Positions 1 to 64,000 of a stretch of DNA of 64,000 nucleotides are shown here, one piece after another (position 1 is the first letter of the stretch; each line of letters opens with the position of its first letter). This stretch comes from Doris montereyensis (lineage: Eukaryota; Mollusca; Gastropoda; Nudibranchia; Dorididae). Below the pieces are notes generated by a model that saw only the letters and a list, made by a program, of their open reading frames with translations, searched no databases and was not told where the DNA came from. The position numbers and the translations under genes were made by a program. Location of the stretch: the NCBI GenBank assembly GCA_037039925.1, contig JAXRKP010000191.1, positions 235,001 to 299,000 on the forward strand, written 5' to 3'.

Positions 1-770
1 TATTTAGGTTAAATCGCTATTTCACAGTGATAACTCTATTTAGGTTAAATCTCTATTTCACAGTGATAAATCTATTTAGGTTAAATCGCTATTTCACAGT
101 GATAACTCTATTTAGGTTAAATCTCTATTTCACAGTGATAACTCTATTTAGGTTAAATCGCTATTTCACAGTGATAACTCTATTTAGGTTAAATCGCTAT
201 TTCACAGTGATAACTCTATTTAGGTTAAATCGCTATTTCACAGTGACAACTCTATTTAGGTTAAATCTCTATTTCACAGTGATAACTCCATTTAGGTTTA
301 ATCTCTATTTCACAGTGATAACTCTATTTAGGTTAAATCACTATTTCACAGTGATAACTCCATTTAGGTTAAATCACTATTTCACAGTGATAACTCCATT
401 TAGGTTAAATCACTATTTCACAGTGACAATTCCGTTTAGGTTAAATCGCTATTTCAAAATGATAACTCTGTTTAGGTTAAATCACTATTTCACAGTGATA
501 ACTCTATTTAGGTTAAATCGCTATTTCACAGTGATAACTCCATTTAGGTTAAATCGCTTTTTCACAGTGATAACTCTATTTAGGTTGAATCAGCCATTTC
601 ACAGTGATAACTTCATTTAGGTTAAATCGCTATTTCACAGTCATAACTCCATTTAGGTTAAATCTCTATTTCACAGTGATAACTCTATTTTGGTTAAATC
701 GCTATTTCATAGCGATAACCCATTTAGTTAAATCGCTATTTCATAGCGATAACTCCATTTAAATTAAAAG
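1..770. repeat. 36-bp tandem minisatellite
   Basis: About 21 head-to-tail copies of a 36-bp unit with the core GGTTAAATCGCTATTTCACA. Copies differ by a few substitutions, such as TCGCT, TCACT or TCTCT. The unit is divisible by three and has no stop in one frame, so it gives a spurious 197-residue open frame with a 12-residue period. It runs off the left edge of the window and lies upstream of the first visible PHKG exon, presumably in a PHKG intron. Confidence 0.95.
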
Positions 771-1050
771 TAAATTCCTTCAACTTCAAGGCAGCCTGTT
801 GAGCCAGAGCAAGGCAGACGGCCTTGGCCAGAGCTGTATCCCAGTTTCCATGGTGGGAATCGGAACAGGTAAATGATACATACCTCATGGACAAAACAAG
901 TTCTACTTCCCTGCTGACACCAGTACCCATTTACACCTGGGTGGAGTGGAAAAATACATCGTGTTATATACCGTATGTCTTTTGTAAGGAACACAATGTT
1001 GGACATAGCCATGCCAGAATTTGCCATATTACCCACAAGGCTATTGATGA
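770..1050 (-). mobile_element. tRNA-derived SINE, family 1 (degenerate)
   Basis: This matches, in the same arrangement, the better copies at 22640-22915 and 42695-42985. Shared blocks are ATCCCAGTTTC, CCCATTTACACCTGGGTGGA and GGAACACAATGTTGGAC. The tRNA-like head should be on the right but is poorly preserved here. It sits just upstream of a PHKG exon, inside an intron. Confidence 0.6.
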
Positions 1051-1164
1051 CACTAACACTTATAGTAAAAACGTCTGGGTTAGTTCATTGAATGTATGGA
1101 TGTATATTGCCATTCATGTGTGAGTAAATTTTTAAAAATTTTATCTTCACTATTTTTTCAACAG

Positions 1165-1236
1165 GTTTTTCATGCACAGTTACTAGAGTCAGTGCAGTTT
1201 TGTCATGAAAAGAACATTGTACATAGAGACTTAAAG
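1165..1236 (+). CDS. PHKG: PHKG exon with HRDLK catalytic loop
   Basis: It encodes 24 residues, including [19 protein letters not shown]. The kinase catalytic Asp and Lys of HRDLK are present. The acceptor is TTTTTTCAACAG and the donor AAG|GTGAGC. The exon is 72 bp, phase 0 at both ends, with no frame break. Confidence 0.93.
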
Positions 1237-4200
1237 GTGAGCTTTAACTGTTAAATGTATAGCACTATTGGCACTAAGCTCATTTTTAAAAGTAATCTTT
1301 ATAGTACTTTTGTCAACCTTGATATTTTGATGTTATTATGTTTATTAGGTTTCGGTTATTATTTCATCCAGCCAAAAATGACAAATTTGGCATAGAAAGA
1401 AACTGAACGCTCTAAAATTTTAATCTGTTTTGTTGCCCGCTGAGGTCTAAAGCACACTTCAATGTGTCCTGACGCAAGGCTGGCATTTGTTCACTGTCAG
1501 GCCAATGGCAGTGTATGTGTCTCTGGCCTGTGGAGATAAACCTTATTGTTGCAAAATGGCTAGGAATTTCTTAACGAGACCGCTTAGCAGTCAGTTGCTA
1601 CAGGGCCAACTCCGGCGGCATGGCACAAAGCTAGTGAAAGATTGAAAGGAGGGTAAACGGTGGTTTCCTTACTTCTAAAGCCTAGAAGGCCAGTGTAGTG
1701 TGTGGGCATGGCTGGTGCAGGCTGTTTGTATGTGTGTATGCTTTAGGCCTTAGGAAATACTTGCTGTCAATATAAAACCCTTAATTAATAGTGCTAACAT
1801 TTGTGTCATGTTACTAACAAAATACTTGCTGTCAATAGAACCGTTAGTGCTTCAGCTTAACATTTGTGTCATGTTACAAAGGAAATACTTGCTGTCAATA
1901 GAACCAAGATTTGTGTAATGTTACTAAGGAAATAGTGTCAATAAAACCAGCTTCAGCTCAAGATTTGTGTAATGTTACTAAAGGAAATACTTGTTGTCAA
2001 TAAAACTGTTAATGCTTCAGTCCAAGATTTGTGTAATGTTACTAAGGAAATAAAACCGTTTGCTTCAGTCAAGATTTGTGTAATGTTACAAAAACTTGCG
2101 TTAAAACTGCTAATGCTTCAGTCCAAGATTTGTGTAATGTTACAAAGGAAATACTTACTGTCAATAAAACCGTTAGTGCTTCAGTCCAAGATTTGTGTAA
2201 TGTTACAAAGGAAATACTTGCTGTCAATAAAACCGTTAATGCTTCAGCTCAAGATTTGTGTCATGTTACTAAGGAAATACTTGCTGTCAATAAAACCGTT
2301 AATGCTTCAGTTTAACATTTGTGTCATGTTATAATGGATGTTGTTATGTGATTTCTTTTCCAGCCTGAAAACATCCTCCTTGACGACGACTTGAACCTCA
2401 AGGTATCCGACTTTGGCTTTGCCACAGTGGTAGAAGACAACGAGGAACTCTCAGGTGAGAGAGACGCACAGAGTTTGATTAGAATTAGAATTACCACGGT
2501 GATGATTTGGATGAGCCACAATAATAAAAAAAGTGACAAAACTCCACACCAAGAAAGACGTTGTGACGTTTGGGGTGAGATGTCACGGGTTTCTTCCCTG
2601 TCTTTCCTGGTGGAGTTGAGTCGTTTGATTTATGATGTTTGTTTAACACTTTTTGACTTCACTCCGCTGTGGCTCCTTTGTGTCATTCATGATGAGGATT
2701 TGTATGACTTGGGGTTCTGATGTCAGGTGCATGGGATGTAAACATAAGGTCACAGGTTTTTACTCCACCAGCTGGAATTTAATTTTTTTTTTTTTTTTAG
2801 CGAGATAGATCTCTAACATAACTGACATAACCTTGGAAAGCTTTGGGAGTAAAAGAAAAAGGAAGATTTTTGAAAATTACTCCTTGTTATATTATTTCAT
2901 CTTTTTCATCTTTTTTCTTCTTTTTCTTTCATTTCTTTCCCAGAACTGTGCGGAACTCCTGGCTATCTGGCACCTAAGACGCTGGCCCACTCCATGTATG
3001 AGAATGTGCCCGGCTATGGAAAGGAAGTGGACATGTGAGTTAGAGTCAGAGTTAGACATAAAGATGAATTAGTAGGCCGTATCTCCGCACAAGCACAGGG
3101 TCACTGACTTTACACCATTTATCCTCCGTCAGGCCATTTATTTCATTCAAAGTCTTTCTAAATGTTCCTAGGGAAAAGACAGTTAGCTGCCTACTGTTAG
3201 GCGATTCACACTGAGACTGTCATAGGGCTCTTTCTTTGTCTCTAGTACTAGCTGGGTGCTCATTCACGCCTGAGCTTATCAAGGCAGCAGCAAAGTGAAG
3301 TGCCTTTTAAGTGCAACGTCGTGGGTGGAAACAACCTTGAGCCTGCCAGGGTTTGACTCCTTGTCATCGTGATTGCAAATGCACAACACCGAGATCAATT
3401 GTGCCTCAACGCTTTAGTTTTTTTTTTTTTAGCTAAATGTATTAATAGCTAAATGTATTAATAGCTAAATGTATTAATAGCTAAATGTATTAATAGACAA
3501 ATGTAATTAATAGACAAATGTATTTAGACGGAAATGTTAAATGTGTGTGCTGTTCATGTGTGACGAAATGATTTATTTGTAGTAGAAGTTTGCTGTAAAG
3601 TTTGTATTGTAGGTAATTGTAACACCAAAACAATCACGTGTCATTTTTGTACAAAATTGCAATTTGGCGTAATGACAAGGAATAAGTCTAGATTTAAGTC
3701 TACCGTAATTTCATGTCCAAAACTCCCTACAACATTTTTTTGATTGTGCTCTTCTTGTTGTCTGTTTCAGGTGGGCCTGTGGAGTCATCATGTACACACT
3801 GTAAGTTTGAGCCGGATCCCCAAAACCAAACCCAAATTGGGTCATGTGCAAAGTTGAATTTGGGTATATCACTGATCAGGGATTGCACTTTTTCTTTTTC
3901 TGGGGAAGGGTTGGGGGAGGGGGGGGGGGATAGTTACTGATTTGTTTGTTTGCTGGAAATTGAGATTTTGTTTGTTTATTTTATTATATTTTTTTCAGGG
4001 GGTTCTTTTATTTTTTTTGGTTTTGTGTCCTTTTTTTGTTTTCTTTTGCATGGGGGTGGGTACAATCACATTGAGTTTATTTAGTACCTCTAAAGTGAAG
4101 TGAGGTGTGCTTAATCATGTGAAAAAGAAACAATTGATTGCCAGGTGTTCTCTTGCTAAGACCCAAAAAGCTAGAAATTCATTGAGGTGTTTTGATTTTG

Positions 4201-7200
4201 AAAAGTACCTACTAAAGCTAGAAATTATTGTGACAAATAACATAAGTAGATAAAATGAAAGCAAAAAAACAATAATAGACAAAAATGTGTCTTGAATTTA
4301 TTTAATACAAAATGATTTATGTGTGTAGTCTTTTAATTGTAACACCAAAACAATCACTTTTCATTTACTGCAAACTGATCTTTTTAGTCCAGATTTAACG
4401 TCATGTCCAAAACGCTCCTACAACATTTTTTTCTGTTTCGGGCCTCCATCATGTACACACCAAAAGTTTGTTGTCTGTTTCAAAAAAACCCAGAATTGGG
4501 TCTTTTCTCAAAACCAAAAATGTTGAATTTGGGTATATCACTGATCAGGGATTGCACTTTTTTTCTGGGGGAAGAGCTTTAAAATAGAATTTGTTTGTTT
4601 GCTGGAAATTGAGATTTTGTTTGTTTATTTTATTATATTTTTTCAGGGGGTTCTTTTTATTTTTTTTGGTTTTGTGTCCTTTTTTGTTTTCTTGCAAAAA
4701 GGTGAAAAAGAAAAGAGTTTAAACAGATTTTATCCCGCAATCACACTGAAAGAATAATTGAGGTGGTACTAAAGCTAGAAATATTGAGGTGTTCTTCATG
4801 TACCTACTAAAGCTAGAAATTATTGAGGTGTTCTCTGAGCTACTAAAGCTAGAAATATTGATTGAGTCATGTACCTACTAAAGCTAGCTATTATTGAGGT
4901 GTTTCTCTGAGTCATGTACCTACTAAAGCTAGAAAGTATAACATGAAACAAAAAAAAAAAGTATGCAGTAATACTCTTTTCTTTCTTCTTTTTTTTTTTT
5001 TACAAACTGATCTTTTTTGACAATGACGTGGGAATGAAAATGCCTTAACACCACAGTCACAGATCAAAATTTATAGGCTTTAAAAAATAGAAAAAAAATT
5101 TCAATCTTGTAGCAAATGAACAGATTTTGAAACAGTTGCCTATCAATTTATGCAAAAAAAGATAAAAATAAACAGATATGAAGGTACAGGACTCAGCCAG
5201 TATGTCAGAGACAATGCTAAACCATAGCAAAAGACTGAAAAAAGGCAGACCGCTGAAAAAGTGGGAAGAAGATATAAAAGAGGAACTATTATGAGTTAAA
5301 CTACAGAATAAAGAAAATGTCAGAAGAGAAGGAGAAAACATTGCATAGTAGAATTGTAGAATGAGAACTGATAAAGAGAGAAAGAAAGAACATTTTAGTA
5401 GAATGAAAACTGATAAAGAAAGAAAGAAAGAACATTTTTAAGTAGAATGAGAACTGATGAAAAAAAGAGAAATAAAGAATATTTTTAGTAGAATGAGAAC
5501 TGATAAAGAGAGAAAGAAAGAACATTTAGTAGAATGAGAACTGATAAAGAGAGAAAGAAAGAACTTTTTAGTAGAATGAGAACTGATAAAGAGAGTGAAA
5601 AAGAACATTTTTATTAGAATGAGAACTGATAAAGAGAGAAAGAAAAAGAACATTTTTAGTAAAATGAGAACTGATAAAGAGAGAAAGAAAGAACATTTTT
5701 AGTAGAATGAGAGATCTGATAAAGAGAGAAAGAAAGAACATTTTTTTAGAATGAGAACTGAAGAGAGAAAAGAAAGAAATTTTTTAGTAGAATGAGAACT
5801 GATAAAGAGAGAAAGAAAGAAATTTTTAGTAGAATGAGAAACTGATAAAGAGAGAAAGAAAAGAAATTTTTTTAGTAGAATGAGAACTGATGGGAAGAGA
5901 GAAAGAAAGAACATTTTAGTAGAATTTTTAGAGAGTCAAAGAAATTTTAGTAGAAGAACTGATAAAGAGAGAAAGAAAGAACATTTTTAGTAGAATGAGA
6001 ACTGATAAAGAGAGAAAGAAAGAACTATTTTTAGTAGAATGAGAACTGATAAAGAGAGAAAGAAAGAACATTTTTAGTAGAATGAAAACTGATAAAGAGA
6101 GAAAGAAAAGAAATATTTTTAGTAGACTGAGAACTGATAAAGAGAGAAAGAAAGAATATTTTTATTAGAATGAGATCTGATAAAGAGAGAAAGACAGAAC
6201 ATTTTTAGTAGAATGAGAACTGAAAAAGAGAGAAAGAAAGAATATTTTTAGTAGAATGAGATCTGATAAAAGAGAAAGAAAGAACATTTTTAGTAGACTG
6301 AGAACTGATAAAGAGAGAAAGAAAGAATATTTTTAATAGAATGAGAACTGATAAAGAGAGTAAAAAAGGACATTTGTATTAGAATGAGATCTGATAAAGA
6401 GAGAAAGAAAGAACATTTTTAGTAGACTGAGAACTGATAAAGAAAGAAAGAAAGAATATTTTTAGTAGAATGAGATCTGATAAAGAGAGAAAGAAAGAAC
6501 ATTTTTAGTAGACTGAGAACTGATAAAGAGAGAAAGAAAGAACATTTTTAGTAGAATGAGATTTCATAAAGAGAGAAAGAAAGAACATTTTAGTAGAATG
6601 AGAACTGATAAAGAGAGAAAGAAAGAACATTTTTAGTAGAATGAGAACTGATAAAGAGAGAAAGAAAGAATATTTTTTAGTAGAATGAGATCTCATAAAG
6701 AGAGAAAGAAAGAACATTTTTAGTAGAATGAGATCTCATAAAGAGAGAAAGAAAGAACATTTTAGATAAAATTGAAAATTCAGGATAGACATGTTTTCAG
6801 CAGAATTCTAGTGATGATATGATATGACCATTGCTTGACAACAGTTGCTACAACAAAATGCTTTCAACTCTTTGACAGATTGTGGAGCTCCTCCCTTTGG
6901 AACCGACGTCAGATGATGATGCTGCGGCGATCATGAATGCCGATTACACCTTCAACTCCCCCAGAGTGGGACGATATAAGTGATGCACCAAAGAATTTGG
7001 TAAGAGTGAAAATTTACTAGGTCGATACCCAGGCAACTAGTTTGGTGTTGTTGACCAAGGCGTTGATTAATAACCAAAGATATTGAGTGAACAGAACAAG
7101 AATTGCATGTTATAGTTATAGAATATAATGTAGAGATCTTAAGAAATATCCCTTCCCTCCTCCACACTTTTTTATGTATTATCAATATTGTTCTTAGTGA

Positions 7201-10200
7201 ATAAAAAAAATTGTTTCGTAATCATCTAAATCTTTTTTTTTTTTACAAATTGACATTTAGTTTTTTTTAACTCTCTCTTTGTTTTGTACCAGATTCAAAA
7301 TCTTCTTGTGGTCAACCCCAAAACCGGTTTACTGCGAGGCAAGCCCTCCAACATCCCTTCTTCCATAATCAGGTGAGGACGGGACAGAGTTAAAGTCATG
7401 TGTTCATGTTAACTCTTTGGTTTGCTGTGCTGGTAAGAGCGACTGCTGTGTCTCATTTTTTTCCTTTCTTTTAAAGACAACACGTAGGCGGCGGTTGGCG
7501 GGGGCTACTGGTAGGTCCTACTTTTCCCTTCACGCTTTCACCATGTCTTTCTTTCATCTTGCTGTTTCTGCCTCAATTCACCATGAGATTACTGCATACA
7601 TATGATGGATGATGTATATTTTAATGAAGACAACAACAAAATCATAGTATGCCTGAGAGGAGGTTGAACTCAAATTTGGTTTTCTTCAACTTCATTTACA
7701 ATGAGTTACGTTGTCATTATGTCAATATCACAACTCGTTTACATTACAATCCAATTTGTGTAAGTACATGTATGTCTTTTAACCAAGTTATATATATGCT
7801 ATGTACATTTAACACCTTCCATGTAGTGAAAGTAAGATAACATGACCGACCTGATATCTCTTAAGTTTGCTAAACATTATAGTGTTTTTGGTTCTAACAG
7901 CTACACAGATTATACAGTACGTTTAGGTAAGGAGGTACCAGCTGACATATCTTTGAGAGCCGTTTATGCTCACTTGATTGTAATTTTGTTTTTCATTTAA
8001 TTGGTTCTGTTCCTTTATTTGTATAAATTTGAATTTGAATCTTTCTTGTTGTTAAATTTAGTTTAATGTTTTTCATTCTTTTACGCCGCATTGTTCCAGA
8101 GTTTCTTTTTACAAGTGAAATTGTAAAGTGAGTCGTGAAAATTGAAAGGTGTAAATGAGGAAATTATGCAAGCCTCAAAAAAACTTTTTGGTTAAGGTCC
8201 ATAGTATATGGTTTTTTGAGCAATTATATAGAAAATTATATATTTGTTGGAGAAATAAATATATATATATTATGATATATATATATATGTACTAAATATT
8301 TTAACATGTCTTATATACAGTAAATGCTGAAATATTTTGTGGTTGACACCTGTCTTACATACAGTAAATGCTGAAATATTTTGTGGTTGACACCTGTCTT
8401 ACATACAGTAAATGCTGAAATATTTTATGGTTGACACCTGTCTTACATACAGTAAATGCTGAAATATTTTGTGGTTGGACACCTGTCTTACATACAGTAA
8501 ATGCTGAAATATTTTGTGACACCTGTTGTCACTGTCTTACATACAGTAAATGCTGAAATATTTTGTGGTTGTCACCTGTCTTACATACAGTAAGTGCTGA
8601 AAATATTTTGTAAGTGCTGAAATATTTTGTTGTCACCTGTCTTATATACAGTAAGTGCTGAAATATTTGTGGTTGACACTTGTCTTACATACAGTGCTGA
8701 AATATTTTGTGGTTGCTGAAATAATTTTGTGGTTGTCACCTGTCTTACATACAGTAAGTGCTGAAATATTTTGTGGTTGTCACCTGTCTTACATACAGTA
8801 AGTGCTGAAATATTTTGTGGTTGTCACCTGTCTTATATACAGTAAGTGCTGAAATATTTTGTGGTTGTCACCTGTCTTACATACATGCTGAAATATGTTG
8901 TGGTTGTCACTGTCTTATACAGTAAGTGCTGAAATATTTTGTGGTTGACTCTGAAATATTTTGTGGGTTGTCTTACATACAGTAAGTGCTGAAATATTTT
9001 GTGGTTGTCACTCTTTGTCTTACATACAGTAAGTGCTGAAATATTTTGTATTGTCACCTGTCTTACATACAGTAAGGGCTGTCTTGTCACCTGTCTTACA
9101 TACAGCAAGTGCTGAAAGTAAGTACAGTAAGTGCTGAAATATGTTGCGGGCACTGCTGGTAGGCCCTTCTTCTTTTCTTTCTTTCTTCCACTCTTTCACT
9201 TGCTTTCATCCTGCTGTTTCCACCTTAATTCACACTGAAATCACCACAAATGGTGAACGTGGGGTAAAAACAAACAAACAAACTTAAATATTTTTTCTTA
9301 TGATGAGTCATGTTGGCAGTTTGGGAGGGAAGGGGGTGGGGGGGGGTGGAGGAGGAAGGCTCTACTGATGGTTTGTACTTCTTTCCTTTCACCCTTTCAC
9401 ATGTATTTCATCTTGCTCTCTCCTTTGAATTCCCCCTCCCCCTCTTGAGACCACCATGATGGACTGGGCTCATTCCTATGAAACAAACAAACAAACAATA
9501 TTATGTTTAAATGAAAGAATAGCTGCCGTTTGAATCAGGCTTTAAAAAATCTTTGTTTTTTAGTCGATGAGGCTTTTAAAAGCTTTGACAGCATTAACTA
9601 ACACTGTATTTACACTGCTCCTTTTGTTTTATCCACAGCCTTAATTGTGTTTTTTATCGGCCGTACATTCCTTGTAATATGTTTCATGTCATGTGTCAAT
9701 TCAAATTAATTTTATCCTCAATCTCCACCAGGTACAAGATCAAAAGAAATTTAACGCTTAGGAGGAAATTTAGGTGAGTACTTTAACACTAGGAGGAAAT
9801 TTAGGGTGAGTACTTTAACACTAGGAGGAAATTTAGGGTGAGTACTTTAACACTAGAGGAAATTTAGGTGAGTACTTAACACTAGGAGGAAATTTAGGGT
9901 GAGTACTTTAACGCTAGGAGGAAATTTAGGGTGAGTACTTTAACGCTAGGAGGAAATTTAGGGTGAGTACTTTTAACGCTAGGAGGAAATTTAGGTGAAT
10001 ATTTTAATGCTAGGAGGAAATTTAGGGTGAATATTTTAATGCTAGAGGAAATTTAGTGAGTACTAACTTTTTAATGAGGATTGGACGGTGGTAGGCCCAA
10101 TGGATTTTCCAACGTTGTATGGACGGTGACATCGTCCGATAGACTAGGGAAAATAAAGAAAATTTTGGATAAACGGAATAAAATTAAAGTCTTATAGAAT

Positions 10201-10884
10201 TGAAGCTCAATAGCTAGTGTGCATACTTGGAACAGCTTGTATGCGTGATATTTTTAAAGAAATGGTAATGAATTTAAATAGACAAAAGGGCTGCGGTGGT
10301 ATTTGTGTGTAGTTTATGTTCACCGTGTAAATGCATTAAAAGCATTTTTTGCACTTATGTTATTCAGCACTGATTTTGTCACAAGCAATGTAAATGTATT
10401 GTTTGTACAATAAATAGCCTTTGTGTCAAACATTCTGTTACAAAGGAAAAGAAAAGTTTCTATAGCATAAAGGTACACAGATGTTAATAAAAATGTGCAA
10501 TTGGATGGTGTTTTCACTTAAGAATCTGTTCTCACAGTGCAATCCAGTGTTAAGTATGATGATTACTTTTATTTATTCAACAACATCAAAATGTTGCATT
10601 TCAAAACCATTGCTGTCAAATTTCCATGTCTGAGTTTGCATTTCCTTTCCTTCCTTCTCCCCAAATCAGGCTAGTGTGTTTTGTGTATTGTTCTACACGC
10701 GACTCCACTTCTTCTACAAGCATCCGCCCCAATTTCCAAGAAGACCGTCAGCACCAACCCCTACAGCATCAAGATCATGCGTAAAATCATCGACACGTGT
10801 GCGTTTGGCATGTACCGCCACTGGGTCAAGAGGGTGGACAACCAGAACAGAGCCGCTCTGTTTGAGCACACCTTTGCGCGATGA
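1165..10884 (+). CDS. PHKG: Phosphorylase b kinase gamma catalytic subunit, 3' part of a spliced gene
   Basis: This Ser/Thr kinase is the catalytic subunit of phosphorylase kinase; it phosphorylates glycogen phosphorylase and is regulated by alpha, beta and calmodulin (delta) subunits. Eight exons are visible: 1165-1236, 2364-2454, 2944-3034, 3771-3800, 6879-6999, 7293-7372, 9732-9773 and 10670-10884. In order they carry the HRDLK catalytic loop, PENILLDDD, the DFG motif (SDFGF), the activation segment ([12 protein letters not shown]), [39 protein letters not shown] and the C-terminal block [16 protein letters not shown]. The Glu before the LCGTP stretch is the family's substitute for a phosphorylated residue and implies constitutive activity. 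N-terminal exons (glycine loop, VAIK lysine) lie outside the window. Oddities: small indels break the frame in exons 5-8, and the APE glutamate reads as Lys. All splice sites are GT-AG. Consensus error is likelier than a pseudogene, but the latter cannot be excluded. Confidence 0.92.
1748..2335. repeat. 64-bp intronic tandem repeat
   Basis: About nine copies of a roughly 64-bp unit containing CAAGATTTGTGTAATGTTAC and ACTTGCTGTCAATAAAACCG. The first copies are truncated. The array ends less than 30 bp before the next PHKG acceptor, so it sits where the branch point would normally be. Confidence 0.92.
2364..2454 (+). CDS. PHKG: PHKG exon with PENILL and DFG motifs
   Basis: It encodes [20 protein letters not shown] and then VVEDNEELS. 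It contains the subdomain VIb PEN motif and the metal-binding DFG. The acceptor is TTCTTTTCCAG and the donor CAG|GTGAGA. The exon is 91 bp, ends in phase 1 and joins in frame to the next exon. Confidence 0.94.
2944..3034 (+). CDS. PHKG: PHKG exon with activation segment
   Basis: Joined to the previous exon it gives [13 protein letters not shown] and then [10 protein letters not shown]. The family-typical Glu before LCGTP is present, but the third residue of the APE motif is Lys (AAG at 2976-2978). The acceptor is TTTCTTTCCCAG and the donor ACAT|GTGAGT. The exon is 91 bp with frame intact. Confidence 0.93.
3080..3420 (-). mobile_element. tRNA-derived SINE, family 3
   Basis: The layout matches 49385-49675 and 49690-49985: GCAGGCTCATC-like start, a CAGGCCATTTATTTCATTCA block, AGCTGGGTGCTCATTCACGC in the middle, and at the right an antisense Pol III B-box-like GGGTTTGACTCC followed by CATCGTGATTGCAAATGCAC. 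The head is therefore at the right and the element is on the minus strand, in a PHKG intron. Confidence 0.7.
3431..3525. repeat. 16-bp tandem repeat
   Basis: Five to six copies of AGCTAAATGTATTAAT, the last ones diverged. It directly follows the T-rich right end of the adjacent SINE. Confidence 0.9.
3610..4700 (+). repeat. Imperfect tandem duplication including a PHKG exon
   Basis: The segment 3610-4045, with the exon at 3771-3800, recurs at about 4335-4700. Shared blocks are GTAACACCAAAACAATCAC, GGGTATATCACTGATCAGGG, GCTGGAAATTGAGATTTTG and TCAGGGGGTTC. The second copy has lost part of the exon; about GGGCC..TCCATCATGTACACAC remains near 4440-4461, with no good donor after it. Confidence 0.85.
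3771..3800 (+). CDS. PHKG: PHKG micro-exon ([10 protein letters not shown])
   Basis: This 30-bp exon completes the Met of VDM and encodes WACGVIMYT plus two bases of Leu, equivalent to kinase subdomain IX (WSTGVIMYTL in vertebrate PHKG). The acceptor is CTGTTTCAG and the donor CACT|GTAAGT. Phases match both neighbours. Confidence 0.93.
4740..4940. repeat. About 43-bp tandem repeat
   Basis: Four to five copies of a unit containing CCTACTAAAGCTAGAAATTA and TTGAGGTGTTCTCTGAG. Single related units occur near 4160-4230. It lies in the PHKG intron. Confidence 0.88.
5175..5340 (+). mobile_element. 5'-truncated RTE-like LINE, 3' end
   Basis: The plus-strand frame reads [20 protein letters not shown] and then a stop. 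This matches the C-terminal motif [20 protein letters not shown] encoded by the large LINE at 38836-42185. The LINE 3' terminus follows directly, expanded into the next array. Only about 165 bp of body remains. It lies in a PHKG intron, in the gene's orientation. Confidence 0.85.
5340..6768. repeat. 43-bp array derived from a LINE 3' terminus
   Basis: About 33 copies of AGTAGAATGAGAACTGATAA followed by AGAGAGAAAGAAAGAACATT. The reverse complement contains TTTCTTTCTCTCTTTATCAG and TTCTCATTCTAC, which corresponds to the 3' end of the LINEs at 38836 and 56880 (TTTCTTTATCAGTTCCCATT and CTACC). The array follows the truncated LINE at 5175-5340, in the position of its 3' tail. Confidence 0.93.
6879..6999 (+). 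CDS. PHKG: PHKG exon ([18 protein letters not shown]), frame broken
   Basis: Alignment to the family pattern recovers [25 protein letters not shown], and [13 protein letters not shown], but in different frames. At least four indels (about -2, -1, -1, +1; net -3) must be assumed, all in short repeats or homopolymers. The 121-bp length fits an intact 124-bp exon minus three. The acceptor is CTTTGACAG and the donor TTTG|GTAAGAG. It lies about 110 bp after the 43-bp array, where a consensus would be least reliable. Confidence 0.9.
7293..7372 (+). CDS. PHKG: PHKG exon ([15 protein letters not shown]), one frameshift
   Basis: It encodes [11 protein letters not shown], then after a one-base gap [15 protein letters not shown], the end of the kinase domain (subdomain XI Arg region). 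The missing base is in the ACC-CGG run around 7325. The exon is 80 bp where 81 is expected. The acceptor is TTTTGTACCAG and the donor CAG|GTGAGG. Confidence 0.92.
7500..7650 (+). repeat. Dispersed repeat family 5
   Basis: Shared layout with copies at 9140-9290, 9345-9505 and 22510-22640: GGTAGGTCCTACTT, a pyrimidine-rich stretch, TTTCATCTTGCTGTTTC, CAATTCACCATGAGAT, then ATGATGGATGATG and an A-rich (CAACAACAAA) end. It looks like a SINE 3' part or another short retroposon; no tRNA-like head was seen. Confidence 0.65.
8305..9145. repeat. About 44-bp tandem repeat
   Basis: About 19 copies of a unit with CTTACATACAGTAAGTGCTG, AAATATTTTGTGGTTG and TCACCTGT. Early copies have AGTAAATGC instead of AGTAAGTGC. 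Several units are truncated or fused. It lies in the PHKG intron between 7372 and 9732. Confidence 0.94.
9140..9290 (+). repeat. Dispersed repeat family 5 with (CAAA)n end
   Basis: It contains TGGTAGGCCCTTCTTCTTTT, TTTCATCCTGCTGTTTCCAC, AATTCACACTGAAATCACCA, GGTGAACGTGGGGTAAA and ends in (CAAA)n at about 9270-9282. A simple-repeat 3' end suggests a retroposon. Confidence 0.65.
9345..9505 (+). repeat. Dispersed repeat family 5, second adjacent copy
   Basis: A diverged copy in the same orientation, just after a G-rich tract. It has CTTCTTTCCTTTCACCCTTT, TTTCATCTTGCTCTC, GAGACCACCATGATGG and a (CAAA)n end at about 9482-9500. The pair at 9140 and 9345 is a head-to-tail arrangement. Confidence 0.6.
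9732..9773 (+). CDS. PHKG: PHKG exon ([14 protein letters not shown]), one extra base
   Basis: It encodes VQDQKKFNA, then an extra T makes TAG; without it RRKFR follows, matching the linker after the kinase domain (RGKFK in vertebrates). The acceptor is CCACCAG. The donor here is TTTAG|GTGAGT, but downstream repeat copies read TTTAGG|GTGAGT, which restores phase 0 with the last exon. One G is probably missing at the first donor. Confidence 0.88.
9760..10065 (+). repeat. Minisatellite made from a PHKG exon end plus its 5' splice donor
   Basis: Nine to ten copies of a roughly 32-bp unit: TTTAACGCTAGGAGGAAATT then TAGGGTGAGTAC. The first half is the coding end of the exon at 9732-9773 and the second half its donor. 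The array thus repeats an exon-intron junction in the sense direction. Confidence 0.93.
10670..10884 (+). CDS. PHKG: PHKG last exon, calmodulin-binding C-terminus
   Basis: It reads [17 protein letters not shown], then after a one-base gap near 10730 [35 protein letters not shown] and [14 protein letters not shown] before TGA at 10882-10884. The block from RKIIDTCAF to NQNRAALFE corresponds to the C-terminal calmodulin-binding region of PHKG (PhK5 peptide region). The acceptor is CCCCAAATCAG after a strong pyrimidine tract. If a base is missing before the stop, the frame would continue with [13 protein letters not shown] to TAA at 10921; which end is real is open. Confidence 0.92.
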
Positions 10885-10921
10885 CTGGAAGCACGGATCG
10901 ATCGCCAATAGTGGATCTTAA

Positions 10922-10927
10922 AATAAA
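10922..10927 (+). terminator. Candidate PHKG polyadenylation signal
   Basis: AATAAA lies 38 bp after the PHKG stop and is followed within about 60 bp by a T-rich and then G-rich stretch (TTTTTTTTACTATTC, GGGGGGGG), as in a downstream GU-rich element. The very short 3' UTR is unusual, so a more distal site is possible. Confidence 0.5.
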
Positions 10928-10929
10928 AA

Positions 10930-12130
10930 CAAATAATCGCAGTAGTGTTGATTTTTACGTTTTTTTTACTATTCTTTTTGGGGGGGGATGGGATATTTTG
11001 GTGTTTGGGGGATGATGGTGATGACATCATTTGTTTATCTCAAATGTCCCTTTTACTACGGGCTTTACTTGTTGGTCCTTTCGTTTTCTTCTTCCTTTTT
11101 TTGTTGTTTTGTTTCTCTTTCTTTAAGATATCTCCCCACTCATTTTTCTTTTTTTCCTACCTCATCTCTCGGGACACACACATACAATCAGATAATACCT
11201 GATTTCGTAAGAGAAAGTTGTAAATTGTTGGAAAAATTACGGAATACTCAAAGTGTGAGTTAAAAAAAAAATTCCATGGGTAACAAAATCTCGCCTAAAA
11301 GTTCTAATTTGAAAATGAAGAACATGACACCCACCTGCCATTTTGTTGGGGTTGTTTCAATTTTTTTATTCCCCTCTCTTCTCCTTTATCTCTGTTGCTC
11401 CTGGGTTTTTACCCCCCACCTTTCCCCCCACCCCAACTGTTTGTTAAAGGAACAAAACCATGATTTGTCTGTCTGACTGACTGACACACTTTGCAAGCTG
11501 TATGATGAAACCATTTTGGGACATTTGCCCGTTGTTGTTATTGTTGTTGTTGGTTCTAGTATCTCTATCCTTTTACACACAGATATATATATATAGAGTG
11601 GTGGCTGTGAATGTGATAATGTCATGTATACATGCTCTAACACTGTGTTTGGTTTGGGTTTTGTTTTGACCATTGCTTACCTTCATGCTCCATACAATTA
11701 CCAGTGTTATCCGTGGAGAGATTTTCTTACCTTTTGTTGATTAGATTGGTTTTGAAAGTCTGACACATGATGATGATGATGATGATATGATGATGTGTGA
11801 ACAGTTGAAAGAAGATTAGAAAATGGGGGAGTTAATCAAGTTTTAATTAAATAAGTAAGTAAATGTATTGAAAAAATGAATGGAATTGAATGAGGAATGA
11901 ATGAATGAAAAAAGTAAAAATGTAGCCAAGTAAATAAGTAGTGAATGAATAATTAAGTAGATCAATAAATAAGTAGATAAATGAATAAATAACAAAACAG
12001 ATGAAAATGTGAAACATATGGCAACTCAGAAATTGTTTACGAAAAACTTGCTATTCAGTGCAATAATCTGCAGGGTGATTTGGAAAACATTTTTCTGTTG
12101 TGAAGAGCTTGGCAAACTGCCTTGATGTCT
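10930..12130. other. Intergenic, no gene seen
   Basis: T-rich and G-rich low-complexity DNA with ATGATG repeats near 11768-11795 and degenerate AATAAGTA / GAATGAAT tetranucleotide tracts at 11850-11995. No exon with a recognisable protein was found. Part could be an extended PHKG 3' UTR. Confidence 0.5.
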
Positions 12131-12144
12131 AAAAATAGGAGAAT

Positions 12145-12350
12145 ATGACGATCACCTCTTGGTTAGGCTGTTATGTAGTAGGTTTGGGTATTATTATAGA
12201 CGTATCATTACGGGCCTTAGTGTCACAGATGATGTATGTATCATTTCAGGCTTGTATGTCAGATGTATCATTTTACAGGCCTAGGTCAACTAGATGTCAG
12301 AAATTGATGTGTCATTTTCAGTGCTTGAGTGTCATAGATGTGTCATGACA
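12145..12350. repeat. Degenerate 35-45-bp tandem repeat
   Basis: About five decayed copies of a unit with GTATCATTTCAGGC and TGTCAGATGT (for example near 12205, 12238, 12262, 12310). Confidence 0.6.
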
Positions 12351-12393
12351 GACCCAATGGTTTTTCTTATGGTGTGTATATTTTATATGATAT

Positions 12394-12428
<35 letters not shown>
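12394..12428. repeat. (TA)n microsatellite
   Basis: About 16 TA dinucleotides in a row. Confidence 0.95.
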
Positions 12429-12429
<1 letters not shown>

Positions 12430-12430
<1 letters not shown>

Positions 12431-13970
12431 TTCTTATGAAGACCTGCCCATTGCATCTCATTTCGCTTATCAATCACATCTCCAGCTACTTTTGTGGTAT
12501 CCACGAAAAGCCTGCTTTACATTTTCCCCGTAATTTGTAATACAGTTCTTTTGTTGTTTTTTTTTACTGGCAACTGGTTCTCCTGTTGCTGAGTTTTGAC
12601 GACTATATTAAAATCAGGGATGAAACCCAGGCCCCCCTGATGATATTAGCAAGAGAACTTGCATTCATTTTGACAAACTTGGATGCTTTTTTATTCTCAT
12701 CGTTTTTTTTTTTGTGTGTTGTAGTTGTAGGTTATTTATTGCGTAAGAAAGAAGAAAGAGATACCGGTACAAAGATTAACTGTGAGGCGTTGTGTAAAAA
12801 ATGCAGGTTTGTGTCCTGACAAAGTTTGTAATCGGACGATGCTGGTACAAATCCTGCCCGTCCCAGAATTTATCCTACACTTTGAAAAAAATGACTTACT
12901 TTGCTTTCCTCATTTGACTGAGGTGTAAAATTAGTGTCCAGCTAGTGGCAGAGAAGGATCTTGTCGTGAGGCATTCACCATTACTATTAGTATGGGGAGC
13001 CAAACACATAGCTGTGTTGTGTACTGTGGCAATGATGTTGAGAAGGACTTCAAATGAAAAGGACGCTCTGGGGGAGATACATGTTGTAAAATCAGTGAGC
13101 CTGCTATTGTGTGGTGAAATCAGTGAGCCTGCTATTGTAGGATGCAAACCATGTTTTTAGTCATCTTTCAATTCGAATTATTCAGAGTGGTTTCTTGTGT
13201 CTTTTAATCGTTGATTTTCTTGAAACGTTCAATGTGGACTTAGAGTATAAGGCTTAGTGATAGTGTCAGTTTGTTGACTTGCATCTGGCATGCCCTTCAG
13301 TCATTAAGGTCGTGGTCCTGAAATGTGGGCCTGATGTGTTATTTGGTCTCCTCCGCATCACAATCTCCCCCGGCAATTTATTGTTGCTATTTTGCTGTTT
13401 ATTTTTGTTGTTGTTTTTAAGATGAAGTTAAGACAGCCCGTTTGTGTTACTCTCGTTACTAATTTAGTCTTTTTTTTGAATTTTCTCTGGGGTTTTTTTT
13501 TTTTGGGGGGAGTTGAAGAATTCGATTTTGAACAGTTGTGTTTGTATGCCCATGAGACAGAGTATCCTTGAGAGCACTTGAAATAGAATCCATAATAATA
13601 GAAATAATGACATCAATAATTTCTGTCATTACTATGTTTTGTTTTGATTTTGATATCTTTATTATTCATTTGCAATGCTATTATTATTAGGATGATGTGT
13701 GATATTGACACATTCTACAGGCAATTTCTATAAGGACTAAGAGCAGGTTTACATTTTACAGCATGGCATTAAATTACCAATGGTCTTGTGTTTGTGCATT
13801 TTTAATATTAATTATAGCCAGTGCAGTCTAGGTGTTCAATACCTAGTAGTAGAGTAAATGGACTGTGGCTACTGCTCTGATCAAAAGCCTAGTGACATAA
13901 TGCCACTCACCAAATTGTACAGGAGAGGCAAAAGAAAAACTTATTTCCTCTTTTACTTTGAGTGGTGCAG
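12430..13970. other. Intergenic, no feature recognised
   Basis: AT-rich unique-looking sequence with short open frames only and T homopolymers. A short direct repeat of AAATCAGTGAGCCTGCTATT lies at about 13089-13136. No protein family was recognised. Confidence 0.5.
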
Positions 13971-13984
13971 ACGGATAGGCTAGT

Positions 13985-15110
13985 GGATGTATTATATCTC
14001 TTGTATAGTAAAGGAAAGCTAGTGGGAAGTGGAATGGTAAATTAAAGGAAAGCTAGTGGATGTATTATATCTTTTGTATAGTGGAATGGTAAATTAAAGG
14101 AAAGTTAGTGGATGTATTATATCTTTTGTATAGTGGAATGGTAAATTAAAGGAAAGTTAGTGGATGTATTATATCTTTTGTATAGTGGAATGGTAAATTA
14201 AAGGAAAGCTAGTGGATGTATTATATCTTTTGTATAGTGGAATGGTAAATTAAAGGAAAGTTAGTGGATGTATTATATCTTTTGTATGGAATGGAATGGT
14301 AAATTAGTGGAAGGAAATCTTTTGTATAGTGGATGTATTATATTATTTTGTATAGTGGAATGGTAAATTAAAGGAAAGCTAGTGGATGTATTATATCTTT
14401 GTATAGTGGAATGGTAAATTAAAGGAAAGCTAGTGGATGTATTATATCTTTTGTATAGTGGAATTTGTATATTATGGAATGGGTAAATTAAAGGAAAGCT
14501 AGTGGATGTATTATATCTTTTAGTGGAATGGTAAATTAAAGGAATGATGTATTAAATAGTGGAATGGAAAGCTAGTGGATGTATTATATCTTTTGTATAG
14601 TGGAATGGTAAAATTTAGTGGATGTATTATATCTTTTGTATAGTGGAATGGTAAATTAAAGGAAAGCTAGTGGATATATCTTTTGTTTAGTGTATTAATG
14701 AATAAAAAGAAATCTTAGTGGATGTTAGTGGAATATTAAAAAGAAAGCTAGTGGATGTATTATTTTTTGTATAGTGGGAATGGTAAATTAAAAGAAAGTT
14801 AGTGGATGTATTATATCTTTTGTTTAGTGGAATGGTAAATTAAAAAAGAAAGTTAGTGGATATACGTCTTTGTTTAGTATCTTTTTTGTAATAAAAGAAA
14901 GTTAGTGGATATACGTCTTTGTTTAGTAATGAATAAAAGGAAAGAGTGGATATATGCGTCTTTTTGTTTGTTTAGTATATATGTCTTTTGTTTAGAATAA
15001 AAAGAAAAAAAGTGGCTAGTGGATAGTGGATGTCTTTGTTTAGTAATGAATAAAAAAGAAGGCTTAGTGGATGTATACTGTATGTCTTTTGTATAGTGGC
15101 GAATATAAAT
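13985..15110. repeat. About 52-bp tandem repeat
   Basis: About 20 copies with AAAGGAAAGCTAGTGGATGT, ATTATATCTTTTGTATAGTG and GAATGGTAAATT. Left copies are regular; from about 14470 rightwards units are truncated, fused and diverged. Confidence 0.94.
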
Positions 15111-15114
15111 ATAA

Positions 15115-17520
15115 GGATTTTCCCTCAATCTTTCACACACATGGTTTTAACAACATCTTCTGATTTATGGGGGGGGGACAAAACGAAAATCAACAAAATT
15201 TTGATGCTTACAGTCTTTTGATCAGAATGGTAGAGATGTGAATGTTTGTATAGTGAGTGAAATGTAGAGATTGTACGCTATCTTACACAATGTGAAAGTG
15301 TGCCTGTGCCAAATAGAGGCAAAGATTCAATGGAAATGTTTTTTAAACTGATATCGAAAGCCAATTATAACATGATAAGTTAAATATCATATTGTGTTAA
15401 TCGTATTGTTGTTTTATTCCTCTGATTGTGTTCTTTATTTTATTTCTGTGTTCGGTGTGTGTTGTGTGAGTATGGGTGTGAGAAGTCAGGTGTATGGAAA
15501 TATGTGCACGTTGTGAGTTTATTTTTTTCCTTTCTTCCTCTCACTCTCAGGTTTATTCATTGCTGGTATAAATTTTGCTTTTTCCTTTGTTTATTTTTTG
15601 TTTTGAAATTTGTCTCATTTTGTATTTATTTTCTATCATCTGCACATACATATATAAATAGTTATTATATGTAGGTAGGTCTTCAAATCTTTGCTTGGTT
15701 TTTAATTCCCCCCCCCCCCTCGTCACGTGGGAATGTGTTAATCATGGAACAAGCTTTCATGAGCATTATAGATACTTACAGTTGTAGCAGTCTGAGAATC
15801 CACCCTTGATGGTCGGCAGAATGGGGCAGTAAGTGAACTTCATGGGAGATAACCCATACAAATACCAAAGCATCTCAGTTAACCTCTTAACCAGTCAATC
15901 ATGCAATAAAACGTCTATTGAGGGACGGGTCAGCCATGAAGGGGGTGGAGCTTTATATGTAGCCAATGGCCACCCATTCCTACCTGACAAGCGTTCAACA
16001 AATCACTGAGAGTTTCCTCACTCATCTATGCCTCAGAGGCTTCAGGGCTTGAGGGGCTAACCGTTTTAGCCTCATCATTCATGTAAAATTCCCGAGGTTT
16101 ATGGAAAACAAAATCTGTACTACACAGTTTAGCTTCCGTCAATTGGCATGCCATCGCCAAAATGCACGATTCGTCATAATGCATAATGTTTTCATATAAC
16201 CAAATTTTACAACGCTAATTACCCCCTAAAAATGCAAGAACGGCTGGCTTGACTTTGCCAAAATTTAACAGGTTTTCGTCAATCCTGTTTTCAACTTGTT
16301 GCATTCAACTTATTAGTGTGTATAGATTCCCTGCCTGGAAGACGTTGACCTAGATTCAATTTCCCAGCAACCAGATTGCCGTGGTGTATTTACACTTTCT
16401 TAGCTTCCTGTGTGCTTTTGATGGGTGGCGTTAGGAAAATGATTCTTCTCTCTCTCCGTGTCACTATTGTAGCAGTCCATTACGACAAAATTGATGTTAA
16501 AAATAAAAACAAAAGCAGAAAACACATACAAAAACCTAGACGATTGAAGCAGAATGATGAAATGTGTGCGTGTGTGTTAAATAAAAGCAGTACAGTACCT
16601 AAAAATACCATCAATGACAGGCTTCACTGAAAGTGACGCTATTACATTAGGAATAGGATCATGACCTTTAGCGTCAGAAAGAGGTTTAAACAGACCAATC
16701 AATTTTCTAGAAATAATAGCACTTAAAACAAGTAACAAAAATAGGTTTGCAGAGCCAATCTGATTGTTAAAAGAGAAGGTGTTTCCCACAGCCAAGCTTA
16801 AACTAAACGATGGGAAGCAGTTAACAGGCGCTGCCGGATTTGGCCTAGCTGAATATAGCTGGCTGTCTAGCATGCGGCCAAATTTTTGGGCGGGGTAAAG
16901 ATTAGTGCGTTAAACTAAAGAGTCAATTCCTATGAAAATAAACTCACTAATAATAATATCTTGTTGCCTCATCCCAGTGACAAAATCTGTCATGCGTGTG
17001 TGTGTGGAATCTAGATTCGTGTTATTACTGTTAATTATGTGCACACATTCATATGACAATCCCTAGTCTTTGCTGTCTCGGCTTTGGTCACCTGTTCCAT
17101 CCTCAATTCGATTGTCGATGATGGTCTGCCAGACACTCCAATGGCTCTCTTTGATTACGGTGAGAAAATCTGAGAAATGTCTTCACTATCCGACTCCTTC
17201 TTGTAGTTTTGAGTGAGAGAAGACAAAATGTAACCATCTACGAGAAGAGGTTAAGCCTATTGGGCCTTGTCCTTCAACCAACAAACAACAAAAAACAAAT
17301 AAAATGACCAACAATAACGAACAACTAAGACAACAAAAGAGTTTCTTTCCTCCAAACAAGAATGGCAATGTAAATATATCATGTATCGGGTTATGGCTCT
17401 TGGCTCCGTCAAAATGCAACTTTGCCAAAATGCAAAAAAAATTGTTTGTCATTCCTGGACTGTATTTTGCGGAGACTATTGTGTGTGTATACAAATGGTT
17501 GGCCCTCAAGCCCTGACACT
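15115..17520. other. Intergenic, no gene recognised
   Basis: Mixed unique sequence. The longest open frame (98 codons, minus strand, 16577-16873) resembles no family known to me and lacks splice or context support. T-rich segments and C homopolymers occur (for example 15708-15719). No transposon family shared with the rest of the window was noticed. Confidence 0.4.
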
Positions 17521-17539
17521 GACACCCAACCTCTGCCTC

Positions 17540-18338
17540 TCCTAGTCCCAATGAGAATGAGATGTTTCAGTTTCACTCTCCTAGTCCCAATGAGAATGAG
17601 ATGTTTCAGTTTCACTCTCCAAGTCCAATGAGAATGAGATGTTTCAGTTTCACTCTCCAAGTCCAATGAGAATGAGATGTTTCAGTTTCACTCTCCAAGT
17701 CCAATGAGAATGAGATGTTTCAGTCACTCTCCTAGTCCCAATGAGAATGAGATGTTTCAGTTTCACTCTCCTAGTCCCAATGAGAATGAGATGTTTCAGT
17801 TTCACTCTCCTAGTCCCAATGAGATTGAGATGTTTCAGTTTCACTCTCCTAGTCCCAATGAGAATGAGATGTTTCAGTTTCACTCTCCTAGTCCCAATGA
17901 GAATGAGATGTTTCAGTTTCACTCTCCTAGTCCCAATGAGATTGAGATGTTTCAGTTTCACTCTCCTAGTCCCAATGAGATTGAGATGTTTCAGTTTCAC
18001 TCTCCTAGTCCCAATGAGAATGAGATGTTTCAGTTTCACTCCAGTCCCTAGTCCCAATGAGAATGAGATGTTTCAGTTTCACTCTCCAAGTCCAATGAGA
18101 ATGAGATGTTTCAGTTTCACTCTCCCAATGAGAATGAGATGTTTGTTTCACTCTCCAAGTCCAATGAGAATGAGATGTTTCAGTCCAAGTCCAATGAGAA
18201 TGAGATGTTTCAGTTTCACTTCCAAGTCCAATGAGAATGAGATGTTTCAGTTTCACTCTCCTAGTCCCAATGAGATTGAGATGTTTCAGTTTCACTCTCC
18301 TAGCCCTATAAGATTGAGATGTTTCAGTTTCACTCTCC
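17540..18338. repeat. 39-bp tandem minisatellite
   Basis: About 21 copies of a 39-bp unit containing CCCAATGAGAATGAGATGTT and TCAGTTTCACTCTCCTAGT. Two variants alternate in blocks: CTAGTCCCAATGAG in the centre and CAAGTCCAATGAG at both flanks. The unit is a multiple of three, giving long spurious open frames on both strands. Confidence 0.95.
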
Positions 18339-18687
18339 CGAGGTTTGCGTGCGAGCCAGGTCTGCTCATGAATTTCTCTTCCCGCTCGTTGAGTTTTCTT
18401 TCCGTACCAGCATGTCTCATTTGCCCAGGGAATTTAATGATGAAGGTATGATATTATGATAATGTATGTAGTGGATGCAATATGCATCAATTGTTTTTGA
18501 TAATGGAAGCATATAAAACAATAATATGTTGAGACTGAATCCAGTTTGTCCATCTACCACTGTCACTTCTTTCCTCGTGTGCTAGTAGAAACTTTTGAGT
18601 TTCCTCTTCTCTGCTAAACCTTTGCAGTTCTTTCGACTCCACTAGGTTTTAAAAAAAGTTTTTTCTATATAATTTGCTCCCAGTGGA

Positions 18688-18965
18688 GTGGGGGCCTCTG
18701 TGGTCCAGAGGAAAGGTGTCGGTCTTTCAAATCAAAAGGTTGTTGGTTCATGTCCTAAACGTTGAGAAAAATTAAAGACTTTTTTTTTTTATTAAACTTA
18801 AACTCATCCCCCCCAAGGTCAAGGTAGGTGGATTGACACCCAGTCTTATCCGATATGGATGATCTCCAAGTGATCCATTGTGCAGGTCACAACATTCTGT
18901 GCATGTTAAAGATCCCTTGGCTGTTTATTTATAGGGCAGGCCGGGCCAAATTGAAAATTCTTATT
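18688..18965 (+). mobile_element. tRNA-derived SINE, family 2
   Basis: The head has an A-box-like CTCTGTGGTCCAGAGG and a weak B-box GGTTGTTGGTTCATGTCC. The body contains GGTCAAGGTAGGTGGATTGA, CACCCAGT and TTAAAGATCCCTTGGCTGTT, all shared with 43383-43705 and, reversed, with 45129-45470. The right end lacks the AATCA-type tail seen in those copies. Confidence 0.8.
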
Positions 18966-20330
18966 TATCAAGAACATGGCGACGTATGAAGAAAATGAAA
19001 TGTTCAGGAACCTAGGTTGGATTTAGGTAGCTGTTTAATAAATATGGTAGTGTAGATGTAGCTATCTTCCTTATGCTCATTAATTTGTATAAAGAAAATA
19101 TTTTCAAAATTATTACCTTAGGGTGTTTGCTGCCTGCTTTGATTGACGATGTAGCCTTTTATTAAAAAAAAAACAAGGAAAAAAGTTACACATTATAATG
19201 GAATTTGACATTGCTTATCCAGGAATCTGACATGTATGAGCCTAGAGCTGTTGTAAGATGGGAATGTGCGCTATAGAAATGAATTACAGTATTCTTATGT
19301 ATCAGATATTATTAATATTAATGAAAGTTTTGTAGTCATATCGTATATGATATAGCTTGAATGAGCGATATGAAGAAAATACTCAAAGCAGAACAAAATT
19401 ATGATATTCGAGCATGACGACACGAACATATATAATATGAATATTTTTTTTTTTATTAAACTTCAAGTTATCTTCGCTTGTTTTGATTCAAAAGACAATG
19501 CTTTATCATACAAAATACAACAAAATTGTGGTAGCGGTAGAGTTATTAAATTGAAGAGCTCTTTATGTGTACTGTACATGAAGATATTTGAATGTAGGTG
19601 GTAGATCAGAAATGAGGGTGCTAAGAAATAGAAGTGAATTGAAATGATTATGAACAGTGGTTGTACTAGAAGTAAAACTTTAATCTGAGTCTTGGTCAAT
19701 GTTCATCATAAAGACAAATGTTCTTTCTGTATATTATAAGAGGTTGAGGACTCATGAGAAAAGATTCACTCTCTGGTTTTTTAAAAAATATTTAAATTTC
19801 CATTACCCAGTTTCAACAAAATGCCCTTGAACTTAAAATTAGTTTCTAAATATGTTTTTAAGTGCAATTCTCACATACACTTTTTTCAGCCGTGGCATTT
19901 GTGGCTATTTCTGGATTGGGATGAGGACCTACCGTATTACGTTATTATTGATATTTCAATTGTTTAATTATGTTTACACTTACACATATAATGTAATACT
20001 TAATCAGATTAATTAGGTAATAGTTTTTGATGCGAAAAGAATTGTGATGGCATTCATTCTGCATATTGGTTGTTTCTGATCAGTTATTATTTTATTTATT
20101 TCTTCTGCTGTTGGTTTCTACTCCCTAAAAATTAAAATGATGATCTGTTGCAAACCATTGTCATTTATTCTGTCTTTATATTTATATATATACACACTAT
20201 ACTGTCTTATCTTTTAGTTTTAGTACAGTTGTTTGATCCAAATTAAGTTCACCTCTTTAAGGTGTTGATTGAAGTACATGTTTGTTCCCATTTAAAACTT
20301 TTTTGGTAAAACTTGGATTGTTTTTCCCCT
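18966..20330. other. Intergenic, no feature recognised
   Basis: AT-rich sequence with poly(T) and poly(A) runs and only short open frames. Nothing was recognised on either strand. Confidence 0.5.
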
Positions 20331-20384
20331 CAACGGAGTCCAAAGCGCTTTAAATGGGATGAATCTGTGGATTGTTTCAACTCT

Positions 20385-20665
20385 GTGGCTAATGGATAAT
20401 ACTCCTGAAGTGTCCCTGTGGATTGTTTCAACTCTGTGGCTAACGGATGAGTGTCCCTGTGGATTGTTTCAACTCTGTGGCTAATGGATAATACTTGAAG
20501 TGTCCCTGTGGATTGTTTCAACTCTATGGCTAACGGATAATACTCTTGAGTATCCCTGTGATTGTTTCAACTCTGTGGCTAACGGATAATGCTTCTGAAG
20601 TGTCCCTGTGGATTGTTTCAACTCTATGGCTAATGGATAATACTCTTGAGCGTCCCTGTGGTTTA
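20385..20665. repeat. About 50-bp tandem repeat
   Basis: Five to six copies of a unit with GTGTCCCTGTGGATTGTTTC, AACTCTGTGGCTAACGGAT and AATACTCTTGA. Confidence 0.93.
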
Positions 20666-20689
20666 GTTTGTTTGATGCTTTGATATTTT

Positions 20690-21550
20690 TCTTTGTATCG
20701 TGCATACTCAATGCCAGTCATATCGTAATGACTTCAAATTGAAAGATGGATACAATTTTTTATAAAGGATTTCAGGAAATTAATCTTTTATGGACAATAT
20801 GATTTGTCTCACGAGAAAATAAATAATATATCTAACATAACAAACAAAGGCTATTGCTGTTAATGGTAGGTGAGAAAAACCCCAAAACAAAACATGATTT
20901 CTCTGTTCAGTGCTAATTTTAGCAATTGCTGGCTGGATAGATAAATTGTACGTTTCACGTTAGTTGGTAAAGTGGAATGAGGGTAATTCTATCATTCTTC
21001 TCACTTCAGTTCGATATCAGTCTTCCAATCATTTTATGAAAGACTTGATGAACAACGAGTAACTTGAACCTGAATAAGAAAATATTCAGAATTCTTTCTC
21101 TGGTCATTTATGTTTTGTTCTGAATTTTATGAATTAATGTGCAATGGGTCTTGGGATTTGTTTGTGCTCTTCTGCCATATGAGAGTGCGAGATGAGCATA
21201 TGCTTTCAATTGCTGAGTTATTTTGATCGCAGACTTGACTAACATTAATTGAGGAAAAATGAAAAGAAAAAATTTCATTAAAAAAAAACACGGCCCAACA
21301 ACTCCATAACAAATAAGGCTCAGAATAAACGAAGTAAAAGTATTAGAAAAATAAATAAAAGGCCACAAAATTTTTTTATGTTTTCAATTGATATCTAAAC
21401 AAATTCATGCATGTAGTGTACAGTTCAAGACAATTTTCTATTGTGTGAAGACCGCTGGGCCCCTGATATTACAAAGACTTGATGTACATTAAACTGTTAT
21501 AGTGTTACCTTTGTTGAATGTATGATCAAAATGTACATCAATGGAAAAGT
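20690..21550. other. Intergenic, no feature recognised
   Basis: AT-rich, short open frames only; no protein or repeat family recognised. Confidence 0.5.
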
Positions 21551-21557
21551 TGAGGTT

Positions 21558-21598
21558 CTACTACTACTACTACTACTACTACTACTAATTACTACTAC

Positions 21599-21638
<40 letters not shown>

Positions 21639-21640
21639 GT
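21558..21640. repeat. (CTA)n microsatellite
   Basis: Interrupted CTA/ACT trinucleotide tract of about 27 units. Confidence 0.95.
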
Positions 21641-22080
21641 GTTGATTAATGGATAAATGAGGAGAGAGAATAATAATGTAGTAGTAATGCTTTGTGTGAA
21701 TTCACAATTCATCAAGTCAATATGAATGAATGTACTGTTGTCGTTGCTGTGATGAAAGTGTATTTAACTTCGACTGCTGTGGAACTTGCTTAAAGTCAAC
21801 GCTTTGGGGTCGACAAAAAGTGCTTTGACTTAAACTTCAAGCAAAGTTGACTTTTTAATCGTTATTCAGAGATAATGGTAATGCAGTTAACTATAAATTA
21901 ACAGATGAGTTAACTTTTAACCAGAATTTACTACTTCAAGTGAGATGACTTCTTTGCAAATTCCACCGTATTTGCGAATATTTGTAAATATTTGAGAGGA
22001 GAAAGGGGTGTTGTTGTTGTAGCTTGGAAGTAATGAAAGTGTGTCATGTCATGTAATGTATTGAGTGTTAATAGTTTAAT
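21641..22080. other. Intergenic, no feature recognised
   Basis: It contains short inverted stretches around AAGTCAACGCTTTGGGGTCG and AAGTGCTTTGACTTAAAC, but no gene or known element. Confidence 0.4.
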
Positions 22081-22082
22081 AT

Positions 22083-22114
22083 CATCATCATTATTATTAT
22101 TATTATTATTATTA

Positions 22115-22170
<56 letters not shown>

Positions 22171-22172
22171 TA
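22083..22172. repeat. (ATT)n microsatellite
   Basis: About 28 ATT units with one frame slip in the middle. Confidence 0.95.
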
Positions 22173-22509
22173 ATTATAAATAATGTATCCCTGGTAAACA
22201 ATGCCAAACCTCAAAGTGACCTCTATGTAAAACATATGATACAAATTATTATCATTATGGTGGTCATATATTTATTTTATTATTAATTGCATGTGCTGAT
22301 TGATGTGACATCACTTACTACTTGATTGGAATTTTTTATTTTTTATTTTGATGTATTTTACTTTGTCAAGTTTTCCACTTCCATTTGAATTTAAGTGAAT
22401 AAAAGGAAATAATAAGTAATAAAAAGTATACATCTTACTGCAAGACTTTAAAAGAAGAAGAAAAAAGGACACTTAGCCGTTCTTATTCTATGTTCGTACG
22501 TCCCGCTTT

Positions 22510-22640
22510 TCCTGTTTTATGAAGGTGGTTGGCGGTAGGTCCTACTTCTTTCCTTTCATTCTTTGGCTTCTCTTTCATCTCGTTTTTTTTTTCCCTTTTC
22601 ATTTCACCTTGAGATCACCGTGTATGGTAAGTTCTCTCCA
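22510..22640 (+). repeat. Dispersed repeat family 5
   Basis: GGCGGTAGGTCCTACTTCTT, CTCTTTCATCTCG, TTCACCTTGAGATCACCGTG and TATGGTAAG match the copies at 7500 and 9140. It directly abuts the family 1 SINE that follows. Confidence 0.65.
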
Positions 22641-22915
22641 AGGCCGTTACGGCCCATAGAGCCGGAGCGCATCCCAGTTTCAATAGCGTGAAACGGAACG
22701 GTTGACTATAATCACCTCCGGGGCGCTAGCCTGACGCAGGTTTTTATTTCCAGGCTAGCGCTTGTACCCATTTGCACCTGGGTAGAGTGGGGAAAATATG
22801 TGTTAAGCGTCTTTCCCAGGAACACTATGTCGGACCTATTAAGATTTGAACTCGGACCTCATGTTCCCCAGGCCGACAGCCACCGACGTGGCCACCGACG
22901 CCACAGCCACATATG
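22640..22915 (-). mobile_element. tRNA-derived SINE, family 1
   Basis: Reading the minus strand: a tRNA-like head with GTGGCGTCGGTGGCCACG-type A-box region and B-box GGTCCGAGTTCAAATCTT, then GTGTTCCTGGGAAAGACGC, CCACTCTACCCAGGTGCAAA, TACAAGCGCTAGCCTGG, a GGTGATTATAGTCAACCG block and GGCCGTAACGGCC at the end. The same order is seen at 42695-42985 on the plus strand. Confidence 0.85.
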
Positions 22916-22949
22916 GTGGAGAATTTATCCTGAAGCAGATAAATAAATC

Positions 22950-24209
22950 CTGTTCTATGTTTATGCTTCTGTTCCATTGTGACTGTGTTCCATGTGTGTG
23001 ATTGTGTTTCCATGTGTGTGACTGTGTTCCAAGTGTGTGACTGTGTTCTATGTGTGTGACTGTGTTCCATGTGTGTGACTGTGTTCTATGTGTGTGATTG
23101 TGTTCCACGTGAGTGATTGTGTTCCATGTGTGTGACTGTGTTCCATGTGTGTGACTGTGTCTCCATTTATGTGACTGTGTTCCATGTGTGTGATTGTGTT
23201 CCATGTGTGTGACTGTGTTCCAAGTGTGTGACTGTGTTCAATGTGTGTGACTGTGTTCCATGTGTGTGACTGTGTTCCATGTGTGACTGTGTTCCATTGT
23301 ATGACTGTGTTCCATGTGTGTGATTGTGTTCCATTTATGTGATTGTGTTCCATGTGTGTGACTGTGTTCCATGTGTGTGACTGTGTTCCATTTATGTGAC
23401 TGTGTTCCATGTGTGTGACTGTATTCCATGTGTGTGACTGTGTTCCATGTTTGACTGTGTTCATGTGTGTGACTGTGTTCCATGTGTGTGACTGTGTTCC
23501 ATGTTTGACTGTGTTCCATGTGTGTGACTGTGTTCCATGTGTGTGACTGTGTTCAATTTATGTGACATGTTTGACTGTGTTCCATTTATGTGACTGTGTT
23601 CCATGTGTGCTTAGACTGTGTTCCATTTATGTGACTGTGTTCCATGTGTGTGACTGTGTTCCATTTATGTGACTGTGTTCCATGTGTGTGACTGTGTTCC
23701 ATTTATGTGATTGTGTTCCATGTGTGTGACTGTGTTCCAAAACTGTGTTCCATTTGTGTGAATTTCTCATGTGTGTGATTGTGTTCCATGTGTGTGACTG
23801 TGTTCCAAGTGTGTAACTGTGTTCAATGTGTGTGACTGTGTTCATGTGTTCCACGTGTGTGACTGTGTTCCATGTGTGTGACTGTGTTCCATGTGTGTGA
23901 CTGTGTTCTATGTGAAAGAGTGTTCCATTTATGTGATTGTGTTCCATGTGTGACTGTGTTCCATGTGTGTGACTGTGTTCCATTTAGACTGTGTTCCATG
24001 TGTGTGACTGTATTCCATTTATGTGAAGAGTGTTCCATAACTGTGTTGACTGTGTTCCATGTTTGACTGTGTTCCATTTGTGTGACTGTGTTCCATGTGT
24101 GTGACTGTGTTCCATGATTTCCAGTTTATGTGACTGTGTTCCATTTACACTGTGTTCCATTTATGTGACTGTGTTCCAAACTGTGTTCCATTTATGTGAC
24201 TGTGTTCCA
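22950..24209. repeat. 19-bp satellite, left decayed block
   Basis: Tandem TGTTCCATGTGTGTGACTG with many truncated or fused units, mixed with the TGTTCCATTTATGTGACTG variant. It is more irregular than the central block. Confidence 0.97.
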
Positions 24210-24281
24210 AAAAATTATCACAAGAAAAAGTTTTCCCACCAGATATATCACCAATAAATATGAATTTATCAACATAAAACA
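24210..24281. other. 72-bp non-satellite interruption
   Basis: An AT-rich segment (for example CCCACCAGATATATCACCAA) splits the satellite. It is the only non-satellite stretch noticed in the array. Confidence 0.85.
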
Positions 24282-27200
24282 ATGTGTGTGACTGTGTTCT
24301 ATGTGTGTGACTGTGTTCTATGTGTGTGACTGTGTTCTATGTGTGTGACTGTGTTCCATGTGTGTGACTGTGTTCCATGTGTGTGACTGTGTTCCATGTG
24401 TGTGACTGTGTTCCATGTGTGTGACTGTGTTCCATGTGTGTGATTGTGTTCCATGTGTGTGACTGTGTTCTAAGTGTGTGACTGTGTTCTATGTGTGTGA
24501 CTGTGTTCTATGTGTGTGACTGTGTTCTATGTGTGTGACTGTGTTCTATGTGTGTGACTGTGTTCTATGTGTGTGACTGTGTTCTAAGTGTGTGACTGTG
24601 TTCCATGTGTGTGACTGTGTTCTAAGTGTGTGACTGTGTTCCATGTGTGTGACTGTGTTCTAAGTGTGTGACTGTGTTCCATGTGTGTGACTGTGTTCTA
24701 TGTGTGTGACTGTGTTCTATGTGTGTGACTGTGTTCTAAGTGTGTGACTGTGTTCTATGTGTGTGACAGTGTTCTAAGTGTGTGACTGTGTTCTATGTGA
24801 GTGACTGTGTTCTATATGTGTGACTGTGTTCTATGTGTGTGACCGTGTTCCATGTGTGTGGCTGTGTTCTATGTGTGTGACTGTGTTCCATGTGTGTGAC
24901 TGTGTTCTAAGTGTGTGACTGTGTTCTATGTGTGTGACTGTGTTCTATGTGTGTGACTGTGTTCTATGTGTGTGACTGTGTTCCATGTGTGTGACTGTGT
25001 GTTCCACGTGTGTGACTGTGTTCTATGTGTGTGACTGTGTTCCATGTGTGTCACTGTGTTCTAGGTGTGTGACTGTGTTCTAAGTGTGTGACTGTGTTCT
25101 AAGTGTGTGACTGTGTTCTATGTGTGTGACTGTGTTCCATGTGTGTGACTGTTCCATGTGTGTGACTGTGTTCCATGTGTGTGACTGTGTTCCATTTATG
25201 TGACTGTGTTCCATGTGTGTGACTGTGTTCTAAGTGTGTGACTGTGTTCTAAGTGTGTGACTGTGTTCTAAGTGTGTGACTGTGTTCCATTTATGTGACT
25301 GTGTTCCATGTGTGTGACTGTGTTCCATTTATGTGAATGTGTTCCATGTGTGTGACTGTGTTCCATTTATGTGACTGTGTGCCATGTGTGTGACTGTGTC
25401 CATTTATGTGACTGTGTTCCATGTGTGTGACTGTGTTCCATTTATGTGACTGTGTTCCATTTATGTGACTGTGTTCCATGTGTGTGACTGTGTTCCATTT
25501 ATGTGACTGTGTTCCATGTGTGTGACTGTGTTCCATTTATGTGATTGTGTTCCATGTGTGTGACTGTGTTCCATGTTTGATTGTGTTCCACGTGTGTGAC
25601 TGTGTTCTATGTGTGTGGCTGTGTTCTATGTGTGTGACTGTGTTCTATGTGTGTGACTGTGTTCTATGTGTGTGACTGTGTTCTATGTGTGTGACTTGTG
25701 TTCTATGTGTGTGATTGTGTTCTAAGTGTGTGACTGTGTTCTATGTGTGTGATTGTGTTCTATGTGTGTGATTGTGTTCTATGTGTGTGACTGTGTTCCA
25801 TGTGTGTGACTGTATTCTATGTGTGTGACTGTGTTCCATGTGTGTGACTGTGTTCTATGTGTGTGACTGTGTTCTATGTGTGTGACTGTGTTCCATGTGT
25901 GTGACTGTGTTCCATGTGTGTGATTGTGTTCCATGTGTGTGACTGTGTTCCATGTGTGTGACTGTGTTCCATGTGTGTGATTGTGTTCCATGTGTGTGAC
26001 TGTGTTCTAAGTGTGTGACTGTGTTCTATGTGTGTGACTGTGTTCTATGTGTGTGACTGTGTTCCATGTGTGTGACTGTGTTCTATGTGTGTGACTGTGT
26101 TCTATGTGTGTGACTGTGTTCTATGTGTGTGACTGTGTTCTAAGTGTGTGACTGTGTTCCATGTGTGTGACTGTGTTCTATGTGTGTGACTGTGTTCCAT
26201 GTGTGTGACTGTGTTCTAAGTGTGTGACTGTGTTCCATGTGTGTGACTGTGTTCTATGTGTGTGACTGTGTTCTATGTGTGTGACTGTGTTCTAAGTGTG
26301 TGACTGTGTTCTATGTGTGTGACAGTGTTCTATGTGTGTGACTGTGTTCTATGTGAGTGACTGTGTTCTATGTGTGTGACTGTGTTCTATGTGTGTGACT
26401 GTGTTCTATGTGTGTGACTGTGTTCCATGTGTGTGACTGTGTTCTATGTGTGTGACTGTGTTCCATGTGTGTGACTGTGTTCTAAGTGTGTGACTGTGTT
26501 CTATGTGTGTGACTGTGTTCTATGTGTGTGACTGTGTTCTATGTGTGTGACTGTGTTCCATGTGTGTGACTGTGTTCCATGTGTGTGACTGTGTTCTAAG
26601 TGTGTGACTGTGTTCTATGTGTGTGACTGTGTTCTATGTGTGTGACTGTGTTCTATGTGTGTGACTGTGTTCCATGTGTGTGACTGTGTGTTCCACGTGT
26701 GTGACTGTGTTCTATGTGTGTGACTGTGTTCCATGTGTGTGACTGTGTTCTAAGTGTGTGACTGTGTTCTAAGTGTGTGACTGTGTTCCATGTGTGTGAC
26801 TGTGTTCCATTTATGTGACTGTGTTCCATGTGTGTGACTGTGTTCTAAGTGTGTGACTGTGTTCTAAGTGTGTGACTGTGTTCCATTTATGTGGCTGTGT
26901 TCCATGTGTGTGACTGTGTTCCATTTATGTGAATGTGTTCCATGTGTGTGACTGTGTTCCATTTATGTGACTGTGTGCCATGTGTGTGACTGTGTTCCAT
27001 TTATGTGACTGTGTTCCATGTGTGTGACTGTGTTCCATTTATGTGACTGTGTTCCATTTATGTGACTGTGTTCCATGTGTGTGACTGTGTTCCATTTATG
27101 TGACTGTGTTCCATGTGTGTGACTGTGTTCCATTTATGTGATTGTGTTCCATGTGTGTGACTGTGTTCCATGTTTGATTGTGTTCCACGTGTGTGACTGT

Positions 27201-30200
27201 GTTCTATGTGTGTGGCTGTGTTCTATGTGTGTGACTGTGTTCTATGTGTGTGACTGTGTTCTATGTGTGTGACTGTGTTCTATGTGTGTGCTTGTGTTCT
27301 ATGTGTGTGATTGTGTTCTAAGTGTGTGACTGTGTTCTATGTGTGTGATTGTGTTCTATGTGTGTGACTGTGTTCCATGTGTGTGACTGTGTTCTATGTG
27401 TGTGATTGTGTTCTATGTGTGTGACTGTGTTCTATGTGTGTGACTGTGTTCCATGTGTGTGACTGTGTTCCATGTGTGTGACTGTGTTCCATGTGTGTGA
27501 TTGTGTTCTATGTGTGTGACTGTGTTCTATGTGTGTGATTGTGTTCTAAGTGTGTGACTGTGTTCTATGTGTGTGATTGTGTTCTATGTGTGTGACTGTG
27601 TTCCATGTGTGTGATTGTGTTCTATGTGTGTGACTGTGTTCTATGTGTGTGGCTGTGTTCCATGTGTGTGACTGTGTTCCATGTGTGTGATTGTGTTCCA
27701 TGTGTGTGATTGTGTTCCATGTGTGTGACTGTGTTCCATGTGTGTGATTGTGTTCCATGTGTGTGACTGTGTTCTAAGTGTGTGACTGTGTTCTATGTGT
27801 GTGACTGTGTTCCATGTGTGTGACTGTGTTCTATGTGTGTGACTGTGTTCTATGTGTGTGACTGTGTTCTATGTGTGTGACTGTGTTCCATGTGTGTGAC
27901 TGTGTTCTAAGTGTGTGACTGTGTTCCATGTGTGTAACTGTGTTCTAAGTGTGTGACTGTGTTCCATGTGTGTGACTGTGTTCTATGTGTGTGACTGTGT
28001 TCTATGTGTGTGACTGTGTTCTAAGTGTGTGACTGTGTTCTATGTGTGTGACTGTGTTCTATGTGTGTGACTGTGTTCTATGTGTGTGACTGTGTTCTAT
28101 GTGTGTGACTGTGTTCCATGTGTGTGACTGTGTTCCATGTGTGTGACTGTGTTCTAAGTGTGTGACTGTGTTCTATGTGTGTGACTGTGTTCTATGTGTG
28201 TGATTGTATTCTATGTGTGTGACTGTGTTCCATGTGTGTGACTGTGTGTTCCACGTGTGTGACTGTGTTCTATGTGTGTGACTGTGTTCCATGTGTGTGA
28301 CTGTGTTCTAAGTGTGTGACTGTGTTCTAAGTGTGTGACTGTGTTCCATGTGTGTGACTGTGTTCCATGTGTGTGACTGTGTTCTATGTGTGTGATTGTG
28401 TTCTATGTGTGTGACTGTGTTCTATGTGTGTGATTGTGTTCTAAGTGTGTGACTGTGTTCTATGTGTGTGATTGTGTTCTATGTGTGTGACTGTGTTCCA
28501 TGTGTGTGACTGTGTTCCATGTGTGTGATTGTGTTCTATGTGTGTGACTGTGTTCTATGTGTGTGGCTGTGTTCCATGTGTGTGACTGTGCTCCATGTGT
28601 GTGATTGTGTTCCATGTGTGTGACTGTGTTCCATGTGTGTGACTGTGTTCCATGTGTGTGATTGTGTTCCATGTGTGTGACTGTGTTCTAAGTGTGTGAC
28701 TGTGTTCTATGTGTGTGACTGTGTTCCATGTGTGTGACTGTGTTCTATGTGTGTGACTGTGTTCTATGTGTGTGACTGTGTTCCATGTGTGTGACTGTGT
28801 TCTATGTGTGTGACTGTGTTCTATGTGTGTGACTGTGTTCTATGTGTGTGACTGTGTTCCATGTGTGTGACTGTGTTCTAAGTGTGTAACTGTGTTCCAT
28901 GTGTGTAACTGTGTTCTAAGTGTGTGACTGTGTTCTATGTGTGTGACTGTGTTCTATGTGTGTGACTGTGTTCTAAGTGTGTGACTGTGTTCTATGTGTG
29001 TGACTGTGTTCTAAGTGTGTGACTGTGTTCTATGTGTGTGACTGTGTTCTAAGTGTGTGACTGTGTTCTATGTGTGTGACTGTGTTCTATGTGTGTGACT
29101 GTGTTCCATGTGTGTGACTGTGTTCTATGTGTGTGACTGTGTTCCATGTGTGTGACTGTGTTCTAAGTGTGTGACTGTGTTCTATGTGTGTGACTGTGTT
29201 CTATGTGTGTGATTGTGTTCTATGTGTGTGACTGTGTTCTATGTGTGTGACTGTGTTCCATGTGTGTGACTGTGTTCCATGTGTGTGACTGTGTTCCATG
29301 TGTGTGACTGTGTTCCATGTGTGTGACTGTGTTCCATGTGTGTGACTGTGTTCTATGTGTGTGACTGTGTTCCATGTGTGTGACTGTGTTCTATGTGTGT
29401 GACTGTGTTCTATGTGTGTGACTGTGTTCCACATGTGTGACTGTGTTCCACGTGTGACTGTGTTCCACGTGTGTGACTGTGTTCCATTTGTGTGACTGTG
29501 TTCCATGTGTGTGACTGTGTTCTATGTGTGTGACTGTGTTCTATGTGTGTGACTGTGTTCCATGTGTGTGACTGTGTTCTATGTGTGTGACTGTGTTCCA
29601 CGTGTGTGACTGTGTTCCATTTGTGTGACTGTGTTCCATGTGTGTGACTGTGTTCTATGTGTGTGACTGTGTTCCATGTGTGTGACTGTGTTCCATGTGT
29701 GTGACTGTGTTCTATGTGTGTGATTGTGTTCCATGTGTGTGACTGTGTTCCATGTGTGTGACTGTGTTCCATTTATGTGACTGTGTTCTATGTGTGTGAC
29801 TGTGTTCCATGTGTGTGATTGTGTTCCATTTATGTGACTGTGTTCCATGTGTGTGACTGTGTTCCATGTGTGTGACTGTGTTCCATTTATGTCACTGTGT
29901 TCCATGTGTGTGACTGTGTTCCATGTGTGTGACTGTGTTCTATGTGTGTGACTGCGTTCTATGTGTGTGACTGTGTTCCATTTATGTGACTGTGTTCCAC
30001 ATGTGTGACTGTGTTCCACGCGTGTGACTGTGTTCCACGTGTGTGACTGTGTTCCATTTGTGTGACTGTGTTCCATGTGTGTGACTGTGTTCCATGTGTG
30101 TGACTGTGTTCCATGTGTGTGACTGTGTTCCATGTGTGTGACTGTGTTCCATGTGTGTGACTGTGTTCTATGTGTGTGATTGTGTTCCATGTGTGTGATT

Positions 30201-33200
30201 GTGTTCCATGTGTGTGACTGTGTTACATGTGTGTGACTGTGTTCCATGTGTGTGACTGTGTTCCATGTGTGTGATTGTGTTCCATGTGTGTGACTGTGTT
30301 CCATGTGTGTGACTGTGTTCTATGTGTGTGACTGTGTTCCATGTGTGTGATTGTGTTCCATTTATGTCACTGTGTTCCATGTGTGTGACTGTGTTCCATG
30401 TGTGTGACTGTGTTCCATTTATGTCACTGTGTTCCATGTGTGTGACTGTGTTCCATGTGTGTGACTGTGTTCCATGTGTGTGACTGTGTTCTATGTGTGT
30501 GACTGCGTTCTATGTGTGTGACTGTATTCCATGTGTGTGACTGTGTTCTATGTGTGTGACTGTATTCTATGTGTGTGACTGTGTTCTATGTGTGTGACTG
30601 TGTTCTATGTGTGTGATTGTGTTCCATGTGTGTGACTGTGTTCCATGTGTGTGACTGTATTCCATGTGTGTGACTGTGTTCTATGTGTGTGACTGTATTC
30701 CATGTGTGTGACTGTGTTCTATGTGTGTGACTGTGTTCTATGTGTGTGACTGTGTTCCATGTGTGTGACTGTGTTCCATGTGTGTGACTGTGTTCCATGT
30801 GTGTGACTGTGTTCCATGTGTGTGACTGTGTTCCATGTGTGTGATTGTGTTCTATGTGTGTGACTGTGTTCTATGTATGTGACTGTGTTCCATGTGTGTG
30901 ACTGTGTTCCATGTGTGTGACTGTGTTCTATGTGTGTGACTGTGTTCTATGTGTGTGATTGTGTTCTATGTGTGTGATTGTGTTCTAAGTGTGTGACTGT
31001 GTTCTATGTGTGTGATTGTGTTCTATGTGTGTGACTGTTCCATGTGTGTGACTGTGTGGCATGTGTGTGATTGTGTTCTATGTGTGTGACTGTGTTCCAT
31101 GTGTGTGACTGTGTTCCATGTGTGTGACTGTGTTCCATGTGTATGATTGTGTTCTATGTGTGTGATTGTGTTCTATGTGTGTGACTGTGTTCCATGTGTG
31201 TGACTGTATTCTATGTGTGTGACTGTGTTCCATGTGTGTGACTGTGTTCTATGTGTGTGACTGTGTTCTATGTGTGTGACTGTGTTCTATGTGTGTGACT
31301 GTGTTCTATGTGTGTGACTGTGTTCCATGTGTGTGACTGTGTTCCATGTGTGTGATTGTGTTCCATGTGTGTGACTGTGTTCCATGTGTGTGACTGTGTT
31401 CCATGTGTGTGATTGTGTTCCATGTGTGTGACTGTGTTCTAAGTGTGTGACTGTGTTCTATGTGTGTGACTGTGTTCTATGTGTGTGACTGTGTTCTATG
31501 TGTGTGACTGTGTTCTATGTGTGTGACTGTGTTCTATGTGTGTGACTGTGTTCTAAGTGTGTGACTGTGTTCCATGTGTGTGACTGTGTTCTAAGTGTGT
31601 GACTGTGTTCCATGTGTGTGACTGTGTTCTAAGTGTGTGACTGTGTTCCATGTGTGTGACTGTGTTCTATGTGTGTGACTGTGTTCTATGTGTGTGACTG
31701 TGTTCTAAGTTTGTGACTGTGTTCTATGTGTGTGACAGTGTTCTAAGTGTGTGACTGTGTTCTATGTGAGTGACTGTGTTCTATGTGTGGGACTGTGTTC
31801 TATGTGTGTGACCGTGTTCCATGTGTGTGGCTGTGTTCTATGTGTGTGACTGTGTTCCATGTGTGTGACTGTGTTCTAAGTGTGTGACTGTGGTCTATGT
31901 GTGTGACTGTGTTCTATGTGTGTGACTGTGTTCTATGTGTGTGACTGTGTTCCATGTGTGTGACTGTGTGTTCCACGTGTGTGACTGTGTTCTATGTGTG
32001 TGACTGTGTTCCATGTGTGTGACTGTGTTCTAGGTGTGTGACTGTGTTCTAAGTGTGTGACTGTGTTCTAAGTGTGTGACTGTGTTCTATGTGTGTGACT
32101 GTGTTCCATGTGTGTGACTGTTCCATGTGTGTGACTGTGTTCCATGTGTGTGACTGTGTTCCATTTATGTGACTGTGTTCCATGTGTGTGACTGTGTTCT
32201 AAGTGTGTGACTGTGTTCTAAGTGTGTGACTGTGTTCTAAGTGTGTGACTGTGTTCCATTTATGTGACTGTGTTCCATGTGTGTGACTGTGTTCCATTTA
32301 TGTGAATGTGTTCCATGTGTGTGACTGTGTTCCATTTATGTGACTGTGTGCCATGTGTGTGACTGTGTCCATTTATGTGACTGTGTTCCATGTGTGTGAC
32401 TGTGTTCCATTTATGTGACTGTGTTCCATTTATGTGACTGTGTTCCATGTGTGTGACTGTGTTCCATTTATGTGACTGTGTTCCATGTGTGTGACTGTGT
32501 TCCATTTATGTGATTGTGTTCCATGTGTGTGACTGTGTTCCATGTTTGATTGTGTTCCACGTGTGTGACTGTGTTCTATGTGTGTGGCTGTGTTCTATGT
32601 GTGTGACTGTGTTCTATGTGTGTGACTGTGTTCTATGTGTGTGACTGTGTTCTATGTGTGTGCTTGTGTTCTATGTGTGTGATTGTGTTCTAAGTGTGTG
32701 ACTGTGTTCTATGTGTGTGATTGTGTTCTATGTGTGTGATTGTGTTCTATGTGTGTGACTGTGTTCCATGTGTGTGACTGTATTCTATGTGTGTGACTGT
32801 GTTCCATGTGTGTGACTGTGTTCTATGTGTGTGACTGTGTTCTATGTGTGTGACTGTGTTCCATGTGTGTGACTGTGTTCCATGTGTGTGATTGTGTTCC
32901 ATGTGTGTGACTGTGTTCCATGTGTGTGACTGTGTTCCATGTGTGTGATTGTGTTCCATGTGTGTGACTGTGTTCTAAGTGTGTGACTGTGTTCTATGTG
33001 TGTGACTGTGTTCTATGTGTGTGACTGTGTTCCATGTGTGTGACTGTGTTCTATGTGTGTGACTGTGTTCTATGTGTGTGACTGTGTTCTATGTGTGTGA
33101 CTGTGTTCTAAGTGTGTGACTGTGTTCCATGTGTGTGACTGTGTTCTAAGTGTGTGACTGTGTTCCATGTGTGTGACTGTGTTCTAAGTGTGTGACTGTG

Positions 33201-36200
33201 TTCCATGTGTGTGACTGTGTTCTATGTGTGTGACTGTGTTCTATGTGTGTGACTGTGTTCTAAGTGTGTGACTGTGTTCTATGTGTGTGACAGTGTTCTA
33301 AGTGTGTGACTGTGTTCTATGTGAGTGACTGTGTTCTATGTGTGTGACTGTGTTCTATGTGTGTGACTGTGTTCTATGTGTGTGACTGTGTTCCATGTGT
33401 GTGACTGTGTTCTATGTGTGTGACTGTGTTCCATGTGTGTGACTGTGTTCTAAGTGTGTGACTGTGTTCTATGTGTGTGACTGTGTTCTATGTGTGTGAC
33501 TGTGTTCTATGTGTGTGACTGTGTTCCATGTGTGTGACTGTGTGTTCCACGTGTGTGACTGTGTTCTATGTGTGTGACTGTGTTCCATGTGTGTGACTGT
33601 GTTCTAGGTGTGTGACTGTGTTCTAAGTGTGTGACTGTGTTCTAAGTGTGTGACTGTGTTCTATGTGTGTGACTGTGTTACATGTGTGTGACTGTGTTCC
33701 ATGTGTGTGACTGTGTTCCATGTGTGTGATTGTGTTCCATGTGTGTGACTGTGTTCCATGTGTGTGACTGTGTTCTATGTGTGTGACTGTGTTCCATGTG
33801 TGTGATTGTGTTCCATTTATGTCACTGTGTTCCATGTGTGTGACTGTGTTCCATGTGTGTGACTGTGTTCCATGTGTGTGACTGTGTTCCATTTATGTGA
33901 ATGTGTTCCATGTGTGTGACTGTGTTCCATTTATGTGACTGTGTGCCATGTGTGTGACTGTGTTCCATTTATGTGACTGTGTTCCATGTGTGTGACTGTC
34001 TTCCATTTATGTGACTGTGTTCCATTTATGTGACTGTGTTCCATGTGTGTGACTGTGTTCCATTTATGTGACTGTGTTCCATGTGTGTGACTGTGTTCCA
34101 TTTATGTGATTGTGTTCCATGTGTGTGACTGTGTTCCATGTTTGATTGTGTTCCACGTGTGTGACTGTGTTCTATGTGTGTGGCTGTGTTCTATGTGTGT
34201 GACTGTGTTCTATGTGTGTGACTGTGTTCTATGTGTGTGACTGTGTTCTATGTGTGTGCTTGTGTTCTATGTGTGTGATTGTGTTCTAAGTGTGTGACTG
34301 TGTTCTATGTGTGTGATTGTGTTCTATGTGTGTGACTGTGTTCCATGTGTGTGACTGTGTTCTATGTGTGTGATTGTGTTCTATGTGTGTGACTGTGTTC
34401 TATGTGTGTGACTGTGTTCCATGTGTGTGACTGTGTTCCATGTGTGTGACTGTGTTCCATGTGTGTGATTGTGTTCTATGTGTGTGACTGTGTTCTATGT
34501 GTGTGATTGTGTTCTAAGTGTGTGACTGTGTTCTATGTGTGTGATTGTGTTCTATGTGTGTGACTGTGTTCCATGTGTGTGACTGTGTTCCATGTGTGTG
34601 ATTGTGTTCTATGTGTGTGACTGTGTTCTATGTGTGTGGCTGTGTTCCATGTGTGTGACTGTGTTCCATGTGTGTGATTGTGTTCCATGTGTGTGATTGT
34701 GTTCCATGTGTGTGACTGTGTTCCATGTGTGTGATTGTGTTCCATGTGTGTGACTGTGTTCTAAGTGTGTGACTGTGTTCTATGTGTGTGACTGTGTTCC
34801 ATGTGTGTGACTGTGTTCTATGTGTGTGACTGTGTTCTATGTGTGTGACTGTGTTCTATGTGTGTGACTGTGTTCTATGTGTGTGACTGTGTTCCATGTG
34901 TGTGACTGTGTTCTAAGTGTGTGACTGTGTTCCATGTGTGTAACTGTGTTCTAAGTGTGTGACTGTGTTCCATGTGTGTGACTGTGTTCTATGTGTGTGA
35001 CTGTGTTCTATGTGTGTGACTGTGTTCTAAGTGTGTGACTGTGTTCTATGTGTGTGACTGTGTTCTATGTGTGTGACTGTGTTCTATGTGTGTGACTGTG
35101 TTCTATGTGTGTGACTGTGTTCCATGTGTGTGACTGTGTTCCATGTGTGTGACTGTGTTCTAAGTGTGTGACTGTGTTCTATGTGTGTGACTGTGTTCTA
35201 TGTGTGTGATTGTGTTCTATGTGTGTGACTGTGTTCCATGTGTGTGACTGTGTGTTCCACGTGTGTGACTGTGTTCCACGTGTGTGACTGTGTTCCATGT
35301 GTGTGACTGTGTTCTAAGTGTGTGACTGTGTTCTAAGTGTGTGACTGTGTTCCATGTGTGTGACTGTGTTCCATGTGTGTGACTGTGTTCTATGTGTGTG
35401 ATTGTGTTCTATGTGTGTGACTGTGTTCTATGTGTGTGATTGTGTTCTAAGTGTGTGACTGTGTTCTATGTGTGTGATTGTGTTCTATGTGTGTGACTGT
35501 GTTCCATGTGTGTGACTGTGTTCCATGTGTGTGATTGTGTTCTATGTGTGTGACTGTGTTCTATGTGTGTGGCTGTGTTCCATGTGTGTGACTGTGTTCC
35601 ATGTGTGTGATTGTGTTCCATGTGTGTGACTGTGTTCCATGTGTGTGACTGTGTTCCATGTGTGTGATTGTGTTCCATGTGTGTGACTGTGTTCTAAGTG
35701 TGTGACTGTGTTCTATGTGTGTGACTGTGTTCCATGTGTGTGACTGTGTTCTATGTGTGTGACTGTGTTCTATGTGTGTGACTGTGTTCTATGTGTGTGA
35801 CTGTGTTCTATGTGTGTGACTGTGTTCTATGTGTGTGACTGTGTTCCATGTGTGTGACTGTGTTCCATGTGTGTGACTGTGTTCTAAGTGTGTAACTGTG
35901 TTCCATGTGTGTAACTGTGTTCTAAGTGTGTGACTGTGTTCTATGTGTGTGACTGTGTTCTATGTGTGTGACTGTGTTCTAAGTGTGTGACTGTGTTCTA
36001 TGTGTGTGACTGTGTTCTAAGTGTGTGACTGTGTTCTATGTGTGTGACTGTGTTCTAAGTGTGTGACTGTGTTCTATGTGTGTGACTGTGTTCTATGTGT
36101 GTGACTGTGTTCCATGTGTGTGACTGTGTTCTATGTGTGTGACTGTGTTCCATGTGTGTGACTGTGTTCTAAGTGTGTGACTGTGTTCTATGTGTGTGAC

Positions 36201-38477
36201 TGTGTTCTATGTGTGTGATTGTGTTCTATGTGTGTGACTGTGTTCTATGTGTGTGACTGTGTTCCATGTGTGTGACTGTGTTCCATGTGTTTGACTGTGT
36301 CTCATGTGACTGTGTTCCATGTGTGTGATTGTGTTCCATGTGTGTGACTGTGTTCCAAGTGTGTGACTGTGTTCAATGTGTGACTGTGTTCCATGTGTGT
36401 GACTGTGTTCCATGTGTGTGACTGTGTTCCATGAGTGATGTGTTATGTGTGTGACTGTGTTCATTTATGTGACTGTGTTCCATTTGTGTGACTGTGTTCC
36501 ATGTGTGTGATGTGTTCCATTTATGTGACTGTGTTCCATGTGTGTGACTGTGTTCCGTGTGTGTGACTGTGTTCCATGTTGTGACTGTGTTCCATGTGTG
36601 TGACTGTGTTCCATTTGTGTGACTGTGTTCCATGTGTGACTGTGTTCCATGTGTGTGACTGTGTTCCATGTGTGTGACTGTGTTCCATGTTGTGACTGTG
36701 TTCCATTTATGTGACTGTGTTCCATGTGTGTGACTGTGTTCCAAGTGTGTGACTGTGTTCCATGTGTGTGACTGTGTTCCATTTGTGTGACTGTGTTCCA
36801 TGTGTGTGACTGTGTTCCATTTTGACTGTGTGTGACTGTGTTCCATGTGTGACTGTGTTCCATGTTTGACTGTGTTCCATTTATGTGATTGTGTTCCATG
36901 TGTGTGACTGTGTTCCATTTGTGTGACTGTGTTCAATGTGTGTGACTGTGTTCCATTTATGTGACTGTGTTCCATGTGTGTGACTGTGTTCCATTTATGT
37001 GACTGTGTTCCATGTGTGTGACTGTGTTCCATTTATGTGACTGTGTTCCATTTATGTTGACTGTGTTCCATGTGACTGTGTTCCATTTGTGTGTGACTGT
37101 GTTCCATGTGTGTGACTGTGTTCCATGTGTGTGACTGTGTTCCATGTTGTGACTGTGTTCCCATGTGTGTGACTGTGTTGACTGTGTTCCATGTGTGTGA
37201 TTGTGTTCCATTTCCATGTTGTGTGACTGTGTTCCATGTGTGTGACTGTGTTCCATGTTTGACTGTGTTCCATTTATGTGACTGTGTTCCATGTGTGTGA
37301 CTGTGTTCCATTTTTGACTGTGTTCCATGTGTGACTGTGTTCCATTTATGTTGACTGTGTTCCATGTGTGACTGTGTTCCATTTTGACTGTGTTTATTTG
37401 TGTGACTGTGTTCCACTGTGTTCCATTTATGTGACTGTGTTCCATGTGTGTGACTGTGTTCCATTTATGTGACTGTGTTCTATGTGTGTGACTGTGTTCC
37501 ATTTATGTGACTGTGTTCATGTGTGTGACTGTATTCTATGTGTGTGACTGTGTTCTATTTGTGTGACTGTGTTCTATGTGTGATTGTGTCCCATGTGTGT
37601 GACTGTGTTCCATGTGTGTGACTGTATTCCATGTGTGTGACTGTGTTCTATGTGTGTGACTGTATTCATGTGTGTGACTGTGTTCTATGTGTGTGACTGT
37701 GTTCTGATTGTGTGTGTGACTGTGTTCCATGTGTGTGACTGTGTTCCATGTGTGTGACTGTGTTCCATGTGTGTGACTGTGTTCCATGTGTGTGATTGTG
37801 TTCCATGTGTATGTGTGACTGTGTTTCATTTATGTGACTGTGTTCCATTTATGTGACTGTGTTCTGTGTTCCATGTGTGTGACTGTGTTCCATGTGTGAC
37901 TGTGTTTCATTTGTGTGACTGTGTTCCTATGTGTGTGACTGTGTTCTATGTGTGTGACTGTGTTCCATGTATGTGACTGTGTTCCATGTGTGTGACTGTG
38001 TTCCATTTATGTGACTGTGTTCTATGTGTGTGACTGTGTCTCCATTTATGTGACATGTGTGACTGTGTTCCACGTGTGTGACTGTGTTCCTGTGTGTGAC
38101 TGTGTTCCATGTGTGTGACTGTGTTCCATGTGTGTTACTGTGTTCCATGTGTGTGACTGTGTTCCAAGTGTGTGACTGTGTTCCATTTATGTCACTGTGT
38201 TCCATGTGTGTGACTGTGTTCCATTTGTGTGACTGTGTTCCATGTGTGTGGCTGTGGTGTTCCATGTGTGTGACTGTGTTCCATGTGTGTGACTGTGTTC
38301 CATTTATGTCACTGTGTTCCACGTGTGTGACTGTGTTCCATTTGACTGTGTTCCATTTATGTGACTGTGTTCCACGTGTGTGACTGTGTTCCACGTGTGT
38401 GACTGTGTTCCACGTGTGACTGTATTCCACGTGTGTGACTGTGTTCCACGTGTGTGACTGTGTTCCATGTGTGTGAT
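24282..38477. repeat. 19-bp satellite, main block with ~7-kb higher-order repeat
   Basis: About 740 copies of TGTTCYATGTGTGTGACTG and variants (TGTTCTAAGTGTGTGACTG, TGTTCCATTTATGTGACTG, TGTTCCACGTGTGTGACTG). Variant order repeats at long range: the TGTGTGTTCCACGTG marker occurs near 25000, 26690 and 28245 and again near 31968, 33537 and 35254, and the irregular run at 25291-25536 recurs at 32260-32505. This indicates a duplicated block of about 6.9-7.0 kb. From about 36280 to the right end the units become indel-rich again. Apparent His-rich proteins (THGTQSHTWNTVT) are translations of the repeat. Confidence 0.97.
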
Positions 38478-38494
38478 TTTCCTCTAGTCCAGCC

Positions 38495-38830
38495 AGCTAT
38501 TTTCTCTAAGATTCTTAATTCACCACAAGATCACCGCATATTAATTATAGTTATAGTGGATAAGGTAAATTTCAATGAGACAAACCTTAACCATGTTATG
38601 TGATATGTGTTGTCTATGTTTCATGATTGTGCTTGGACAGTAAGTTCACTGCATATGATGGAGGACGCAAATTTTAATAAGTCATACAATTTCTCCTCTC
38701 AATTCACCTTGATTTTAGCGTATATGATGAACGGGGTAAAATTTCAATAAATCCAACAAGGTCTCTTCTTTATTCATCCTGAGATCATCGCATATGCTTG
38801 ACAGGGTAAATTTCAGTAAATCAAGATTTA
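38495..38830 (+). repeat. Dispersed repeat family 5, tandem 3' units
   Basis: Four diverged units of 70-80 bp: AATTCACCACAAGATCACCG, GCATATGATGGAGGACGCAA, CAATTCACCTTGATTTTAGC and TTCATCCTGAGATCATCGC, each followed by GGTAAATTTCAATGA- or GTAAATTTCAGTAAA-like text. It matches the 3' half of the copies at 7500 and 9140, here repeated in tandem. Confidence 0.65.
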
Positions 38831-38835
38831 ATGAT

Positions 38836-41800
38836 CTTTCTTTCTTTCTTTATCAGTTCCCATTCTACCTTTCGGTGTATGGGCTCAGATGCCCCAGATG
38901 ATCTTTGTCCAGGATGCCCTGTCCTGGCATTTTCCGTTTCCTTCCAAAAAAAAAAAAAGTTAAATTTCTATGCTTCAATACCTCTTTTATATCTTCTTCC
39001 CACTTTCTCCGAGGTCTGCCTTTTAGTCTTTTACCTTGGGCTGTAGCACTGTATATTGATTTAGCTATTCTATTGTCATTCATTCTGTTTTACATGCCCA
39101 AACCATCTCAATTGATTTGTTTCTATCTTAGTTTTTATGCCATCTGCTTTGGTTTTCTCTTATTGTTGTGTTTCTGATTTTGTCTCTTTTAGTTTTTCCC
39201 TACTACTCTTCTTAGATATTTCATTTCAGCTGCCTGTATTCTACTGTATTCTCTACTGTCTAAGGTCCAGGTTTCGCTGTCACAGAGGAGAGTAGGACAA
39301 TAAACTGTATTGTATACTGCCATTTTGGTTTTTGTTGACAATTCTTGCTTACCTACAAATGCCTTTCCTAGATGGTTATATACATGTATTGCTCTTGCCT
39401 TTTTGATTCTCTGGCTGATTTCTTCTCTTAGTTTTCCCGCTGAGTTAATCAATACTCCTAGGTAATTATAGCTTTGAACATGTTCTAAATTTTCCCTGCC
39501 CAATTAAAAAAATTGTGTTTTAGCTTCCCTAGTTACTAGCATTGTTTTGGTTTTCTTTGCATTTACTCTCATTCCTCTTTTATTTAGTTCATTGTTCATA
39601 ATGTTGTTATTCGACTGAAGGTCACTTTCTGATTTTTCAAACAGAACTAAATCACCGGCAAATGATACATTTACTGGTTTGAGCTTTCACATACCTACAT
39701 TCATTTTCTTAATTTTTGAGGATGCCTTTGCGACTGAATCCATAAATGTGATAAACAAAAGAGGACTTAGACTTAACCCTGTCTTACTCCTATATCTACA
39801 TCAAATTCTGCAGATGTTTCCAGCTACTCTCACTGCACATGTTGGTTTATTGTAAAAATTTTTTTTAATGGCTTCTATTAAATTTTGCTCTACATTGTGT
39901 TCTTTTAAGGAATGCCATAGTTCGTACCTCCTCACAGCCTTAAATGCCTTTTCCAAGTCAATAAAACACAGGTGCAGGTCAATGTTTCTCTCATGAATGT
40001 TTCTATTACCGGCATTTGTCTAATTGTAAATATGTGGTCTTGTACACTTCTTCCTGGTCTAAATCCACTCTAATGTTCTTCAATCTGATGCTCTGCTCTT
40101 TTCCTTGGTCTCATTTCCAGTATCCTGGCACATACTTTTCCTGGAATGCTAAGTAATGATATCCTCTATAGTTTGAACATTCCATAGTTGATCCTTTCTT
40201 GTGTATTGGTATTACTGTTCCCTTTTTCCAGTCGTCTGGCACCTGTTTGGACTTCCATGCTTGTTGGCATATTGCATGTAGTAGTTTGTCTGCCTCTCTC
40301 CCTTGGTTTTTAATCATTTCTGGATAAACTTGATCTGCTCCTGTGGCTTATTCTAATTTCACTGTTCTTATAGCTGTTTGAAGTTCTTCCATTGAGATAT
40401 CTACATCTTCAGCTGTCTCATCTCGATTACTTGTTACTCTTACTAATTGATCTTTACTCCTTGTTTCATACCTTATGGAGGATTATGTAATTGGTGAAAA
40501 TGCTTTTTCCTTGTTTCCATGATTTCGCTGTCTTCTTTCATTATTTCTCCTTTGGCATTCTTAATTTCTCGTATTGGGCATACTTTGGTCTTTTCTCAAG
40601 CTCTTCATTGCCCCCAGAACAGCTTTTTGATTTCCTTTGATAGCTTTCTTTGGAGTCTTTGTCCAAACTCTTCCCACTGTTCCTGTTTTGCTTTCCTCAC
40701 TTCCTCTTTGGCGATAGTTCTTTTACTTTTACTCACGTAATCTATCCTATCCTCTGGTCTCTTTGTTTGCAACTATTTCTTCCAGGCATCCTTCTTTTCT
40801 TTGATCTTAGTCTTGACGTTCTCATTCCACCATGCTGTTCTTTTCACATCTCCTTTAATTTGCTTCCTACCACAAACCTCTTCAGTACAAATGAGGAGTG
40901 TTTCTTTATACATCTGGCGCTTTTCTTCTATTTCTATTGTCCAATCATTCAGATCCATCTGTCTTTCACTGATAAATCTTTTTATCCTAGATTGGTAATG
41001 GTATACCTGTATTACTACTGGTTTATTTAGTTCCTCTATTTTGAGTTTAGTAGCTTCTCTTTCCTTTTATTTGCTTTCTTCAGTCAGTAATCTCATTTTG
41101 GCTATCACTAAGTGATGATCACTAAATATTTCTGCTCCTCTGTTTACTCTTGCATCCAATGAGCTGTAAAAGGGAACTGCTAACTATTATGTAGTCTATC
41201 ATTGACTTTTCACACCTGTGTTCATTTACTCTTGTATATTTGTGGATATCTTTATGAGGAAAAAAAGATGTTGGTTATTTTTATGTTATCCTTTAGGCAA
41301 AAATCTATTAGTCTCCATTTGGACAAGTTGTCTCTCCTTTCTTTACCTATTACTCCTCCTGACGTTTCTACATTGTTGCCTACTCTAGCGTTTAAATGTC
41401 TTAAAAGCATTAGTTCCTGTTTGGGTTTAAGATTCTCTGCAGGTATTTGTAAATCGTTTTCGAAGATATCTTTTTCTTCTTTAGTGACTTTAGTTGCGTC
41501 TTCGTTTGGTCCATAAGCTATTAATAATTTAATTTCTCATCCTTTGGTTTAATATTTACCTCTAATAGCCAGGGGCTTATAAATTTCCAACTTTCTAGTA
41601 GCTTTTCATGCCTTTTATGCACTAGGAGGCCTACTCCTGCTCTATCTTTGACATCTACTCCTGAGAAGATTAAAATATGATTTGGTCCTACATTTTCTAT
41701 TCCTTGTCCTTTTTTATTTTTTTCTGTAATGGCCAAAATATCTACTTTGAATTTTTCAATTTCTTCAACTAATTCTACCTCTTTTCCATTTATTGCCCTA

Positions 41801-42185
41801 ACGTTCCATGTTTCAAAAATCAGTCCGTATTCGTTCCCAAGTTCGTCTTCGAAAGATCAAGCCGGTTATATTATATTTATTTTCTCTGAATCTCTTTGGT
41901 TTTGGATAAGCAGGGGATTAGCCTACTGTACCCTAGGTAGATGGTGGGACTGCCACCGTCAGGCCCCCTACCAGGCCTTGTTATTTTCTGTCAGGGTTAA
42001 CTCTCTTAGCCTTTAGTCATTCAAGACCAGCCTGCAAGGCAGCAGGTTGTTGTTTTCTTTCAGGGTTAACTCCCTTAGCCTTTGATCAGCCAAGACCTGC
42101 CTGCAAGGCAGCAGGAGACTCGTGGAGGGCGGGATCATTTACTCCCCGTACAGGTGCCTACCTGTTCACTGCCTGGAGATTTAGT
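38836..42185 (-). mobile_element. RTE-like non-LTR retrotransposon (LINE), nearly full length, degenerate
   Basis: On the minus strand one long protein is split by stops and indels. In order: endonuclease fragments (AITEKNKKGQGIENVGPNHI at 41736-41677; the catalytic SDHHLV motif near 41120), a central WNENVKTKIKEKKDAW region (40958-40773), reverse transcriptase motifs (KGTVIPIHKKGSTMECSNYRG-like, near 40225), the active-site box at 39651-39662 (FAGD), and the C-terminus SETWTLDSREYSRIQAAEM and then [20 protein letters not shown], ending near 38940. An AP-type endonuclease plus RT and a short tandem 3' tail (TTTC repeats at 38836) fit the RTE clade. The 5' UTR (41840-42185) holds two similar ~75-bp blocks with GTCAGGGTTAACTC. 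It is inactive as read. Confidence 0.9.
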
Positions 42186-42445
42186 GATACTGTCCAATTT
42201 CTAGTAAATATCTGAAAATGGTTTTCTGATCAGCCTCTTTTAAAGAGTTTATAAATGTTTCTTTCGGAATAATATTTCAATCGTATGTCATTATCAACTA
42301 AATCAGAGCACTCTATTAAAACATGTTTATTAACAGTAAAAAGGCAATCACAGTCGCAGGAGTGACATAAAGGCTGGTCATCATGGGTCAACAGGACACC
42401 TTGCAATAGCCACCAGTGACTAGTATGGAGACGGCTTAACACGCT
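42186..42445 (-). mobile_element. Fragment of a second LINE type (jockey-like C-terminus)
   Basis: The minus-strand frame gives CHSCDCDCLFTVNKHVLIEC (a Cys/His motif common at the end of jockey-like LINE ORF2), then DLVDNDIRLKYYSERNIYKL and, after a frame slip, FKEADQKTIFRYLLEIGQY. It abuts the 5' end of the RTE-like LINE, so the RTE copy may have inserted into or next to it. Confidence 0.7.
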
Positions 42446-42694
42446 CTTTTTCTGATTTCTTACTTATCTTACGTTTCCACTTCGTTTTCCTGTCATTTTT
42501 TCATCCTTTCAATTTCATGAAGCTTGTTATTAACTTCATGTTCCTACTCCTTCTGCCAATGGTTAAAACCTTACACGCAAAAGGAAATGCTAAAGCCAAC
42601 ACGAATCAAATACAATTACAATGGATACGTTTGGAAGAACTCAGAAATAGAAGAGTGAGGTAAAAATAAATCTTGTCCGGTTTAGAGCTATAGA

Positions 42695-42985
42695 GGTGTT
42701 GGTGGCAGAATGGTTAGGCTGCTGGACTTGGGATCTGTTTTATGAGGTTCCAGCGTTCGAAAAATCCTAGCGAAGCTAGGTCTGATATTGTGTTCCTTGG
42801 AAAAGACACGTAACACGCATTTTTCCCACTCACTTAGGTGCAAATATGTACAAGCACTAGTTTTTGAGTTAAAACCTGCGTCAGACTAGCGTCTTGTCCA
42901 GGAGGTGATTATTATCACCTGTCCTACTTCATGCTATAGAAACCAGGATAAGCTCCAGCTCTATGGGCCATAATGGCCTGGAAGT
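42695..42985 (+). mobile_element. tRNA-derived SINE, family 1
   Basis: A tRNA-like head: A-box GTGGCAGAATGGTTAGGC and B-box-like AGCGTTCGAAAAATCC about 45 bp later. Then GTGTTCCTTGGAAAAGACAC, CACTTAGGTGCAAATATGTA, CAAGCACTAG, GGTGATTATTATCACC and GGGCCATAATGGCC. This copy defines the family orientation. Confidence 0.85.
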
Positions 42986-43009
42986 GGAATGGAAGGAAGT
43001 TAATTTATT

Positions 43010-43270
43010 TACGTAAAGCTATAAATGGCCAACTGTTTATCCCCTTAGATCAGTTTATGATTAATATACAACTACCAGAACAACCATATCAGGTTGTCAA
43101 ACATACGTAATATGGTTCCATCTACAAACATTGATCATCAACTGCATTTATTTTCTTTCGTTAACACTCCATAGTACAGTAAGACTGGAACAAACTGCCC
43201 ATAGACATTAAACTTTGCAATAGCAGAGAAGATTTCAAAAATGGAGTAGAATGCATAACTTTATAAGGAA
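43010..43270 (+). mobile_element. LINE reverse-transcriptase C-terminal fragment
   Basis: The plus-strand translation with small frame slips gives KAINGQLFIPLDQFMIN and, further on, WNKLPIDIKLCNSREDFKNG. This matches the conserved end of many CR1/jockey-type ORF2 proteins (pattern TIRDWNxLP). It is a decayed fossil. Confidence 0.6.
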
Positions 43271-43382
43271 AATTAGATTTTACATTATTAACAGTTTGAG
43301 GTTAAAGTCAAAATCATGTGTGATGGCAGTAATGATCTATAATTGAGTTTTCAAATATGAATGCTATAGAGACCATAGACAA

Positions 43383-43710
43383 AGGGGGACTCTGTGGTTC
43401 AGAGTCAGAGGCAAGGTGTCTGCCTCTCAACCAAAAAGGTAGTGGGTTCAAGCCCTGCGAATGGTTGAACATTTTTCTAGAGATCTTTTTTAGCAAAATC
43501 TACCGCCTTGGTCGAGGTAGGTGGATCGACACCTAGTACCATCAGAGACGGACGATAAAAACGGAGGTCCTGTGTGCAAATCACAACACTCTTTTGTGCA
43601 CTTTAAAGATCCCTTGGCTGTTTCAGGGCAGTCTGGGCAAGATTAAAAATTCAACCAAAACCCACAAGATCACCTTAGGATGTGGGTAAATCAAGTAAAA
43701 TCAAATCACA
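43383..43710 (+). mobile_element. tRNA-derived SINE, family 2, with AATCA-type tail
   Basis: The head has CTCTGTGGTTCAGAGTC (A-box region) and a good B-box, GTGGGTTCAAGCCC. The body holds GGTCGAGGTAGGTGGATCGA, CACCTAGTACC, TTAAAGATCCCTTGGCTGTT and GGGCAGTCTGGGCAAGATTA. It ends with CACAAGATCACCTTAGGATG, TGGGTAAATCAAGTAAAATC and AAATCA. Confidence 0.87.
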
Positions 43711-43779
43711 AACAAATGATTTCTCTTGGATAATTTGACACTCTCCTCTATGTTCACTTATTATACTGACAAAAAAATA

Positions 43780-44015
43780 CTGACATCATTCTGATGGTCC
43801 CACCAATGTCGATACAATATCATATATAGAAGTGAAGGTAATGACATACGATAATATGAAAGCACCATAGGAACAAAGACGAGACAAATACAAAGAATAG
43901 ACAGGAAAAATCCTGGCCACCATGGGGATCGAACCCTTGACCTCTGCGGCGGCACCCATCGCCTCGCCATGAAAAGAAAGCGTGCTACCAACTGAGCTAA
44001 CTACGCTCCCCGAAT
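43780..44015 (-). mobile_element. tRNA-derived SINE, family 4
   Basis: The minus strand reads GCGTAGTTAGCTCAGTTGGT (A-box) and, about 60 bp on, AAGGGTTCGATCCCCATGG (B-box). The insert between is too long and the acceptor stem does not pair, so it is not a functional tRNA. The body continues with TTGTCTCGTCTTTGTTCCTA and GTGCTTTCATATTATCG. The same text is at 63050-63195. Confidence 0.85.
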
Positions 44016-44427
44016 CTACAATATATAGAGTGCACTGTATTTGCCTTTCACTTTCAATGCTGTATGTCAGGATGCATAGTTGGTTAATTTAGCGTCAGTG
44101 GAAGTTCTTTCCACCAAGTGTGGTAATCTCAGGATGAATTAAGAACAAGTGCTAATTCAAAGACTGGCATATAGTATATAAAAAAAAAAAAATTAAAAGA
44201 AAGAAGTAGGATTAACTAGCAGACATTGCCAACCCACCCTGGATGTAGGCCTATAATATTTTCTATCTAAGTAAATATTTGTAGAAGAATGTCTGGATGC
44301 AACATCTACAACCATTCTATCATTATCATAATTGTAAACATACACTAAACATAAACACAGACAACAAATGCATACACAAAAACATACACAAAGAATCCTT
44401 TGTATCAACATCGTATAAAACAATCTA

Positions 44428-44433
44428 TTTATT
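44428..44433 (-). terminator. Candidate SRRD polyadenylation signal
   Basis: An AATAAA on the minus strand about 470 bp beyond the proposed SRRD stop codon. It is a single hexamer in AT-rich DNA, so support is weak. Confidence 0.3.
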
Positions 44434-44901
44434 CAATCAAATAGTCCAACAAGCTTAATAGGTATTGACAGCAAGGCATGATGTTGAAATGAAAATAAGA
44501 TTTGCAACACAATTCCCATTCCAACATGGGGACCAATGAGAGCTTGCTACACTAAAGCCACCATTACTATTGCCAGGCATAGCTAATCTGACAGCACAGG
44601 TACACTGTCATGATAAGGTGATGAATGGGTGGGGGACATGCCAGTCGAACTGAATACTTCTTCAAGCGTGACAAATGGAGCACATTCCGGCCGTACATTA
44701 ACCTCAATGACCCATTTCAGTAGAGCTTGTCTTACATTACACGCATCGCTGAAGTCAATGTACTGTGAAGATGTGAGTACTTAGTCGCATGCCAAAAAAG
44801 GTTTGTCTGACCTTCGACCTTGAAACAAATCTAGAGATGCAGGGAGCTAATTGTTGTTACTCTCAAATCTGGTCATCCACAAAACTGGATGCACAAGAAA
44901 C

Positions 44902-45088
44902 TCATGTGGTTTTGTTCATGATCATTTCTGCATCATTTTGTCGTACATCGGCTCGGGATTATCTGCCCAAACTCATCGGGTAATGACTCAAAATTGTGGA
45001 GAGGAAATGTATGTATTGCTAAATCGTTGAAGATGTCTGAGTGAGGCGTATGTACTGGCAATGGTGTTTCCTTCGTATGAAAATGAAT
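44902..45088 (-). CDS. SRRD: SRRD C-terminal exon
   Basis: It encodes ETPLPVHTPHSDIFNDLAIH, TFPLHNFESLPDEFGQIIP and, after two assumed one-base losses, EPMYDK and NDAEMIMNKTT with TGA at 44904-44902. This matches the family end (YMDIFNDTSVHVFP..EP.Y). The acceptor, on the minus strand, is TTTGATTCACAG. As read, the frame ends earlier at a TGA. Confidence 0.85.
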
Positions 45089-47784
45089 CTGTGAATCAAA
45101 CAAATATATATATAATTTAGAAAATGTACCTTATTTGATTTGATTTGATTTGATTTGATTTGATTTGATTTGATTTGATTTGACCCACATCCACAACTAA
45201 GGTCATCTCTGGGTTTTCAATCAGATTTTTAAATTTTGTCCATACTGCCCTGAAAACAGCAAGGGATCCTTAATGAGCAAAGAGTGCACACAGCAGCTCA
45301 TTTTTATCGTGTCCGTCTCCGATAGGACTAGGTATCCGCCCACCAACCTGGACCAGGGAGACGGATTTTACTTGAAAAACTCGGAACATTTTTCAAGCTG
45401 CCAGGCACGAACTAAAGATCTTTTGGTTGAGAGGTTGACACCTAGCTTGTGGACCACTGAGCCACCTTAGAAAATACACCATTTCAACCATTTCAACCAT
45501 TTCAAGATCTAAATTCACAGCCAATGGATGAGATTTTAATTCAATTAAATCATGGAACCCTAACACACATTTATTCACCATATAATATAAGCACAGTATT
45601 TTTTAAAACTCCCCCCAAAAAAGCAAACAACAACCCATAACGAAAACCATAACAGATAAAATAGGAAAGATATAACTATAAACCCTACCATCCGCAAGCA
45701 TCCAAATTGATAATGACAAGTTCAATTAAAATTCAACTTGAAAATTAACAAAATTGACAATTAATCACACCAAGGTAATTACATAAAATCATCACAGTGA
45801 AACTGTCACAACGCCAGATGTCATTTTTCCAGGAGAAGCAAAAAAAACATAATAAATCATTGAATAGGGCTTCAAACACTTTGTTATGCTATTTGGATTA
45901 CAATTTAATAACTTCTTCAGTCTTTAGAATTAAGTAAATAGAAATATAATCAGTTGTGCACAGATCTAAACATGTAAGGACTCCTTTGACATATGAAGCT
46001 AGAGTTACAGGTGAAGAAAAACGGAAATTTTTAGTAGATCATGTTTGTAACATGTAATTCCACTCCTTGACATATGAAGCTAGAGTTTCAAGGTGAAGAA
46101 AACGGAAATCTTCGTTAAGATCATGTGTGGAAATCTCCGATATTTATAAATAGAAATAAATGACATTTAATTCATAGAGCAAAGACGAGTCAAATATAAA
46201 AGGAATAGACATTGTTCCTATAGGGCTTTAAAATATTTAATGTCCACTCCTTTCGACATTGAAGCTCACTGTTTATCTTTACAATATTTATAAGACACGA
46301 AAGAGGGATGTCTTCGTTTGAAGGGCAGATCATGTTCCATACTTTGAAGGGCAGTAGATCATGTTATCATAGCCTTAATTCAGACTCCTTGACATATGAA
46401 GCTAGAGTTTCAAGGTCATTTATTTATCAATTAAATGATTTTATCTTTTTCAGTAGATCATGTTTGTAACATGCCTTTCAGGATTCTAGAAAGCCAATTG
46501 AGAAAATATGTCAAAATTAGAATTTAGAAAATGTGAATTAATGAGAATGAAAAAATTAATCAATGTTATAAAAGTAAAACTTGTAACCCTAAAGTCTACA
46601 CTCTGTCTTCTCACAATCTAATCTTTTTCCTGACCTGAGGGAAAATGGAGTGTGAACAATGTCTTGTCAACTAAATAATTATGTGTGTTGAAATATAGTG
46701 TTTTTATCTATGCTCACTGGCCTCCGATAGTTTTAAATAGAAATAAATGACATTAATCATTTTAAAGCCAGGACCGTAGCAAACCATCCCACGTCCAACA
46801 GCATAACCGAATAGACCATCAATTGAAAGCCATGTCTTTGCAGCCTATAGGGATTCTTTAAAGAATTTTTCAGTACAGTGGTTTCCTTCCTTAGAGGTTT
46901 TTACATGCCTCAGGGGATTTATCAATGTTTTACAATATTTTAAAGACATGCCAAATCGATATGTTTAATCATTTGAAAAATGAAAATCACAATTCCATGT
47001 AATAGCCATTTAATTATTCAACAGTTTCACATAGAAAAAATGTAAACAATTCAAAATAATTTATTTATCAATTAAATGAGTTGATAAGTTTTTCCAGATT
47101 AGGTTGTTTCAAAAGCTTTTCAGGAGTTCAAGAAAGCCAATTGGGACTTGGGAGATGTCAAAATTATCCTGAAATCATAGAAAACCGGATGATGATTAAT
47201 GAGAATGAAAAAATTAATCAATGTTATTGAGTTGAAACAAAATAATGGAGGAGTAGTTTAAACGGAAAAAAAAGAAAAAAGAAGAGTAATCTTTTACCAG
47301 TTGAAGTCCTGAATAAAATGATTGTGATGAAAAATGATAACAAAGGTAATCAGGATGACAGTGATGATTATTACTCTAGGTTGAAATAATAAAGTGTTCA
47401 GTTTATCTATGCCACCACCACTGTCACTACTTTCTTGACTACTATTTTTCCCCCAAGGGAACACAGCTTCAGATCCAGCATTGCCAGGATTTGAACCCAG
47501 GACCTACCAATTACCACCACCACTGTCAACTACTACTACCGTTACCACCACATCATTGAAATTACTACTACTACTACTGGATTCTACCAAGAATTCTTCA
47601 GTACTAGTGGTCTCCACCACCACAGGTTTTTACATACATACTACTACTATTAAACCACTCACTACTACTGACTACTACTACTATTACCACCACCACTGTC
47701 ACTACTACTACTACTACTACTACTATTAAAATTACCACCACCACTGTCACTACTACTCAAGACTACTATTACCACCACCACTTT

Positions 47785-47816
<32 letters not shown>

Positions 47817-50800
47817 TACCATCACCACTGTCACTACTACTACTACTATTACCACCAAAATGTCACTACTTACTACTACTACTACTATTACCATCACCAG
47901 TCAGTTGATAACTTTTACCACCACCACTGTTGTTGTACTACTACTATTACCACACCACCAGTCACTACTACTACTACTATGGTTACCACCACCACTGTCA
48001 CTATCTACTACTATTACCACCACCACCACTGTCACTACTACTACTACTACTATTACCATCACCACTGTCACTACTACTACTACTATTACCATCACCACTT
48101 GTACTAGTTGAAACATTACCACCATCACCACTGTCACTACTACTACTACTACTATTACCAAACCACTGTCACTACTACTACTACTATTACCACCACCAGT
48201 TCACTAGTACTACTGAATAATCATCACCACTGTCACTACTACTACTACTATTACAACCACCACCACTGATCACTACTACTGATTATTACCACCACCACTG
48301 TCACTAAAATACTACAATAACCAACAATTATAGTCACTACTACTACTACTATTACCACCACCACCACTGTCACTACTACTACTACTATTACCACCACCAC
48401 TGTCACTACTACTACTACTATTACTTCCACCACTGTCCACTGTCACTACTACTTAACTACTACTACCACCACCACTGTCACTACTACTACTACTACTACT
48501 ATTACCACCACCACTAATTAAACAAAGAAACAAATCAATAGTTATGATAATCTTCTTTCTTTATCTATCACCACCATTTCTATTCAAAATCCTTAAACAT
48601 TCTTGTTCTTGTTATTTTCCTGCCCTCATTGAATTAATGACGTATAACTAAGTTTTCTTATTAATGCTTCAATAAAGCTTTTGGTGCTCTTCCTAATCTT
48701 TAACAGTTTTTGTTATTGTTGTGCACGTTAACACAGTTCATGAGCTAAGTCGTTACCTCATTTGTGTCAATCAGAGAGCAGCCCCAAGCTTTCTAACGTC
48801 GTTTTCTCTTGACTTGTAAACACAGGGTCATACACATGGCATGGGGGATGCTAGGGTCAATCAAAACATGAAAATAAAGTCTTTGGTAAAGTAATATAGG
48901 AAACAGGCATGAGGAGTTAAGACTTTTTAACATTTACTTCTTATATGAAAATGGGTTGAAATAACATAACAAGATGATTTTGAAGAAGTACGTTGTTATC
49001 ATAACCATAATTTTCATAGCGTTTACTTCTATAGAAAACATTAAAGTGAAGTAATGTTGAGTGTAGTGTAATCAAGAGTAGTACCTTGAGTTTTCTAGGC
49101 ATATAGCATAAAATGCTGTAGTTTGCCATGCTGCTTTTCCATGCCGCCTGTACTTTCGCCGACTCTTAACAAACCTAGCATAGCAACCCATTTTGCTACT
49201 CGGTTGACAGGAGAGCCAGAAAAATTTGCCTGGGCTGGGAATTGAACTCGGACCTCCTGATTGGTAGTCTGATGCTCTACTGACTGAGCTACCAGCGCCT
49301 CTTAAGAACATTAAACTACATATGAAAAGCAATTAATTTCAAGACAAAAAAGATGAAGATACAAGATAAAGACGAATTTATAGTTCGTATCCCCACACAT
49401 ATGCAGGCTCATCGACTGTACATTTATCCCCAGCTGGCCATTCCATTTCTTCTCAACTCCCTGGGGGAGCATACAGTACAGCAGCCTGTTAGGTGCTTTG
49501 TACTAAAACTTTGACATGTCTTTCTATAGCTGGGTACTCATTCACACCTCAGTCAAGTGAGGAAAGCAAAATACACAGTTGTGAAAAAAACGCCTGGGTC
49601 AGCTATGGGGTTTGAACCAGTGTCGTCGTGATTACAAACTCACAACACTACGGTTTCACTACAACGCCTCCAATATCAGATGAATTTATCGTTTGTAATT
49701 TCACACAAGGGCAGGCTCATCAACTTTACATTTACCAGCAGGCCATTTCATTCAAAGTCTTTTTGTCTGTTTGGCGCTCACACTAGCACTGACACGATCA
49801 TCCGTCTCAGCCTATAACAACTGGCAACACACATTCATAAAAGAGATTTAAGTTTTAACAGCAGAGTGAAGCGCCTTTCCTTAGAGTACAGAGTCATGTA
49901 AACAACCTGGGCTGGCTAGGGTTGAAACCAGCGTCATAGTGATTGCAAATACAAACACACTACAACAATATTGATTGCCCCACAACACCGTAATTTCTAT
50001 TATCTATTCTCATTTTGGTTGCCTCCATCTGCATTACTTTCTTTCTTTATCAGCTCCCATTCTACCTTTCGGTTTATGGGTAATTTATTTATCTGAATCA
50101 GTTTGGTTTTGGATAAGCAGGGGATTAGCCCACTATACCCTAGGTAGATGGTGGGGCTGCTACCTTGAGGCCCCCTACCAAGCCTTGTTACTTTCTGTCA
50201 GGGTTAACCCCTTTAGCCTTTGGTCACTCAAGACCAGCATGCAAGGCAGCAGGTTGTTATTTTCTGTCAGGGTTAACTCCCTTAGCCTTTGGTCAGCCAA
50301 GACCCGTCTGCCAGGCAGCAGGAGACTCGTGGAGGGTGGGATCATCTACTCCCCGTACAGGTGCTTACCTGTCAACTGCCCAGATCTGCACTACAAAATA
50401 TTCTATTTCATTGTACTACTGACACACAACAAGACCACTAATGAAACTTAAGCATCAAGATGAACCAATTATCTTGGAAGATAAAGTCAATACCTTTTAA
50501 CGTTACTTTTGTGATCTTTTTAACAAGCATGCCCGTAAATAATGTTGGATTATGATTTCTTCTTATTCTAAAGCTGGGTTACGGGTGACATCAAGTATGA
50601 TTATTAGATCAAATAAGTACTTCATGCTGAAGGTACATTGGCTCGATACTGAAGTTATGCAGGCTTTTTCATTGTAATGACCGGAAATCGAGAAATTTGA
50701 TCTAGCAAAATAAAGTTTCGTGGATTGCAGGCAAAATAACCTTTTCCCAATCAATTAGAATACTGATTTGATCCAAGAGTTTATTCGCTGAGAACCTACA

Positions 50801-53228
50801 GGAGGCTGTTTGAAATTTACATGCAAAAAAATGGAGGTTGTGGGTGCAGTGGTTCCTGAGTTATAAGCGGTCAAAGTTAGAGATGTTCAGCTTTGCATAC
50901 AGACAGATATTCCTTTCATTCAATCTCACCAACGAGTGCACATGAGTATAAGACTTCATATAAACAAACATATAAATACGATCTCACACATGCAGAAATT
51001 ACTCACTTGTAATTTTTCTTTCATCACCAAGAGAAAAGCCAGCTGGTAACGCGATGGGACACGTTGAGAATCTGCCGATGCCGTAACATAAAAGATCAAC
51101 AGGGTGAATGACTGTCCTTTCACTGTCCTCAATGCCTCCTGGTGACTTTCCTGTCTTGTCCGTAGGTGAAGGTGCTTGATAACATCCATTTGAATCTAGT
51201 GAGGCAAGGCAAGTGAGCAACGATTCATAAACTATGAAGCTCGGACAAACAACTGTAATGGCGCTAGGAACAAAAAAGTGCAAGGAAAAAAATGCGTTGT
51301 TTTCCTTTGCTTAAGGACACCATCAATGTATACATGTGTTTAAAGTAAAATCTTATCGATGGATAGGCAGATACAGAAAAGTGTAGATAAATAGACGGAG
51401 AAATTACATAGATATAATTATAGATAGATGAAAAGGTAGATAGACAGACAGATAGATGGATAAATAAATAGATCGATAGATCGACAGATAGAAGACAAGT
51501 AGACAGATAGATGGATAGATAGATAGAAAAAAAAAGATTGATAGGAAGACATGTAGATAGTGACTTGATTTTGTAGCTGGTATGTATATTTGTAGTTTTG
51601 ATATTTTGCTAGCAGGGCAGTACAGCACATTATAGTACTTTTAGGCATGAATACTTACTATCAGTCTTTTTAAATGGTGACTTTTTATTCTGCTCTGTTT
51701 TAGATTCGATCAGTGCTGACAATGCTGTTATAATCACATCTTAAAAGAAATAAGAATATTGAAGGATGAATCACAACATTGTATTTCAATTTGTAAATAT
51801 TAATTAATAATAAACAAAGAAAAGACATTTACTAGATTTCATTCAAAATGTTTTGGCTGGAATCAGTTGAAAAACTTTTAAAATCAATTTTGAGTTTAAA
51901 ATTCATTCTCCTCTATTGAGAGAAATTGATGTACAAATATAAGGATTTCCACGGAGATACAAAAAAGGGAACCCTGAACTGATTAAAAGATTTATAATTG
52001 AAAATGTTTCTATCCAATAATATTCCTTATTGTGCATTGTCAATAACTGTAGATACTACTAAAACAGCAACAAAAAGAACAAAACAATTTTAAAAAAGTA
52101 AATTTACGAAGAAAATTGAGAAAGGTGTTTACCGTAACTAACTTGGAAGAAATCGGACAAAAGGAGCTCCTGCCTGAAAGGAAAAGAGGGCAAATTAAGA
52201 TTTGAATAACACGAATCAAACCAAAGGAAGAAGATTGTAGGTTCAAAGAGTATTTGGTGAAATTTTTCGCTAGAATGCCAAGAATTGTTCTGGGAAAAAA
52301 AGGGTGAGGGGAGAATTAGGGTGCAGGCCAGCCCTAGAGCTAATTTTCATAACGCTAAAAATAAATAAATCACCATGGTTGAGTTACTGGAAAGCATCAT
52401 GCAATGGGCAAAAGAAGGGTAGGTTTCTGGCCCTAAGTTAGTATAGGGCCTGCGCACTTCCTGTGCCAATGACGGCGGCCCTAAATATAGGGCCTGCGTG
52501 CTTCCCTGGCCAACTGTAACACGCCCTAAATAAAGGGCTGGCGCTTTGCTTGGGTTAAGTACGATTATCCCATTTGATCTACAATCTCCCCCCCTCTCTC
52601 CCTGTCTCCCTCTCTCACTCAGGACTTGTGTGTGTGTCTCTCTCCTTCTATCTCTCTTGGTCTTGTCTCTCTTTTCTCTCTCTCTGTTTAAAAGATTGCA
52701 AAAGCAATAAAAAAGAAGGTGTTGTCCCAACACCCAGTTAGGAATAACGAATAGATCTAGCCAGTGCTGGTATTATAATATTATTCCCAACCGTGTTGGG
52801 AATAAAAAAAGAAAGTAGTAGATCTAGATTTATTCCCATCACTGTTAGGAATTAGAAAAATTAGTATTCCTAACATGATTGGGAATAATGACAACGATAG
52901 ATCTATATCATGAGTGATTGTTGGCATATATTATATAGATCTCCTTAATTGTTGGCATATTATGTAGATCTACTTAATTACACTACATTCTAGATCTCTA
53001 GAATCTAGATCTACCTAGCCAACGGCAAGGAATTAAAAATCAGATCAATAAGAAATCGAGGAAAAGTAAACTCACATACAGTCATTTAAGCGCTTCTTGA
53101 AGATTTTTAGATCAAAACACTCATCTCCCTGCTCAGTTGGAGGTATTGGTCCAATTGTGTTAATTTCTTTTTGTCGATCTTTTGCCACGGCGTCTCGTCA
53201 CAACGTGAAATTCATCGCTGGCCGCCAT
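44902..53228 (-). CDS. SRRD: SRR1-like protein gene (SRRD), spliced, one exon not found
   Basis: SRR1-domain proteins are conserved in eukaryotes; the plant member acts in phytochrome B signalling and the circadian clock, and the animal protein has been linked to haem metabolism. The biochemical role is unsettled. Visible exons on the minus strand: 53228-53076, 52173-52133, 51739-51659, 51195-51007, 48850-48757 and 45088-44902. They give FHVVTRRRGKRSTK (basic N-terminus), LLLSDFF, the SRR1 signature DLLCYGIGRFSTCPIA plus RYQLAFLLVMKEKLQ, CHVYDPVFTSQE, and the C-terminal PHSDIFNDLAIHTFP. Splice sites are GT-AG and phases agree at the four consecutive junctions. An exon with the expected FYMPHCG / LYNNLL region should lie between 45100 and 48750 but was not found. 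Indels in exons 1, 4, 5 and the last fit homopolymer errors or decay. Confidence 0.85.
45129..45470 (-). mobile_element. tRNA-derived SINE, family 2, with expanded (AAATC)n tail
   Basis: A reverse copy of 43383-43710: head at the right (GAGAGGTTGACACCTAGC, CCACTGAGCCACC), CTGCCCTGAAAACAGCAAGG in the body and CCCACATCCACAACTAAGGT near the 3' end. The 3' end continues at 45129-45183 as about 11 TGATT units, that is (AAATC)n on the element strand. It lies beside the last SRRD exon. Confidence 0.85.
45480..45990. other. SRRD intron, no feature recognised
   Basis: AT-rich, with three ACCATTTCA units near 45478-45502. The missing SRRD exon was searched for here by eye and not found. Confidence 0.4.
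45990..47230. repeat. Scrambled duplicated intronic segments
   Basis: GACATATGAAGCTAGAGTT occurs near 45989, 46070 and 46391, followed by GGTGAAGAAAA and AGTAGATCATGTTTG. Also AATAGAAATAAATGACATT occurs at about 46148 and 46737, and GAATGAAAAAATTAATCAAT at about 46544 and 47206. At least three partial, diverged direct copies lie in this SRRD intron. Confidence 0.75.
47500..48515. repeat. Triplet-rich minisatellite (CTA/ACC)
   Basis: About 25-30 units of roughly 30-36 bp: ATTACCACCACCACTGTCAC followed by (TACTAC)n. The number of TAC triplets varies per unit. Thr/Tyr-rich or Val-rich open frames over it are repeat translations. It lies in an SRRD intron. Confidence 0.95.
48757..48850 (-). CDS. 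SRRD: SRRD exon (HPPCHVYDPVF)
   Basis: On the minus strand HPPCHVYDPVFTSQEKTTLE and SLG are followed, after one surplus base, by CSLIDTNE. VYDPVF is a conserved SRR1-domain block. The acceptor is TTGACCCTAG and the donor GAG|GTAACG. The 94-bp length against an expected 93 agrees with a single insertion. Phase 0 matches the end of the previous exon. Confidence 0.85.
49085..49305 (-). mobile_element. tRNA-derived SINE
   Basis: The minus strand begins GAGGCGCTGGTAGCTCAGTC with AGTAGAGCATCAGAC and a B-box GGTCCGAGTTCAATTCCC. A and B boxes have near-normal tRNA spacing, but acceptor and anticodon stems do not pair well and a GCAAATTTTTCTGGCTCTCC body follows. It is therefore taken as a SINE head, not a functional tRNA. 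Confidence 0.7.
49385..49675 (-). mobile_element. tRNA-derived SINE, family 3
   Basis: The head is at the right: on the minus strand GGAGGCGTTGTAGTGAAACC, TTTGTAATCACGACGACACT and B-box GGTTCAAACCCC. The body contains AGCTGGGTACTCATTCACAC (plus) and ends with GCAGGCTCATCGACTGTACA. It is better preserved than the copy at 3080. Confidence 0.82.
49690..49985 (-). mobile_element. tRNA-derived SINE, family 3, adjacent copy
   Basis: The same order as the preceding element: GCAGGCTCATCAACTTTACA, CAGCAGGCCATTTCATTCAA, CTGGCTAGGGTTGAAACCAG and CATAGTGATTGCAAATACAA. It is head-to-tail with 49385-49675, in the same intron and orientation. Confidence 0.75.
50035..50395 (-). mobile_element. Internally deleted RTE-like LINE (both ends, no coding body)
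   Basis: The LINE 3' terminus (TTTCTTTATCAGCTCCCATT, CTACCTTTCGG) is joined directly to the LINE 5' UTR (TTTGGATAAGCAGGGGATTA, GGTAGATGGTGGGGCTGC, two GTCAGGGTTAAC blocks, GGAGACTCGTGGAGG, TACTCCCCGTACAGGTGC). The roughly 3 kb that lies between these parts at 38836-42185 is missing. Confidence 0.85.
51007..51195 (-). CDS. SRRD: SRRD exon with SRR1 signature
   Basis: On the minus strand: SNGCYQAPSPTDKTGK, IEDSERTVIHPVDLLCYGIG and RFSTCPIA, then after an indel at about 51050 RYQLAFLLVMKEKLQ. CYGIGRF..C.IARYQLAFLL is the SRR1-domain hallmark. The acceptor follows a strong pyrimidine tract (CTTGCCTTGCCTCACTAG) and the donor is CAA|GTGAGT. Confidence 0.9.
51360..51535. repeat. Interrupted (GATA)n / (GACA)n tract
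   Basis: Degenerate GATA, GACA and GATG tetranucleotides in an SRRD intron. Confidence 0.9.
51659..51739 (-). CDS. SRRD: SRRD exon (ITALSALIESKTEQ)
   Basis: On the minus strand VIITALSALIESKTEQNKK and SPFKKTD. The acceptor is TTTCTTTTAAG and the donor ATA|GTAAGT. Entering phase and leaving phase match the exons at 52133 and 51007. Low intrinsic conservation; assigned mainly by phase and position. Confidence 0.7.
52133..52173 (-). CDS. SRRD: SRRD small exon (QELLLSDFFQVSY)
   Basis: A 41-bp exon on the minus strand. The acceptor is CCCTCTTTTCCTTTCAG and the donor TACG|GTAAAC. It completes Met, then reads QELLLSDFFQVSY, matching the family pattern of a helix ending in SDF before the SRR1 core. 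Phases fit both neighbours. Confidence 0.75.
52430..52550. repeat. GC-rich 46-48-bp repeat with short palindromes
   Basis: Three units beginning GGCCCTAA..TATAGGGCCTGCG, then a CTTCC..TGGCCAA-like half. Each unit opens with a small inverted repeat (for example CCCTAAATATAGGG). It lies in SRRD intron 1 and is more GC-rich than its surroundings. Confidence 0.75.
52725..52890. repeat. Cluster of related hairpins with AGATCTA spacers
   Basis: A perfect 11-bp-arm palindrome at 52781-52805 (TTATTCCCAAC, 3-nt loop, GTTGGGAATAA), with imperfect relatives at about 52725-52746, 52830-52852 and 52865-52888. TAGATCTA-type motifs lie at about 52752, 52819 and 52899. Confidence 0.85.
53076..53228 (-). CDS. 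SRRD: SRRD exon 1 with start codon
   Basis: ATG at 53228-53226 on the minus strand starts MAASDEFHVVTRRRGKRSTK, the basic N-terminus typical of SRR1-like proteins. After an indel in an A run (about 53170) it continues INTIGPIPPTEQGDECFDLK and IFKKRLNDCM. The donor TAT|GTGAGT gives a phase that fits the exon at 52133. The start is chosen as the first ATG of this frame. Confidence 0.83.
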
Positions 53229-53327
53229 CATTGTTTATATGGTTAACGTAAAAAGATGGATGGTGAGTCTATGGCAATGGTCACATGAATCACTAAGTAC
53301 GACATGTATTGGACTTCCCAGAGAGTT

Positions 53328-54504
<1,177 letters not shown>

Positions 54505-56880
54505 CTTTCTTTCTTTCTTTCTTTATCAGTTCCCATTCTACTTTTCGGTGTATGGGTTCTTTCTTTCTTTATCAGTTCCCATTCTACCTTTCGGTGTATG
54601 GGTTTTCTTTCTTTCTTTATCAGTTCCCATTCTACCTTTGATTGTATGGGTTCTTTTTCTTTCTTTATCAGTTTCCCATTCTACCTTTCGGTGTATGGGT
54701 TCTTTCTTCTTTATCAGTTCCCATTCTACCTTCGGTGTATGGGTTCTTCTTTCTTTATCAGTTCCCATTCTACCTTCGGGTGTATGGGTTCTTTTTTCTT
54801 TTCTTTATCAGTTCCCATTCTACCTTTCGGTGTATGGGTTCTTTCTTTCTTTATCAGTTCCCATTCACCTTTCGGTGTATGGGTTCTTTCTTTCTTTGTC
54901 AGTTTCCATTCTACCTTTCAGTGTATGGGTTCTCTTTCTTTCAGATTCCATTCGAGGTGATCTTTCTTTCTTTATCCATTCTACCTTCGTGTATGGGTTC
55001 TTTCTTTCTTTATCAGTTCCCATTCTACCTTTCGGTGTATGGGTTCTTTCTTTCTTTATCAGTTCCTATTCTACCTTTCGGTGTATGGGTTTTTCTTTCT
55101 TTTATCAGTTCCCATTCTACCTTTCGGTGTATGGGTTCTTTCTTTCTTTATCAGTTCCCATTCTACCTTTCGGTGTATGGGTTACCGAGGTGATTCTTTC
55201 TTTCTTTTTATCAGTTCCCATTCTACCTTCGGTGTATGGATTCTTTCTTTCTTTCTTTATCAGTTCCCATTCTACCTTTCGGTGTGGGTTCAGATGCCTG
55301 AGGATCTTTTTTTTTATCAGTTCCCATTCTACCTTTCGGTGTATGGGTTCTTTCTTCTTTCTTTATCAGTTCCCATTCACATTTTCGGTGTATGGGTTCT
55401 TGATCTTTCTTTCTTTCTTTATCAGTTCCCATTCTACCTTTCGGTGTATGGGTTCTTTCTTTCTTTCTTTATCAGTTCCCATTCTACCTTCGGTGTATGG
55501 GTTCTTTCTTTATCAGTTCCATTCTACCTTTCAGTGTATGGGTTCTTTCTTTCTTTATCAGTTCACATTCTACCTTTCGGTGTATGGGTTCTTTCTTTCT
55601 TTATCAGTTCTTCATTCTACCTTTCGTGTATGGGTTCTTTTTTTCTTTATCAGTTCTCATTCTACCTTTCGGTGTATGGGTGATCTTTCTTTATCAGTTC
55701 CCATTCTACCTTTCGGTGTATGGGTTCAGATGTCTGAAATTCTTTCTTTCTTTATCAGTTCCCATTCTACCTTTCGGTGTATGGGTTCTTTCTTTCTTTT
55801 ATCAGTTCCCATTCTACCTTTCGTGTATGGATTCTTTCTTCTTTATCAGTTCCCATTCTACCTTTGGGTGTCCCATTCATTCTTTCTTTATCAGTTCCCA
55901 TTCTACCTTTCGAGATGATTCTTTCTTTCTTTATCAGTTCCCATTCTACCTTTCGGTGTGCGGGTTCAGATTCTTTATCAGTTCCCATTGACCTTTCGGT
56001 GTATGGATTCTTTCTTTATCAGTTCCCATTCTACCTTTCGGTGTATGGATTCTTTCTTTTCTTTATCAGTTCCCATTCTACCTTTCGGTGTATGGGTTCT
56101 TTCTTTTCTTTATCAGTTCCCATTCTACCTTTCGGTATGTATGAGGTGATCTTTCTTTCTTTCTTTATCAGTTCCTATTCTACCTTTCGGTGTTCAGATG
56201 GGTTCTTTCTTTCTTTATCAGTTCCTATTCTACCTTTCGGTGTATGGGTTCTTTCTTTCTTTATCAGTTCCTATTCTACCTTTGGGTGATGCCCGAGGTT
56301 CTTTCTTTCTTTATCAGTTCTATTCTACCTTTCGGTCGAGATAATCTTTCTTTCTTTCTTTTATCAGTTACCATTCTACCTTCGTGTATGGGTTCTTTCT
56401 TTCTTTATCAGTTCCTATTCTACCTTTCGGTGTATGGGTTCAGATGCCCGAGATGATCTTTCTTTTATCAGTTCCCATTCTACCTTTCGGTGTATGGGTT
56501 GGGTTCTTTCTTCTTTATCAGATTCCTATTCTACCTTTCGGTGGCGGGTTCAGATGCCCGAGGTGATCTTTCTTTCTTTCTTTATCAGTTCCTATTCTAC
56601 CTTTCGGTGTATGGGTTGGGTTCTTTCTTTCTTTATCAGTTCTATTCTACCTTTCGGTGTATGATTCTTTCTTTCTTTTTCTTTATCAGTTCCTATTCTA
56701 CCTTTCGGTGTATGGGTTCAGATGCCCGAGATGATCTTTCTTTCTTCTTTATCAGTTCCTATTCTACCTTTCGGTGTATGGGTTCAGATTTCTTTCAGGA
56801 TTTCTGTATCGAGTTCCCATTCAGATGCTCGAGATAATCTTTCTTTCTTTCTTTATCGAGGTTACCATTCTACCTTTCGG
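54505..56880. repeat. 46-47-bp array derived from a LINE 3' terminus
   Basis: About 50 copies of TTCTTTATCAGTTCCCATTC, TACCTTTCGGTGTATGGGTT and a variable (TTTC)n spacer. Some units extend into CAGATGCCCGAGATGATC, which is the next LINE 3' UTR text seen at 38885-38905. The right end continues directly into LINE body at 56880. The long Phe/Ser/Leu-rich open frames on the plus strand (up to 518 codons) are repeat translations. Confidence 0.95.
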
Positions 56881-57436
56881 TGAGGGTTCAGCATGTATAC
56901 TGATTTAGCGATCTATTCTTCACTCTGTTTACATGCCCAAACCATCTCAATTTTCCGTTTCCTTCTTAGTTTTATGACATCTGCTTTCAATGCCTCTTTT
57001 ATATCTTGTGTTTCTGATTTTGTCTCGCTTTTAATCTTTACCTTGAGCGTTAGATTTTTTATTTCAGCCTGATTCTATTGTCATTCACTCTGTTTCCAGG
57101 TTAAACCATCTCCATTGAGGTTTCTATCTTAGTTAAAATGACATCTGTATACTGCCATTTTAGTTTTTGTTGACACTCTTCTTAGATTTTTATTTCAGCT
57201 GCCTGTACTTTTACCTCTCAATTGTCCAGGTTTCGCTCGTACAAATAAAACATTGCACTTGCCTGACATTTTGTTTACCTACAATTGCCTTTCGTACACA
57301 TTGCACTTCACGGCTTCTCTTGTTTTCCTCTGTTAATCATTACTCTAGGTAATTGTAGCTTTGAACTTGTTCTAAATTCTCCCTGCCCAATTTAAGATTT
57401 TGTGTTTTTTTCCTTCCCTAGTTACTAGCATTGTTC

Positions 57437-57799
57437 TGTAATACGAAGGAGCCACAGTGGAGGAAGTCAAAGGTGAAATATGACAATAAGTGACAACTCC
57501 ACTAATAAAGACAGAGCAAACACGTGACGTTTCGGGGTATAACCCTTCGTCAGACAACAAACGAGAAATATTTAGAATCTAGATCTAGTAATACCTCCGG
57601 CATCACACAATGTGATGTCAGAAGAAAAACATAAAGGAGAAAGAAAGAGAAAAAAGGCAGTGATGTTAAGAAACGGCAGTGTGGGGGGGTGTGTGAAAAA
57701 AGAGTGAGAGTGGAAGGTTCAGATCCAGAATGAAATAAAAATATGAAAATAAGTAAGTAATAAAAAGGTGAGAAGGAGATAGAGAGAATGAGAGAAATA

Positions 57800-57863
<64 letters not shown>

Positions 57864-57928
57864 AGGGAGAGGGAGAGAGAGAGAGGAGGAGAGGGAGGAG
57901 AGAGGGAGAGGGAGGGAGAGGGAGAGGG

Positions 57929-58008
<80 letters not shown>

Positions 58009-58866
58009 GAGAGAGAGAGAGAAAGAAAGAAAACAGGCAGGGTAGAAAGAAAGGGAGGAGAGACGTGTGAGTATGGGAAACAAGAACGAAAAAATAGAAA
58101 CAAGAGCTAATAAGAAGAAATGATAGGATAAATGTAAATTAAATCTATCTCACTGTTGAGATTTAAATGTGAATTAAATCTATATCTCACTGGGTCTTGG
58201 ATGGCAACAGCTAGTCCTAACTGGCATTTTTTTTTGAAATTTCAGATAAGTTGTTTACTCTCCTTCCTTATTACATCGATTAATTTGTAATTTATGCACT
58301 CACTTTTGTGGTGTAAATTTTGTCTTGATTGATACTTGCTTTCATTCATTATCTATCATTTCTTCATTCTAGACCCAGTGAGATATAGATCTAATCTTAC
58401 ATTTATCCTACCTTCTTTCTACCCAGTGAGATATGATCTATTCTTACATTTATCCATGGTTACAATGAGTCATTGACTGTTTACCTTGATCTGAGGGTGC
58501 TAACATGGTTACAATGAGTCATTGACTGTTTACCTTCTCTCTCTCTCTCTCTCTCTCTCCCTCTCTATTTCTCTCATTCTCTCTATCTCCTTCTACCTTT
58601 TATTACTTACTTATTTTCATATTTCATTCTAGATCTGAACCTTCCACTCGCCTCTTTTCACACCCCCCCACACTGACGTTTCTTAACATCACTGCCTTTT
58701 TCTTTCTTTCTTTCTCCTTTATGTTTTTCTTTGACATCAAATTGTGTTAAAATGAGTATTACTTAGATCTAGACTACTCTGTCTTTATTAATAGTTGTTT
58801 GTTTAGCATTGATCTGCGAATTTAGTCTCACGTGTTTGCTCTGTCTGCTAATTCATTATTTCATAT
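57437..58866. mobile_element. Foldback-like insertion with long inverted repeats
   Basis: The left arm (57590-57830) is the inverted counterpart of the right arm (58540-58790). Shared text on one strand or the other includes AGATCTGAACCTTCCACT, TTTCTTAACATCACTGCC, TTATTACTTACTTATTTTCA and CACGTGTTTGCTCTGTC. The arms grade into (GA)n and (CT)n tracts. A smaller inverted pair lies inside (GGATAAATGTAAATTAAATC near 58127, GACCCAGTGAGATATAGATC near 58373). It interrupts LINE sequence between GTTACTAGCATTGTTCTG and TTTTCTTTGCATTTAGTC. Confidence 0.8.
57788..58030. repeat. (GA)n tract
   Basis: About 240 bp of GA/GGGA within the left half of the foldback; the (CT)n counterpart at 58534-58575 is much shorter. 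Confidence 0.95.
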
Positions 58867-59435
58867 TTATGTCTGTTTTCTTTGCATTTAGTCTCATTCC
58901 CTTTTTAATTTTTATTCATTATGTTGATATTCGACTGAAGGTCACTTTCTGATTTTTCTAAACCGAACTAAATCATCGGCAAATGAAAACATTGATACAT
59001 TTCTGGTTTAAGCTTACATACCTACATTCATTTTCTTCATTTTTGTGGATGCCTTTGCTACTGAATTCACATATGTGAGAAACAAAAGAGGACTTAAACC
59101 TGTCTTACTCATATATCTACATCAAATTCTTCTTATACATTTCCAGCTACTCTCACTGATAAAAACTGTCTATTAAATTTTTGCCCTTCATTGTGTTCTT
59201 TTAAGGAATGCCATAGTTCATCACAGTGCCAAATGAGTTTTTCTAAGTCAAAACACAGGTACAATGAGTATTTTTCTATTATTTGTCTAATTGTAAATAT
59301 GTGGTCTTGTACATTTCTTCCTGGACTAAATCTCTCTGATGCTCTTCAATCTGATCCTGCTCTTTCCCGAGTCTCATTTCCAATATCCTAATATGTTTTT
59401 CCTAAACATTGTATAATTTCCTGACGAGGCCATCC

Positions 59436-59449
59436 TCCCCCCCTCTCCC

Positions 59450-59494
<45 letters not shown>

Positions 59495-59600
59495 ATGGTC
59501 CTAACATGGTTCCATCTCTGTCTGTCTGTCTGTCTGTCTGTCTGTTTACTCTCTGATCTCTCTTCCCTCTGGCTGTCTCTCTCTCTCTCTCTCTCTCTTA
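59436..59600. repeat. (CT)n and (CTGT)n tract
   Basis: Interrupted CT dinucleotides with a CTGT tetranucleotide run at 59516-59545. Confidence 0.95.
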
Positions 59601-59639
59601 CCTTGATCCCCGGCCCTGAGGGTGCTAACATCCGTCTTT

Positions 59640-60830
59640 TTAAATGAGCCATTGATAATACTGTTTACCTTGATCTGAAGGTGCTAACTTGGTATAACAA
59701 TGAGCCATTGACTGTTTACCTTGATCTGAGGGTGCGAGTTAACATGGTTACAATGAGTCATTGACTGCCTTGGATCTGTGACTAAAATGGTTAAAATGAC
59801 CTTGACTGTTTACCTGATCTGGCTGCTAACATGGTTAAAATGAGTCATTGACTGTTTACCTTGATCTGAGGGTGCTAAAATGGTTAAAATGAGCCATTGA
59901 TTACCTTGATCTAGCTAAAATGGTTAAAATTGACTGTTTACCTTGATCTAAAATGGTTACAATGAGTGACTGTTTACCTTGATCTGAGGGTGCTAACATG
60001 GTTAAAATGAGCCATTGACTGTTTACCTTGATCTGATGGTGCTAACATGGTTAAAATGAGCCATTGACTGTTTACCTTGATCTGAGGGTGCTAACATGGT
60101 TAAAATGAGCCATTGACTGTTTACCTTGATCTGAGGGTGCTAACATGGTTAAAATGAGCCATTGACTGTTTACCTTGATCTGAGGCTGCTAACATGGTTA
60201 AAATGAGCCATTGACTGTTTACCTTGATCTGAGGGTGCTAACATGATTAAAATGAGCCATTGACTGTTTACCTTGATCTGAGGGTGCTAACATGATTAAA
60301 ATGAGCCATTGACTGTTTACCTTGATCTGAAGGTGCTAACATGATTAAAATGAGCCATTGACTGTTTACCTTGATCTGAAGGTGCTAACATGATTAAATG
60401 AGCCATTGACTGTTTACCTTGGATCTGAAGGTGCTAACATGATTAAAATGAGCCATTGACTGTTTACCTTGATCTGAAGGTGCTAACATGATTAAAATGA
60501 GCCTTTATTGACTGTTTACCATTGACTGTTTACCTGAAGGTGCTAACATGATTAAAATGAGCCATTGACTGTTTACCTTGATCTATTTTTTAACATGATT
60601 AAAATGAGCCATTTGACTTTGATCTGAAGGTACTAACATGATTAAAATTGCCATTGACCTCAAGATCTGAAGGTGCTAACATGATTAAAATGAGCCATTG
60701 ACTGTTTACCTTGATCTGAAGGTCCTTGACTGTTTACCACAATAAGGTACTACCTTTGATTAAAAATGAGCCATTGACTGTTTACCTTGATCTGAAGGTG
60801 CTAACATGAATTGAAAATGGCAAAGATCTT
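59640..60830. repeat. 49-bp tandem repeat
   Basis: About 24 copies of AAAATGAGCCATTGACTGTT, TACCTTGATCTGAGGGTGCT and AACATGGTT. Left copies use ATGGTTA and right copies ATGATTA. Two more copies of this unit occur inside the foldback at about 58455-58535. Confidence 0.94.
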
Positions 60831-60904
60831 GACTTTTGCTATCTGGTACTTTACATCGGGATGATTATCCTTTTTTTATATTGTTATTTTTTATTATTGA
60901 AAAA

Positions 60905-61652
60905 ATATTAATACATAATACACTGTGTGAACCTACAAGGTAAGATACACCTTTGTATAATACACTGTGTGAACCTACAAGGTAAGATACACCTTTGTAC
61001 AATAATACACTGTGTGAACCTACAAGGTAAGATACACCTTTGTATAATACACTGTGTGAACCTACAAGGTAAGATACACCTTTGTATAATACACTGTGTG
61101 AACATACAAGGTAAGATACACCTTTGTATAATACACTGTGTGAACCTACAAGGTAAAATACACCTTTGTATAATACACTGTGTGAACCTACAAGGTAAAA
61201 TACACCTTTGTATAATACACTGTGTGAACCTACAAGGTAAAATACACCTTTGTATAATACACTGTGTGAACCTACAAAGGTAAGATACACCTTTGTATAA
61301 TACACTGTGTGAACCTATGTGAACCTACAAGGTAAGATACACCTTTGTATAATACACTGTGTGAACCTACAAGGTAAGATACACCTTTGTATAATACACT
61401 GTGTGAACATACAAGGTAAGATACACCTTTGTATAATACACTGTGTGAACATACAAGGTAAGATACACCTTTGTATAATACACTGTGTGAACCTACAAGG
61501 TAAAATACACCTTTGTATAATACACTGTGTGAACCTACAAGGTAAAATACACCTTTGTATAATACACTGTGTAGACATACAATGTAAGATATGCCTTTGT
61601 ATAATACACTGTGTGAACATACAAGGTAAGATACACCTTTGCATAATAAATG
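60905..61652 (+). repeat. 42-bp minisatellite with a splice-donor motif in each unit
   Basis: About 17-18 copies of TAATACACTGTGTGAACCTA, CAAGGTAAGATACACCTTTG and TA. Most plus-strand units contain CAAG|GTAAGA, a close match to the 5' splice consensus; some carry GTAAAA. The unit length is a multiple of three, producing open frames on both strands. Confidence 0.95.
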
Positions 61653-61654
61653 GG

Positions 61655-62510
61655 ATGCGCTGCGTGCTTGTGTTTCAGATCTGTATACATGTACCTGCTT
61701 GAAATCACTGTTAGGAATAAATTAATGTTATAGTATATACCAATACGTCACATTACACAACTTTTCAGACCTAATATGGTAAAATCCTGAAGGCTTCTAT
61801 TTGTTTTACTTTTATCACTTCTTAATCATAATCGTAAGTGTAAACTAGTCACATCTGTTTTTTGATAAGACAAACAATCTGTCGATATCACATTTTCAAA
61901 GTGCTTTCTACCTTTTCTACTCCTATGGGTAACTTTAGAGAAATGGGTTACCGTAGTTTTGCCTGCCACGCCCTAACAGTCATCGTGAATGAAGGCAAAT
62001 GTCTGTCTTGAGCGCACGCGCCGAAGTATGGTTATCCGTATAGGTTAGAAATCGGAAAACGCGTTTTAAAAATTAAAAAAATAAAATAAATTTGAACCGG
62101 TTAGCACCCTTCTAGAAAGGTAAACAATGGCTAATTTTACTCCTTATACACTGCAGATTAATGTACAAAAGGGGGAACATTTATGTTGCAATTAGTTAGA
62201 GGTTCAATGTTATCGTTACTGGACTATTAGTAGAGTGCATTGTTTTACTTTGTGTTTAGCAAAGTGAGCTAGTGTTTTGATGGTTTTAGTTTATTTGTGG
62301 CTTAGTTAGTAGACTGATGGAAGAACGATTGGTATCAATGGATTGGGGAGACAAAGACTTCTCATTAACATTATTGTCATAACGATCTTTCTTTTTGTAG
62401 CCTTTTATTTTAACTATTTTCCCAAATTGTAAATGGTCTTAACACCCCTTAGCTCATACTTAAATATATTTTATGTGGAAATTAAAGCAAGTTAGATATT
62501 GATACTTTGT
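61655..62510. other. No gene recognised
   Basis: AT-rich unique sequence with short frames only; nothing recognised. Confidence 0.5.
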
Positions 62511-62515
62511 CAGGA

Positions 62516-62981
62516 TGTAGCCCATGTTGTCCCCATGCACTGGTCTACATTTAATAATGTTGGGCCATGTTATTATTATTGTATTAATGTTATGCCACGG
62601 CTGGTCTCTCTCAGTTCTCAGTTGGAATATGGATAGTTTTTGCCGGCGCGTGACGTAGAAGCTTTCTTAGACGCCCGCGCGATGCCTATATAAAGAGGTC
62701 GCCAGGGCGATCTGGGAGAATAGAATAGAACAGGAATTGAAAGAGACTTGAGAGAGACGCCCATCAAGAATTCGCCAGTGATAAAGTGAGAGACCGTTGT
62801 ATTTGTATTATTGTTACTATTATCATTATTTAGGCATAGTCCTGTCTACTACACTAGATGTACCTCCAATTGAGGGAATACTTTTGATGAATGAATGAAT
62901 TATTAAATATGTCGCCAACCACGAACGATTTGTCTTGGAATTGGATCTATTCGAATTTGTCCTGAGCTCGGTGAGCCATCA
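62516..62981 (+). mobile_element. Possible solo LTR
   Basis: A segment starting TGTAGCCCATG and ending GAGCCATCA (TG..CA), with a TATA box in CCTATATAAAG at about 62686 preceded by a GC-rich CGGCGCGTGACGT stretch. Flanking CAGGA and CAGTA would be an imperfect 5-bp target duplication. No primer-binding site or coding region follows, so it would be a solo LTR. An alternative is a cellular promoter. Borders are uncertain; TGTTGGGCC at 62558 is another possible start. Confidence 0.4.
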
Positions 62982-63044
62982 CAGTATGGAGTAGAAAAAG
63001 ACAAACAGTGAGGCAAGGGGCATGTCGGAAGTTAATGTAATGTC

Positions 63045-63195
63045 ACAAGATAATATGAAAGCCCCATAGGAACAAAGACGAGACAAACACAAGGAATAGA
63101 CAGAAAAAAAAATCATGGCTACCATGGGGATCGAACCTGCACCCATCGCCTCGCCATGAAAAGAAAGCGTGCTACCAACCGAGCTAACTACGCGT
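63045..63195 (-). mobile_element. tRNA-derived SINE, family 4
   Basis: It matches 43850-44015: AATATGAAAGCCCCATAGGA, ACAAAGACGAGACAAACAC, CCATGGGGATCGAACC (antisense B-box), CACCCATCGCCTCGCCATGA, AAAGAAAGCGTGCTACC and GAGCTAACTACGC. It lacks about 18 bp of the head present in the other copy. Confidence 0.85.
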
Positions 63196-63197
63196 AG

Positions 63198-63347
63198 TAT
63201 CCATCTATATCTATCTATTTATCTATCTATATATATATATCAATCTATCTGTCTGTCTGTCTATCTATCTATCTGTCTATCTATCTATATGTCTGTTTGT
63301 CTACATATCTATCTATCTATCTATCTATCTACCTACCTATCTATCTA

Positions 63348-63378
<31 letters not shown>

Positions 63379-63435
63379 GTCTTTCTAAATATCTATCTGT
63401 TTATGAATTTATCTATCTATCTAAATATATATCTA
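63198..63435. repeat. (CTAT)n / (CTGT)n microsatellite
   Basis: Interrupted tetranucleotide tract directly after the family 4 SINE. Confidence 0.95.
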
Positions 63436-63438
63436 CAC

Positions 63439-63439
<1 letters not shown>

Positions 63440-63493
<54 letters not shown>

Positions 63494-63555
63494 CCACTCT
63501 CTCTTTTTCTCTCTTTCTGTCGCTCTCTCTCTCTTTCTTTCTCCCTCTCCTCCTC

Positions 63556-63618
<63 letters not shown>
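63440..63618. repeat. (CT)n microsatellite
   Basis: Interrupted CT dinucleotide tract with a CTCCTCCTCCT segment. Confidence 0.95.
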
Positions 63619-63619
<1 letters not shown>

Positions 63620-64000
63620 TGTGCCTCATGTTTCTCGCTTACATACATACAATTTACACCACGCCAGAAGAAAATGAAAAGAAAAGGAAGAAGAAGAAAA
63701 AGAAGAAAGAGAAGATGCAGACAGACAGGCAGACGGAGACTGAGAAAATAGCGAAAAAATAGGGCTGAATTAGCGATAGAAAAGTCGAGCCGGGTGGCTT
63801 TGATGGACTGTTAGTGTTAGCGGATTAGTTTGACTGTCTACAACAGTTGAGTGTTCGGTTTATCGAAGCAGAAACTCTCTAACTCTCTATATTGTGATAG
63901 CTTGTTCCAAAATTAGGTGTTCGGATCCGAAATCTGGAATTTCCGGATTATTGTGTACAAATAAAGAAGAAAAACAATCCGTCCCAGCTGTCCTAGCTCA
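63620..64000. other. No gene recognised at the right edge
   Basis: A purine-rich GAAGAAGAAA stretch and then unique sequence ending with an AATAAAG motif near 63960. No coding signal was recognised. Confidence 0.4.

Follow-up and report, generated by a model that had tools for sequence, protein, structure and literature searches.

A minisatellite that runs across an exon–intron boundary of the gene for PHKG, the activator of glycogen breakdown, lies at 9750-10064 on the plus strand of a 64,000-nucleotide stretch of the Doris montereyensis genome (the window hereafter). Its ten copies of a 32-nt unit begin with the end of a short coding exon, and each unit joins coding sequence to a 5' splice donor. 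Judged on its sequence and setting, the array is probably a molluscan minisatellite of the "mirage" type known from amphioxus, that is, a neutral tandem expansion of the PHKG exon end and its donor that would be spliced mostly at the first donor.

The PHKG gene and the likely founder exon

Alignment to the PHKG protein of Arion vulgaris located eight exons on the plus strand: a (1165-1236), b (2365-2454), c (2944-3034), d (3771-3800), e (6881-6999), f (7294-7372), g (9732-9773) and h (10670-10922). Exon f, which precedes exon g, ends in phase 0 with ...HPFFHNQ|. Exon g follows the acceptor CCACCAG at 9725-9731, is only 42 nt long (phase 0/0), corresponds to Arion residues 295-307, and its last 24 nt are the first copy of the repeat. 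Exon h encodes the C-terminus behind the acceptor CAG|GCT; it aligns to Arion residues 309-383 over 10670-10894, and its end at 10922 is an estimate. The N-terminal part was not found in the window and presumably lies upstream of it. A mammalian PHKG1 used as a query found exons from about 1180 onward. In an alignment allowing frame breaks, 189 of the 238 aligned codons over the eight exons were identical to Arion vulgaris PHKG. The conserved kinase motifs are present, and all seven introns between the exons found have intact GT and AG ends. A translation of exon g joined to the last exon, pieced together from different frames, matched the PHKG catalytic chain in a search of the PDB (E=2e-14, one distinct sequence matched). 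This match and the Arion alignment bear out the proposal of an initial annotation of this DNA that the repeat stems from a PHKG exon–intron junction.

A search with the joined-exon protein returned 5192 relatives, headed by Arion vulgaris phosphorylase kinase, which by itself would make a gastropod mollusc the most likely source of the window. The block encoded by exon g, 13-15 residues with F at the penultimate column, is present in 119 of the best 120 of these relatives; the exception, a Batillaria protein (P0043), is also without another stretch. In the protein model of Lottia (P0023), 23 extra residues starting with VS are inserted exactly at the end of the block, which looks as if a GTGAG donor had been read through. 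Because the block is so widely kept, and because the Batillaria gap and the Lottia insertion fall at its boundary in these protein models, the junction that follows exon g looks old and is apparently common to the relatives. The block is conserved coding sequence, and exon g is therefore the likely founder of the repeat.

Anatomy of the array and its donors

Tandem Repeats Finder reported a period of 32, 10.0 copies and 92% matches at 9750-10064. When the array was split at its donors, ten GTGA[AG]TA sites were obtained, namely the donor at which exon g is expected to be spliced (9774-9781), six further strong donors starting at 9806, 9838, 9868, 9899, 9931 and 9963 (9806-9970), and three degraded donors starting at 9995, 10027 and 10056 (9995-10063). 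The unit consists of 24 exonic nt, the last 24 of exon g, and GTGAGTAC, the 8 nt with which the intron opens, in agreement with the earlier description of it as about 24 bp of exon plus donor. Nine extra copies of the exon end and donor follow exon g, and the "nine or ten" sense copies of that description become ten only when the exon's own donor is counted. Instead of the 32-33 bp given there, the donors are spaced 29-32 nt apart over the ten copies and 30-32 nt apart within the seven strong ones, and the copies differ in length by a base or two within short runs. For a 23-base core of the unit, six matches with at most three mismatches (substitutions only) were found in the window, as against none in 100 shuffles. 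No exact match to the unit was found among the IMG/VR viral contigs, a comparison that is uninformative for an animal genome, and no inverted repeats of at least 12 that could form a hairpin were found in 9700-10700.

A usable-looking TTTAGG|GTGAGT had been ascribed to every copy. It is exact in five of the ten (copies 2, 3, 5, 6 and 7), and copies 1 and 4 read TTTAG|GTGAGT; copies 8, 9 and 10 are degraded to GTGAAT, GTGAAT and TTTA|GTGAGT. On a human-type weight matrix with a maximum of 12.6, copies 1-7 scored 10.0-10.9 and copies 8, 9 and 10 scored 7.1, 6.2 and 5.5. Duplex energies against the 5' end of U1 told the same story: copies 1-7 gave -11.5 to -12.2 kcal/mol and copies 8-10 gave -6.3 to -7.1 kcal/mol, with the other six donors of the PHKG gene ranging from -5.4 to -11.7 kcal/mol. 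The first donor, at -12.2 kcal/mol, is thus almost matched in strength by those of copies 2-7.

Apart from run lengths, variation among the ten copies is confined to four columns, two of the 24 exonic and two of the 8 intronic ones (a fifth column marked in the copy alignment reflects where a missing base was placed), so that these ten copies give no sign that the donor part was better preserved than the remainder of the unit. Copies 2-7 vary at a single substitution site and in run lengths, and copies 8-10 have drifted. The copy at the 5' edge has no substitution of its own and does not differ by substitution from the interior copies 6 and 7.

Probable neutral growth and its rivals

The surroundings of the array suggest neutral growth, since minisatellites cover much of the window and contact exons no more often than chance would have it. 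Counted over the whole window at a period of at least 12 and at least 2.5 copies, and merged within 50 bases, 16 arrays occupy 25,382 bases (39.7%); six of them lie inside the PHKG gene span, and at least one occurs in five of the seven introns that separate the exons found. Only one of the 16 arrays contacts an exon, and only one of the eight PHKG exons is contacted. Random placement, with the eight PHKG exons counted, touched a mean of 2.61 exons when all arrays in the window were used, 1.40 when the window was taken without its 15.5-kb array, and 2.73 when the six arrays were placed within the gene span; placements with no contact made up 11.2%, 26.4% and 1.8%, respectively. With 1.4-2.7 exons touched at random against one seen, the single contact needs no special cause, and a preferential seeding of arrays at exons was rejected on the same figures.

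Repeated donor-like sites at a score of at least 8 occur in two of the 16 arrays, that of PHKG (7 sites) and another at 60915-61648 (11 sites); one such site occurs in each of two further arrays. The array at 60915-61648 is a 42-nt minisatellite of about 17 copies with 11 strong AAG|GTAAGA donor-like sites, 5 of the variant AAGGTAAAA, and no source exon is evident by eye near it. That so many strong donor-like sites occur in an array near which no exon was seen counts for the mirage reading of the PHKG array.

Several other features of the window were recorded. The array at 8307-9134, in the intron before exon g, holds 11 of the 20 plus-strand GTAAGT hexamers of the window, but no donor-like site at a score of at least 8 was found in it when it was taken as 8307-9081. 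A minisatellite at 1799-2338 stops 27 bases short of PHKG exon b. The 15.5-kb array (22978-38476) is built of about 816 copies of the 19-nt unit TGTGACTGTGTTCCATGTG. Pairs of 69-nt tandem units that closely resemble each other occur at 41978-42115 and 50185-50322 and suggest a dispersed element, and two open reading frames with similar translations, at 43761-44000 and 62979-63218 (minus strand), hint at a dispersed repeat family. Broken open frames at 39189-41856 (minus strand) resemble by eye a decayed non-LTR retrotransposon, and a Pfam scan of four retrotransposon-like frames in that interval gave no match at E 0.001. Rfam, run on the whole window at gathering scores, gave one match only, a tRNA-like one of 38.5 bits at 49227-49298 (minus strand), outside the PHKG array.

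On the mirage reading, a duplication in a minisatellite-rich region would first have copied the end of the short PHKG exon along with the 5' splice donor. Because copy 1 retains the coding end and the donor, each extra copy would land in the intron, where it would be tolerated and able to grow. Splicing would occur mainly at the first donor, with some leakage to later donors; the resulting mRNAs would be out of frame or carry an early stop, and nonsense-mediated decay would remove most of them. The outcome of such leakage was read from a model built of consensus units throughout; its last exon kept the frame breaks of the written sequence, and the tail obtained with donor 1 is therefore not the true one. 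In this model the expected exon results from donor 1, splicing from donor 2 enters the last exon in a shifted frame, and donors 3-10 share a single TGA, 28 to 252 nt before the junction. For donors 4-10 the TGA lies at least 60 nt before the junction, which exceeds the roughly 50 nt of the rule for nonsense-mediated decay. The initial annotation had expected donor choice to change both exon length and frame. In the model the frame does shift with donor 2, and the longer forms from donor 3 onward end at their shared stop. As a means of diversifying the protein, the ladder of alternative donors that the annotation had envisaged is unlikely, since the extended isoforms are truncated or frame-shifted with no intact product, and it was rejected on these frames. 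Copy 1 as written carries an in-frame TAG in exon g where the proteins of relatives read on, so that, taken literally, all ten donor choices would yield the same truncated peptide.

Two points from earlier work weigh against the mirage reading. If the intron-proximal of two comparable donors is favoured, as stated in PMC6002489, splicing at a later copy would be expected, copies 2-7 being nearly as strong as the first; and PMC3087553 allows for cryptic splicing at mirage copies. The lack of substitutions that would set the 5' edge copy apart from copies 6 and 7 also counts against it, as do the frame breaks of the gene as written.

A functional donor ladder in PHKG is possible but not supported. 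As a working device, in which later donors would be used in a copy-number-dependent manner, stop-containing mRNAs would be destroyed and array length would set PHKG output, it is unlikely. It could draw on the seven strong donors, and in the consensus-unit model donors 3-10 share one TGA that, for donors 4-10, lies beyond the decay limit. Precedents are offered by downstream donors in IFI6 (PMC4526556) and by stochastic splicing in UBC (PMC10809524), and the 29-32 nt spacing of the PHKG donors approaches the U1 footprint given in PMC6002489. Against it, three of the ten donors have decayed, substitutions affect a larger share of the columns in the 8 intronic nt than in the 24 exonic ones, and lancelet mirages are described in PMC3902484 and PMC3087553 as leaving splicing undisturbed. 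Its more specific form, a length-variable device of seven strong donors at about the U1-footprint spacing and three weakened ones, in which more copies would cause more PHKG transcripts to be destroyed, is very doubtful; if true, array length would set the level of PHKG.

It is also distinctly unlikely that this copy of PHKG is a decaying pseudogene in which the array grew free of constraint. Such decay would account for the in-frame TAG and for seven frame breaks in 734 coding nt relative to Arion. All seven breaks, however, are found in the four exons e-h and none in a-d, and they fall within or next to short runs, one of them in copy 1 of the array; a noisy assembly could produce such a pattern (the alignment modelled one-base breaks only) and would be its simplest reading. 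The kinase motifs, the codons shared with Arion and the GT and AG ends retained by the seven introns also speak against decay.

Downstream U1 sites can act as enhancers of exon recognition, and exon g is short with six strong U1 sites just downstream, but an intronic U1 array that aids its recognition is highly improbable: protein comparison finds the same block in nearly all of the best relatives, and a need for the array is unsupported. The U1-titrating decoy of the initial annotation was rejected, as the donor part is not better kept, three donors have decayed, and nothing is specific to the PHKG array, the one at 60915-61648 being similarly rich in strong donor-like sites with no exon seen.

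Comparison with known repeats at splice sites

The human IFI6 (6-16, G1P3) minisatellite, reportedly described by Turri et al. in 1995, is like the PHKG array in supplying repeated splice donors. Two of its downstream repeat units serve as donors (PMC4526556). Good donors in several units are found in PHKG as well (7 of 10 strong), but its unit is 32 nt whereas that of IFI6 is 12 bp and in frame, its extended forms are truncated, and none of its downstream donors gives an in-frame isoform in the consensus-unit model. In human UBC, stochastic splicing along a tandem array of dual-specific AGGT sites is described in PMC10809524. The likeness lies in a splice signal in every tandem unit; the UBC repeats, however, are whole coding units, whereas PHKG copies 2-10 are intronic and AGGT stands at the donor in copies 1, 4 and 8 only.

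Short tandem duplication of coding sequence with splice signals also links the PHKG array to intron gain, which has been ascribed to tandem duplication of AGGT-bearing exon segments (PMC4974935, PMC3629103), and variable tandem repeats at exon–intron boundaries may cause novel introns (PMC2812944). In PHKG no new intron is evident, and the boundary of exon g appears, from protein models, to be common to the relatives. No mollusc case of such repeats emerged from a literature search judged on the titles and abstract openings of the top-ranked papers, most subscription papers being beyond reach, and nothing on them was found in the accessible part of PMC7931591.

Of two comparable donors, the intron-proximal one is said to be favoured, for a reason called not known in PMC6002489 (2018), where the U1 footprint is put at 23 exonic and 12 intronic nt. 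Seven near-identical donors in one native gene would make donor choice measurable without engineering, and the PHKG array thus offers a natural experiment on the choice between splice sites that are almost the same.

The closest counterparts are the amphioxus mirages, minisatellite-like repeats across exon–intron boundaries of Adh3, TnC and the globins BflGb6 and BflGb9, with similar duplications in PGBD5 (PMC3902484, PMC3087553). Lancelet Adh and TnC mirages are said in PMC3902484 to yield no aberrant mRNAs, RT-PCR of Adh3 and globin indicated that regular splicing was apparently undisturbed (PMC3087553), and the latter allows that mirage copies could serve as cryptic sites. PMC3087553 also describes an edge effect in which interior copies are homogenised and edge copies are not. 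Among the ten PHKG copies, drift is seen at the 3' edge (copies 8-10) but not at the 5' edge, a partial resemblance only. As a tandem repeat across an exon–intron boundary, the PHKG array is placed with the mirages by its anatomy, and it differs from them in belonging to a mollusc and in lying at the 5' boundary of a PHKG intron, which suggests that mirage minisatellites are not confined to lancelets.
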